47,377 nucleotides of DNA, from contig CAMZKN010000059.1 in NCBI GenBank assembly GCA_947311315.1, forward strand, positions 1 through 47,377, written 5' to 3'. Both the position numbers and the translations under genes were made by a program. Shown in pieces: positions 1 to 47,377 of the stretch. The DNA is from an uncultured Desulfobulbaceae bacterium. Lineage in GTDB: Bacteria > Desulfobacterota > Desulfobulbia > Desulfobulbales > Desulfocapsaceae. The notes under the pieces were generated by a model that saw only the letters and a list, made by a program, of their open reading frames with translations, made no database searches and was not told the DNA's origin. Each line of letters begins with the position of its first letter. Positions within the stretch are counted from its first letter, which is position 1.

Positions 1-94
1 GGTGCACCATATTCGTGCAGGCGCATTTGCCCGTTATAGCCCCTCTATACCGGCAAATGTGACCGTGCGAAGATGGGGGCCTGTGAGCAGTTAC
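1..94. repeat. Palindromic intergenic repeat, family A, left end cut by window
   Basis: The first 94 bases form an imperfect inverted repeat. The left arm ends in GCATTTGCC near base 31 and the right arm starts with GGCAAATGT near base 53. About 20 of 27 positions pair across the centre. The right arm closes with GAGCAGTTAC at 85-94. The same terminal motif and arm pattern occur at 14868-14977, so this is one copy of a dispersed element whose left tip lies outside the window. It occupies the whole space upstream of the prepilin peptidase. Pairing was judged by eye. Confidence 0.65.
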
Positions 95-111
95 CATAAA
101 AAAAGACTATC

Positions 112-903
112 ATGATACCCGAATTACTTTTGCTTCTCCCGGCAGCCCTTTTTGGTGCGATCGTCGGCAGTTTTTTAAATGTGGTCATTCTACGACTGCC
201 AAACCCGGAGCAATCCATAGTTTTTCCAGCCTCTCACTGCCCCATATGCTCTGCACCACTACACTGGTACGAAAACATACCCATACTCAGTTACATCTTC
301 CTGCGTGGTAAATGCGGCCATTGCAAGACGTCCATTTCCCTGCAATACCCACTTGTGGAAATATTGATGATGCTTCTGGCGACAGCAGTAGTATATACCT
401 TCAAAATATCGTATGAGACAATAGGTTATTTCGTCTTCTCTGCTGCACTACTCGTTATAATTTTTATCGATATCCGTCACCAGATCATTCCTGATGTAAT
501 CAGTCTTCCCGGAATTGTTCTGGGTTTTATCTTTTCCTTTATAAACAGTACGGTAACATGGCAGAGTTCACTTATCGGAATACTGGCAGGTGGAGGTGTT
601 CTCTACGCAATAGCACTCTTTTATATGATGATCCGGAAAATAGAGGGTATGGGGGGCGGAGATATAAAACTCCTTGCCATGATCGGTGCCTGGCTGGGTT
701 ATCAATCTCTTCCCTTTGTCATCCTGGCCAGTTCCCTCTCGGGGGCGGTTATCGGTATAATTCTTTTGCGCTGCCAGAAAAAAGGGAGCGACACTCGCAT
801 TGCTTTTGGTCCATTTCTTTCAGGTGCAGCACTTATCTATACCTTCTGCTCAAAAGAAATTCTCTATTTTTTCAACCTCTACCTTACAGGGCAATGGCCA
901 TAA
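112..903 (+). CDS. pilD: Prepilin peptidase (A24 leader peptidase / N-methyltransferase)
   Basis: Inner-membrane aspartic protease that cleaves type IV prepilin or type II secretion pseudopilin leaders and N-methylates the new N-terminus. The N-terminal segment has the GSFLNVVILRLP start typical of the methylase domain. It carries two zinc-type cysteine pairs, C43xxC46 and C68xxC71, in a cytoplasmic loop. The peptidase half has the two expected aspartates: D120 in FIDIRHQIIPD and D184 in GMGGGDIK. About eight hydrophobic segments follow the family pattern, and 263 residues is normal length. The ATG at 112 has little Shine-Dalgarno signal. The gene runs into a convergent gene only two bases away. 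No pilin or secretion genes are nearby, so the substrate is unknown. Confidence 0.93.
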   Translation: MIPELLLLLPAALFGAIVGSFLNVVILRLPNPEQSIVFPASHCPICSAPLHWYENIPILSYIFLRGKCGHCKTSISLQYPLVEILMMLLATAVVYTFKISYETIGYFVFSAALLVIIFIDIRHQIIPDVISLPGIVLGFIFSFINSTVTWQSSLIGILAGGGVLYAIALFYMMIRKIEGMGGGDIKLLAMIGAWLGYQSLPFVILASSLSGAVIGIILLRCQKKGSDTRIAFGPFLSGAALIYTFCSKEILYFFNLYLTGQWP

Positions 904-905
904 GC

Positions 906-1544
906 TCAGCCACTACCAAGGAGATCTTTTGCCAACTGTACCCCTTTTTCTCTCGCAAGTAATCCCTGCGCCTCATTATGACCATAACCGGGATAATACT
1001 TTCTAAACCAGGAACCCTCTTTTCTCACCATTTTTCCCCGCAACTGTAAAACCAGTCCAATAAATCGAAATGGTTCTTTTGTCGGATGGGTAAAAACAAC
1101 GACCGGATCAACCTTTGCACCACATCGCGTCAAAAACCTCTTGATCTCCCAGTAATGTACTCTCCAGTATGATCTACAGGAAATAAAGGGAACAACTCTT
1201 CGGCCGCTACACACATCTTCCCCGTGCCTGTCGAGAAAATCGAGTACAGGGCCACTGATATTGTACGACCAGGTAGGTCCAGCCAGCACAACGCAATCAT
1301 ATTCTTCAAAACATTCTTCAGAAATAGGTTTAACAGTCAGTCGTAACATGCAAAATGTTTTCACCATTGCCTTAAAAAGAGCAAAATCAGACTTAAATGG
1401 GAAATTGTAGGGCTCTTTTGGAGCCAACCGTTCCATAACGACATCAACGCCTTCACTCTCAAGACCGGCAGCAAATTTTTTGAGAAGTAATTTCGTCTGT
1501 TGAGTAAATGAATAGAAAACTATGAGAACTCTTTTTGTTGCCAA
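906..1544 (-). CDS. Flavodoxin-like protein
   Basis: The N-terminus (RVLIVFYSFTQQTKLLLKKF) has the beta strand followed by a serine/threonine-rich phosphate loop of flavodoxin folds. The segment DCVVLAGPTWSYNISGPVLDFLD, around residues 84-106, matches the second FMN-contacting loop of flavodoxin and NAD(P)H-dehydrogenase-type proteins. At 212 residues it is longer than a short-chain flavodoxin. The C-terminus is basic and aromatic-rich (WFRKYYPGY) and was not recognised. The start is TTG at 1544, supported by GAGGGG about five bases upstream; no ATG fits better. A role in electron transfer is inferred from the fold only. The gene is convergent with the prepilin peptidase and shows no functional neighbours. 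Confidence 0.7.
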   Translation of the reverse strand: MATKRVLIVFYSFTQQTKLLLKKFAAGLESEGVDVVMERLAPKEPYNFPFKSDFALFKAMVKTFCMLRLTVKPISEECFEEYDCVVLAGPTWSYNISGPVLDFLDRHGEDVCSGRRVVPFISCRSYWRVHYWEIKRFLTRCGAKVDPVVVFTHPTKEPFRFIGLVLQLRGKMVRKEGSWFRKYYPGYGHNEAQGLLAREKGVQLAKDLLGSG

Positions 1545-1608
1545 ATATCCCCTCCCCCTGAAAGTGTGCTATTAGGTGGTGTGCCACATCCTCCCCCTTG
1601 TATTTAAC

Positions 1609-1642
1609 AAAAAAAAACGCCCCCGACAAGTCGGAGGCGTTT
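1609..1642 (-). terminator. Rho-independent terminator of the dsr operon
   Basis: On the minus strand a GC-rich stem (ACGCCTCCGAC with GTCGGGGGCGT, one mismatch, two-base loop) is followed by a run of nine T. It lies 27 bases past the dsrP stop codon and would end the leftward dsrMKJOP transcript. Confidence 0.9.
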
Positions 1643-1668
1643 AATTACAGTCAGAAAAATTCTTTGCT

Positions 1669-2844
1669 CTAAGCTTCTACTTCATGCTCAACATCCACTG
1701 CAATCTTATAAAGCAGGGTAACAATAAGAAAACCTGTTGCCCAGATACCTAGAGTAATGCCAATTTCATTGGCTGTTGGATAATATTCAACAATCTCTTC
1801 AAGTGGTGTTATGGCCAGACCACCCATCACAAAACCGAGTCCTTTATCAAGCCAAAGTGCGATAAAAATCATGGCACAACCGATACCTATCATCAAATCA
1901 GTTCCAGTATCTTTTATTTTCATATAGGCAAAAAGACCAAGTCCACCAAAACAGAGGAAAACGGAACCCCACATAAATGGAACGAGATTATTATACATCA
2001 CACCATGATGCTCAATACCAAAAAACAGATATTGAAGTGAATGCTTGTGGCCGGGGATATTGGAATAGAAGCCCACAAAGAACTCAAGAAGAACGAAAAA
2101 GGCATTAATCAATGCCGCATACATAATGATCGTAGTCAGCTTATTAATAGCCTCTCTACCCGCATCAAAATTTGCAACCCGTTTCATAATCAAACATGCA
2201 ATGACAATGAGCGCCGGCCCTGCAGCAAAAGCAGAGGCAAGAAAACGAGGAGCGGTTATAGCAGACAGCCAGAAATGACGCCCCGGTAGACCACAGTATA
2301 ACATTGCGGTTACTGTATGAATAGAAACCGCAAATGGGATCGAAACGTAGACAAAAATATAGACCCATTTAGGTGGTTTCACCTGCTTACGTTCAGCGGT
2401 CAGAATAACCCAGCCACAAATTATATTTAAGCCGAGATATCCCAGTAGTACCACCATATCCCAAAACAGCATGGAATTAGGTGTAGGGTGTAGAATCATA
2501 TTGAGCCCACGCAACGGTTGACCAATATCCGCCATAATAAACATAAGGCACATAATAAGTGCACCAATAGCCAGAAATTCACCAAGGATGGTGATCCTGC
2601 CAAAGGTTTTGTAATTATGTACGTAATAGGGCAGCACAAGCATCAAGCCTCCGGCCGCAACGCCAACCAGAAAAGTAAACTGGGAGATATAAAGTCCCCA
2701 GGACAAATCACGCCCCATACCCGTTAAATACATGCCGTAAACAAACTGCCTCAAATAACAAATTGCTCCAACCGCAACAAATGCGCTTAAAAATGCCAGC
2801 CACATCCAGTAGTTAGAGTTGCCTTTAAATACTTTTTCAATCAT
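1669..2844 (-). CDS. dsrP: DsrP, membrane quinone-interacting subunit of DsrMKJOP
   Basis: Integral membrane protein of the NrfD/PsrC family, 391 residues with about ten hydrophobic helices. In the DsrMKJOP complex this subunit is thought to exchange electrons with the quinone pool and pair with the periplasmic ferredoxin-like DsrO. Visible family signs are the early LRQFVYGMYLTGMGRDLSWGLY region and the alternation of helices with short charged loops. No cofactor-binding cysteines are expected or seen. It starts seven bases after dsrO and is the last gene of the operon, followed by a strong terminator. The identity rests on the fold plus the fully conserved operon order. Confidence 0.95.
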   Translation of the reverse strand: MIEKVFKGNSNYWMWLAFLSAFVAVGAICYLRQFVYGMYLTGMGRDLSWGLYISQFTFLVGVAAGGLMLVLPYYVHNYKTFGRITILGEFLAIGALIMCLMFIMADIGQPLRGLNMILHPTPNSMLFWDMVVLLGYLGLNIICGWVILTAERKQVKPPKWVYIFVYVSIPFAVSIHTVTAMLYCGLPGRHFWLSAITAPRFLASAFAAGPALIVIACLIMKRVANFDAGREAINKLTTIIMYAALINAFFVLLEFFVGFYSNIPGHKHSLQYLFFGIEHHGVMYNNLVPFMWGSVFLCFGGLGLFAYMKIKDTGTDLMIGIGCAMIFIALWLDKGLGFVMGGLAITPLEEIVEYYPTANEIGITLGIWATGFLIVTLLYKIAVDVEHEVEA

Positions 2845-2851
2845 GACTTCC

Positions 2852-3688
2852 TCACACTATGTAAAAGACTGACGGTTTAGTTCCAAGAGAAGGTTTCCTC
2901 TGGATGGTATGTTCCTTGTCAAGAATCTGGCGAATTTCAGAATCCGGATCATTCAAATCGCCAAAAACGATTGCTCCGACATCTTTAACAGCCTCAACAC
3001 AGGCAGGTTCCTGACCGAGAGCGCGACGCTCTCCACAGAAATTACACTTCTCTACAACACCACGCATACGGGTAGGGAAATCGGGATTATACTCTTTAAT
3101 GTAAGGTCTGGGATCCATCCAGTTGAAACTCCTCGCTCCATATGGACAACCCATCATGCAGAAACGACAACCGATACAGCGATGAAAATCCATGGATACA
3201 ATACCGGTTTTTTCGTCCCTGAATGTCGCCTTAGTGGGACAAACTCGAACACAGGGAGGCTCATCACAGTGATTACAGAGCACCAGAAAATTATTTTCCT
3301 CAGTTATCTTCGATGAATGATAGGATGAATGCTCCGGGAAAACATTTTTATATGCCATATCCCAGATCCATTTTATTTCATTTTTATTCCCTTCAATCTG
3401 CGGAATATTATGCACCTTAATACAGGCGGCAGCTACCTTCTCAAGAAGCTCTGGATGACCATACAATTTGCGCATATCTATTAGCATGCCAAGGCGTACA
3501 CCTTTTGCAGAATCTTCTCCACCATGGCCCTCTGGCTTATGTTCAGCAGCACCATGCTCTGCAGCCTTCCCATGCCCAGAAGATGCAAGGGCTGGCGTAG
3601 ACGTCAGTTTGACTACTGCAGGTGCGCTTATCCCGGCAAGCGCAGTGGCACCCGCAATTTTCAGGAATTTTCTTCTTTGCTTATCCAT
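2852..3688 (-). CDS. dsrO: DsrO, periplasmic iron-sulfur subunit of DsrMKJOP
   Basis: Ferredoxin-like protein carrying several [4Fe-4S] clusters, exported by the Tat pathway. The start at 3688 gives an N-terminal twin-arginine signal (QRRKFLKIAG followed by a hydrophobic stretch ending near ALAS). Cluster ligands are seen in CNHCDEPPCVRVCP, CIGCRFCMMGCPYG, and CNFCGERRALGQEPAC plus later residues. A low-complexity His/Gly/Glu linker (GHGKAAEHGAAEHKPEGHGG) follows the signal. The reading frame is open to 3736, but 3688 is preferred because its ATG overlaps the dsrJ stop as TAATG, showing translational coupling. It probably relays electrons between the DsrJ hemes and DsrP. Confidence 0.95.
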   Translation of the reverse strand: MDKQRRKFLKIAGATALAGISAPAVVKLTSTPALASSGHGKAAEHGAAEHKPEGHGGEDSAKGVRLGMLIDMRKLYGHPELLEKVAAACIKVHNIPQIEGNKNEIKWIWDMAYKNVFPEHSSYHSSKITEENNFLVLCNHCDEPPCVRVCPTKATFRDEKTGIVSMDFHRCIGCRFCMMGCPYGARSFNWMDPRPYIKEYNPDFPTRMRGVVEKCNFCGERRALGQEPACVEAVKDVGAIVFGDLNDPDSEIRQILDKEHTIQRKPSLGTKPSVFYIV

Positions 3689-4092
3689 TAGTGTGTCTCC
3701 TTCTTTGTCGCCAGCGCTGACTGGGTTAAATGACAATCCCAGCAGTACGGTTTAACGGATGCATATTCATGACAGGAGTCACAGAATTTCTCCTTATTGC
3801 TATGGCACTGCATACAGGCCATCTGCAGACCTTTCCGGTATTGTTTACCATCCACGGTAACGGCAACACGGTCGCCGTCACGTAGAACATCATCACGCCA
3901 TTCATTGAGCATAACCATATGGTTTGCTCTCATTTCAGCGGCTGGTGCAATACACGCTTTTTCTCCACCCGGTGGCAGCTCGGGCTTGGGTACCGTACTT
4001 GCTGCCGTCGAGAACGCGTTGAACCAGAGCGGGAAGGTTACAAACAGGACGAATATAATCAGTCCCGGTATTATTGTTCCTTTATTGTACAT
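3688..4092 (-). CDS. dsrJ: DsrJ, triheme cytochrome c of DsrMKJOP
   Basis: Periplasmic cytochrome anchored by an uncleaved N-terminal helix (residues about 8-28). Three CxxCH heme sites are visible: CMQCH at 93-97, CDSCH at 104-108 and CWDCH at 117-121. C47, in a KACIAPAAEM context upstream of the heme region, is a candidate for the unusual cysteine axial ligand known in DsrJ proteins. That assignment is an inference from family knowledge. Length (134) is normal. The stop overlaps the dsrO start. Heme attachment would need a system II type assembly protein, and one lies at 11649-12476. Confidence 0.95.
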   Translation of the reverse strand: MYNKGTIIPGLIIFVLFVTFPLWFNAFSTAASTVPKPELPPGGEKACIAPAAEMRANHMVMLNEWRDDVLRDGDRVAVTVDGKQYRKGLQMACMQCHSNKEKFCDSCHEYASVKPYCWDCHLTQSALATKKETH

Positions 4093-4124
4093 TACGTTAA
4101 CTCCTCTATTCTGTTCAAGTTTTT

Positions 4125-5753
4125 CTAAAGCAGTGTTCGGAAGCCATCGTCTAGCTCTGGCCGATTTTCACCTTCCTGTATGAGTGCATTGGCAACAAGT
4201 TCTGTTATACCGCAAACACTGACACCAGGATTCCAATAGTCCATAAGTGATGTTAACGTTGCTCTATCGATTGCACAGACACAGGACAACATATTAACAT
4301 CGTGCTTTTCTTGAACATATTTAACAGCATTGGCGCGTGGCAACCCTGAACGCATTCTCAGTTCCATAATTTCATCGGTATTGAGACCAGTTCCGGACCC
4401 GCAGCAGAAGGTCTGCTCACGAATGGTATTCTCAGGCATTTCCACCCAGTCAACAACGTGATCCAGGATATAGCGAGGCTCGTCCATAAGTCCCATGGCC
4501 CTGGCGGTGTTGCAGGAGTCATGATAGGTTGCCTTTACATGGCTGTTGCGGCTCTTATCAAATTTGAGTTTGCCGTGTTTAATAAGATCAGCAGTAAATT
4601 CACTGATATGTACCATTTTCGAAGAAGAGGCATTCTCAAAAACTGTCCCTGTAATCGGTGACACAGGTTTTTCCAGAAAATCTGCAGGACCGTTCATGGT
4701 GTTCATATACTGGTGAACAACACGCCACATATGACCGCACTCACCACCAATGATGTATTTGACACCAAGACGCTCCGCCTCAGCATACATTTTGGCATTG
4801 AGTTTTTTCATGCTCTCATTATTAGTGAACAGACCGAAGTTACCACCTTCAGAAGCGTAGGTTGACCAAGTATAATCAAGACCGATAGCTTCAAATAATG
4901 CCAGATACCCCATTGCTGTATATAACCCCGGCTCGGCAAAGACATCGGCTGATGGTGTTATAAAAAGGATTTCAGCACCTTTTCTATTGAAGGAAATATT
5001 GGGCCTTACTCCCGTAAGCGCCTCAACATCGTCGACCAGAAAATCAACATTATCTTTAAAAGTATGTGGCTGCAAACCCATATGATTACCGGTACGGTTG
5101 GAATTGGAAACAGGTTCCAAAATCCAGTTGATACCGATACCGACAAGATGCAGAAGCTCACGCATCATCATGGTCACTTCAGCGGTATCAATTCCATATG
5201 GGCAAAAAACTGAACATCTGCGACACTCGGTACACTGATAGGAGTACATAAACCACTCCTTCAGGATATCAACTGTCATCTCACGGCCCCCGGCCATTTT
5301 ACCCAGGATTTTCCCGCCAAGGGTGAAATCATTGCGATATACAGAGCGAAGCAGTTCTGCTCTCATAACAGGCATATTTTTCGGATCACCCGTACCAAGA
5401 AAAAAATGGCATTTGTCCGCACAGGCACCGCAGCGAACGCAACAATCCATAAATATTTTCAGGGATCTGAATTTATCCAGACGTTCTTTCAGTCCTTTGA
5501 GGATAATTTCTTTCCAGTCTTCTGGAAGTTTCCAGTCCTCATCTTCAGGTGACCATTCCCGGGCATTTGGAAAATCAAGCCCGGATTGGCTGTTAAGGTA
5601 TTCAACCTTTTCCTTTTTGGCAGGGTAGGCATAATTACCCGGCTTGAAAACCACCGGCAAGTCCATCCAGTCCCTGGTCGGTATTGCTCCTGTCGCCAAG
5701 GATGGTCCCTGCACTACGCTTTTCGATAATTGTTCTAATTTTGGAACTGCCAT
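4125..5753 (-). CDS. dsrK: DsrK, HdrD-like catalytic iron-sulfur subunit of DsrMKJOP
   Basis: Cytoplasmic subunit related to heterodisulfide reductase HdrD and thought to act on the DsrC trisulfide. Two [4Fe-4S] motifs are visible: CCVRCGACADKCHFF, where the spacing before the last cluster cysteine departs from the simple CxxCxxCxxxCP pattern, and CTECRRCSVFCPYG. The C-terminal half has CCG-type cysteines for the special catalytic cluster, including HDSCNTARAMG and FCCGSGTGL. Length (542) is normal. It lies between dsrM (40-base gap) and dsrJ (32-base gap) in the usual order. Confidence 0.95.
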   Translation of the reverse strand: MAVPKLEQLSKSVVQGPSLATGAIPTRDWMDLPVVFKPGNYAYPAKKEKVEYLNSQSGLDFPNAREWSPEDEDWKLPEDWKEIILKGLKERLDKFRSLKIFMDCCVRCGACADKCHFFLGTGDPKNMPVMRAELLRSVYRNDFTLGGKILGKMAGGREMTVDILKEWFMYSYQCTECRRCSVFCPYGIDTAEVTMMMRELLHLVGIGINWILEPVSNSNRTGNHMGLQPHTFKDNVDFLVDDVEALTGVRPNISFNRKGAEILFITPSADVFAEPGLYTAMGYLALFEAIGLDYTWSTYASEGGNFGLFTNNESMKKLNAKMYAEAERLGVKYIIGGECGHMWRVVHQYMNTMNGPADFLEKPVSPITGTVFENASSSKMVHISEFTADLIKHGKLKFDKSRNSHVKATYHDSCNTARAMGLMDEPRYILDHVVDWVEMPENTIREQTFCCGSGTGLNTDEIMELRMRSGLPRANAVKYVQEKHDVNMLSCVCAIDRATLTSLMDYWNPGVSVCGITELVANALIQEGENRPELDDGFRTLL

Positions 5754-5793
5754 CGTTATCTAATCCTCTTAAGCTAGTTTTGGGTCAATATTC

Positions 5794-6825
5794 TTACTCT
5801 TCATCCTTTTCATCCTTTACGGGAGCCAATTCCTTTTCAACCGGAATGTCTGCTTCCACCATAAACTCACGAAATTCATCCTCATATCCAGAATATGAAT
5901 GGGGACGAATTGTCGGATTCCATGGATTGATATGACGTTCAGAACGGCTCGTATTTTTCATATTCCTGGTTGGGCTGAAAAATACTCCGGCAAAATGCAT
6001 AAGCTTGCTGAACGGGAAATATGCCAGCAACACACAGACAAGAAAGAGATGAATGTAAAAAATCGCCCCTATCTCTGCACCAATAGTCGGTGAAAAAGTC
6101 ACAAGACCAACGGTCAGTTGTTTGATAGTAACGATGTCGATATCGGTACGCAGAAAAAACCGCATCAAAATACCGGTAAATGCAATGGTAAAAATCAGTA
6201 CCAATGGAAAATAATCGTTAATAAGAGAGATAAAACGAACATGACGGGTGATGAGTCTTCTGCCAAACAGCAGGGCACATCCCGCAAGCAGCCCAATATC
6301 CGTCATGTACCAGGTGGGAGCACCTACCTGAAAAAGACCATCCCAGAATTCAAGCCACCCAAGACATGCAGGTACAGGGTCAAGGAAGAGTCGCATATGT
6401 CTTAGAATCACTATCAAAAAAGAATAGTGGAAAATCAATGCAAATCCCCATAACCATTTTGATGATTCATAGGTGATTTTCGGGCCGTCGTAAATCTCAG
6501 ATTTAGTGTTTCTGAAAAGAGACCGAAAAGTCACTACTTCAAGAAACATTCGCGCCACAACTTCTGCAGTTGTATTTGGCGCCTCAAGCCTGTTGTGCTT
6601 GATAAAATCGAGCGATTTTCCTTGCCCACAGGTTGTCTGTATCGGGAATGGTACAGGAGATTTACCCCATTGAACCACTCTGTAAACACAGCCACCAAGA
6701 AAAATCATCATGGCCAGATACGGCAGGGCAACACCAAACAAATACGGCATCCCCGGTATCTGAGATCCGAGCCCGGCTATCAGAACTAACGCTATGACTG
6801 CCAGGAATGAGAAGGCGTACTTCAT
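5794..6825 (-). CDS. dsrM: DsrM, cytochrome b subunit of DsrMKJOP
   Basis: Inner-membrane diheme cytochrome b of the NarI/HdrE type, 343 residues. There are two hydrophobic helices at the N-terminus (residues about 1-48), then a soluble stretch, then a cluster of helices with membrane histidines, for example in WGFALIFHYSFLIVILRHMRLF and FYIHLFLV. It is thought to pass electrons between menaquinol and DsrK. The C-terminal tail is charged and cytoplasmic. The ATG at 6825 is preceded by GAGGT. A 97-base gap separates it from the RsbRD-N gene, so it may share that transcript or have its own promoter. Confidence 0.95.
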   Translation of the reverse strand: MKYAFSFLAVIALVLIAGLGSQIPGMPYLFGVALPYLAMMIFLGGCVYRVVQWGKSPVPFPIQTTCGQGKSLDFIKHNRLEAPNTTAEVVARMFLEVVTFRSLFRNTKSEIYDGPKITYESSKWLWGFALIFHYSFLIVILRHMRLFLDPVPACLGWLEFWDGLFQVGAPTWYMTDIGLLAGCALLFGRRLITRHVRFISLINDYFPLVLIFTIAFTGILMRFFLRTDIDIVTIKQLTVGLVTFSPTIGAEIGAIFYIHLFLVCVLLAYFPFSKLMHFAGVFFSPTRNMKNTSRSERHINPWNPTIRPHSYSGYEDEFREFMVEADIPVEKELAPVKDEKDEE

Positions 6826-6922
6826 TTCTTACCTCGCTTCAATTGAACTGTTTTGATAATCACACAGAAGAACTTCCAGCAACTCTGTATGAAAACCAGT
6901 TAAATACCGTTAACAAAAAAAA

Positions 6923-7444
6923 TTACAAACCCTTATCATTTTCAGAGAGCATGTTGGAAGGACACCTGCTATCTGTTAATATCTGACTACCGGACTTCAC
7001 TTCAGCCATGCGAACCTGATACAGCCGCTCCCGGTAATTCATATAGATATCAAACGCAGCAAGCAAAGCCAGATCCACCGCAAATTCAAAATCATATAGC
7101 TCGGCAATAAGATGACTCCGTTCTTTGTCGGCCGCAAAGACTTCCCGTGTGATATGTTTTACAGCGTTAAGAGGTGCAATGGCCTGGGACGGAGTAAATT
7201 CCTGAACAGAACGAATACTCATTATCTGTTCAAGCGGCGCAACATATTCCTTTGAGTCTGCGCCTTTGGAAAAGAGAACAAATAGTTTGCCAAGGGCCTG
7301 GCGAATATTGCCACCTACCGGGTTTGCAAACGTATCCCGTTCTTTTATGAAAAAACTTGATGAGGTATAGGTTGACAGTGTGTACTCAACCCATTTATCG
7401 ACAATTTTATCTTTATGATTTCTAAAACCTTCCGCAAGATCCAT
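6923..7444 (-). CDS. RsbRD N-terminal domain protein upstream of dsrM
   Basis: All-helical 173-residue protein with no membrane segment. The N-terminus (LAEGFRNHKDKIVDKWVEYTLSTY) and the helix pattern match the RsbRD N-terminal sensor domain, which in stress-response co-antagonists is a globin-like module without heme. It has no STAS domain, so it is a stand-alone sensor module. Genes of this family often precede dsrM in sulfate reducers, which is the main support for a link to the complex. The function is unproven and regulation or assembly of DsrMKJOP is inference. The start ATG is at 7444, with a palindromic site 64-77 bases upstream. Confidence 0.75.
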   Translation of the reverse strand: MDLAEGFRNHKDKIVDKWVEYTLSTYTSSSFFIKERDTFANPVGGNIRQALGKLFVLFSKGADSKEYVAPLEQIMSIRSVQEFTPSQAIAPLNAVKHITREVFAADKERSHLIAELYDFEFAVDLALLAAFDIYMNYRERLYQVRMAEVKSGSQILTDSRCPSNMLSENDKGL

Positions 7445-7507
7445 AACAACACAACCTTTATTTTACAGTGATACAGCACAAACAAGTACTTATTCTGGGA
7501 AAAAGAA

Positions 7508-7521
7508 TGAATGGTCATTCA
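7508..7521. promoter_or_regulatory. Candidate operator palindrome upstream of the RsbRD-dsr operon
   Basis: TGAATGGTCATTCA is a perfect dyad: two six-base arms around a two-base centre. It lies in the 181-base gap between the Prc gene and the RsbRD-N gene, ahead of the leftward dsr cluster. The half-site TGAATG resembles sites of TetR-family fatty-acid regulators, but that resemblance is weak evidence. No regulator gene is adjacent. No convincing -35/-10 pair was found around it. Confidence 0.4.
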
Positions 7522-7625
7522 CAAAGTGCCATTTTTAGCACCTTTCGCACTCTTTTTCAAGAACATTTTTCCTCTGCCCAGTACGCTTAAATCACAGTAA
7601 ATTATGGTTTCTCACTGGTTTTCCA

Positions 7626-9818
7626 CTACTTTGAAAAATGAATAATATCGCCAACAATATTGACGGCTTCATTTATATAAGGATCTTGATTGACATCTTT
7701 CAGCCATGCTATTTTCGGATCTTCCTCATCATCTTTTTTTCTATCTGGATCAAGATCTTTCTCCTGATCCTCCTTATATTTACGAAAATGCGCACCAATT
7801 TTTTCCCTTGTCAGTTCAGCCTCTTTTCTTTTTTGACGTATATCATCAAAAAAGAGAGAAACCTTCGTATCTTCGCTTCTTTTTTTGGCTTTTATTGCTT
7901 CCTCCCTGATTATTTGTAAACCTTCATCTTTTGCAGCCCGTGCAAGGCTCTTTTCTCGCAATAGACCAATATCATACGATTTATGCGGCCAGGGAGTAAA
8001 ATCAACCCCACCAATGGAATCCCAGGGCAAAGAGTAATCGAGGTATCTCTCTCCCGACTTTATGTGCTCAAAAAGATTAGGTAAAACAATATCAGGCTCC
8101 ACACCTTTATACTGTGTAGAGCTGCCGGTAACTCTATAAAACTTCTGTATCATTACTTTCAAAGCACCGAGATTTTCATATTTACGAAGGCGCAAAAGAG
8201 GAATATTCTCATTCAGATCAAGAATAGTTTGCACGGTTCCCTTACCATGGGTGTGTTTGGAACCAACTACAACAGCACGATGATAGTCCTGCAGGGCTGC
8301 AGCAACAATTTCAGATGCAGAGGCAGAAAATTGATTGACCAGCACAACCACGGGCCCATCATAAAAAACAGTCTCATCCTTATCTCTTAATATCCGGGTA
8401 TCACCAAAACTGTTCTTTACTTGAACGACAGGCCCGGATTTAATAAATAGTCCTGTTATATCAACAGCATCGACTAAAGCACCGCCACCATCATCACGCA
8501 AATCGAGGATAATGCCATCAACACTCTGTGCCTTGAGGTCAAGAATTGCCTTACGTGTGTCATCTGTGGAATTTCTTCCTTGCGAACCGTTGCGAGTGCC
8601 TTCAAAATCACGATAAAAGCTAGGGATAAAAATGTAGCCCGTCCGCCTACCACCAGCAGATTCAATGACGGTGTGTTTGACAAAAGTCTCTTCAATTTGA
8701 ACCACATCGCGAACGATCCTGATAACCTCTTTGGTCCCAACCGCTGTTCTCACCGTAAGGGTGACGGCTTCTCCTTTGGGCCCGCGAATAAGACGCACGG
8801 CATCTCGTAATCGCATATCAGTTATATCAACAGGTTCCTCTCCCTCCTGGGCAACCTGCAAAATTATATCCTCGGCTTTTAATCGCCCCTGTCTGGCCGA
8901 GGCGCTACCGGGGATAATCCTGACGACCTTTATAAAACCATCATTTTCCCTGAGCAGCGCACCAATACCTTCAAGGCTGCCACGCATATTGATATCAAAC
9001 TGCTCTTTACTAGCAGGAGGTATATAGTTGGTATGCGGACCAAAGGCTCTGGTGACACAATTGAAATATCGATCATAGTGATCCTGCAGCGTTTCCTGAT
9101 GCAACCTCAGGAAAAAAATTTTATTTCGCTTTCTTACTTTGGTTATCGCAGTTTTCCAGAGCTCGACTTCACTCTTTTTTTCAATTTTCTTGTTTGAATC
9201 TCCAGCTTCTTTCTTTACAAGTTCCTTGTCCTGATCTTCCTTCAGGTCAAGATATCGTGAAATAACCTGCGACTTTAAGATCTGCCGCCACCGATCTTTT
9301 AGTTCCTTGAGATTACGTACAAAAGTTACCTTCTCAGGATCAATTTCAAAAGATTCCCGACGCTGAACATCAAAATTCCCCACACTAATTTTACTGTCAG
9401 ACACTTTTTTTACAGTATCGTTGGCCAGCATTTCCTCGGCCATTCCCTGAACAAGATCAATTTTCTCAGAAAGAATATCATACCCCGTATCAGGTAGAGC
9501 TATCCTGCCATTGTTTAGATTTTCATCTATGTAAGGGGTGAATGCCTTAAGCTGGTCAACATCACCTTGGAGCAAAAAACGCTTTTGATAGTCAAGCTGC
9601 TTGATATACAAATGAAAAATAGCTTTTGCGAGTGTAGCATCAAAGGTTTTATCGCTAAAATGCAACGCGGGTAACTGTTTGCTAAGAATAAAACCGATAA
9701 GAGTATTTCGCTTCCTGTCTATTTTTGTATCTTTTTTAGGTGTGGCCACCCCAACCTGTGCAGACAGCACAAAAAACAGTACCACCATGGAAACAAAGAA
9801 TTTTCTACTATATTTCAT
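7626..9818 (-). CDS. prc: Tail-specific carboxy-terminal protease Prc (S41)
   Basis: Periplasmic protease that recognises nonpolar C-termini and processes or degrades envelope proteins. It has a signal peptide (residues about 1-25, ending VGVA), a long helical N-terminal region, a PDZ domain (GSLEGIGALLRENDGFIKVVRIIPGSAS, about residues 280-305 onward), then the S41 core. The catalytic serine lies in NQFSASASEIV and the lysine in THGKGTVQTI. A charged C-terminal extension typical of Prc/Tsp follows. At 730 residues it is slightly longer than the E. coli enzyme. It is separated by 61 bases from an unknown protein upstream. No obvious adaptor gene such as nlpI is adjacent. Confidence 0.93.
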   Translation of the reverse strand: MKYSRKFFVSMVVLFFVLSAQVGVATPKKDTKIDRKRNTLIGFILSKQLPALHFSDKTFDATLAKAIFHLYIKQLDYQKRFLLQGDVDQLKAFTPYIDENLNNGRIALPDTGYDILSEKIDLVQGMAEEMLANDTVKKVSDSKISVGNFDVQRRESFEIDPEKVTFVRNLKELKDRWRQILKSQVISRYLDLKEDQDKELVKKEAGDSNKKIEKKSEVELWKTAITKVRKRNKIFFLRLHQETLQDHYDRYFNCVTRAFGPHTNYIPPASKEQFDINMRGSLEGIGALLRENDGFIKVVRIIPGSASARQGRLKAEDIILQVAQEGEEPVDITDMRLRDAVRLIRGPKGEAVTLTVRTAVGTKEVIRIVRDVVQIEETFVKHTVIESAGGRRTGYIFIPSFYRDFEGTRNGSQGRNSTDDTRKAILDLKAQSVDGIILDLRDDGGGALVDAVDITGLFIKSGPVVQVKNSFGDTRILRDKDETVFYDGPVVVLVNQFSASASEIVAAALQDYHRAVVVGSKHTHGKGTVQTILDLNENIPLLRLRKYENLGALKVMIQKFYRVTGSSTQYKGVEPDIVLPNLFEHIKSGERYLDYSLPWDSIGGVDFTPWPHKSYDIGLLREKSLARAAKDEGLQIIREEAIKAKKRSEDTKVSLFFDDIRQKRKEAELTREKIGAHFRKYKEDQEKDLDPDRKKDDEEDPKIAWLKDVNQDPYINEAVNIVGDIIHFSK

Positions 9819-9879
9819 AATATTCTCAAAAATTTAATATAATCAGCAAGACGCTGTAAACTCCCTAAAAGCTGCATTG

Positions 9880-10383
9880 TCAACCGTTCTGCACACACAG
9901 TTTTTCAGCGGTATCAAAACAGATTCGTGTAGTGACGCCAAGTTCATCCGCAAAATCTTTCAGCTCCCTGCAGGTACAGTTGACAAGAGACGCCCTTCCA
10001 CTGTTTTTCACTATTTCACACTCTGTCTCCAGAAAAGCACACAGTGCAGTCGCTGCTTTTTCATGTACTTCCGGCCACTCTCTCTGCTGCCGCTCACAAA
10101 AATTACGGAACCGCTGGTAGTTGACAATTGAACGGCAAATTCCACGATACATGGTAGTGGTACTGTTTTTATGCAGGAGATCACGCACAATTATTTCCAA
10201 AAATCTGTCAACTGCAGCGTTTTGCAACATATCATACTGACTCTGACTCAATTGGACACGAGGCCCTTCATTGTCCTCTGTCAGGTGATATATCGCCGCA
10301 TGGAAGGCAATCTCCGGTGTTTCCCCGGAATAGCGGACAAGATACCATTCGTTTTCTAATATTTCAGGAAGATTTGTGTTCAT
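9880..10383 (-). CDS. Unrecognised protein downstream of hemA
   Basis: Soluble protein of about 167 residues with no signal peptide or membrane helix and six or more cysteines, including a CTC motif and CEIV/CFDT contexts near the C-terminus. I do not recognise the family. The ATG at 10383 is chosen, giving a 20-base overlap with the hemA stop and implying translational coupling. An in-frame start at 10401 would add six residues. The overlap places it in the hemA/cytochrome/siroheme operon, so a role in tetrapyrrole or cytochrome supply is possible but only guilt by association. Confidence 0.7.
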   Translation of the reverse strand: MNTNLPEILENEWYLVRYSGETPEIAFHAAIYHLTEDNEGPRVQLSQSQYDMLQNAAVDRFLEIIVRDLLHKNSTTTMYRGICRSIVNYQRFRNFCERQQREWPEVHEKAATALCAFLETECEIVKNSGRASLVNCTCRELKDFADELGVTTRICFDTAEKLCVQNG

Positions 10384-11659
10384 CACCGTTACCAAGGCCA
10401 AATATTTCGCGTACTACTGTAATTTTCCTGTCACTGTTATCTCTGCCGGCACAGGATTCTTCCTTTAAATACATAAGAGGATTGTGCAGCAATTTTGATG
10501 TAAGAGAGGAGATCATTTTTTCCAGATTCTTCCTGTCTTTTTCTGAGATATCACCCATCCTGGTCAGGGTTCTTTCGAGTTCGTTTCTACCGATGCTCTC
10601 AATTCTGGATTTCAATGCCTGAATAGTCGGTGTAACCGCCATGCCCTGGCACCATCGCTGAAACTTTAACGTCTCTTCATCGACAATCCGGGAGGCTTTT
10701 ATCGCTTCCTTGTCCCGCTCCGATTTATTCATCTCGACAACACTCGACAGATCATCAATGTCATAGAGGTAAACGTTATCAATGTCGATCAATTTTGGAT
10801 CAAGATCACGGGGAACAGCGATATCAATAAAAAATAACGGCTTATTCATCCTTGAGCGCATTATTGCCTTCACCTGCTCTTTATAGAGAATTATATCCGT
10901 TGCCCCTGTGGAACTGATTATGATATCAACATGTTCGAGCTGGGAAACAAGCTCTTCAATGGACACAGCCGTACCGTTAAAACGTTTGGCGAGATCAACC
11001 GCACGGGCAAGAGTACGATTTGCCACAACAACAGAGCCAACGCCCTGCCCGACAAGGTGCTCTGCCGCCAACTCCGCCATTTCACCAGCGCCAACAAGCA
11101 TCACCTTTTTCTCCTGAAGGTTGCCAAAAATCTTTTTAGCGAGTTGCACCGCGGCATAACTGATCGACACAGCCGACGAACCTATTGCCGTTTCAGTACG
11201 AACCCTTTTCGCCACCGAAAACGATTTATGCAGGAGTTTATTCAGTAAAGGACCGGTGCAGTTGAACTGAGCTGCATGCCGATATGCTTCTTTTAACTGC
11301 CCGAGAATCTGTGCCTCGCCAACAACCATGGAGTCAAGACTTGCAGCAACCATAAACAGGTGGTGAATTGCCTCTTCGCCATAATGGAGATACAGATAGT
11401 TGCGGCATTCTTCCCGCGGTATCCGGCTGCCAAATAAAAACTCAATAATCGCATCTTCAACCTCAGCCCCTGCATCGGTGACCAGAAGCAGTTCAACGCG
11501 ATTGCAGGTGGAAAGAAGATAATATTCTTTCACTCCTGTAATATTTTTCAGTGCAATAAGAGGCTCTTCGTAACCAGTGGACAGAGCTATTTTTTCGCGC
11601 ACTTCAACGGGAGTGGTCTTATGGTTCACCCCCAACAGCACAATCTTCTCACCCTGCAT
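10364..11659 (-). CDS. hemA: Glutamyl-tRNA reductase
   Basis: NADPH-dependent enzyme that reduces glutamyl-tRNA to glutamate-1-semialdehyde, the first committed step of C5-pathway tetrapyrrole synthesis. The N-terminal catalytic domain has GVNHKTTPVEVRE and YLLSTCNRVELL with the active-site cysteine C52. The NADPH-binding domain carries KKVMLVGAGEMAELAA, and a helical dimerisation domain forms the C-terminus. With the start at 11659 the length is 431, normal for the family, and it overlaps the upstream cytochrome assembly gene by 11 bases. An in-frame start at 11677 is possible. It supplies precursor for both heme and siroheme. Confidence 0.96.
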   Translation of the reverse strand: MQGEKIVLLGVNHKTTPVEVREKIALSTGYEEPLIALKNITGVKEYYLLSTCNRVELLLVTDAGAEVEDAIIEFLFGSRIPREECRNYLYLHYGEEAIHHLFMVAASLDSMVVGEAQILGQLKEAYRHAAQFNCTGPLLNKLLHKSFSVAKRVRTETAIGSSAVSISYAAVQLAKKIFGNLQEKKVMLVGAGEMAELAAEHLVGQGVGSVVVANRTLARAVDLAKRFNGTAVSIEELVSQLEHVDIIISSTGATDIILYKEQVKAIMRSRMNKPLFFIDIAVPRDLDPKLIDIDNVYLYDIDDLSSVVEMNKSERDKEAIKASRIVDEETLKFQRWCQGMAVTPTIQALKSRIESIGRNELERTLTRMGDISEKDRKNLEKMISSLTSKLLHNPLMYLKEESCAGRDNSDRKITVVREIFGLGNGDEHKSS

Positions 11660-12476
11660 AACTGTGTACACCCCCAAGCAGATACGTTACTCCCCAAAGG
11701 GTAAATACGACAGATGCAAACCCGACAATCGCCATTACAGCCGCTTTTTTTCCACGCCAGCCCACAGTAAACCTCTGGTGCACCTGAACGAGATAGAGGA
11801 ACCAGGTAATCAGCGACCATGTTTCCTTGGGATCCCAATGCCAATAAGTCCCCCAGGCCTGACGCGCCCAGATTGAGCCGGTCACAATCCCCAGAGTCAA
11901 AAAGACAAACCCTGCGGTTAAACAATGACTATTCAGTTGATCAAGGGCATCCAGAGAGGGAAAACGAGCGAAAAAATATCCAAATTTTTTACTTTTGAGT
12001 TCCCGTTCAAGGAGCAGATACATAAGGCCACCACAGAATGCCAGTGACAAAAAACCATAGGCAATAATTGAGACACCCGCATGAATCGGCAACCACAGAC
12101 TTTGCAGGGCAGGAACCAGAGGGAGAATTTCCCAGGAAGAAAAAGACGCCACCAGCAACAATGAAAAGATTAAAACAGTAACAAAAGTACCAAAATTTTT
12201 AACGGTATAGCGCCAACGAAAAGAAAGATACGCCCAGGTCGTTGCCCAGGCAAAAAAGACAACAGCTTCATGGTGCGAAGTAATAGGCGTATGGCCAACC
12301 AGAACAAACCTGAAAGCGATATACAGCGTCTGCAGGATACCCGAAGCCAAAAGAATCACGCGAGCAATTTTTCTTATACGTTTGTTCTGACTTATAAAAA
12401 AAACGATATACGCAGCCGCCGCAACAAAGGTAACAACGAGCACCAGCTGGTACAAAAGATTATTTATTTCTTCCAT
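11649..12476 (-). CDS. ccsA: CcsA/ResC-type cytochrome c assembly protein
   Basis: Polytopic membrane protein of the heme-handling family of system II cytochrome c biogenesis. The signature tryptophan-rich motif WGTYWHWDPKETWSLITW lies near residue 210 and flanking histidines are present (for example NSHCLTAGF and PIHAGVSI). About eight hydrophobic helices are seen. The start at 12476 (MEEINNLLYQ) fits the family better than the open frame up to 12503. The gene lies between the siroheme dehydrogenase and hemA, a cluster common in sulfate reducers. The partner ResB/CcsB protein is not in the window. It likely serves c-type cytochromes such as DsrJ. Confidence 0.9.
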   Translation of the reverse strand: MEEINNLLYQLVLVVTFVAAAAYIVFFISQNKRIRKIARVILLASGILQTLYIAFRFVLVGHTPITSHHEAVVFFAWATTWAYLSFRWRYTVKNFGTFVTVLIFSLLLVASFSSWEILPLVPALQSLWLPIHAGVSIIAYGFLSLAFCGGLMYLLLERELKSKKFGYFFARFPSLDALDQLNSHCLTAGFVFLTLGIVTGSIWARQAWGTYWHWDPKETWSLITWFLYLVQVHQRFTVGWRGKKAAVMAIVGFASVVFTLWGVTYLLGGVHSYAG

Positions 12477-12503
12477 AGATATTCCAACGCGAAATGGCAG
12501 CAC

Positions 12504-13214
12504 TCAGTGTAAAGAGTCTGCCGAAGAGAGACCTTTTACCTCGCTTATATTGAGAAATTTTTTCAACAGAGCCACCCCGTCAATCTGGCCCGGTAGCTCC
12601 TGCAAAAGAAGCATCTGCAGCTCAAACCAGTTCTCACTCAATATCAACTCAACAACACCTCCATCAAGAAGCGAACAGAACAGTTCCCGGTGCACAGAGG
12701 AATCGCCCTCTTCACCGACAACTTCCTGGCGAACCAGAAAGAGCAAATCAACCACTTTCGCGTATCCTGGTGCAATCTCCGCTTCCAGCTTTTTACGGAT
12801 TTTTCGGGAGAGTGCGGGACTGCCACCCTCTGTCGAAACCGTTACCAGCATTTTTCCCCGCCGAAAATGCGCCGGTACGTGGAAGTGGCTTCCTTTGGGA
12901 TCATTGGCACTATTGAGTAACACCCCGTAGCGAACGGCTTCCTTTTTGATCATTGTCTGTATCTTGGGGTCATCTGTTGCCGCAAAAACAAGAAAGGCAC
13001 CTTTTAGATCACCTTCCACGTATCCTCTTTCGACCCACTCAATTTTTTTTTCGCCAATCAAATCTTTTAATTCAGGCAGCAGCAACGGACTGACGACACG
13101 TATCTGGGCGCCAGCACCAATAAGCCCCCTGGTCTTGCGAAGAGCGACAGCACCCCCGCCAATCACCAGGCAAAGCCGTTTTTCAATTTTTAAATTCACA
13201 GGATAAAGCGACAT
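12504..13214 (-). CDS. Precorrin-2 dehydrogenase (siroheme synthase N-terminal domain)
   Basis: NAD-dependent oxidation of precorrin-2 to sirohydrochlorin, the step before iron insertion into siroheme. The N-terminal Rossmann motif is CLVIGGGAVALRKTRGL. The segment VLLNSANDPKGSHFHVPAHFRRGKMLVTVSTEGGSPALSRKIR is split here only by reading and matches the CysG/Met8 core (asparagine and serine-rich active-site loop). The uroporphyrinogen methyltransferase domain of CysG is absent, so this is the stand-alone form. The start at 13214 (MSLYPVNLKIEKR) is preferred over 13259. The siroheme product is the cofactor of DsrAB and assimilatory sulfite reductase. The stop lies 27 bases before the chosen start of the next gene. 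Confidence 0.9.
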   Translation of the reverse strand: MSLYPVNLKIEKRLCLVIGGGAVALRKTRGLIGAGAQIRVVSPLLLPELKDLIGEKKIEWVERGYVEGDLKGAFLVFAATDDPKIQTMIKKEAVRYGVLLNSANDPKGSHFHVPAHFRRGKMLVTVSTEGGSPALSRKIRKKLEAEIAPGYAKVVDLLFLVRQEVVGEEGDSSVHRELFCSLLDGGVVELILSENWFELQMLLLQELPGQIDGVALLKKFLNISEVKGLSSADSLH

Positions 13215-13293
13215 GATCAATCCATCACTCAGGTTTATGGTACCCCACAAGGGGGACATAAGTGCTTTGGTTCTAAAATTTTCGACAGGATAA

Positions 13294-13989
13294 TCAGTTT
13301 TTCTTATGTCGTAAACGATTGATTATTATTGTTATCGTTTTACCGTCCCGTTTAAGTACCTGCTCTTTGAGTGCTATATCAAAATCATTCTGTGCAAGTT
13401 TTAAAAATTTCGGTAAACTCTGCCGTTTTGCATCATGCGCCAGATAAATCAATCCGTCCGGCGCCAGATATGTTTTAAAAATTTGCAAAAGGGGCTGCAG
13501 CAACTCCTCGCGAAAGAGTATTTCCGCCCCCGCGAGCACATCAAATGGTTTTAACGGAGGAGGATCAATCCAATCCATGCGCACCAAGGTAATATCGGAT
13601 AATTTGGATGCAGCGGCACTGACCCGCTGAAAATCTAACCTGATATCCTCACTATCACTCAATGTCACATCAAACCCTGCCGCAGCCGCCGCCAGACCAG
13701 CAGCTCCAAGCCCAGAGCCAAGTTCAAGCAATCTCTTTCCTGTTGTGTTTTTCTGAGCCCCGAGAACATAAGCAAGAACCATTGCAGCATCCCAGAGTCG
13801 AACCCAGAAGGGAAACTCGGAAACATTGGCAAAAGGATCTTTGCCGTCAAGAAACTGTTCAATATCTGCGACCTTCAACAACCGGATTTTTTGGTCTCCG
13901 GCCCGAAACCGATCGAAAGTGAGATCATATTTTTTTTTAATACGATTGTATATTTGCCGTTCCGTATCAGGAAGGGTTCGAATATCCAT
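13294..13989 (-). CDS. SAM-dependent methyltransferase (PF10294/ETFB-lysine-like)
   Basis: Class I Rossmann methyltransferase of about 231 residues. The SAM-binding motif I is KRLLELGSGLGAAGLAAAAAG. VTLSDSEDIRL follows as motif II, and VLAGAEILFREEL corresponds to the acidic catalytic loop region. The N-terminal PFWVRLWDAAMVLAYVL is typical of lysine methyltransferases that act on proteins, but the substrate cannot be told from sequence. The ATG at 13989, 11 bases after the uppP stop, is preferred to the longer open frame that overlaps uppP. It is probably cotranscribed with uppP. Confidence 0.8.
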   Translation of the reverse strand: MDIRTLPDTERQIYNRIKKKYDLTFDRFRAGDQKIRLLKVADIEQFLDGKDPFANVSEFPFWVRLWDAAMVLAYVLGAQKNTTGKRLLELGSGLGAAGLAAAAAGFDVTLSDSEDIRLDFQRVSAAASKLSDITLVRMDWIDPPPLKPFDVLAGAEILFREELLQPLLQIFKTYLAPDGLIYLAHDAKRQSLPKFLKLAQNDFDIALKEQVLKRDGKTITIIINRLRHKKN

Positions 13990-13999
13990 AAATGTGCCC

Positions 14000-14815
14000 T
14001 TAACCGGTAAAAAAGAAAAAATGCGTAAGACCGGCACCAGCGAGAAGCAAACAATAATAGCCAAACCATTGCAACTTGTTTCTTCTGATGACATCCAGTA
14101 GCAGTTTTATTGCCAGATACCCGGTAACAGCAGCCGCCAGAGTACCCGCAAATATATTAAAAAGCGCATCTCCTGCAGGTGGGCTCTGCAACATGTCCCC
14201 TACCTGCAAAACCGCTGCACCTAAAATTGCGGGAATAGACATGATAAAAGAAAACCTGGCCACCTTTTCACGACCAATACCAAGAGCCATACCTGCAAAA
14301 ATAGTAGAACCGGAACGGGACAATCCCGGCAGAATCGCGCACGCCTGGGCGCAACCAATCAACAAACAGCGAAACCAGGAAAACGGTTTATCCCTGCCGG
14401 GTAAATATTTTGTGCCGATCATAAGAAGACCAGTAACAATTAACATACAATAGACGATAAGAATATTGTCAAACAACCGCTCAAGAGAATCTTTAAAAAA
14501 GAGACCAACGACTACAGCCGGTAACGTCGCAACCACAACATAAACATCCCAGAAAAAATAGTCCCGAACAGCCCCATCTTTGTTGCCTCTCAGAAATAAA
14601 AAAGGGGCGCGAATCATTCCCGCAAGCTCTTTTCTGAAAACGACAAAAATAGCAACTAGCGTACCAAGATGGAGACAAACATCAAAGAATATACCCTGTT
14701 CCTGGAAATTTAATATCTGGGATCCTATGACAAGGTGACCTGAACTGGACACGGGGAGAAATTCGGTAAGTCCCTGCACACAACCTAAAATAATTGCTTT
14801 TAATAATTCCACCAC
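14000..14815 (-). CDS. uppP: Undecaprenyl-diphosphatase
   Basis: Membrane phosphatase that recycles undecaprenyl pyrophosphate to the monophosphate carrier for peptidoglycan and other glycans. Both signature regions are present: GLTEFLPVSSSGHLVIG near residues 15-31 with E18 and H27, and PGLSRSGSTI in the second half with the conserved arginine. About eight helices and 271 residues are normal for BacA/UppP. It heads a short leftward unit with the methyltransferase. A 234-base region containing a palindromic repeat and a terminator lies upstream. Confidence 0.96.
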   Translation of the reverse strand: MVELLKAIILGCVQGLTEFLPVSSSGHLVIGSQILNFQEQGIFFDVCLHLGTLVAIFVVFRKELAGMIRAPFLFLRGNKDGAVRDYFFWDVYVVVATLPAVVVGLFFKDSLERLFDNILIVYCMLIVTGLLMIGTKYLPGRDKPFSWFRCLLIGCAQACAILPGLSRSGSTIFAGMALGIGREKVARFSFIMSIPAILGAAVLQVGDMLQSPPAGDALFNIFAGTLAAAVTGYLAIKLLLDVIRRNKLQWFGYYCLLLAGAGLTHFFFFTG

Positions 14816-14867
14816 TGTTCCTTTGAAAAAAGATCTGAAAAATAATGTGTGTTGAGTTGCAAAAAAT

Positions 14868-14977
14868 GTAACTGTTCAGGAGTGCCTCATATCTGTGCAG
14901 TCAAACCTGTGAACTATAGTGATTCCTATGTGAATCAGGCTTGACCGTGCAGAGGTGAGGTGCTCCTGAATAGTTAC
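14868..14977. repeat. Palindromic intergenic repeat, family A, full copy
   Basis: A 110-base imperfect palindrome. The left arm starts GTAACTGTTCAGGAG and the right arm ends CTCCTGAATAGTTAC. About 34 of 42 arm positions pair, with a partly palindromic centre (TATAGTGATTCCTATG region). The ends and arm pattern match the element at the left edge of the window. No coding capacity is seen. It sits between uppP and the small secreted protein gene and directly abuts the terminator T tract. The size and terminal symmetry fit a MITE- or REP-like element. Confidence 0.75.
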
Positions 14978-15015
14978 CAAAAAAAAAAAGCCGGTTGATT
15001 GTAAAATCAACCGGC
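14978..15015 (-). terminator. Rho-independent terminator of the small secreted protein gene
   Basis: On the minus strand a perfect 11-base stem (GCCGGTTGATT with AATCAACCGGC, four-base loop) is followed by twelve T. It lies 34 bases past the stop codon of the leftward gene at 15050-15259. Confidence 0.93.
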
Positions 15016-15049
15016 CCTGCAAGATACCTAAAATGAAGCGCTCTGTCAA

Positions 15050-15259
15050 TTAGCAACCCTCAACAGCACCTTTCTTCTTAGGAAGAGAAATTTTTACTTT
15101 ATCTCCAGCAGAAAGCTTGTCCGCTTTCTTACATGTCATAGTAACTTTATCTCCATCAACTCCATCAACAGTACACTTCAACTTAGCGGCAAACCCCAGA
15201 CCAGCTGTACTCAGGGCAAAAGCCATTACCATTGCAACAGCGATAATTTTCTTTTTCAT
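15050..15259 (-). CDS. Small secreted basic protein (ExtJ-like)
   Basis: 69 residues with a clear signal peptide (MKKKIIAVAMVMAFALS, cleavage after GFAA). The mature part is about 45 residues with two internal cysteines (LKCTVDG, MTCKK) and ends in EGC. The pattern of short beta strands (VDGVDGDKVTMTCKKADKLSAGDKVKISL) suggests a tiny OB- or barrel-like fold. It resembles proteins annotated ExtJ in selenite/tellurite operons of deltaproteobacteria, but that match is from memory and no other ext genes are near. It has a good ribosome site (AGGAGACTGGG region upstream) and its own terminator, so it is probably monocistronic and well expressed. Confidence 0.75.
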   Translation of the reverse strand: MKKKIIAVAMVMAFALSTAGLGFAAKLKCTVDGVDGDKVTMTCKKADKLSAGDKVKISLPKKKGAVEGC

Positions 15260-15377
15260 TCCCAGTCTCCTTGTTCATTTTTTTGCCGGAGCAACATCCG
15301 ACATCATTATAAGCTACAACCTACAAACGTGCATGGACATTGTATTTCATTCTTCAATTAAATGCAACCACGATCAA

Positions 15378-15884
15378 TCAGTTAAGCAGGCTTCGAATAT
15401 CTTTTTCAAGAACCCGATGCTCAACATATCCTGTATATCTTTTAACCACATTCCCCTGTTTATTGACCAAAAATGCGGTGGGAATGCCATAGATTCCGCC
15501 AAAATCCATCGTCGTCCTCAAATCGGCCATGAGAACGGGATAATTTACTCCTTTCTTTTTAACAAACAGTGCCACCTCCGGCGCACTGATTTTATCCAGA
15601 GACAATCCAATCACGGAAAACCCGGAACTTGCTTTTTCCTTCTGCAGAGAAATCAAAGACGGCATCTCTGCTACACAAGGAGGACAATACGTCCCAAAAA
15701 ATGTAAGAAACAACACTTTCCCTTTAAAGCTGCTCGAATCAACAATCTTTCCATCATGAACACTCTTCAAAGCAAAAGCCGGCATTTTGGTTCCAGCTTG
15801 GGACTCCGGCGTCACGGCGACCAGTAAAACAGGGACAAGCCACAACACGGTGAAAAAAAAGAAGAGTGTATGCAGTTTTTTCAT
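15378..15884 (-). CDS. TlpA/ResA-like thioredoxin, exported
   Basis: Thiol-disulfide protein of 168 residues with an N-terminal signal or anchor (residues about 5-28). The thioredoxin active site is C67-P-P-C70 in FFGTYCPPCVAEMPSL, and the fold continues to a cis-proline region (GIYGIPTAFLVNKQG) as in TlpA/ResA proteins. It probably works in the periplasm reducing or oxidising cysteines, possibly apocytochrome heme sites. No cytochrome gene is next to it, so that role is inference. An in-frame extension upstream of 15884 is not supported. A 298-base intergenic region lies upstream. Confidence 0.85.
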   Translation of the reverse strand: MKKLHTLFFFFTVLWLVPVLLVAVTPESQAGTKMPAFALKSVHDGKIVDSSSFKGKVLFLTFFGTYCPPCVAEMPSLISLQKEKASSGFSVIGLSLDKISAPEVALFVKKKGVNYPVLMADLRTTMDFGGIYGIPTAFLVNKQGNVVKRYTGYVEHRVLEKDIRSLLN

Positions 15885-16182
15885 AAATCAGCTCCTGTGA
15901 AGATTTCAATATTATTACTTCTATGATATACTCACGCGACAAAATATTCCATTTTATGTGAAAGTCAACCAACACAAACAAGCTACGAGTACGTGACTTG
16001 GAGGTATCTATTTGTTTTTATAATTAAATTATCTTCTTCACTTTCTTGTTATTTAAACCATCAAAGGGGGGACTGAAAAGAAGAACAAACAACCCCTTAC
16101 AGGGTGAACTTGCTGATTTTCAGATCTTTCATGTTTCCATCTGTTGTATTGGCCTTTTTACAAATAATTTCAAAGGATTTTC
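15885..16182. other. Divergent intergenic region, no gene seen
   Basis: 298 AT-rich bases between the leftward thioredoxin gene and the rightward surA gene. It must hold two divergent promoters, but I could not fix convincing -35/-10 pairs. No tRNA-like cloverleaf, terminator or conserved ORF was seen. An AAAGGA ribosome site precedes surA at about 16170-16175. Confidence 0.5.
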
Positions 16183-17202
16183 ATGAAACGTTTTCCATTT
16201 TTTCTGCAAAATAAAATCTCCTGCCACCTGCTTTTGCAGATTATATTACTGTTTTTTACTCTTCCTCACCTGAGTCAGGCCGAACTTGTAGACAAAGTTG
16301 TTGCAGTTGTGAACGATGATGTCATTACTCTGTCTGAGGTTGAAAGCGAGGCAAAAACACTTTACCAGTCCATCGCCAGAAATTATGAAGGCCTGTCCCT
16401 GGCCAAAGAACTGGAAAAAGCTCGAGAAAATACCCTGGACTCAATGATCAGCCGACGATTAATCGACCAGAGAGCAGCATTGTTTAATCTCAGAGTCTCC
16501 GAAAAGGAAATTGACAACGGTTACGAACGAATGCGACAGCGATCTTCACTCAGCCCGGCAGAATTCAGAAGAAAACTTGCTGAATCCGGAATGAGCGAAG
16601 AAGTATACAGGACAAACATCCGGTCACAGATCCTGCAATCCAAGCTTGTCAGCTTCGACGTACGATCCAAAGTCGTCATTACCGATGAAATGATTCTCGA
16701 TTATTATGACGAACATTACACATCAAGAGTAAAAAAAGGCAACTACTATTTACTGCAGATGGGATTCACATGGGACAAAGATTCCGGATCTGTAGAAGAT
16801 CTTATTTTGAGGAAAAAGAATGCCCTTAAAAAAGCAGAAAGAGTCCACAAACTGGTTGAGAAAGGTGAAGATTTCAAGACCCTTGCAAAGAAATTTTCTG
16901 ACCTGCCATCGGCTGTCGACGGAGGAGATATCGGCATTTTTACCCTCGACGAAATGGCCTCAGCAATGCGCGATGCTGTTGCCCATTTAAAACATGGCCA
17001 ATTGAGTAGAATTGTTGAGACACCAACAGAATATCAGTTTTACAAACTCCTCTCGGAAAAAGATGGCTCCATCGTCATAACATCATCATACGACTCAGTA
17101 AAAGACGAGATCAAAGAAAAACTCTATCAAGTGGAATTAAAAAAAGCTTTTACTGGATGGGTTGCAGATCTAAAGAAAAAAGCGTATATCCAAAAATTAT
17201 AA
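16183..17202 (+). CDS. surA: SurA-like periplasmic peptidyl-prolyl isomerase/chaperone
   Basis: Outer membrane protein chaperone of 339 residues. It has a signal peptide to about residue 30 (ending LSQAE). The SurA N-terminal domain begins VDKVVAVVNDDVITLSEVESEAK, and one parvulin domain lies around residues 185-290 (KNYYL-type start, FSDLPSAVDGGDIGIF, LKHGQLSRIVETPTEYQFYKLL). E. coli SurA has two parvulin domains; one is common in this phylum. The ATG follows AAAGGA with seven bases of spacing. It precedes the rodZ-like gene by 37 bases and is probably cotranscribed with it and recO. Confidence 0.9.
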   Translation: MKRFPFFLQNKISCHLLLQIILLFFTLPHLSQAELVDKVVAVVNDDVITLSEVESEAKTLYQSIARNYEGLSLAKELEKARENTLDSMISRRLIDQRAALFNLRVSEKEIDNGYERMRQRSSLSPAEFRRKLAESGMSEEVYRTNIRSQILQSKLVSFDVRSKVVITDEMILDYYDEHYTSRVKKGNYYLLQMGFTWDKDSGSVEDLILRKKNALKKAERVHKLVEKGEDFKTLAKKFSDLPSAVDGGDIGIFTLDEMASAMRDAVAHLKHGQLSRIVETPTEYQFYKLLSEKDGSIVITSSYDSVKDEIKEKLYQVELKKAFTGWVADLKKKAYIQKL

Positions 17203-17239
17203 AGATTCTTTTGAAGTTACACAGATATTGGGACAGAAT

Positions 17240-18144
17240 ATGCAAAACACGGAAACAGAAGTTGAAGAGACAAGCCTTGGACATTTCCTACGTAAGACAC
17301 GGGTAAACCAAGGCCTTGATCTGCAGGCAATCTCCGATGAAACTAAAATTTCACCCAAAAACCTGCAATCCATTGAGGATGGTGATTTCTCTGCCCTTCC
17401 TGCAGAGGCGTTCACCCGTGGATTTTATTCGCTCTACGCCAAGACTCTCTCCCTTGACACCGGGGAAGTTCTAAAGCGATATGAACAGGAAAAAGAGAAT
17501 CACCCGGATTACCAGGCCCCCCCGGCAACTCCTCCTGGTAGCATGGCCAAACAGGTAGGTACTATGGCTGAGCGCCCGGCAGGCATGCCTTTTTCCTTTT
17601 TCGGACTGATATTCTTTTTTCTTCTTGCCTTTGGAGCATTAATATGCTGGTATTTTTCCTGGAATCCTGCAACCTTCCTCAGCGAAAGACTCAGGACTTT
17701 TCAGCAACCGCAAACAGAACAAATACTGGAAACGACCAGTAATCCATCGCCTCAAAAACCTCTCTTTGAAATAACTCAGGTTAAAAAAAAACGGAAAAAG
17801 ACTCAGATCCAAACGACGTAGCATCACCAGTTACAACAGTAACCACAGTTCAACTGGCTGAAAATAACAATACCCAACAGCCACCGCCCGAAAAGAGTAA
17901 ATATTTTATTAAAGCCACATTTGAAGAAAATACAAAAATCGCCCTGTCAGTTGATGACATTCCACTACGTGTTCTCTTTTTCAACAAAGGTGATACAGCG
18001 ATTTGGCGCGCCGGCAAAAAACTCACAATAACCCTACCCGCAAAAACACGTACAAGACTCACCCTCAACGACGTTCCCCTTACAATCCCTGAGTCAGACG
18101 CCCCAACAGTTACCATAAATATTCCCGAATCCTTATTACAGTAA
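17240..18144 (+). CDS. rodZ: RodZ-like cell-shape protein split by a -1 frameshift at an A9 run
   Basis: The first frame (ATG 17240 to stop 17821) gives a cytoplasmic helix-turn-helix domain (LGHFLRKTRVNQGLDLQAIS, residues about 11-75). A proline-rich linker and one membrane helix (PFSFFGLIFFFLLAFGALIC) follow, then a basic tail that ends early. The next frame, without its own start, encodes KTEKDSDPNDVASPVTT and then a periplasmic beta domain (KATFEENTKIALSVDDIPLRVLFF to stop 18144) matching the C-terminal DUF4115 domain of RodZ. The two join by a -1 shift within A9 at 17783-17791. An A10 run would make one open frame. This may be a real lesion, a sequencing error, transcriptional slippage or programmed frameshifting. 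recO starts one base after the second-frame stop. Confidence 0.82.
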
Positions 18145-18145
18145 C

Positions 18146-18904
18146 ATGGCACCGCAAGCTACAGAGACCGAAGCTGTTGTTCTCAACTGCATCGACCATG
18201 GAGAATCGGATATCATTGTCACTCTTCTTTGCCAGAACAGTGGACGAATTTCTGCCATTGCCAAAGGTGCCAGAAAGAGCAAAAAACGTTTTGTCAACAA
18301 ACTGGAACTTTTCAGTTTCCTCCATATCTCTTATCAGCAAAAAACAGGATGGGGACTGGCATTTTTATCAGAAGCTGACCTGCATACGAGCTTTTTAAAT
18401 ATCAGATTGCACCCCAGCCTCTATGCTGTCGCTTCTGTGATCCGTGAATTTCTGCTGATTTCCATAAAAGATGGAGAGGCCGACAATAAAATTTTCAGCC
18501 TTTGTCTCTGGGCCTTTCACAGTCTCAATCAAAACCAGCAACCCAGAGCCATACTCACTCTGTTTCTTATACAATTTTTCGATTATATCGGCTACAGACC
18601 AGATTTTGACATGTGCAACAAATGTAATACCCCTTCTTCCACAACCCACACATATCACTTTGATATCAGTAGTGGGGGCATTACCTGCTCCTCCTGCAAC
18701 AAAACCACCAAACACCGCCTCAGCCACGGCACCATCAAAATATTACAGGTAGCCCAAAACCAACCCCTGGAAAAACTGCAACGCCTGAAAATATCCGGCA
18801 CCATCCTCGAAGAAACCCTCCACCTCCTTCACAATTATGGCAGGCAACTCTTTCAGCGGGATATCGCCTCCTGGAAAGTCTTCCGACAGCTCACCCGTAC
18901 ATAA
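18146..18904 (+). CDS. recO: DNA repair protein RecO
   Basis: Recombination mediator of 252 residues that works with RecR to load RecA on SSB-coated DNA. The N-terminal OB-fold has TEAVVLNCIDHGESDIIVTLL and GRISAIAKGARKSKKRF. The C-terminal helical domain contains a zinc-type quartet: CNKC near residue 155 and CSSC near 182. Length and domain order are normal. The ATG at 18146 lies one base after the stop of the RodZ C-terminal frame, which suggests translational coupling and supports that second frame being translated. Confidence 0.93.
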   Translation: MAPQATETEAVVLNCIDHGESDIIVTLLCQNSGRISAIAKGARKSKKRFVNKLELFSFLHISYQQKTGWGLAFLSEADLHTSFLNIRLHPSLYAVASVIREFLLISIKDGEADNKIFSLCLWAFHSLNQNQQPRAILTLFLIQFFDYIGYRPDFDMCNKCNTPSSTTHTYHFDISSGGITCSSCNKTTKHRLSHGTIKILQVAQNQPLEKLQRLKISGTILEETLHLLHNYGRQLFQRDIASWKVFRQLTRT

Positions 18905-18926
18905 AACCCTCCTCTGCCCTCACGTC

Positions 18927-18994
18927 ACCTTCGGCGGTTCAACATTCCTTGTTCGACATTCGCGTCGTCTTTTAATGTTCGGCATTCATTTTTT
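18927..18994. repeat. Dispersed intergenic repeat, family B, copy 1
   Basis: The segment running from ACCTTCGGCGGTTCAAC through CATTCCTTGTTCGA and TTTAATGTTC to CATTCATTTTT matches 41407-41475 closely, with a few substitutions and a one-base length difference. It follows recO and has no open reading frame. This copy lacks the upstream inverted arm present in copy 2. Confidence 0.75.
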
Positions 18995-19131
18995 GAGCTT
19001 TTCAAAAAACAAAATTCCTATGCTATTAAAATAATCTGAGGGGGGCTCGCTATATGATACCCCTGGTGTGTTATTGTGGGCAAAAGATAAGGAATAGACA
19101 AGTCACTCCACCATCAAACCACGGAGTCAAA

Positions 19132-20877
19132 ATGAACTCAAAACAACCAGCCCTGCGTCCATACCTTGAAAAAATTAAAAGCCATTGTCTCCCACTGGAC
19201 AAAGAATCCCTCATCCAGCTGATACTCTCTTTGGCTAAAGAAGTAAAATCAAGGAAACGAGACGACTACAGCAAACATATTCTTTCTTTCCTGCCGAAGA
19301 ATCAAAAAAAATCATCGAACGGAACACAAACTAAAGAACTTCTCGACCAAATTTCAGAGCTCAAGCAGGAAATCGAGATGCGTATCAAATCCATTAATGA
19401 CGGTACGTTCTGGGACAATCCGGACAATGAAGAAGAATGGGATGATTCATACTATCTCGATGAAGATCCCGACCTGCTTAACGAATTCCAGGCAGAAGCC
19501 CTCGCTGAATATTTCGACACAGCAGACAGGTTTTTCCTGAACGGACAACTGGACAGTTCCCATAAAATATACGATGCCCTCTTTGCCCTTATCTCTGAAT
19601 CTGAAGAATATGGCTACAGTCTATCTGCTTTTGACATCGACCTGTCAGAGGCTCGGAGTCGTTTGGGCAGATGTATTTACGAAATCATGCCCGATGAGGA
19701 ACGAGTCGAACCACTGCTGAGAATGATGCTGGAAAACCATCCGGAAAACATTTTTGATGTATTTCCCTCATCCGGTGCAACTTTTCTGGTCGATATTATC
19801 AATGCCGCAACGGGCGATCTTGACAATTTTGATTCTTTTCTCACCTCCTGGCAAACCGCTCTTACCGGGTACAACTATAAGGAATCAAGGGTAGCTGACC
19901 TGCTTCTTGAGGCTACATTTTTACAAAAAGGTATTGATGCCGTAGGACAGCTCGCATGCAAATGGCAGAATAAACAGCCCCGTGCCTACCTCTATTGGTT
20001 ACAGGAGCTTGCAAACAAAAAATCGTGGAAAAAAGTACGTGAGATCAGTGGCCAGGCATGCGACATCTTCCCAGCCAATCACTACCGCGAACAGGCAGCA
20101 TATTTTCATACCCAAGCGGGAAAGCAGCTACAGAACGACGAAACAATCCTCACAGGCTACAGGGAGCAATTCCGATCCCGCCCCGATATAAGTCGATTAC
20201 TCAATCTGGTAGCCGAGGCCCATCGCCAACACCTGCGTGACAAAGAACTCCACGACATTTGTACCTTCCTTTCAACAGAAACGGATGGTAACAATAACAA
20301 AAATCTTCTCACAACAGCTCTTCTCATGGCGGGCGATATTGATCGTGCCTTCACCCTTAGCCCGCAGGCTGAACCGGTCGGCTGGTCACACCAGAATGGC
20401 CCCGGCCTACTCTACGGCACAACGCTCTATCTCCTTTGCGGGTGCGACAGTTCCTGTACAACAATAGCCAACATCCTGGAATCATATACCCAATCCGATA
20501 CCGTCTACTTTGACAAGTACGAAAGTCGCCCTCTGGATTATGACACTTCCGACTATAAAGAGATCCTCAAAGGTCTTGAAAGCAGTGACACCACCGCAAT
20601 CGACCTCGAAAAGTACCAGGAATGGGTTATGAATATCGGCCAGAAACGGGTCAACCATATCGTCTCCAACACCCATCGTGGAGCCTATGAACGTGCTGCC
20701 ATGACACTCTGCTCACTTGCCGAACTCGTTGCAGTAAAAGAAGGTAAAAACAAGGCATTACAGCTGCTGACAGACTATTGCAAAGTGCGCTACAGCCGCC
20801 ACTCCGCCTTCCGCCGTGAGATGCGAGAGATTGTTGGGCAATCGCATATTCTTTGTGTTATTGTTGGGGAATTGTAA
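19132..20877 (+). CDS. Unrecognised acidic helical protein upstream of cas3
   Basis: About 581 residues, no signal peptide or membrane helix, strongly acidic (for example DNPDNEEEWDDSYYLDEDPD near residue 102). It is mostly predicted helices in a repeat-like succession (AEYFDTADRFFLNGQLDSSH, LARLGRCIYE-like turns), suggesting a TPR/HEAT-type solenoid. I do not recognise the family. The ATG at 19132 is chosen because CGGAG lies seven bases upstream; the frame is open to 19054. The last dozen residues (SHILCVIVGEL) look unlike the rest, so the 3' end may be altered. It ends 32 bases before cas3 and could be in the same transcript, but it is not a known cas gene. Confidence 0.75.
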   Translation: MNSKQPALRPYLEKIKSHCLPLDKESLIQLILSLAKEVKSRKRDDYSKHILSFLPKNQKKSSNGTQTKELLDQISELKQEIEMRIKSINDGTFWDNPDNEEEWDDSYYLDEDPDLLNEFQAEALAEYFDTADRFFLNGQLDSSHKIYDALFALISESEEYGYSLSAFDIDLSEARSRLGRCIYEIMPDEERVEPLLRMMLENHPENIFDVFPSSGATFLVDIINAATGDLDNFDSFLTSWQTALTGYNYKESRVADLLLEATFLQKGIDAVGQLACKWQNKQPRAYLYWLQELANKKSWKKVREISGQACDIFPANHYREQAAYFHTQAGKQLQNDETILTGYREQFRSRPDISRLLNLVAEAHRQHLRDKELHDICTFLSTETDGNNNKNLLTTALLMAGDIDRAFTLSPQAEPVGWSHQNGPGLLYGTTLYLLCGCDSSCTTIANILESYTQSDTVYFDKYESRPLDYDTSDYKEILKGLESSDTTAIDLEKYQEWVMNIGQKRVNHIVSNTHRGAYERAAMTLCSLAELVAVKEGKNKALQLLTDYCKVRYSRHSAFRREMREIVGQSHILCVIVGEL

Positions 20878-20909
20878 AAAACAAACATAAACAAAAAGAA
20901 CGAATCGTA

Positions 20910-23330
20910 ATGAATAATCAATTTATAGCCCATCAACGCTCAGTCGACGAGGCAACACAATCTGTATGTAATCACCTCAAGGAAACCTCCACAATCTGTG
21001 CAAAATTTACTAAGAAAATTGCGTTGCAGGAAACTGGTGAACTGCTTGGCTTATTGCACGATCTTGGTAAATATAGCTCTCAATTTCAAAACTATATTAA
21101 ATCTGCTACCGGCATACTCAATCCTGATATTGACAATGAGTATCTTGATGCTGCAGCCATGAAAGGAAAAATCGATCACTCTACAGCTGGAGCACAATGG
21201 ATTTGGGAACGATTTAATAAACATGGAAGCCAGGGCCGGTTAGTTGGCCAAATACTATCAGTGTGCCTGGCTTCACATCATGGAGGACTACTCGATTGCT
21301 TACGTCCGTCTGGAGAAGATGGCTTTATTAAAAGAATCACAAAACTTGACAGCAAGACTCATTTACAAGAATGCCTGAAACGCTCTGATGAAGCAATACA
21401 CAAAAGAATTGAACTACTCGCAACAGATGAATTCCTCCGTAAATTCTGCGATAAATTGCTGGAAATTATTGCTATCGATACAACAAAATCCGAGACAATC
21501 AGACATTTCAAAATCGGTTTCCTCACTCGGTTTCTTTTTAGCTGTTTGATTGATGCTGACCGAGTGAATAGCGCCGATTTTGAAACCCCTGAAAATACCA
21601 ACCTGCGACCAACCACACCTATAAACTGGAACATTGCAATAGACCGCTTTGAAACAAAAATTTCAAACTTTCCGGTTCGTAATCCTATAGATATAATCCG
21701 GAACAACATTTCTCAGCAATGCAGAAACCGGGCAGAAGCACCCCAGGGGATATACACTTTGACCGTACCGACCGGTGGTGGAAAAACCTTTTCCAGTATG
21801 CGCTACGCCTTACACCATGCACAAAAGTACAACCTTGACCATATCTTTTACATCATTCCCTTTACATCCATCATTGAACAAAATGCAGCAGAAATCCGAA
21901 AAGTACTTGAAAAAGACAGCGACGATGCCCCCTGGGTACTGGAGCACCACTCAAACCTGGAACCGGAGCAACAGAGCTGGCGTTCAAAACTCGTTACGGA
22001 AAACTGGGATGCTCCCATCATATTCACAACCATAGTTCAATTGCTTGAAGTGCTTTTCGGGGGCGGCACTCGTGGTGCCAGACGTATGCACAATCTGGCA
22101 AACTCGGTTGTTATTTTTGACGAAATACAAAGCCTTCCGGTTAACTGCGTGCACCTTTTTTGCAATGCCATCCAATTCTTGGTAGATCACGCAAAAACTA
22201 CAGCAGTACTTTGTACAGCAACTCAGCCACTATTGAACAATCTGAAATATCCGGAAAAAGGTCAATTAAAAGTCCCCCGTGAAAACGAGATGATTGAAAA
22301 CATGACAGATGTTTTTAATCATCTAAAACGAGTGAAAATTGAGAATAATGTCCGCACCGGAGGTTGGACAAGAAGCGCCATTACACACCTTGCCATAGAT
22401 CAGTTAAATGACAAAGGGAACTGCCTGGTTATCGTCAATACAAAAAAATGGGCTCAACTACTTTTTGAACTTTGTGCCGATAAAATAGACCGCCATTCTC
22501 TTTTCCACCTCAGTACGAGTCTTTGCCCTGCTCATAGGAAAAAAGTGCTGGCTGCTGTCTGTAAACGTTTAGACAACAAATTACCCGTACTCTGTATCAG
22601 CACCCAGCTCATTGAGGCTGGTGTTGATATCGACTTCAATTCAGTTATTCGTTTTCTTGCAGGGCTTGATTCCATTGCGCAGGCTGCGGGGAGATGTAAT
22701 CGCAACGGCAAGTTAACAACCGGTCACGTGTTTGTTATAAATCCCCAGGAAGAAAGAATCGACAATTTACCTGATATTAAAATTGGCCGCGACAAATCAC
22801 TGCAAATTCTCTCTGAAGAAAAAGAAACAGACCTCCTCAATCCATCTATTATGAAACGGTATTTTTCTTATTATTTCCACGAACGAGCAGACCTCATGGT
22901 ATACCCGCTAACGGAGAAACAAGCCGGCAGAAAAGACTCTCTTCTCAATCTTCTCAGCGAGAATGTGAAAAATACCGGTCGTACAGCAAATAGAATCGCA
23001 CTGCAACAATCTTTTCAAACTGCAGGTAAATCATTCAAAGCTATTGATGCACCAAGCCAGGCGGTAATTGTTCCCTACCAAAAAGGTAGGGACATCATTG
23101 CCAGACTGTGTGCCGAATTCGAACCTGCAAAGTCATATGAACTGTTAAAACAGGCACAGCAGTACAGTGTCAACGTATTCCCTAATGTCTGGGAAAAATT
23201 AAAAAAGGCTGCTGCTGTCCGCCCGATACAAGACAGTGCGGAAATCTATTACCTAGATGAACGATATTACAGTACACACTTTGGATTATCTACAGATGAA
23301 GTCAATACTATGGACACCCTTATTGGATAG
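20910..23330 (+). CDS. cas3: Cas3 HD nuclease-helicase, type I-C
   Basis: Effector recruited by Cascade to unwind and degrade target DNA. The N-terminal HD nuclease has LLHDLGKYS (H50-D51), DHSTAGAQWIW and ASHHGG. The superfamily 2 helicase has Walker A TVPTGGGKTFSS near residue 287, DEIQ as the DExx box (VIFDEIQSLP), TATQP, STQLIEAGVDIDF, and motif VI QAAGRCNRNG. Length (806) is normal for I-C. The ATG at 20910 is preferred over the open frame to 20853, which would overlap the upstream gene. It opens the cas operon and precedes cas5 by nine bases. Confidence 0.96.
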   Translation: MNNQFIAHQRSVDEATQSVCNHLKETSTICAKFTKKIALQETGELLGLLHDLGKYSSQFQNYIKSATGILNPDIDNEYLDAAAMKGKIDHSTAGAQWIWERFNKHGSQGRLVGQILSVCLASHHGGLLDCLRPSGEDGFIKRITKLDSKTHLQECLKRSDEAIHKRIELLATDEFLRKFCDKLLEIIAIDTTKSETIRHFKIGFLTRFLFSCLIDADRVNSADFETPENTNLRPTTPINWNIAIDRFETKISNFPVRNPIDIIRNNISQQCRNRAEAPQGIYTLTVPTGGGKTFSSMRYALHHAQKYNLDHIFYIIPFTSIIEQNAAEIRKVLEKDSDDAPWVLEHHSNLEPEQQSWRSKLVTENWDAPIIFTTIVQLLEVLFGGGTRGARRMHNLANSVVIFDEIQSLPVNCVHLFCNAIQFLVDHAKTTAVLCTATQPLLNNLKYPEKGQLKVPRENEMIENMTDVFNHLKRVKIENNVRTGGWTRSAITHLAIDQLNDKGNCLVIVNTKKWAQLLFELCADKIDRHSLFHLSTSLCPAHRKKVLAAVCKRLDNKLPVLCISTQLIEAGVDIDFNSVIRFLAGLDSIAQAAGRCNRNGKLTTGHVFVINPQEERIDNLPDIKIGRDKSLQILSEEKETDLLNPSIMKRYFSYYFHERADLMVYPLTEKQAGRKDSLLNLLSENVKNTGRTANRIALQQSFQTAGKSFKAIDAPSQAVIVPYQKGRDIIARLCAEFEPAKSYELLKQAQQYSVNVFPNVWEKLKKAAAVRPIQDSAEIYYLDERYYSTHFGLSTDEVNTMDTLIG

Positions 23331-23339
23331 GAGGCAGTT

Positions 23340-24044
23340 ATGAGAAACAGTATAAGTTTTCGAGTCTGGGGGCGCTACGCTCTCTTTACTGACCCGATCA
23401 CTAAAACAGGCGGAGAAAAATGCACCTATCATATCCCGACATATGAAGCGATAAAAGGAGTGTTAAAATCAATTTACTGGAAACCAACCCTTATATGGCA
23501 TGTTGATAAAGTGCGCATAATGAAACCACTCAGAACCCAGACTAAAGGGACGAAGCCTCTGATCTGGGGAGGAGGGAATTCACTGGCCATCTACACTTTT
23601 CTCCACGACGTGGAATATCAGGTGCAGGCACATTTTGAATGGAATGAGCATAGATCTGAACTTGCCCCGGATCGTATCGACGGCAAACATTTCAATATTG
23701 CCAAACGAATGTTGGAAAAAGGAGGCCGACAGGACATTTTTCTGGGCGTAAGAGATTGCCAGGCCTATGTCGAACCATGTCCATTTGGCTCAGGTGAAGG
23801 TGCCTACGATGCTATAGAGGAACTCAGTTTTGGCCTGATGTTTCATGGATTTGATTACCCTGATGAAACGGGAAGAAACGAACTGACAACCCGTTTTTGG
23901 CATGCAACGATGCTTAGAGGAATACTCGACTTTCCGCGCCCTGAAGAATGCAAGGTTAAACGCTTTGTTAGAGAAATGATACCAAAAGACTTTGATCTTG
24001 ATAAAAGTATTCTCCCAGCCGAAAAAGAGGAGATTTTATTATGA
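23340..24044 (+). CDS. cas5c: Cas5c (Cas5d), crRNA-processing Cascade subunit
   Basis: RAMP-fold protein of 234 residues. In type I-C it cuts pre-crRNA and stays bound to the 5' handle, so no Cas6 is needed, and none is present here. The N-terminus (SFRVWGRYALFTDPITKTGGEKCTYHIPTYEAIKGVLKSIYW, read over residues 4-45) is the typical Cas5d start. A GGAGG site lies six bases before the ATG. Its stop overlaps the cas8c start as ATGA, so the two are translationally coupled. Confidence 0.95.
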   Translation: MRNSISFRVWGRYALFTDPITKTGGEKCTYHIPTYEAIKGVLKSIYWKPTLIWHVDKVRIMKPLRTQTKGTKPLIWGGGNSLAIYTFLHDVEYQVQAHFEWNEHRSELAPDRIDGKHFNIAKRMLEKGGRQDIFLGVRDCQAYVEPCPFGSGEGAYDAIEELSFGLMFHGFDYPDETGRNELTTRFWHATMLRGILDFPRPEECKVKRFVREMIPKDFDLDKSILPAEKEEILL

Positions 24045-26017
24045 GCTGGATGGCAAAGCTTTATGAAACATATGAGGCGGGAACAGCATTAGATTTACCA
24101 GATACTGAAAAACCAATGCCAATTAACCATACTTTGCAAAATGCCCATATTAAGATTGTAATTGATAGTAACGGCATATTTAAACGAGCTGAAACACTAG
24201 AAAAAACCCAAATTGTGTTACCAGCCACAGAAAAATCGGCAGGAAGAAGCAGCGGGGAAGCACCACATCCTTTAGCGGATAAAATTCAGTATATTGCCAA
24301 AGATTACGCCCACTATAACGGTACCAAAAAACCATATTTTGAAGGATACAAAAAGCAACTGGGCGACTGGTGCGATTCACCGTTTGCTACCTCGGCGGCT
24401 TATGCCGTTTATTCTTACATACAACAGGGCTGTGTTGTACACGATTTGATCGAAGCCCAAATACTTTACGTGGACGAAAAAGATCATTTATTACAGAAAT
24501 GGCCTTTTGAAGTTAACGAAAACAATCCGATTCCACCCATATTCAAAATTCTCCCTAAAGAAAAAGGAAAAATTGAAGTGGGATCGGCGCTTGTTTGCTG
24601 GGCTGTTGAAGACCGGGAAAATCTCAGTAGTAACACATGGACTGACCCTGAGGTACAACAAAGCTGGATCAAATTTAATTCCACAAACGCAGGAAACAAA
24701 GGACTCTGTTTTGCGTCCGGAGAAGAACAACCTTTAGCTGTAAATCATCCTGCTAAATTAAGACACACCGGAGATAAAGCCAAACTCATTTCAGCAAATG
24801 ACACCTCAGGGTTTACCTTCCGTGGACGTTTAATAACAGGAGCACAATCAGTTGGAATTGGCCAGGAGATCACCCAGAAAGCGCACAATGCTTTAAGCTG
24901 GCTCATTGCTCGCCAAGGCTATCGAAACGGAGATCAGGTTTATATCGCCTGGGCCGTATCAGGTAAAAAAATCCCGAAACCACTCATGGATCCCTGGGCG
25001 GAATTAAATAAAGAAATCACTATTCAAAAGGAAATAGCGCAACCAACCTCACAAGACAAAGATCATTCCGTCGATGTGGGAGAATTTTTTGCCCACCAGT
25101 TCAATAAATATCTGGCAGGGTATCGAGTAGAACTTGAAGCAACAGAGCAAATTATAGTAATGGGCCTGGACTCTGCAACACCCGGCAGAATGGGTATAAT
25201 CTATTACAGAGAACTTTTTGCAAGTGAATTTTTGGATCGTCTTCAATCCTGGCACAACGAATTTGCCTGGCCCCAACGCCATATCAAAGAATACCCCAAC
25301 CCCAAAAACAATAAAAAAATGGTTAGAAAAACGGTATGGCCTGTCAGTAGCCCTGTTCCGCGAAATATTGCCGACGCCGCTTATGGAGACATACTGAAAA
25401 GTAATAAAACTTTAGCAAAAAACATACTGGAACGTATACTGCCCTGCATTGTCGATGGTTCTCCCTTTCCCGAAGATATATTACTTGCAGCCGTTCGTCG
25501 AGCCTCCAATCGTAATAATTGTGAAAAATGGGAATGGGAAAGAAACCTTGGTATTGCTTGTGCTCTATTTAAAGGCTTCTACCTCCGACACCGGGTTAAA
25601 CAAAAAAGGAGAAACTATACCATGGCATTAGAAGAAGAAAGCAATTCGCGCGATTACCTCTATGGCCGCCTCTTGGCAATAGCAGAGAAAATTGAAGAAA
25701 TTGCTCTAAATGTTGCAGGAGAAAAAAGACCAACAAACGCAGCGCGATTAATGCAGCGTTTTGCTGATCGCCCCTTCTCGACATGGCGAAACATCGAACT
25801 GAGCCTCCAGCCATCCATACAGAGGTTGCAGGGGCAACGAGCCGGATTCTTAACAAATCGGAAAAAAGAGATGGATCAAATACTGGCATTATTTTCATCC
25901 GATGACTTTACCAGTGATAAACCGTTATCAGGAGAATTCTTACTCGGCTTCCATTGCCAGATTCAATACTGGCGAAATCTGGATACAATCAAAAATGACA
26001 ACAAAGAAGGAGTTTAG
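24041..26017 (+). CDS. cas8c: Cas8c (Csd1), large subunit of type I-C Cascade
   Basis: 658-residue large subunit that recognises the PAM and positions Cas3. Recognised by position between cas5c and cas7c, by length, and by family-like segments such as MSWMAKLYETYEAG at the start, KGLCFASGEEQPLAVNHPAKLR in the middle and the C-terminal helical region with ALEEESNSRDYLYGRLLAIAE. The last 131 codons contain an internal start that probably makes Cas11c (see 25622). The stop lies four bases before the cas7c ATG. Confidence 0.93.
   Translation: MSWMAKLYETYEAGTALDLPDTEKPMPINHTLQNAHIKIVIDSNGIFKRAETLEKTQIVLPATEKSAGRSSGEAPHPLADKIQYIAKDYAHYNGTKKPYFEGYKKQLGDWCDSPFATSAAYAVYSYIQQGCVVHDLIEAQILYVDEKDHLLQKWPFEVNENNPIPPIFKILPKEKGKIEVGSALVCWAVEDRENLSSNTWTDPEVQQSWIKFNSTNAGNKGLCFASGEEQPLAVNHPAKLRHTGDKAKLISANDTSGFTFRGRLITGAQSVGIGQEITQKAHNALSWLIARQGYRNGDQVYIAWAVSGKKIPKPLMDPWAELNKEITIQKEIAQPTSQDKDHSVDVGEFFAHQFNKYLAGYRVELEATEQIIVMGLDSATPGRMGIIYYRELFASEFLDRLQSWHNEFAWPQRHIKEYPNPKNNKKMVRKTVWPVSSPVPRNIADAAYGDILKSNKTLAKNILERILPCIVDGSPFPEDILLAAVRRASNRNNCEKWEWERNLGIACALFKGFYLRHRVKQKRRNYTMALEEESNSRDYLYGRLLAIAEKIEEIALNVAGEKRPTNAARLMQRFADRPFSTWRNIELSLQPSIQRLQGQRAGFLTNRKKEMDQILALFSSDDFTSDKPLSGEFLLGFHCQIQYWRNLDTIKNDNKEGV
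25622..26017 (+). CDS. cas11c: Cas11c small subunit from an internal start in cas8c
   Basis: Inside cas8c an AAGGAG at 25606-25611 lies ten bases before an in-frame ATG at 25622. The resulting 131-residue helical protein (MALEEESNSRDYLYGRLLAI to the cas8c stop) is the size of known I-C small subunits. Internal translation of Cas11 from cas8c is established for type I-C systems. That it happens here is inferred from the Shine-Dalgarno site. Confidence 0.7.
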   Translation: MALEEESNSRDYLYGRLLAIAEKIEEIALNVAGEKRPTNAARLMQRFADRPFSTWRNIELSLQPSIQRLQGQRAGFLTNRKKEMDQILALFSSDDFTSDKPLSGEFLLGFHCQIQYWRNLDTIKNDNKEGV

Positions 26018-26021
26018 AAAG

Positions 26022-26861
26022 ATGAGTTTAGAAAATAAATTTGACTTTGCCATTATGTTCAGTGTGAAACATGCAAACCCAAATGGAGATCCTCTCAATG
26101 GCAATCGCCCTCGTATCGACTATGAAGGCTATGGAGAAGTCACGGATGTCTGTATCAAAAGAAAAATTCGTGACCGGCTTCAGGAAAATGGCCACGCAAT
26201 TTTTGTCCAATCTGATGAAAAAAAAATTGACGGTATGCCCAGTTTAAAGGCCCGCGCCGAATCAGAAGAATTTGGGCTAGGTAAAGATACCTTCAATCGT
26301 AAAAAAACAAGCCCGGATGAAGCAGCCAGAAAAGCTTGCCGAAAATGGCTGGATGTTCGTAGCTTTGGGCAACTTTTTGCGTTTAAAAGTGAATCAAAGG
26401 ACGGTGTGTCCATTCCAATTCGTGGGCCGGTATCTATTCAGTCCGCATTCAGTGTTGAACCTGTAAGTGTAACCAGCACACAAATTACCAAAAGCGTAAG
26501 CGGTGAAGGAGATGGCACAAAAAAGAGCTCTGACACAATGGGTATGAAGCATCGTGTGGATCAGGCAATCTATGTCACCTTTGGAAGTATGAATCCTCAA
26601 CTTTCCGAACGTACCGGTTTTAACAACAGTGATGCAGAGACAATAAAATCTGTGTTACCAAAACTTTTTGAAGGAGACGCATCTTCTGCAAGACCCGAGG
26701 GCAGTATGGCGGTTGAGAAAGTAATATGGTGGCAGCACAATAGTAAATCGGGCCAATATTCCTCTGCCAAAGTACACCGTACTCTGCATGTTGAAAATGA
26801 TGGTAATTTCACACTCAATAATTTATCCGGCTTAGAGCCTGAAATTATCGATGGTTTTTAA
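26022..26861 (+). CDS. cas7c: Cas7c (Csd2), Cascade backbone subunit
   Basis: RAMP-fold backbone that polymerises along the crRNA. 279 residues, with the typical Csd2 start FDFAIMFSVKHANPNGDPLNGNRPR and IRGPVSIQSAFSVEPV with TSTQITKSVS in the middle. The ATG at 26022 has GAAGG about eleven bases upstream and follows the cas8c stop by four bases. The longer open frame from 25902 would overlap cas8c and is rejected. Unlike standard I-C loci, the next gene is a RhuM/Fic gene rather than cas4. Confidence 0.95.
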   Translation: MSLENKFDFAIMFSVKHANPNGDPLNGNRPRIDYEGYGEVTDVCIKRKIRDRLQENGHAIFVQSDEKKIDGMPSLKARAESEEFGLGKDTFNRKKTSPDEAARKACRKWLDVRSFGQLFAFKSESKDGVSIPIRGPVSIQSAFSVEPVSVTSTQITKSVSGEGDGTKKSSDTMGMKHRVDQAIYVTFGSMNPQLSERTGFNNSDAETIKSVLPKLFEGDASSARPEGSMAVEKVIWWQHNSKSGQYSSAKVHRTLHVENDGNFTLNNLSGLEPEIIDGF

Positions 26862-26862
26862 C

Positions 26863-27867
26863 ATGAAGGAAGACAAAAACAAAGAATCAGCCATGGAATT
26901 TGGCAACATCATACTATATCAAACCGAGAACGGAGTGGAAGCTGTAAACGTCCGTCTAGTCAACGATACTGTCTGGCTAAACCAAGCGCAAATGACTGAT
27001 CTGTTCCAGCGGAACAAACGAACTGTTTCGGAACATATCCGCAATGTATTTAAAGAAGAGGAACTGAACGAGAAGGCAGTTGTCCGGAAATTCCGGACAA
27101 CTGCAAATGATGGAAAAACATACCAGGTAAATTTCTACAATCTCGATGTAATTATTTCCGTGGGCTATCGGGTAAAATCAAAACAGGGTACCCGTTTTCG
27201 TATATGGGCGACATCGATCCTCAGGGATCATCTGGTAAAGGGATATACTTTAAATCAACGTCGCCTTGCAGAAACCGGGATTAGTGAAGCGCAGCAGGTG
27301 TTGACGCTCCTGTCCAATACCCTGGTCAGCCAGAATCTGATTACCGACGAGGGCCAATCTGTGCTTGATGTTGTTAACCGTTATGCAAAGACATGGCAGC
27401 TTTTATGGCAGTACGATGAAGATAATTTTCCTGCTACAAAACCTCAACAGGCTTCAAGCGAAACATTTGAAGTTGACATGGTTCGAACAGCCATAGATTC
27501 TTTAAAACAAGAGCTGACAGCAAAGGGAGAAGCAACAAATATATTCGGCAATGAACGAAACGATAATCTTGCCGGAATCATTGGCGCTATCCAACAGACA
27601 TTTGGCGGGCAGGATCTTTACCCCTCCACTGAAGAAAAAGCTGCCAATCTTCTCTATTTCGTTGTCAAAGACCATCCCTTTACCGATGGTAATAAACGGA
27701 TAGGCTCCTTTCTTTTCATTTTATTTCTACAGATTAACGGATTACTCGACAAAAGACAGTTTGATAGCAGCGCACTGGTTGCATTAACCCTGCTTACGGC
27801 TGCAAGTGCCCCCAAACAAAAAGATGTATTGATCCGGCTTATCGTTAACCTGCTCTCTGTGGAATAA
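26863..27867 (+). CDS. RhuM-Fic/Doc fusion protein inside the cas operon
   Basis: About 334 residues with two parts. The N-terminal half is the RhuM-type domain (IILYQTENGVEAVNVRLVND, WLNQAQMTDLFQRNKRTVSE, YNLDVIISVGYRVKSKQGTR), which has a helix-turn-helix-like element and is common in bacterial and phage proteins of unclear function. The C-terminal half is a Fic/Doc domain with the catalytic motif HPFTDGNKRIGSF near 27673-27711; Fic proteins transfer AMP or phosphate to targets. The start at 26863 lies one base after the cas7c stop; 26851 and 26893 are alternatives. It is followed ten bases later by cas4, so it is cotranscribed with the CRISPR genes. The target, any antitoxin partner and any CRISPR role are unknown. 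Confidence 0.88.
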   Translation: MKEDKNKESAMEFGNIILYQTENGVEAVNVRLVNDTVWLNQAQMTDLFQRNKRTVSEHIRNVFKEEELNEKAVVRKFRTTANDGKTYQVNFYNLDVIISVGYRVKSKQGTRFRIWATSILRDHLVKGYTLNQRRLAETGISEAQQVLTLLSNTLVSQNLITDEGQSVLDVVNRYAKTWQLLWQYDEDNFPATKPQQASSETFEVDMVRTAIDSLKQELTAKGEATNIFGNERNDNLAGIIGAIQQTFGGQDLYPSTEEKAANLLYFVVKDHPFTDGNKRIGSFLFILFLQINGLLDKRQFDSSALVALTLLTAASAPKQKDVLIRLIVNLLSVE

Positions 27868-27877
27868 AGGATCGACT

Positions 27878-28507
27878 ATGTACAGTGAAGACGATCTACT
27901 GATGCTTTCTGCTCTTCAACACCTCCTGTTTTGCCCACGTCAATGTGCGCTCATCCATATCGAGCAACAGTGGGCTGAAAACCTCTTTACAGCAGAAGGC
28001 CGTGTCCTGCATGAACGGGTTCATACCGCCGCCATGGAATCACGCCGCAGAATCAAGGTTGAATTTGATGTACCTCTTCGTTCCCTGCGACTTGGCATAA
28101 TTGGGCGTGGTGATATTGTTGAATTTCACATGCAGGATGATAAGCAGTGGCTCCCCTTCCCTGTAGAATATAAACGAGGCCGGGAAAAACAAGATAATTC
28201 GGACAAGGTTCAGCTTTGTGCCCAGGCCATATGTCTTGAAGAAATGCTGAACACAACTGTTCCTGCGGGAGCACTCTATTACGGCAAAAAGAAACGGCGA
28301 ATGAAAATTGTCTTTGACCAGGATTTACGCCAGGAAAACACGACTACATCAGCCAAACTGCATGGCCTGATAGAAAGTGGCGTGACACCTGAACCACAAT
28401 ACAGGCCTGCCTGTAAAAGCTGTTCGTTTGTCGATACATGCCTGCCGCAAGCTATGGGAAAGAAAAACAACGTTGAAAAGTACATGGAGAAAATTTTATC
28501 ACCATGA
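27878..28507 (+). CDS. cas4: Cas4 adaptation nuclease
   Basis: RecB-like nuclease of 209 residues that trims prespacers and selects PAM-bearing ones with Cas1-Cas2. Iron-sulfur ligands are visible: one cysteine in the LLFCPRQC N-terminal region and a cluster CKSCSFVDTC at the C-terminus. The nuclease core includes GRGDIVEF and PVEYKRGR, where D, E and K form the RecB-type active site. The stop overlaps the cas1 start (ATGA), showing coupling. Confidence 0.95.
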   Translation: MYSEDDLLMLSALQHLLFCPRQCALIHIEQQWAENLFTAEGRVLHERVHTAAMESRRRIKVEFDVPLRSLRLGIIGRGDIVEFHMQDDKQWLPFPVEYKRGREKQDNSDKVQLCAQAICLEEMLNTTVPAGALYYGKKKRRMKIVFDQDLRQENTTTSAKLHGLIESGVTPEPQYRPACKSCSFVDTCLPQAMGKKNNVEKYMEKILSP

Positions 28508-29532
28508 AAAAACATCTCAATACTCTTTTTGTCACAACCCAGGGGGCCTATCTTGCCAAAGATGGGGAAACTGTAGCGGTACGAATTGAAAAAGAGGTTA
28601 AACTTCGTATTCCCGTCCATACCCTTGAAGGTATTGTCTGCTTTGGTAATGTTGGTTGCAGCCCTTTTCTTATGGGTTTTTGTGCCGGACGTGACGTATC
28701 CATCTCTTTTCTTACCGAATATGGCCGTTTTCTGGCAAGAGTCGTCGGTCCGATGTCCGGTAACGTGCTGCTGCGCCGAGAGCAGTATAGACGGGCGGAC
28801 GATCTTGAATTTTCAGCCGGAGTGAGCAGGGCCTTTCTCACCGGCAAAATTATCAACTGTCGAACGGTTCTCCAGCGGGTTATCCGCGACCATCGAAATA
28901 AGGTTGACGTCTCTGCTGTTGAAGAGGCTATCAAAAGATTAAACACCTCAGTACGCCAATTACAAAAAGAATTTGATCTTGATGCAATCCGTGGCATTGA
29001 AGGGGATGCGGCCCATGTCTATTTTGGTGCCTTTGATCACCTTATAATTCGCAATAAAAAGGATTTTTTCTTCCACCAGCGCAGCAGACGACCACCACTG
29101 GACAGAATTAATTGCCTGCTCTCATTTCTCTACACTCTTATTATGCACGATGTCCGCTCCGCACTGGAATGTACGGGCCTTGACCCCGCTGTGGGATTTC
29201 TCCACCGTGATCGTCCAGGGCGCCCCGGATTGGCCCTTGATCTTATGGAAGAATTTCGCCCCATGGCAGATCGCCTCGCCCTGTCTCTTATCAATCTTGG
29301 CCAATTACAGGAAAAAGATTTTACTGTCAGCGAAGCGGGCGGTGTCCGCATGAAAGATGAAGCAAGAAAAACCCTGCTGGTAAGCTATCAAAAGAGGAAA
29401 CAGGACGTTATGCAACACCCTTTTCTTGAGAAAAAGCTCCCGCTTGGCCTGTTTTTTCAAATTCAAGCCTTACTTCTGGCCCGGTATTTACGAAATGATA
29501 TTGATGGATATCCTCCCATGATATGGAGATAA
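28504..29532 (+). CDS. cas1: Cas1 integrase, type I-C
   Basis: Metal-dependent integrase of 342 residues that inserts new spacers at the leader end. The catalytic glutamate lies in GIEGDAAHVYFGAF, the histidine in GFLHRDRPGRPGLALDLMEEF, and the following aspartate/glutamate (LDLMEEFRP) complete the site. The N-terminal beta domain begins LNTLFVTTQGAYLAKDGE. It overlaps cas4 by four bases and precedes cas2 by three. Confidence 0.97.
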   Translation: MKKHLNTLFVTTQGAYLAKDGETVAVRIEKEVKLRIPVHTLEGIVCFGNVGCSPFLMGFCAGRDVSISFLTEYGRFLARVVGPMSGNVLLRREQYRRADDLEFSAGVSRAFLTGKIINCRTVLQRVIRDHRNKVDVSAVEEAIKRLNTSVRQLQKEFDLDAIRGIEGDAAHVYFGAFDHLIIRNKKDFFFHQRSRRPPLDRINCLLSFLYTLIMHDVRSALECTGLDPAVGFLHRDRPGRPGLALDLMEEFRPMADRLALSLINLGQLQEKDFTVSEAGGVRMKDEARKTLLVSYQKRKQDVMQHPFLEKKLPLGLFFQIQALLLARYLRNDIDGYPPMIWR

Positions 29533-29535
29533 CAT

Positions 29536-29826
29536 ATGTTTGTTCTGGTAAGTTACGATGTTAAGACCAGTGAAGAAGGTGGCGCCAGACGACTGCGACG
29601 GGTGGCAAAGGTGTGCACAAATTTTGGTCAGCGTGTACAATACTCTGTATTTGAATGCATTGTAGACCCGGCCCAATGGACTATGATGCGACAAAAACTA
29701 ATCGCTGAAATTGATGAAAAATCCGATAGCCTTCGCTTTTATTTCCTTGGCTCCAACTGGAAAAACAAAGTTGAACATATCGGTGCAAAAAAATCTTTAG
29801 ATCAGGAGGGCCCATTAATTATTTAA
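29536..29826 (+). CDS. cas2: Cas2 adaptation protein
   Basis: 96-residue ferredoxin-fold protein that bridges Cas1 dimers. The N-terminus MFVLVSYDVKT carries the conserved aspartate after the first strand, and QRVQYSVFECIVDPAQW is the usual Cas2 core. It ends the cas operon, and the CRISPR leader follows. Confidence 0.97.
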   Translation: MFVLVSYDVKTSEEGGARRLRRVAKVCTNFGQRVQYSVFECIVDPAQWTMMRQKLIAEIDEKSDSLRFYFLGSNWKNKVEHIGAKKSLDQEGPLII

Positions 29827-29836
29827 ACAAAAAAAC

Positions 29837-29884
29837 GTTCTGCGAACCTGCCATAAACAGAAAAGGCCCGTAGGCTCGCAGAAC
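29837..29884. other. Inverted repeat after cas2
   Basis: GTTCTGCGAACC and GGCTCGCAGAAC form a 12-base stem with one mismatch and a 24-base loop. There is no T run after it, so it is not a normal terminator. It marks the start of the region between cas2 and the array. Confidence 0.55.
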
Positions 29885-29908
29885 CAGTACCGCATTAACC
29901 TTAAACTT

Positions 29909-29964
29909 GTTTTTGCGTTATAAGCCTTGTGAGAAATCTCTCACACAAAGATGTTCGCAAAAAC
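29909..29964. promoter_or_regulatory. Nested dyad in the CRISPR leader
   Basis: Outer arms GTTTTTGCG and CGCAAAAAC pair perfectly over nine bases and enclose an inner dyad TTGTGAGA / TCTCACACAA. The element ends 42 bases before the first repeat, inside the expected leader. It could bind a regulator or leader-recognition factor, but that is inference. Confidence 0.5.
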
Positions 29965-30006
29965 AACAATTTTAACTCAATCCTATCAGTACATTATGGA
30001 TTGACT

Positions 30007-30297
30007 GTCGCCCCTTCACGGGGGCGTGGATTGAAACAAATACGCAGGACTAAGATTAAAGATATGTTTGGGTCGCCCCTTCACGGGGGCGTGGATTGAA
30101 ACAATATGTTATGAATTGGTCTCAAGTCGATTGTACGTCGCCCCTTCACGGGGGCGTGGATTGAAACGTGCCACATCATGGAAAATCCCCATGAGGACAT
30201 CCGTCGCCCCTTCACGGGGGCGTGGATTGAAACTGTAATAATCATATGTTCAGCTGCTTTTGCTATGTCGCCCCTTCACGTGGGCGTGGATTGAAGC
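30007..30297 (+). CRISPR. Type I-C CRISPR array, five repeats and four spacers
   Basis: Repeats of 31 bases begin at 30007, 30072, 30137, 30203 and 30267. Each starts GTCGCCCCTTCACG and ends GTGGATTGAAAC, with a GCCCC/GGGGC stem. Spacers are 34, 34, 35 and 33 bases. The last repeat differs at two positions (ACGTGGGC in place of ACGGGGGC, and GAAGC at the end), which marks it as the trailer end and puts the leader on the cas2 side. The ATTGAAAC 3' handle is typical of type I-C. Targets cannot be assigned without a search. Confidence 0.97.
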
Positions 30298-30342
30298 CCA
30301 CCTCCAGTTACTCCGAAGACAACACAGCAAAACGCACCAATA

Positions 30343-30372
30343 TTGACAAGGTAGCCCATGTGGGCTATTGCT
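30343..30372 (+). promoter_or_regulatory. Promoter and operator of the DinJ-like antitoxin gene
   Basis: A TTGACA at 30343-30348 is followed by a seven-base-arm dyad TAGCCCA-TG-TGGGCTA at 30352-30367. A weak -10 (TATTGC) lies 17 bases after the -35. A dyad between -35 and -10 is the normal place for autorepression by an antitoxin. A strong AGGAGG lies before the ATG at 30391. Confidence 0.65.
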
Positions 30373-30390
30373 TGAACAGGAGGTAACATT

Positions 30391-30651
30391 ATGGCAAAAT
30401 CAGCAACAGTAAGAGCTCGCATAGAACCTAAGTTGAAAGCAGAAGTAGAGACACTGTTTCATCAGCTAGGCCTTTCTACCACTGAAGCAATTAATATTTT
30501 TTACAACCAGGTGCAGTTACGAAAAGGACTACCCTTCAGTGTTGTTGTGCCCAACAAAACAACAAAGCAAACATTCAAGGATACCGATGCTGGAAAGAAC
30601 TTGACCCAGTGCGATAGCGTTGATGATATGTTTGATAAACTGGGTATTTAA
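30391..30651 (+). CDS. RelB/DinJ-family antitoxin
   Basis: 86-residue ribbon-helix-helix protein. The N-terminus SATVRARIEPKLKAEVETLF and GLSTTEAINIFYNQV are the DinJ signature, and the C-terminal part (NKTTKQTFKDTDAGKN) would wrap the toxin. It represses its own promoter in known systems. An AGGAGG ribosome site precedes the ATG. The stop abuts the ATG of a YafQ-like toxin that is truncated, so this antitoxin may now be an orphan. Confidence 0.9.
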   Translation: MAKSATVRARIEPKLKAEVETLFHQLGLSTTEAINIFYNQVQLRKGLPFSVVVPNKTTKQTFKDTDAGKNLTQCDSVDDMFDKLGI

Positions 30652-30827
30652 ATGCTTCATCCAACATACACCAGACAGTTTGAGTGCGATCTCAAAAAAA
30701 TGTTAAAGAGAGGGAAAGATAAAGAGAAAATAAACAAATAATCGAGTTGCTTATCCGTACCTTCTCCAAAAGTTGTGGTAGAACAACAACTGGATCCCCG
30801 ATAAAAACCTTCGGGGATGACACTTGA
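30652..30827 (+). pseudogene. Remnant of a YafQ-like mRNA interferase toxin
   Basis: An ATG directly after the antitoxin stop gives MLHPTYTRQFECDLKKMLKR and GKDKEKINK, which match the N-terminus of YafQ toxins, then a stop at 30739-30741. A -1 shift at the AAA before the stop continues with IIELLI, as in intact YafQ, but the rest of that frame (to the stop at 30825-30827) is unlike the family and the catalytic histidines are missing. The toxin is therefore broken by a frameshift and loss of its 3' part. A small hairpin ATCCCCG/CGGGGAT at 30794-30818 lies in the tail. Confidence 0.75.
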
Positions 30828-30902
30828 AGAAGTTACAAGAGCAACTCTCAACCATTTAAAATGGCACCACCTTTCTCTGGATTTTCTGAGGTTCTATTTC
30901 CT

Positions 30903-32210
30903 ATGACACAACAAACAAAAAGAACAGTGGGCCTGCCAGGTGCCATTTCAATTGGTATCGGAGGCATGGTAGGTGGAGGGATTTTTGCCGTACTCGGAGA
31001 GGCTGTTTCTCTGGCTCACGGGGCAACGGCTGTCGCCTTTTTAATTGCCGGAATCGTCGCCCTGCTAACATCTTATTCTTACGCAAAACTATCGGTACAC
31101 TACCAGAACCGGGGCGGCACAGTCGTCTTTATTGATCACGCATTCGGCCACAATCTTCTGTCTGGCAGCGTCAATATCATGCTCTGGCTCAGTTATCTGG
31201 TAACCATATCCCTCTATGCATCTGCCTTTGCCTCCTATGCTCAGGTTTTCTTTCCGAAAGATTCCGGCCCCTGGCTATATCACGTATTAATCAGCCTGGC
31301 CATTTTGCTGCCAACCGGCATAAATATCATCAGTGCCTCATTGGTCAGTAAATCTGAAACCATTATAGTACTCATTAAAGTTGTATTGCTGGTGCTGATT
31401 ATTGTCTCGGGAATATTTTATGTCGACGTAGACCGTCTGTCACCGACACAATGGGCAGGCCCGCTTACCATCATTGCAGCAGGAATGATTATTTTTGTGG
31501 CCTTTGAAGGCTTTGAGCTTATCGCCAACTCTGCAGAAGAGATTAAAAATCCAACATCTAATCTGCCCAGGGCTTTTTACGGTTCGGTGATATTTGTCAT
31601 TCTTTTATATATTCTGATTTCAATTGTAACAGTAGGAACCGTACCGGAACACCAGCTCCTGCAAGCCAAAGATTATGCTCTGGCACTTGCGGCCAAACCA
31701 GCCCTGGGGCAGACAGGTTTTACAATCGTAGCTATTGCAGCACTGCTCTCAACATTCTCAGCTATAAATGCAACAGTGTACGGCAATGCAAGGCTAGGTT
31801 ATTTTCTGGCCAAAGAAGGTGAAATACCCAGGGCCCTGAGCAGACAAAAAAGAAATATTCCAATCGATGGCGTGTTAACCACAGCCGGCCTCAGTCTGAT
31901 TATCGCCAACTCAATCGATTTAACAGAGATCGCCATTATCGGCAGTGCCGGATTTTTGCTCATTTTCGCTCTGGTCAATATCAGTGCGTGCAAGCTCGGC
32001 ACAACAATACACGCCAGCAGGATGGTGACGGCAACGGCATCGTTTGCATGTATCAGCGCCCTGGGGATGCTGATAATCCATACATATTCCAGTAATCCAC
32101 AAGCGGTATGGGTGTTTTTGTTCTTTATCTGTGCTTCGATTCTCTTTGAATTCGGCTATGGCATTTTCATACGTGGTCATTATTTTCAACGCCCGTACAA
32201 AAAGTATTAA
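30903..32210 (+). CDS. APC-family amino acid permease
   Basis: Polytopic membrane transporter of about 435 residues with twelve or so helices. The first helix has the APC glycine signature GAISIGIGGMVGGGIFAVLG, and helix 6 carries FVAFEGFELIANSAEEIKNP, the usual unwound segment. The ATG at 30903 is preferred over 30861 because it starts right before the KRTVGLPGAISIG family start. The substrate is not determined by sequence. Its 3' end overlaps the convergent histidine kinase gene by four bases, and no terminator is visible between them. Confidence 0.88.
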   Translation: MTQQTKRTVGLPGAISIGIGGMVGGGIFAVLGEAVSLAHGATAVAFLIAGIVALLTSYSYAKLSVHYQNRGGTVVFIDHAFGHNLLSGSVNIMLWLSYLVTISLYASAFASYAQVFFPKDSGPWLYHVLISLAILLPTGINIISASLVSKSETIIVLIKVVLLVLIIVSGIFYVDVDRLSPTQWAGPLTIIAAGMIIFVAFEGFELIANSAEEIKNPTSNLPRAFYGSVIFVILLYILISIVTVGTVPEHQLLQAKDYALALAAKPALGQTGFTIVAIAALLSTFSAINATVYGNARLGYFLAKEGEIPRALSRQKRNIPIDGVLTTAGLSLIIANSIDLTEIAIIGSAGFLLIFALVNISACKLGTTIHASRMVTATASFACISALGMLIIHTYSSNPQAVWVFLFFICASILFEFGYGIFIRGHYFQRPYKKY

Positions 32211-34747
32211 GCTGCTCTGTCCCGATCCAGCACCTCTCTGACCTTGGCCGCCAGATCCTGCGTACTAAACGGCTTCTGAATAAAATCCGTTCCTTCATCG
32301 AGGATACCGCGGTGGGCTATTACATTAGCCGTATAACCGGACATATAAATAACCTTGAGATGCTTATATCTTTCAATGACCCTGCTGAACAGCTCTTTAC
32401 CATTCATTCCGGGCATAACGACATCAGTAAGCATTAAATCCAGTGTCCCTTTGTGCTGATCGAGTATATGCAATGCATCATCCCCGTCTTCCGCAACAAG
32501 AACGTCATAACCCTTTCGCTGAAGGATAGTGAACACCAGGCTTCTCACCTGGTCGTTATCTTCAACCAGCAAGATGGTTTCGGCCCCACCCGGATCTAGA
32601 ACGATTGGTTCCGGCAGTTCATTTTCGATCTCGATTTTCCCGGAGAAGGGCATAAAAATATTAAACGTTGTGCCTTTCCCAAGTTCACTGTACACCCAGA
32701 TATTGCCACCATGCTGTTTTGCAATTCCATAAACTGTTGCCAGCCCCAACCCAGTACCCTGCTTGCCTTTTGTGGAGAAAAACGGCTCAAAAATCTGCCT
32801 GCAGGTCTCTTCATCCATGCCACAGCCAGTATCACTGACACTTAACATCACATATTCACCAGGCTTTACCCCCTGATGCCTTTGAGCATATTCCTCATCC
32901 AAGGATACCTGTAGTGTTTCTATTGTCATATTTCCGCCATCCGGCATGGCATCAGAAGCATTGGTGGCAAGATTTAAAATCATCTGCTCTATCTGGCCGA
33001 TATCCCCAAGAATATGTAAAGGATGAGGTGAGGTAATTATTTGAATTTCTATATCTTCTCTGATAGTGCGCCGCATCAGTTTTTCAACACCGTTTGCCAC
33101 TTCATTCATGTCAAGTTGTTTGTATTCCAGGGTTTGCTTGCGACTGAAAGCCAGAAGCTGGTGCACAAGGTTACGTGCCCGCACGCCGGCATTGACAATT
33201 TCCTGAATCGAATCCCTGTGCACATCCTCTGCAGAAATATCTTCAAGAAGCATTTCACCGTACCCGATAATCGGAGACAGAAGATTATTGAGATCATGGG
33301 CAACGCCTCCGGCAAGGCGGCCGATGGATTCCAGTTTCTGTACTTGTTGAAACTGCTCCTCAAGTTTCACCCTTTCATTTTCAGACTGTTTCCATTTACT
33401 GATATCCTGAGTAACGGAGATCAAAAATTCTTCATTCTCCAATCGCAATGGCCGGGCAGAAAAAAGCGTGTCAATAATTTTCCCGGATTTGGTTCTTCTC
33501 TGCACTTCGATATTGCGAACAGAACCTTCACTGTTAATTTTTTCAACAATCTTTTGACGATCTTCAGGATCACACCAGCTTTGCAGCTCCAATGAACTTT
33601 TCCCAATGACTTCTTCCTGTCGATACCCCATGAGTTCAAGAAAAGAATTATTAACCTCGATATACCGACCACTTTCAATACCACTCAACACCACCCATAC
33701 AGGTGCTGTTTGAAAGGTACTTTCATATTTTTTCAAAGAAAGGTGGAGCTCTTTTTCAATCGTTTTTCTATGGGTAATATCAAGGGCCGTAAAAGTTACG
33801 CCCTTTGATAGATCCTCTGCAACCATGGGCGTGGAGCTAAGTAGCACATCGATCATTGTCCCATCTTTTCGCTGCCATTGCGTTTCTACGGTTCCTGTGC
33901 CAATCTCACGGATTTGATGATATTTTTCATTCCCCACATAGGCATAATCTACAGCGTCTTTATAGAGTATTCTGGAACTTTTCCCTATAAGCTCATCTTC
34001 AGCATAACCGGTGATCTCGCATATACGTTCGTTGACCTGCGTCAGTATTCTATCAACGACCACACCTATTCCAGTTGGTGCTGCCCGAAAAACGCTCCGC
34101 AGATACTGTTCACTTTCACGAATAACGCTTCGCATCTGATAGTTTTCGGTCACATCCCGGAAAACTAGCACTACCCCGGTAACAGTACCATCATTGGCCC
34201 GGATGGGAGCAGCAGAGTCGGCAATATGGTATTTCCTTCCATCCTTGGCAATCAACATAGTGTGGTTTGCCAGACCGACTATTTTTCCCGTTTCAAAAAC
34301 TCTGTTTGCAGGATTAACTGCCGGTTCACGGGATTGCGCATTAACAATATGAAAAACATCGTCCATGGGCTTTCCCGAGGCTTCTGCCATTGTCCATCCT
34401 GTAAGTTCTACTGCCACAGGATTTAATTGAACGACATTACCTTTTATATCAGTGACAATAACCGCATCACCAATAGAATTAAAAATTGCACTCAGGTTTT
34501 CTTCCCTTTGTTGCAACTCCACCAAGTCCTTTTTATGCCTACGCTCATGATTCCTCAACAAACCAGCGATAACCACTCCAGACACCAGGACAACAACAAC
34601 CAGAATACATTGAAAAATACGGTTCATGGAGGAGGAATAGAGCATAGCCATCACAATGGCCAGAGTAAAAAAAGCCACCAGAAAAGCGGCATAACGACTG
34701 AGGAAAGCGGAGAGATTAGATTCGTGTTGTTCTGTCAATGGATACAT
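32207..34747 (-). CDS. Membrane PAS hybrid histidine kinase with receiver domain
   Basis: 846-residue signalling protein. Two membrane helices lie at about 18-38 and 46-64 with almost no periplasmic loop, so the signal is probably sensed by the PAS domains. Three PAS domains follow at about 82-200, 210-328 and 335-455. The HisKA helix has H484 in GRLAGGVAHDLNNLLSP. The ATPase domain has NLATNASDAMPDGG, DTGCGMD and GTGLGLATVYGI. The C-terminal receiver has the phosphoacceptor D775 in LMLTDVVMPGMNG. No partner regulator is adjacent, so the target is unknown. Confidence 0.93.
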   Translation of the reverse strand: MYPLTEQHESNLSAFLSRYAAFLVAFFTLAIVMAMLYSSSMNRIFQCILVVVVLVSGVVIAGLLRNHERRHKKDLVELQQREENLSAIFNSIGDAVIVTDIKGNVVQLNPVAVELTGWTMAEASGKPMDDVFHIVNAQSREPAVNPANRVFETGKIVGLANHTMLIAKDGRKYHIADSAAPIRANDGTVTGVVLVFRDVTENYQMRSVIRESEQYLRSVFRAAPTGIGVVVDRILTQVNERICEITGYAEDELIGKSSRILYKDAVDYAYVGNEKYHQIREIGTGTVETQWQRKDGTMIDVLLSSTPMVAEDLSKGVTFTALDITHRKTIEKELHLSLKKYESTFQTAPVWVVLSGIESGRYIEVNNSFLELMGYRQEEVIGKSSLELQSWCDPEDRQKIVEKINSEGSVRNIEVQRRTKSGKIIDTLFSARPLRLENEEFLISVTQDISKWKQSENERVKLEEQFQQVQKLESIGRLAGGVAHDLNNLLSPIIGYGEMLLEDISAEDVHRDSIQEIVNAGVRARNLVHQLLAFSRKQTLEYKQLDMNEVANGVEKLMRRTIREDIEIQIITSPHPLHILGDIGQIEQMILNLATNASDAMPDGGNMTIETLQVSLDEEYAQRHQGVKPGEYVMLSVSDTGCGMDEETCRQIFEPFFSTKGKQGTGLGLATVYGIAKQHGGNIWVYSELGKGTTFNIFMPFSGKIEIENELPEPIVLDPGGAETILLVEDNDQVRSLVFTILQRKGYDVLVAEDGDDALHILDQHKGTLDLMLTDVVMPGMNGKELFSRVIERYKHLKVIYMSGYTANVIAHRGILDEGTDFIQKPFSTQDLAAKVREVLDRDRAA

Positions 34748-34837
34748 CTCCTGAGAATAAGTGCTATTGCTACAAACCTATCGTATTTTTGCACCTTTAT
34801 CTAGATTTTTCTAACTGGTTGCATGATTATGCGTAAA

Positions 34838-35752
34838 TCACGGTATATAACGTACTTCTCCACTGTATTCAGTTTTCACAAAACCATCTTCTAATCTGAG
34901 TACAAGCCCCCCATATTCATCAACTCTCAAAACTTCTGCACGGTATTGCGGTGCTGTCATAACATCAAAGCCGTAAACAACTTTTTTGCCGACCGTATCA
35001 GACAACTCTAACCATCTCTGAAGAAGCATATGCCTCCCGGCAGAACCACTAAAAGATTCTCCCCGCAATTCAAGGGCCTCTTCATGATAAAGTAGACCAA
35101 AACACCAGGCAAGTTTTGCCAGAAAAAGCGTGGTAAATTCGGTTAGGTTACTATGTTTACCAAGGATTTCAGCAAGAGAGACTGCACAATCAGTAAGTTC
35201 AGACGGAAAAGCACGGTTATTGACATTGATGCCAAAACCAACAAGTGTAAACTCTTCCCCGTGTGTACGTTCGGTATATGTTTCAATCAGAAACCCGGCG
35301 AGTTTCCTGCCATCGACAAGAAGATCATTCACCCAGCGCAGCAAGGCCTCATCCCCACCTGATTCCCGAACCGCCTCGCAACAGGCAACGCCAACGGCCA
35401 AAGAGACAAATTGACGAGATTGAGGCAACAGGGTGTTGGCGTGGATCATGCAACCCCAGACGCCACCGGCCGGAGCATGCCACTCCCTGGTAAAACGGCC
35501 CTTACAACTGCTCATCGTGTCTGCCAGAATAACAGTACCACTGGCAACAGATTTTCCATCATCAGCTGCAAGGCGGATAAGCTCGCGACCATAATCCATA
35601 GCTCTTGGTAGACTGGAATGACTCTCTATTACAGAGCCAACAAAGGCACCATATCTGATAATTTTCGAATCACTACATCTGTGGGTAACGGGAGATACCT
35701 GACGTTTCAGACAATCCAAAACGGCCTGTGGAGTTGGACTGTTTTCAGCCAT
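34838..35752 (-). CDS. birA: Biotin--protein ligase (BirA-type, no repressor domain)
   Basis: Activates biotin as biotinyl-AMP and attaches it to a lysine of acceptor proteins. The central catalytic region includes CKGRFTREWHAPAGGVWGCM (GRG-like loop, here KGRFTREW) and LRWVNDLLVDGRKLAGFLIET, matching the KWPNDLLVDGKKLAGIL motif of ligases. VGFGINVNNR is also typical. There is no N-terminal DNA-binding domain, so it is the monofunctional class. It is coupled (TAATG) to a biotinyl-like protein upstream, and a biotinylated carboxyltransferase lies at 45460. The glycine-rich loop is less regular than in E. coli BirA. Confidence 0.88.
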   Translation of the reverse strand: MAENSPTPQAVLDCLKRQVSPVTHRCSDSKIIRYGAFVGSVIESHSSLPRAMDYGRELIRLAADDGKSVASGTVILADTMSSCKGRFTREWHAPAGGVWGCMIHANTLLPQSRQFVSLAVGVACCEAVRESGGDEALLRWVNDLLVDGRKLAGFLIETYTERTHGEEFTLVGFGINVNNRAFPSELTDCAVSLAEILGKHSNLTEFTTLFLAKLAWCFGLLYHEEALELRGESFSGSAGRHMLLQRWLELSDTVGKKVVYGFDVMTAPQYRAEVLRVDEYGGLVLRLEDGFVKTEYSGEVRYIP

Positions 35753-36408
35753 TAGTGGTCAGTGTCCCAATCCGCCTTAACCCTGGTAATAATCTTTTGA
35801 ATCAGTGGCAGTTTTTCCGGCGCACAGATACCAATTAACGGTTCTCCCTGAGCAACAGAGACACCAGGCTTAAAATAAACAGAATGAATAACTCCCTGTT
35901 CACCTTTATAATAGACAGGCGTGTCACGCTTCATCAGGGACATGGTGAGTATCTCGTCACCGGAATCAATGGTAATCGCCCGCGCTCCCTTTTTATCAAT
36001 GCGCGATTGAATATCCATTGCAAAAAAATACTTTGCCGTCTCGGGAGCAGAAAAAAGAGAGAGCACTTCCTTTAAGATATTCTCTATAATTTCTTTCTTT
36101 TTCAAAGGATGTTTAATGGTCAGGAGTTTTTCACCCGCCTCAACAAACTGTCCCTCAAACTCCAGATGTATTCCCGTAACAATACCGTTTGTACCGGCAG
36201 AGATATTCTTCGGGTTTCTCTCACGATTTATTTCATAGAGAAGAGTACCGGGAATCTGTCCCCACTCACCGCCGGGGCCTGTCACTTCCTGCCCATCACT
36301 CACCTTAAAAGTGACTCTGCCCGTATGGATTGCGTAGATGTCCACATAGTCAAAAGGATCCGATTTATATTGAGCCAACAATGCATCAAAGTCTATTTCA
36401 TCTGCCAT
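35752..36408 (-). CDS. Divergent biotinyl/lipoyl-domain protein next to birA
   Basis: 218 residues with two barrel-sandwich-like halves. The first is around 28-100 (GTNGIVTGIHLEFEGQFVEA). The second, around 145-196, reads DSGDEILTMSLMKRDTP then GVIHSVYFKPGVSVAQGEPL, which aligns with biotinyl domains. The modified lysine would be K160 in LMKR instead of the usual AMKM. The gene overlaps birA, supporting a biotin-related role, but the altered motif means biotinylation is uncertain. No biotin carboxylase gene is nearby. It is divergent from ydbH across a 152-base gap. Confidence 0.65.
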   Translation of the reverse strand: MADEIDFDALLAQYKSDPFDYVDIYAIHTGRVTFKVSDGQEVTGPGGEWGQIPGTLLYEINRERNPKNISAGTNGIVTGIHLEFEGQFVEAGEKLLTIKHPLKKKEIIENILKEVLSLFSAPETAKYFFAMDIQSRIDKKGARAITIDSGDEILTMSLMKRDTPVYYKGEQGVIHSVYFKPGVSVAQGEPLIGICAPEKLPLIQKIITRVKADWDTDH

Positions 36409-36560
36409 ACCAACAACCTGTTTTTTTCAATTATTATAAGAAGTAAAGAATGGAACCCGCCGCTAAAAAGATCTTTTTTTCATGCAAGTCCCAAGCAATA
36501 CGTTTATACTGAGAGAAGAGTTACAAGGCAAGGTTATTTTTTCCAACATCCCACAGCATA

Positions 36561-38951
36561 ATGATAAAATTATTTCGAAAACTTCTGGCCCCAGTTGCCA
36601 TTCTCATACTATCCGGTGGGATTTTTTTCCTTTCTCTCCCCTACCTTGTCGATTCTTTCATTCTCCCTGAAATTGCCCGACGCCTCCCCTTCTCCGCAAA
36701 AATGATGGGGATAAGTAAAATTTCACCATATTCCATGCGAGGCATGATTTCCCTGGGCCAAGGCAACGATGAAACAGTGTCAGTCCCCAGATTCGAACTG
36801 CACTACACACCACAAAAACTGCTTTCAGGTACAATAGATACTCTTACCTTCGATGGAGCATTAATCCATCTCGCATTGCGGGATAACACTTTAAGTCTTT
36901 ATGGCTCCCCTTCTGAACCTGTCACAACAACGCCCAAAGCCAATTCCTTTTCTCTGGTCACACCTTTTGCCGTGCAGACAATTATCGCCAGAAATTGCAC
37001 AATTATCCTCCATAGGGACAGCGGCGGAGAACTTGTCTTTGCTGCTAACGTAGAGCTAACATTAGATTTTTCCGATGCAGCAAACAGTGGAAAACTGCTT
37101 ACCACAGCAAACGGAAACGTACAATTGGCAGGGGCTTTTCCCCTTACATCCAGTCTGAAAATAACGACAAATACAAAAGGGTATAGAGTTGTTTGCAAAG
37201 TCAATTCTCCTGATATAACGCCGGTGGCAACTCTTTTTCCCCAGCTGAAAGAATTGCACCTGAGCGGGCAATTCAACGCAAACAGCCGCCTGGATATTCA
37301 AAGTGATCTGCAGACAATAATAGACTACGAGGCTACGATTCGCCTCCCGGCTTTCAAGGCTGCGTTAAACACGGTTGCACTAAAAAATCGCACAGCGGAT
37401 GCACCGGTGCAAATCCAGCTCAAAGGAGACAGCACAAAGGTTTCTTTTTCCATCGATAATCTACATCTTAGCACCCCTCAACAGGCAGACATTGATGTGG
37501 AAGGTGAATATGATCTTACAGCTAAGACCTTTAAAGGCTCAAGCCGCCTGCAAAGTGCACTAAGCTCCTCTCCTGTGGAAATGATCTTTAGCGGAGGCCA
37601 CAAAGAAGAAAAAACACATCTCAACTATTCACTCAAAGGTGGGCCTTTTCTGCTGGCAGAGAAAAGATTTAATCTCAACCAGCTAAAGAGCAATGGAAGC
37701 GTAGATTTTGAGAAAGGGAATATCCGCGCGACACTAAACAGCCATATTGCTGAAATAAATGACAGAAAAAGTGGTGTTTCACTCGTTAACGTATCACTGA
37801 ATATGCCAATGCAGTTTGCTGAAAACTCTATTCCGACAAAGGGATCTTTTTCCATCGAACAGATCCGCTATCAGGATACCATGAGCGGCAGTGTGCAGGC
37901 ATCTTTGAACGTATCACCTGACACACTTGCTTTCACCACACTTTTCACCACGCCATTTATCCCCTCTCTGCAGATGTCCTGTACCGGTTCCCCCACCCAG
38001 ACTGCCTCTCTGTCCGTACACTGCAATCTGCCAAAAACCATGGTTGATTCCACTTTATTGCCATCTTTTTTAGAGCTCCCCGAAGATTTTACCTTTACCG
38101 GACACATTGCTGCTGATTCCAGTTTCAATGTGGGTGGCACAGCACCTGAAGGAAAACTCCATATCACACTGACGGATGGTTCCATAAATTTTGCAGACAA
38201 CCAACTCTCTGACATCTCGGCAGACCTTGATTTCCCACGATTGCCAACCCTTGAGACCTCCCCCAGCCAACTGTGTACCATTGGAACACTGGAATTTGGC
38301 AAAATTAAGATGTCCAATGCCAGGATCCGGTTTCGAATAGAAAACCAGCATGCTCTCTTTTTGGAAAAAACAGAGATAAACTGGTCTGGAGGAATGGTCG
38401 AGGCTGGTAGCCTGCGTCTTTCAACCCCTTTTAAAAAGCTGGAAACAACATTCTACTGCGATCGACTTAACTTCACAGAACTATTAGAACAGTTCGGAGT
38501 CAAAGACACAGAAGGCCAGGGCTCACTCAACGGCAAACTGCCCATCGTCTTTTCGGAAAAAGGAATAACATTTGACGATGGTTTTCTATTTTCGACGCCA
38601 GGCAAAAGTGGTATAGTCCGATTTAACAATACTGAACAGCTGCGCCAGGGGATGCCGGACATCGCCCAGGCGGCATATCTGGATTATTCGTTAAAGGCCA
38701 TGAAAAATTTCTCCTACAACTGGACAAGGCTGACATTCAACAGCGAGGGAGACGATTTGCTCATTGCGATGCAACTGGATGGAAAGCCGGCAGAACCACT
38801 GCCTTTTGGTTATAAAAATGGCCAGATTGTGCCTCAAAAAAAAGGGGCCGGTCTGCAACACCCGATAGAACTGGATATTAATTTTCGCCTTCCTTTAAAG
38901 GATCTATTTCAATATGGCACCAACATTCAATCCATGATGGAGAATATGTAA
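36561..38951 (+). CDS. ydbH: YdbH-like AsmA/TAM-type envelope lipid transport protein
   Basis: 796-residue protein with an N-terminal membrane anchor (residues about 5-32) and a long beta-rich periplasmic part, as in the AsmA-like bridge proteins that move phospholipids to the outer membrane. The C-terminal GYKNGQIVPQKKGAGLQHPIELDINFRLPLKDLFQYG region is the YdbH end. Identification relies mainly on the following two genes, which encode YnbE-like and YdbL-like proteins in the same order as in E. coli. The ynbE ATG starts one base after its stop. Confidence 0.8.
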   Translation: MIKLFRKLLAPVAILILSGGIFFLSLPYLVDSFILPEIARRLPFSAKMMGISKISPYSMRGMISLGQGNDETVSVPRFELHYTPQKLLSGTIDTLTFDGALIHLALRDNTLSLYGSPSEPVTTTPKANSFSLVTPFAVQTIIARNCTIILHRDSGGELVFAANVELTLDFSDAANSGKLLTTANGNVQLAGAFPLTSSLKITTNTKGYRVVCKVNSPDITPVATLFPQLKELHLSGQFNANSRLDIQSDLQTIIDYEATIRLPAFKAALNTVALKNRTADAPVQIQLKGDSTKVSFSIDNLHLSTPQQADIDVEGEYDLTAKTFKGSSRLQSALSSSPVEMIFSGGHKEEKTHLNYSLKGGPFLLAEKRFNLNQLKSNGSVDFEKGNIRATLNSHIAEINDRKSGVSLVNVSLNMPMQFAENSIPTKGSFSIEQIRYQDTMSGSVQASLNVSPDTLAFTTLFTTPFIPSLQMSCTGSPTQTASLSVHCNLPKTMVDSTLLPSFLELPEDFTFTGHIAADSSFNVGGTAPEGKLHITLTDGSINFADNQLSDISADLDFPRLPTLETSPSQLCTIGTLEFGKIKMSNARIRFRIENQHALFLEKTEINWSGGMVEAGSLRLSTPFKKLETTFYCDRLNFTELLEQFGVKDTEGQGSLNGKLPIVFSEKGITFDDGFLFSTPGKSGIVRFNNTEQLRQGMPDIAQAAYLDYSLKAMKNFSYNWTRLTFNSEGDDLLIAMQLDGKPAEPLPFGYKNGQIVPQKKGAGLQHPIELDINFRLPLKDLFQYGTNIQSMMENM

Positions 38952-38952
38952 A

Positions 38953-39150
38953 ATGACATCCCTGAAAAAAACTCTGGCCGCCTTCTGCTGCATTGCCGGT
39001 TTACTGGCTTTTGGCGCCTGCACCAGACATGAGGTCGAAATTAAACCGGTGGAAATCAAACCAATCCACATCACCATAGATATCAACGTAAAAGTTGATA
39101 GAGCACTGGATGATTTTTTTGGTGACCTGGACGAAGCCCAGGCCGAATAA
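38953..39150 (+). CDS. ynbE: YnbE-like outer membrane lipoprotein
   Basis: 65-residue lipoprotein with a signal ending in the lipobox LLAFGAC. The short mature part contains KPIHITIDINVKVDRALDDFF, the conserved YnbE core that augments the YdbH beta structure at the outer membrane. It follows ydbH immediately and precedes ydbL by 33 bases. Confidence 0.85.
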   Translation: MTSLKKTLAAFCCIAGLLAFGACTRHEVEIKPVEIKPIHITIDINVKVDRALDDFFGDLDEAQAE

Positions 39151-39183
39151 GCGTTTCTACTCCTGAACAGATAGAGGTATACC

Positions 39184-39558
39184 ATGCATAAAAATGTTTC
39201 TCGTTTTTCCTTTCTTTTTATCTTAATCACCTGCTGCTTTTTTATAACAACCCTAGCTCATTCTGCCTCCATCAAAAGCAGAATGGCCGCCAGGATACCC
39301 ACAATAAACAGCCTGAAAACACAGGGTGTGATCGGTGAAAACAGCGTTGGACTGCTGGAATATCGCAGTGCGAAGAAACCTCAACAGGATCTTGTTGCGG
39401 CTGAGAACAAGGATCGAAATCTCGTTTACAAGGCCATTGGCAAACAGCAGGGAGTTTCCGCAACACTCGTTGGACAACGGCGGGCAAAACAGATTGTTGC
39501 TGCGGGCAAAGCCGGACAATGGTTTCAAAAGGCCGATGGTAGTTGGTATAAGAAATAG
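39184..39558 (+). CDS. ydbL: YdbL-like periplasmic protein (DUF1318)
   Basis: 124 residues with a signal peptide (ending AHSAS). The mature protein has SLKTQGVIGENSVGLLEYR, VAAENKDRNLVYKAIGKQQG and GQWFQKADGSWYKK, all characteristic of DUF1318/YdbL. In E. coli YdbL interacts with the YdbH-YnbE complex. It ends 11 bases before cmoA. Confidence 0.88.
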   Translation: MHKNVSRFSFLFILITCCFFITTLAHSASIKSRMAARIPTINSLKTQGVIGENSVGLLEYRSAKKPQQDLVAAENKDRNLVYKAIGKQQGVSATLVGQRRAKQIVAAGKAGQWFQKADGSWYKK

Positions 39559-39569
39559 TAATTGTAAAA

Positions 39570-40307
39570 ATGACAGATTCCCCAAGAGATACCATCTTTA
39601 GTGCAGATTCTGTCACGGAAGATTTTGTTTTCAACGAACGGGTGGTCGAGGTATTTGACGATATGCTCGACCGTTCGGTTCCCCATTACCGTGAAGTTAT
39701 CCATGCGACTTCGAATCTTCTTGAGCGATACCTGCAAAAAGAGGATAGCGTATACGACCTCGGTTGCGCCACTGGAACAACACTACTTGAATTTTCCCGA
39801 ATCCTTGAAGCTAAAGATCTACAATTTATTGGCATTGATAATTCCGAGCCAATGCTCACTAAGGCCAGGCTAAAGGCAGAAATCTTTTCAAAAAAACATA
39901 AACTCTCTTTTTTACTCGAAGACATCACCAGCTTTGACCATGCAGGTGCCGGGGCCATTATCCTCAACTATACGCTGCAATTCATCCGGCCATTACAGCG
40001 TGAAGGATTTTTACAACGCCTTTTCAACAATCTTCGACCGGGAGGCGTTCTGATCCTCAGTGAAAAAGTGCTCAGCCACGACAGCAAGCTCAACCGAAAA
40101 TACATCGATATCTACCACCATTTTAAAAAATCCAGAGGCTACTCGGAACTTGAAATTGCCAAAAAACGCGAGGCTCTGGAAAATGTCCTTATCCCCTTCT
40201 CCATCAATGAGAATGTAACCATGCTGCAAAACTGCGGTTTTGAATCCGTTGAAACCTATTTTCAATGGTTTAACTTTGTCTCGTTTGTTGCAGTCAAACC
40301 TGAATAA
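39570..40307 (+). CDS. cmoA: Carboxy-SAM synthase CmoA
   Basis: Makes carboxy-S-adenosylmethionine from SAM and prephenate for modification of the tRNA wobble uridine. 245 residues, with the CmoA start DTIFSADSVTEDFVFNERVVEVFDDMLDRSVPHY (split by reading), the SAM motif VYDLGCATGTTLLEF and the IGIDNSEPML strand. Length equals the E. coli protein closely. It is followed 13 bases later by cmoB, its functional partner. Confidence 0.95.
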   Translation: MTDSPRDTIFSADSVTEDFVFNERVVEVFDDMLDRSVPHYREVIHATSNLLERYLQKEDSVYDLGCATGTTLLEFSRILEAKDLQFIGIDNSEPMLTKARLKAEIFSKKHKLSFLLEDITSFDHAGAGAIILNYTLQFIRPLQREGFLQRLFNNLRPGGVLILSEKVLSHDSKLNRKYIDIYHHFKKSRGYSELEIAKKREALENVLIPFSINENVTMLQNCGFESVETYFQWFNFVSFVAVKPE

Positions 40308-40320
40308 TTACCTGTAAATA

Positions 40321-41283
40321 ATGAACTATCTCTCCAAACTGCCAGACTCAGCCCGTGCAGGCGATATCGAACAGATCCATACCCGGCGCCAAACATGGGT
40401 AAATCAGCAGAAAAAGGGTTTTCTCCGCTATAGAAATCCATACAAACAGCTGAGTACATTCAAGGCAGAACAGATTGATTTTTCAGGTGATAAGGTTACC
40501 ATTGGACACCACGATGAAGTTGACGACGCATCACGTCAAATCATAAGTGAAAACCTCAAAGCTTTCATGCCATGGCGCAAAGGCCCGTTTTCCGTATTTG
40601 GTATCGACATTGATGCAGAATGGCGCAGTGAACGCAAATGGAACAGGGTGACACCCGTTCTGCCGGATCTTGAAGGCAAGATCATCGCCGACATCGGCTG
40701 CAACAACGGCTACTATATGTTTCGCATGAGCCACCAGCGTCCCGAATTTGTGTTGGGATTTGAACCATCCGTACAACACTATTTCTGCTTCAAGGCACTC
40801 AACGCCATGGCACAACGGCCGGAGCTGGAAATTGACCTTCTCGGTATCGAGCACCTGCACCTCTTTGAAACGTGCTTTGACATTGTATTTCTAATGGGCA
40901 TCATCTACCATCGCCCCTCCCCGGTTGACACCCTGCGGGATATTTTTCTCGCTCTACAACCTGGAGGAACCCTAATTGTCGAGTCCCAGGCACTACCAGG
41001 AGACGGCCCATTTGCTCTCTTCCCTGATAAAACCTACGCCAAGGTTCCTGGCACATATTTCGTCCCCACCGCCCACTGCCTGCGCAACTGGTTGCAAAAA
41101 GCCGGATTTATAGACATCGATATCTTCTGCACTCATCCCATGAACGAAAAGGAACAACGGCGAACAGACTGGATGCACTTCGAATCCTTTACCGATTTTC
41201 TCGACCCGGATGATCCGCAGATGACCGTGGAAGGATATCCCGCACCCTGCAGGGTTTATATCAGTGCGAGGAAGAAAGGATGA
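40321..41283 (+). CDS. cmoB: tRNA U34 carboxymethyltransferase CmoB
   Basis: Uses carboxy-SAM to convert 5-hydroxyuridine to 5-oxyacetyluridine at position 34 of several tRNAs. 320 residues. GPFSVFGIDIDAEWRSERKW precedes the SAM motif KIIADIGCNNGYYMFRM; VLGFEPSVQHYFCF and FLMGIIYHRPSPVDTLR are the other family marks. Its order with cmoA supports the call. Confidence 0.96.
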   Translation: MNYLSKLPDSARAGDIEQIHTRRQTWVNQQKKGFLRYRNPYKQLSTFKAEQIDFSGDKVTIGHHDEVDDASRQIISENLKAFMPWRKGPFSVFGIDIDAEWRSERKWNRVTPVLPDLEGKIIADIGCNNGYYMFRMSHQRPEFVLGFEPSVQHYFCFKALNAMAQRPELEIDLLGIEHLHLFETCFDIVFLMGIIYHRPSPVDTLRDIFLALQPGGTLIVESQALPGDGPFALFPDKTYAKVPGTYFVPTAHCLRNWLQKAGFIDIDIFCTHPMNEKEQRRTDWMHFESFTDFLDPDDPQMTVEGYPAPCRVYISARKKG

Positions 41284-41592
41284 TGGTTAAGTAAAAACTC
41301 TCCATCTCATTTGTTGGGGTGTAATACGAAAAAGACAAGATTTACAGATTGTTAACTCATCGATTTAATACTTTAATTTGAATATCGAATGTCGAAGGAA
41401 GAGAAAACCTTCTGCTGTTCAACATTCCTTGTTCGATATTCGATATTCGTCTTCTAATGTTCAGTATTCATTTTTGCACTGTACCCTCCACCTTGTTGCG
41501 AGTTTATTAAAGAAAATTTGCCTTTCAATGCCAGTATGATTACACTGGCATTTCAGTTAACAACATCATATTCCGAGCAGAGGAGCTTATCT
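41284..41592. repeat. Intergenic region with family B repeat copy 2
   Basis: The 309-base gap holds a second copy of the dispersed repeat at 41407-41475. Just upstream, 41382-41401 (AATATCGAATGTCGAAGGAA) is inverted relative to CCTTGTTCGATATTCGATAT at 41427-41446, giving a hairpin. AGAGGAGC before the next ATG is a ribosome site. No gene was found in the gap. Confidence 0.7.
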
Positions 41593-42144
41593 ATGGATTT
41601 ATCAACGTGCACACTTTACAGCAGTGGATTGAAGGGCGCAGAAGCCTGTTTTGGCGAAGCCGCAGAAAAAGCTGGTATCAAAGAAATCATCTATTCTTTT
41701 GATGGGCATAAACTCACAAGAGACAAAAATGTAACAATACTCAGCAAAGAACAACTTGAACGCGGCGATATCAGCATGGAACTCGCATCCCGCATGCTCA
41801 ACCGCACCTATTACGAGACAGAAAAAATCAGAAAAGTCCTGCAGACTATCTTTCATATGGTAAATAGCGGCCATCAGGTTTTTGTTATAGGTTCCATTCA
41901 GGAAGATGGTTCGGTCAAAGGTGGCACCGGCTGGGCAGTTGAACTGGCAAAAATGTTCAACCGACCTCTCCACGTTTTCGATCAGCCGAAAAAAACATGG
42001 TTCACCTGGGACAATGGCTGGAAAGAAGATTCTCCCAAAATCGAGTACGACACCTTTGTCGGCTCCGGCACCCGTTATCTCAGTGACGCTGGCCACGAAG
42101 CCATTACCAAACTTTTCCAGGATTCTATCCAGGCCCAGAGTTAA
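41593..42144 (+). CDS. Rossmann-like (SLOG-type) protein of unknown function
   Basis: 183 residues, soluble. The start LSTCTLYSSGLKGAEACFGEAA looks like a nucleotide-fold strand-turn-helix (YSSGLKGAE). A second conserved-looking stretch is VFVIGSIQEDGSVKGGTGWAVELAK followed by RPLHVFDQPKKTWFTW, with a glycine-rich loop and a downstream strand as in LOG/SLOG nucleotide-binding proteins. The last segment has FVGSGTRYLSD. These folds bind nucleotides, and some act as sensors or lysine-decarboxylase-like enzymes; the function here is unknown. The ATG at 41593 is preferred because of AGAGGAG upstream. Confidence 0.7.
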   Translation: MDLSTCTLYSSGLKGAEACFGEAAEKAGIKEIIYSFDGHKLTRDKNVTILSKEQLERGDISMELASRMLNRTYYETEKIRKVLQTIFHMVNSGHQVFVIGSIQEDGSVKGGTGWAVELAKMFNRPLHVFDQPKKTWFTWDNGWKEDSPKIEYDTFVGSGTRYLSDAGHEAITKLFQDSIQAQS

Positions 42145-42241
42145 TCCCCTCAATACGAAGCATTGATTGAGTTGATTCTGTATATCCGTATTCGCCCCGT
42201 CTGGTATCGCCAGATGGGGTCGTGACAGAGGAGGCTCCGCC

Positions 42242-42817
42242 GTGAAAAGATATCTTTTTTTCATTCTTTCGATCATACTTTTCCCGTCCCTGTCCCACTC
42301 TTCCAACTCCTACGAACAATGTCGGAACCACTTTCTGCATGGCCAATATTCCATTGCCGAAGAATCCTGCCTCAAGGCGGCGGATGATGGTAATATTGAT
42401 GCCCAGAAATGGCTGGCTTTTCTCTACACAAAGGGAAAAGGAGTGGCACAGGATTACAAAAAAGCATTTTACTGGCGAAAAAAAGCTGCAAAGGCGGGCG
42501 ATCCCAACAGTCAGTATCACATTGGCCGTTTTTTTCAACTGGGCAACGGTGTCGAAATGGATCTCAACAAGGCGAGATACTGGTATGAAAAAGCAGCGAT
42601 CAAAGGTGATGTCAATGGTCTTTACGCCATGGGAAATCTTTACCGCCAAGGGATTGGCGTAGAGATTGATCTGCCCAAAGCTTATGGTTGGTACAGTCTG
42701 GCGGCTGAAAAAAACCTTCTCCTGGCAAAGCAGACAATGGAAAGCATGGCAGAAACCATGACAGTGCAACAGATAGTCAGAGGGAAAAAGCTCCAGGAGA
42801 CTCTCATAAAAAAATGA
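42242..42817 (+). CDS. Sel1-repeat protein, exported
   Basis: 191 residues with a signal peptide (ending LSHSS) and several Sel1-like helical repeats, seen as AQKWLAFLYTKGKGVAQDYKKAFYWRKKAAKAGD, SQYHIGRFFQLGNGVEMDLNKARYWYEKAAIKGD and LYAMGNLYRQGIGVEIDLPKAYGWYSLAAEKN (each read in parts of 20 or fewer). Such proteins mediate protein-protein contacts. The start is GTG at 42242 with GAGGAGG about eight bases upstream. It is followed by a shared terminator. Confidence 0.88.
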   Translation: MKRYLFFILSIILFPSLSHSSNSYEQCRNHFLHGQYSIAEESCLKAADDGNIDAQKWLAFLYTKGKGVAQDYKKAFYWRKKAAKAGDPNSQYHIGRFFQLGNGVEMDLNKARYWYEKAAIKGDVNGLYAMGNLYRQGIGVEIDLPKAYGWYSLAAEKNLLLAKQTMESMAETMTVQQIVRGKKLQETLIKK

Positions 42818-42820
42818 TAA

Positions 42821-42858
42821 AAAAGCCGCCATACACAGATACGTGTATGGCGGCTTTT
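42821..42858. terminator. Bidirectional terminator
   Basis: AAAAGCCGCCATACAC and GTGTATGGCGGCTTTT form a perfect 16-base stem with a six-base loop. The A-rich and T-rich ends make it usable on both strands. It separates the Sel1 gene (rightward) from the rhodanese gene (leftward). Confidence 0.93.
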
Positions 42859-42885
42859 TGTCTGTACTTCTCTGTCTGAGAGTGA

Positions 42886-44226
42886 CTATTCCTCTATATC
42901 ACAATCATTGAGCTCACAGGATACTTCAGCCATCAGAAATTTGGCATTTTTATAACCATTTTTAATCAATTCCTTATAGGCCATTTCCGCACGGGCTCCG
43001 GTTGTACAATGAACATAAATATTCTGTTCTTTGGTCAACCCGTCGATGGTTGCAAAGAATTCATCCATCCTGGAACATAACTGATCGAGCGGGATATGCT
43101 TTGATCCTTTCAATTTACCAACGGCTACTTCCTCATTTGTCCGTACATCAAGAATAACTGCTTTTGACGGATCTTCGAGAGCCGCCTCAAAGTCGCTGAT
43201 TTTCACTTCACCAGGCGCAAGGATTCGTTTCCAGGAAACCTCGGTTACAACAGGGCCTTTGATGAGTTTACCACCAAGGCGCTTCCAGCCATGGTAACCA
43301 TCCTCAACCAGAGCGACCTTTTTATACCCTTCTTCCTTGAACATTTTCAGTGCAGCAAGCATTTCTTCGTTGCTGTCACTGAACAAAACGACAGGTGCCT
43401 TGATTGGAATCTCTTCCATCGCATATTCAAGATCTGCAAACGGCATGCTTACAGAGCGTGGAATACGTGCTTTAGCCGCTTTTTCAGCACTACGCAGATC
43501 AACTAATACATTATTTCCCTGACAGATAAAACCATATCCGGCATAGGTAGCATATCCTGCCTTACTCCAGGCAGGCTCACCATCAAGATAAACTTTAACA
43601 TTTTTATAACCAGCTTGGACCGCCTGACCGGCGGACATAGGGCTCATGCCTCAGGTAGGCCCTCCACAATAAAAGACAAGGGACTTATTGGGGTTTTTCG
43701 GTAACAGGCCAAGCAGCTCCTGCATTTCACAAACCGGAATGGATATTGCGCCTGGCAGGTGTCCAGTGCCATAACGATGAGCGGGACGGGAATCGATAAG
43801 AACAAAATCTTCCCCGCTATCGATCATTTTTTTCAAGTCTTCGGTTTTTATGCCCACAACACCTTTTGGCATTTTGGCAAGTTTAGGCTTAACTGACTTC
43901 GCGTAGACATCTTTGCCCTGCTTTTCGTAACTGACAATAATACCATGACCCTTCGTGGCATGTTCTATGCCTTTGGTATTCTCATCAAATTTGACCATAA
44001 TAGTCTGGGCTTTTTTGCCCTTGCCAACCTGAATGGAAATAGTCTTGGCTTTGTTGGATTTTCCGACAACCCGTCCTTTATAGACGGGGCCTGTCATCTT
44101 CTTTTTTGCAATGGCGGTTGGTTTTACTGCCGATCCAGTCGTCTTACTGTTCTCTTGAGCACAACCGCTCAGGAAAAAAGTAGCTACAATCAGAGCCGAC
44201 AGTACTTTAACAATCGTCTTTTGCAT
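42886..44226 (-). CDS. Three-domain rhodanese lipoprotein with selenocysteine (in-frame TGA)
   Basis: One 446-codon frame interrupted only by TGA at 43651-43653, read here as selenocysteine U192. The start at 44226 has GAGGAG upstream. A lipoprotein signal (VATFFLSGC, lipid C22) is followed by a basic region and three rhodanese domains. The first has the active loop FYC187GGPTU192GMSP, where homologues usually have a second cysteine at the U position. The second has SDSNEE in place of a catalytic cysteine and is probably inactive. The third has HCTTGARA. A SECIS-like hairpin lies 17 bases after the TGA. Rhodaneses move sulfane sulfur, so a periplasmic sulfur-transfer role fits this organism. 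The alternative, two separate genes, would cut the first domain inside its active site. Confidence 0.88.
43617..43653 (-). promoter_or_regulatory. Bacterial SECIS-like element with its UGA
   Basis: On the mRNA, UGA (43651-43653) is followed by 16 bases and then CCGCC-GGUCA-GGCGG (43620-43634). The stem is five GC pairs and the loop begins GGUC, with G in the first two loop positions as required by bacterial SECIS rules and as in the E. coli fdhF loop. The loop lies about 22-26 bases after the UGA, within the expected distance. The fold was read by eye, not calculated. Confidence 0.8.
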
Positions 44227-44396
44227 AAACTCCTCCTCTGTTGGTATTACAAATTGTTGAAAAAAGTGACCGAACCTGCCTACAGGCAGGGTCAGCATTA
44301 TATTGAATAACTAATTACCATAATAGTTCGTTAAATTGCGACAATTATATTCTGTTTGTTTATGTTTATGAAAAATGGTGTTTTTTAGGCAAGCGC

Positions 44397-45173
44397 CTAC
44401 GACAGCGCCCCTGACGGAAGTTGATAAAGATCGTCAGCAAAATTATCGACCGCTGTTTTTTCCTGCTCAACCCAGGCGTAAAATTTTTCCACCAGGTTTT
44501 TACCAGTTATCCGTGCGCCATGTTGCGGCACAATCATCTCCACATCCAGCTGACGAACCATGGTCGCCCAGCATTTACACGCATGCGTACTTGGCATAAA
44601 ACGGTTGTGAAAACCTGCCATCACCGGAACATGCTGCTGAAAGTCTTCTTCGGTTGCAATATTTTCTGTATGCGGCTCAAGCGAAGCACCAAGATCGCCG
44701 GTAAATAAAATTTTGGCCACAGGATCGTAGAGTTGAAAGTTACCACAGGAATGGAGAAAGTGTGCAGGAACTGCCACAAGAGGACTTCCGGCAAGATCAA
44801 ACCGCATCCCCTTATCGGGGATTGCAGTAATACGTTCTTCTGCAAGGCCCCTCACGCAGAACGCAGGAATAAACCTGACCCAGAGGGCACAAATCATAAT
44901 ATCCGCCTTACAAATAGGCAGCCAGAGATTCAAACCGGAACCGATATCCGGATCCTGATGGGAAAGAAAAATATGCTCCAGGGCACCGGCGGGCAGGTAT
45001 CTGGACATCGCCCCGAGAACATTCTTATAAATTCTGTATCCACCGCAGTCAAGCAGTAGTCCCCGTTTCTTATGGACGATGAGAAACTGGTTAGACTGCA
45101 CTTCGCCATCATGTGTAAGATCGCCAAATTTAATACACTTATGATCTTCATTTTCAAACAGTATTATCGACAT
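44397..45173 (-). CDS. Diiron metallo-beta-lactamase-fold protein (ODP/FprA-like)
   Basis: 258 residues. Metal ligands follow the oxygen-binding diiron pattern: H72, D74, D76 in SHQDPDIG, H141 in AHFLHS, D160 in LFTGDLG and H218 in VPQHGA. FprA-type proteins have glutamate where D74 stands, and they also carry a flavodoxin domain, absent here. Such proteins sense or reduce O2 or NO. The ATG at 45173 is chosen over the longer frame to 45224 because MSIILFENEDHKCIKFGD is a typical family start. It is leftward and separated from the rhodanese gene by 170 bases. Confidence 0.8.
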   Translation of the reverse strand: MSIILFENEDHKCIKFGDLTHDGEVQSNQFLIVHKKRGLLLDCGGYRIYKNVLGAMSRYLPAGALEHIFLSHQDPDIGSGLNLWLPICKADIMICALWVRFIPAFCVRGLAEERITAIPDKGMRFDLAGSPLVAVPAHFLHSCGNFQLYDPVAKILFTGDLGASLEPHTENIATEEDFQQHVPVMAGFHNRFMPSTHACKCWATMVRQLDVEMIVPQHGARITGKNLVEKFYAWVEQEKTAVDNFADDLYQLPSGALS

Positions 45174-45285
45174 TTTGCACCTATGTATGGAATATTGGTA
45201 AAGTTTCAGCCAGAAACAGCTCAAGCATTCAACTAATTTACCATTTTATTACATACAATTGCAAATAAGTCTCCAAGAAAATATC

Positions 45286-45450
45286 GCGGCTATTTATGAG
45301 TCTGTTGATTTAATAGGATTTTTGTCTGATATCGAGGCATATGGAAAATTTTACCACAGGCATATAGTTGATATTCCGAGGATAAAATTTTTCATATAAC
45401 GAAGAGATCGGGCAGAATACATTAAATCAACAGGCTCATTTATCAGCTGC
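45286..45450. repeat. Long imperfect palindrome between genes
   Basis: About 165 bases whose two halves pair over most of their length. Outer arms: GCGGCTATTTATGAG with CTCATTTATCAGCTGC. Next: CTGTTGATTTAAT with ATTAAATCAACAG, perfect over 13. Inner: ATATGGAAAATTTTA with ATAAAATTTTTCATAT. The centre is a 27-base loop region. It has no ORF. It is AT-rich and fills the gap between the diiron protein and the carboxyltransferase gene. The sequence differs from families A and B. Confidence 0.7.
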
Positions 45451-45459
45451 ATGGAGAAG

Positions 45460-47118
45460 TTATTCGTCTGAATCAATTTTCAGAATCTTGCCACCAGGTT
45501 TCAGAGTATCACCTTTTTTCGCATAGAGCCCGGTAACAATACCTTCCATCTCACTGAGTATTGGCGTCTGCATCTTCATTGCTTCAATAATCGCCACCCT
45601 GTCACCAACCAGAACCTCCTGCCCCTCTACAACAGATATTTCGACCACTTTACCTGAAAATGGTGAGCGAACATCGCCTGCTTTTGCCAGATCGAGAATC
45701 TCTTCCTTGCTGAGCACCAGTGATTCACCCGTCTGCGCCGACGTCCTGTCAGCCTGAAAAGTAAACAGAGACTGATGATGATCAACCGTCAAGTATACGC
45801 TGGTTTCCCCGGTATCAGTTATCGGCGAAGGGCCTATTTCAACCATATGTTCTTTGCCCTGATGATCTCTAAAGGCCAGTTTGTCACCCACCTCAAACCC
45901 ACCCTGACGATTAAAAATCGCCGGAGGTAAAACATAGACCGAGCCGTATTGCTCTTCAAATTTTATAAATTCCACAGCATCGCCCGGATGCTGCAGATAG
46001 AGTATAAGTTGTTCATCTGTAGGTTCGACACCAATTTGTTCCGCTAGGTCGTAGCGTTCAATGGCAAGATCCATATCGCTGATGCCCTCGACCCCACCTT
46101 CTTCTTCAAGAACCTTCTTCCAGTCATCCCCGAGAACCTTTTCAAAAATCCACTCGTCCGGCTCATGGAATGGAAACGGCCCATATTTGCCGAGCAAAAG
46201 ATTGCGAAGATCACCGGACGGATTTACATAACGCTCCCCTTCAAGCACATTGGTCACGGCGGTTGTCCAGAGAATCTGAGAACCGGGGGTAACCGACCAG
46301 TAGTTGCCAAGCTCCTTTTGCACCCGAGGCAATTCTTTTTGCAGAATATCCGGCATTTTGTCAAGAAAATCACCTTTAGACGCCTGTTCAAGGCTTGATC
46401 CCATCGCCCCGCCGGGGAGTTTATGAATCTGTACCGTCGGCTGAAACCCCTTTATCTGGGATTCAAACTGCTCATAATATTGCCTCTGATCCCGGATTGT
46501 TTCCGATGTCTCTATCACAGCTTCTTCATCAAGACCTTCTGCCTCGAAACCTAACTCTTTTAGCGTCTGCACCACTGTTAAAATTGGCGGCGGCCCATAA
46601 AAACCTGTAAAGGCAGAATCGGCTGCATCAATAATAGAGGCACCGTTCTTAACTGCGGCAACAATCCTGCCGACATCATTGCCGTCGGTATTGTGTCCAT
46701 GATAATGTATGGGGACATCCGGGTATCGCTGCTTCAAGGCATCAACCAGCTCACCTATTCGGTTTGGTGTACCCAGACCGCCATGATTTTTGATGCAAAG
46801 AGTAATATCCCTGCCCGTCACATCTATAATCTCACCGGCTTTTGCAATATAGTAGTCGTTGGTATGCTCAGGCCCCGTTGAAAAACAGATGCACGGTTCG
46901 TTTAATTTGCCTGCCTTGCCCACTTCTTCAAAAACGGCGTGCATATTAGGTACATAGTTGAGAAAATCAAAGGTACGCCAGACATCCACATATTTTGCGA
47001 ACTCACTCACCGTAAAACGGATAACATTTTGTGGATAGGGGCGATAACCAAAGAGATTTACCCCCCTGCACAGGGTCTGGAACATGGTGCCGGGCATACT
47101 CTCCCGCAGTTTTCGCAA
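45460..47118 (-). CDS. Divergent biotin-dependent carboxyltransferase (pyruvate carboxylase subunit B-like)
   Basis: Transfers CO2 between biotin and an oxoacid, as in pyruvate or oxaloacetate carboxyltransferases. The listed start is TTG 47118, giving 552 residues. The TIM-barrel domain has TLCRGVNLFGYRPY, K110 in CIKNHGGLG (usual CIKDMAG) and HxH at H140/H142 in YHGHNTDGND. The biotinyl domain has K515 in IEAMKMQTP. The usual Thr-containing TSQPS loop is replaced by FYGPPP, so the active site is unusual. Clear homology (KAGYFSLEITGGASVHVD) lies upstream of 47118, in frame to 47319, but no ATG/GTG/TTG is there. The true start, or a frameshift near 47320, is unresolved. BirA at 34838 could biotinylate it. 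Confidence 0.8.
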   Translation of the reverse strand: MRKLRESMPGTMFQTLCRGVNLFGYRPYPQNVIRFTVSEFAKYVDVWRTFDFLNYVPNMHAVFEEVGKAGKLNEPCICFSTGPEHTNDYYIAKAGEIIDVTGRDITLCIKNHGGLGTPNRIGELVDALKQRYPDVPIHYHGHNTDGNDVGRIVAAVKNGASIIDAADSAFTGFYGPPPILTVVQTLKELGFEAEGLDEEAVIETSETIRDQRQYYEQFESQIKGFQPTVQIHKLPGGAMGSSLEQASKGDFLDKMPDILQKELPRVQKELGNYWSVTPGSQILWTTAVTNVLEGERYVNPSGDLRNLLLGKYGPFPFHEPDEWIFEKVLGDDWKKVLEEEGGVEGISDMDLAIERYDLAEQIGVEPTDEQLILYLQHPGDAVEFIKFEEQYGSVYVLPPAIFNRQGGFEVGDKLAFRDHQGKEHMVEIGPSPITDTGETSVYLTVDHHQSLFTFQADRTSAQTGESLVLSKEEILDLAKAGDVRSPFSGKVVEISVVEGQEVLVGDRVAIIEAMKMQTPILSEMEGIVTGLYAKKGDTLKPGGKILKIDSDE

Positions 47119-47322
47119 CTTAAGAAAGGGGTTGACCTGCTTTCTGAGAATATCTACATGAACAGATGCGCCACCTGTGATTTCCAGCGAAAAATAGCCG
47201 GCCTTTTCCCGGTGTTCTGCGGCAAGAAGATCTGTGTGCAGTAAAATCCTGTTTTTAAAATCGGACTGGGACTGATCCCTTGCCGTATTATAGGTATCAC
47301 AGTATGACTTGATACTATTTTA

Positions 47323-47350
47323 TTGACACTTTACAGGTTCGGATGATAAT
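47323..47350 (+). promoter_or_regulatory. Rightward sigma-70-like promoter at the window edge
   Basis: TTGACA at 47323-47328 is a perfect -35, followed by 16 bases and GATAAT (47345-47350), one mismatch from the consensus -10. It faces out of the window to the right. Any gene it serves is outside. Confidence 0.4.
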
Positions 47351-47377
47351 ATTTCTTAAGATTAAAGTTTTCAGTAC

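What the first reader, a model, noticed from the sequence alone, without database searches (positions are those of the whole stretch)
42886..44226. Selenocysteine-containing triple rhodanese lipoprotein
Seen: one frame from 44226 to 42886 is broken only by TGA at 43651-43653, and the TGA falls inside a rhodanese active loop (C187-GGPT-TGA-GMSP). A CCGCC-GGUCA-GGCGG hairpin lies 17-31 bases after the TGA, with the loop starting GGUC. Known: bacterial SECIS elements lie just after the UGA with G at the loop start, and Desulfobacterota often use selenocysteine. Inference: the second active-site thiol is selenocysteine, giving a Cys/Sec pair in a periplasmic sulfur-transfer lipoprotein next to an active sulfur metabolism. 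Annotation tools would split it into two genes.
Basis: partly seen in the sequence, partly recalled or inferred. Interest (0 to 1): 0.88.

Follow-up and report, generated by a model that had tools for sequence, protein, structure and literature searches.

The report
Selenocysteine-containing triple rhodanese lipoprotein
This gene carries an internal stop codon that is predicted to be read as the rare amino acid selenocysteine, likely giving one exported sulfur-handling protein; more than a hundred related genes share that codon and the small RNA hairpin after it, and public protein sets often hold only the second half of such genes.

Summary
Frame 44226-42886(-) is broken only by TGA 43653-43651, inside a rhodanese loop YCGGPT-U-GMS; the hairpin CCGCC-GGUCA-GGCGG lies 17-31 nt after it. 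The genome holds selA, selB, tRNA-Sec(tca) and two selD. Of 138 homologues inspected, 112 have TGA at this codon, 22 have Cys and 4 distant ones have neither. The hairpin's four-pair core is intact in 112 of 112 TGA genes but in 3 of 22 Cys genes; synonymous re-drawing predicts 10.5 of 88 in the main set. A restart at the ATG after the TGA does not explain this: 16 of 24 distant TGA genes lack that ATG. I read it as a real, annotation-hidden selenoprotein: a predicted lipoprotein with three rhodanese domains whose first active site pairs catalytic Cys187 with Sec192, likely for persulfide/polysulfide redox (inferred). Rhodanese selenoproteins are already catalogued, one form with this UxxS motif, so it is a new member of a known kind. 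Additional finding: this copy, with a Sel1 gene, belongs to a Desulfocapsa-like clade and sits where congeners keep their own distant Sec rhodanese.

The parts
42886..44226 (-). whole gene, 446 codons, TGA at codon 192 predicted to be read as Sec
   Evidence: homologues
43651..43653 (-). in-frame TGA = predicted Sec192, position +5 from the rhodanese catalytic Cys
   Evidence: conserved
43620..43634 (-). SECIS-like hairpin CCGCC-GGUCA-GGCGG, nt 17-31 after the TGA
   Evidence: comparative
43666..43668 (-). Cys187 codon, catalytic-Cys position of rhodanese domain 1
   Evidence: invariant in the 20-row alignment
44161..44226 (-). signal peptide with lipobox LSGC (Cys22)
   Evidence: sequence; lipobox-like in 48 of 100 homologues with a complete N-part
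43561..43845 (-). rhodanese domain 1 (Cys/Sec active loop)
   Evidence: PF00581 match
43279..43518 (-). rhodanese domain 2, no Cys at the active loop
   Evidence: PF00581 match; alignment
42934..43194 (-). rhodanese domain 3 with ordinary loop HCTTGAR (Cys407)
   Evidence: PF00581 match
42901..42918 (-). C-terminal Cys pair Cys437/Cys442
   Evidence: at least 2 Cys in the last 22 residues in 95 of 101 genes
42819..42854 (.). terminator-like inverted repeat GCCGCCATACAC..GTGTATGGCGGC + T6 between this gene and the convergent Sel1 gene
   Evidence: sequence, (no scan run)
42242..42817 (+). Sel1-repeat gene that accompanies this rhodanese in L067 and L068

Best explanation
The open frame is a single selenoprotein gene: its internal UGA is predicted to be decoded as selenocysteine with the help of the hairpin that follows, likely giving a lipid-anchored, exported protein with three rhodanese domains that handles sulfane sulfur through a Cys187/Sec192 pair. 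Shown: the frame, the hairpin and its dependence on UGA, the Sec machinery, and the Cys-for-Sec replacements. Inferred: that Cys187 of domain 1 is loaded with sulfane sulfur (from polysulfide, thiosulfate or a persulfide) as in ordinary rhodaneses, that the selenol at +5, which stands where domain 3 and ordinary rhodaneses carry Arg, attacks or resolves the Cys187 persulfide as a redox partner and releases sulfide or passes the sulfur on, and that domain 3 Cys407 and the C-terminal Cys pair relay electrons or sulfur. Domain 2 is structural.
For: Sec machinery in the same assembly: selA 628 bits, SelB wing 64.8 bits, tRNA-Sec 70.4 bits with anticodon tca, two selD that each carry a TGA themselves (contexts). 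Codon: 88 TGA and 13 Cys in 101 distinct genes; 108 and 17 in 125; in a check of 12 further stretches 4 TGA, 5 Cys, 3 neither. An independent protein set agrees: of 79 full-length homologues among the 120 listed, Cys at 192 in 77 and at 187 in 76; two (P0032, P0038) lost both together. Hairpin: four-pair core in 88 of 88 TGA genes, expected 10.5 under synonymous re-drawing, 757 of 39738 phase-matched windows elsewhere, 3 of 13 Cys genes, expected 1.2; 20 of 20 TGA and 0 of 4 Cys in a distant sample; 4 of 4 and 0 of 5 in a third. Covariation on 28 chosen sequences: 95% of cells paired, 14 cells with changes on both sides (shuffled mean 2.5, 0 of 500), slid controls 23.6-60% paired. Tree: at least 7-8 Sec/Cys changes. 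The same loop and spacing follow the TGA of an unrelated Sec rhodanese of this genome that passes NF041203.
Against: No experiment. Single-sequence fold not better than shuffles; no Rfam match. In the main set the ATG two codons after the TGA is kept in 84 of 88 and an SD-like 5-mer stands before it in 61 of 88, as a restart would want. One genome with a TGA copy, G033, shows no SelB match. The outermost stem pair forms in only 34 of 88. Four distant homologues have neither U nor Cys at the spacing (L055, L177, L181, L187). The domain-3 Cys is Ser in 10 of 79 proteins, so a relay through it is not general. No conserved sulfur-gene neighbourhood was seen: the commonest neighbours were GARS/AIRC, Sua5, histidine kinase and ABC-ATPase families.
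Confidence: 0.72

Rival explanations
1. Two separate proteins: translation stops at the TGA and restarts at the ATG at 43647, giving a short lipoprotein and a 253-aa cytoplasmic double rhodanese.
For: ATG at that codon in 84 of 88 TGA genes, SD-like 5-mer in 61 of 88; 41 of the 120 listed database proteins are such downstream halves, at least 37 of them beginning MS.
Against: In distant TGA genes the codon is CTC, CTT, TTA, TTC or CTG in 15 of 20 and TTC in one more. The restart product would begin after the active loop and lose the signal peptide. Cys homologues are one uninterrupted frame. It does not explain the hairpin.
Confidence: 0.04
2. Pseudogene or sequencing error: the TGA is a disabling mutation.
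For: None beyond the TGA itself.
Against: TGA at the same codon in 112 of 138 homologues from different assemblies, frame kept on both sides.
Confidence: 0.01
3. TGA is a sense codon genome-wide (for example Trp), not Sec.
For: One other frame type with internal TGA exists in the genome (selD, two other rhodaneses).
Against: 5 of 23 window ORFs examined end in TGA; the internal TGA replaces Cys, not Trp, and the genome has tRNA-Sec, selA, selB and selD.
Confidence: 0.01
4. A real selenoprotein, but not a sulfur-handling one: Sec192/Cys187 reduces another substrate such as a peroxide, selenite/tellurite or a metal, with the rhodanese fold as scaffold.
For: Sec at the loop makes a Cys-x4-Sec pair, unlike single-Cys sulfurtransferases; 5 of 101 homologues carry a CxxCH haem motif in the N-part; a Geobacter cluster with a rhodanese lipoprotein and cytochromes is tied to selenite and tellurite reduction through its porin ExtI (passages, PMC5877670, PMC6148476).
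Against: Catalytic Cys position and rhodanese fold kept in domains 1 and 3; hosts are mostly sulfur-metabolising Desulfobulbales-type bacteria by record titles. Whether ExtH itself is a relative was not tested.
Confidence: 0.22

Closest known systems
Rhodanese-like domain-containing protein form 1 (PF00581, UxxS, example WP_010941598.1), listed as a predicted selenoprotein in PMC13188914 and PMC9312934
   Same: PF00581 and Sec in a U-x-x-S motif (here UGMS; UVLS in the f28 group); attributed in the review to the bSECISearch paper
   Different: The accession could not be fetched, so orthology is untested; the tables give neither a three-domain architecture, the Cys-x4-Sec pair nor this clade.
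NF045694 TsoB, rhodanese/DsbD fusion-like selenoprotein (UxxxxU)
   Same: Rhodanese loop with two chalcogen residues at the same spacing, at the catalytic and +5 positions
   Different: 58.6 bits against a cut-off of 805, matching one domain; two Sec and a DsbD-like part there, one Sec and three rhodanese domains here.
NF041203 rhodanese_LYCAU (seleno)protein
   Same: Exported rhodanese selenoprotein; a true member in this genome has the same hairpin loop and spacing
   Different: 66.8 bits against 115 for the window protein; motif CAU, single domain.
EanB (6ktw, 6h98) and YnjE (2wlr), multi-rhodanese proteins; PA 1yt8
   Same: Several rhodanese domains with one dominant active site; best PDB matches of the model
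   Different: 13-18% identity in the EanB and YnjE rows, whole-chain TM about 0.2, so only single domains match; none has a Sec or Cys at +5 as far as I recall.
ExtH of Geobacter sulfurreducens
   Same: About 49 kDa rhodanese lipoprotein (passages in PMC6148476, PMC5877670)
   Different: Not described there as a selenoprotein in the passages seen; sequence not compared.

Membership tests
bacterial UGA-Sec selenoprotein | in-frame UGA with the same protein continuing | tested here: met
bacterial UGA-Sec selenoprotein | hairpin just downstream of the UGA with G early in the loop | tested here: met
   core stem 112 of 112 TGA genes, 3 of 22 Cys genes; covariation
bacterial UGA-Sec selenoprotein | selA, selB, selC, selD in the genome | tested here: met
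bacterial UGA-Sec selenoprotein | Cys homologues at the Sec site | tested here: met
   22 of 138 genes, 77 of 79 full-length database proteins
bacterial UGA-Sec selenoprotein | selenium in the purified protein | not testable with these tools
   needs 75Se or mass spectrometry
Rhodanese-like form 1 (UxxS) | PF00581 and UxxS | tested here: met
   table passage
Rhodanese-like form 1 (UxxS) | orthology with WP_010941598.1 | not tested
   record not in the collections offered; only two papers name it
NF041203 rhodanese_LYCAU | score above 115 bits | tested here: not met
   66.8 bits
NF045694 TsoB | score above 805 bits, UxxxxU, DsbD-like part | tested here: not met
   58.6 bits; Cys at the first position
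thiosulfate/polysulfide sulfurtransferase (activity) | measured sulfur transfer | not testable with these tools
   none

The most novel reading that the evidence does not exclude
A rhodanese turned into a selenothiol redox enzyme: Sec in place of the loop Arg makes a Cys-x4-Sec couple that reduces persulfides or polysulfide in the periplasm, a widespread periplasmic entry step of sulfur metabolism in these bacteria that annotation has split in two; the gene is exchanged between genera with its recoding hairpin and here has replaced a distant Sec version at the same site.
Probability: 0.3. Interest if true: 0.7.

Novelty: new member of a known kind. Interest (0 to 1): 0.45.

Why it matters
Nearly a third of the database relatives listed are amputated halves (41 of 120), so a conserved exported protein of sulfur-cycling bacteria is mis-annotated and its active site is missing from omics searches. 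The Sec/Cys replacements with matching hairpin decay are a natural experiment on Sec loss. If the Cys-x4-Sec couple is a persulfide or polysulfide reductase, it would add a selenium-dependent step to sulfur disproportionation and reduction, whose first steps are still open according to the abstracts seen.

Tried and rejected
Rejected: pseudogene, Trp reassignment, restart at the next ATG (see rivals). Misbinned contig: the pyruvate-carboxylase-type neighbour is 83% identical to same-genus genomes, so the contig belongs to the bin. Conserved operon: only scattered housekeeping neighbours. Single-sequence folding and Rfam gave nothing. Whole-chain structure search gave domain-level matches only. 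Literature; two searches returned no paper; I found no paper naming this three-domain form in those searches, which cover only an open-licence library. Of 15 allowed papers I saw only found passages of PMC13188914, PMC9312934, PMC6148476, PMC5877670, PMC2398784, PMC1088965, PMC8318568, PMC1794560, PMC8538045, PMC12998232, PMC9751629, PMC5516251 and PMC3739170; none was read whole. Biases: the genome-contig scan used one peptide pattern with Cys at the site and kept the best 80 of 196 relatives, which favours Cys genes and near relatives; the four-pair core was fixed after I saw that the outer pair varies; the 28 sequences were picked by me from 108 for variety; alignment A1 holds 20 of 22 loci (L028 and L030 left out); site rows needed a motif with U or Cys, and homologues without it (L055, L177, L181, L187) are counted apart; matches without a fetched locus were mostly not inspected. 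The tree is a quick LG+G4 search and the clade for the AU test was named after seeing it.

Full report
What is there. On the minus strand a frame runs from ATG 44226 to TAG 42886 with one internal TGA at 43653-43651. The product has a signal peptide with lipobox LSGC, a small N-terminal beta region, and three PF00581 rhodanese stretches. Domain 1 has the loop YCGGPTUGMS: Cys187 is at the rhodanese catalytic position and the TGA stands at +5, where the ordinary loop of domain 3, HCTTGAR, has Arg. Domain 2 has no Cys at its loop. The model (20-row alignment, Cys for Sec) has mean pLDDT 85.7 with residues 1-45 disordered; PDB matches are rhodanese proteins, at domain level only, for example 3nhv over 106 columns at 1.6 A, while whole-chain TM is about 0.2.

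Sec machinery. The assembly (96% complete, 1% contaminated) holds selA, SelB, tRNA-Sec with anticodon tca and two selD genes over cut-off, each with a TGA. SelB is found in 36 of 37 relatives searched; G033, which has a TGA copy (L030), is the exception.

Conservation of the codon. Of 37 relatives, 33 have some rhodanese match (single-domain matches included). From these, a scan of named genomes (best 80 of 196 relatives) and extra stretches I extracted 101 distinct genes: 88 TGA, 13 Cys. All 22 loci L009-L030 and all 80 loci have U or Cys at the site. A phylum-wide sample had matches at E 1e-30 in 45 of 395 genomes, adding 20 TGA and 4 Cys genes. Sum: 138 homologues, 112 TGA, 22 Cys, 4 neither. 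In the protein database 79 full-length relatives among the 120 listed (of 513) have Cys192 in 77 and Cys187 in 76; two lost both together; domain-3 Cys407 is Ser in 10. The Cys/Sec couple of domain 1 is thus kept better than the ordinary active site of domain 3.

The hairpin. In the window it spans nt 17-31 after the TGA. The four inner pairs are present in 88 of 88 TGA genes against 10.5 expected if the same amino acids were written with randomly drawn synonymous codons of the same gene; phase-matched windows elsewhere reach 757 of 39738; Cys genes 3 of 13, expected 1.2. The fifth pair forms in 34 of 88. In the distant samples it is 20 of 20 and 4 of 4 for TGA, 0 of 4 and 0 of 5 for Cys. Relatedness inflates these counts, but stems co-vary between clades: CCGCC/GGCGG, CTGCC/GGCAG, CCGCT/AGCGG, CCGCA/TGCGG. 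On 28 sequences picked for variety, 14 cells changed on both sides against 2.5 in shuffles and 0-7 in slid versions. Between the window and its congeners' distant copy, DNA similarity inside the gene is limited to 43556-43680, which holds the active loop, TGA and hairpin. An unrelated LYCAU-type Sec rhodanese of the same genome has GTGCC-GGTCT-GGCAC at exactly the same spacing. The loop GGUC recalls the E. coli fdhF SECIS (recalled, not tested here).

Restart rival. ATG two codons after the TGA is present in 84 of 88 genes of the main set and an SD-like 5-mer in 61 of 88, a real point for restart. But in the distant TGA genes it is absent in 15 of 20; in the third sample I read that codon in L183 (TTC) and from the motifs of L184-L186 the residue is Leu, so only 8 of 24 could have it at most. 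Methionine or leucine there is best read as a protein constraint.

Evolution. In a tree of 125 rows (108 TGA, 17 Cys) the states need 8 changes, 7 forced by starred branches, and the 20-row and 14-row outer groups are all TGA; the root is not inferred, but repeated Sec-to-Cys loss with hairpin decay is the simplest reading. The window copy groups with L067 (86%) and L068 (uncultured Desulfocapsa), not with the copies of its own genus; forcing the latter is rejected (AU p 6e-77, clade named after seeing the tree). Yet the flanks are those of the genus: CmoB-like and the 41518 gene on the left, pyruvate-carboxylase-type gene on the right, with the ODP gene shared with G008. In G005, G008, G009, G011, G012, G013 and G003 matching flank genes surround or adjoin their own U-T-M-S rhodanese. 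The stretch 42311-44236, Sel1 gene plus rhodanese, matches L067 instead. G000 has no second full-length copy. I infer replacement in place by a two-gene piece from a Desulfocapsa-like source.

Function. No conserved operon partner was seen. Sulfur-oxyanion genes are 36 kb off in the window. Published hints are indirect: a rhodanese-domain protein was detected only under thiosulfate disproportionation in Desulfolithobacter (passage, PMC9751629), and Desulfocapsa sulfexigens lists nine rhodaneses including the adjacent tags UWK_03368 and UWK_03369 (passage, PMC3739170), which could be the two halves of such a gene (not tested). The Cys-x4-Sec couple in place of Cys-x4-Arg, the parallel UxxxxU of TsoB (table passage, PMC13188914), and the loss of both residues together argue for redox chemistry on a persulfide rather than plain sulfur transfer; this remains inference.

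Status. Predicted rhodanese selenoproteins are in print, including a form with motif UxxS. The window gene is best filed as a member of that kind, with orthology to its type accession untested.

Noticed in passing
window 42242-44236 with flanks 40002-42118 and 44428-47289: Sel1 + Sec rhodanese of a Desulfocapsa-like clade occupy the site where same-genus genomes keep a distant Sec rhodanese; apparent replacement in place of one selenoprotein gene by another.
   Followed up: partly
L053 (G000:C202) about 541-1062, TGA 745-747: Another rhodanese of this genome with TGA exactly at the catalytic Cys position (VVYUATGGRSR), followed by a further domain.
   Followed up: partly
L054 (G000:C122) 3418-3798, TGA 3679-3681: LYCAU-type Sec rhodanese (NF041203, 159 bits) with signal peptide and the same GCC-GGTCT-GGC hairpin.
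   Followed up: yes
L029, L030, L056, L057, L058 and several of L176-L185: Homologues with a CxxCH haem-binding motif in the N-part and no C-terminal Cys pair in the first five (5 of 101 genes).
   Followed up: partly
relatives, for example G007:C1:969091-969420: Frames of about 580-600 aa with a rhodanese domain and two TGA in many relatives, possibly TsoB-like double selenoproteins.
   Followed up: no
G235:C37 and G235:C39 (L182, L183): One genome with both a Cys and a Sec copy of this protein.
   Followed up: no
window 20853-29532: Cas3 and Csd1 genes, a CRISPR system (type I-C by recall).
   Followed up: no
L049 and L050 (G000:C116, C191): Two selD genes, each with an N-terminal TGA (GSGUASK, RTCGUAAK), in one genome.
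   Followed up: partly
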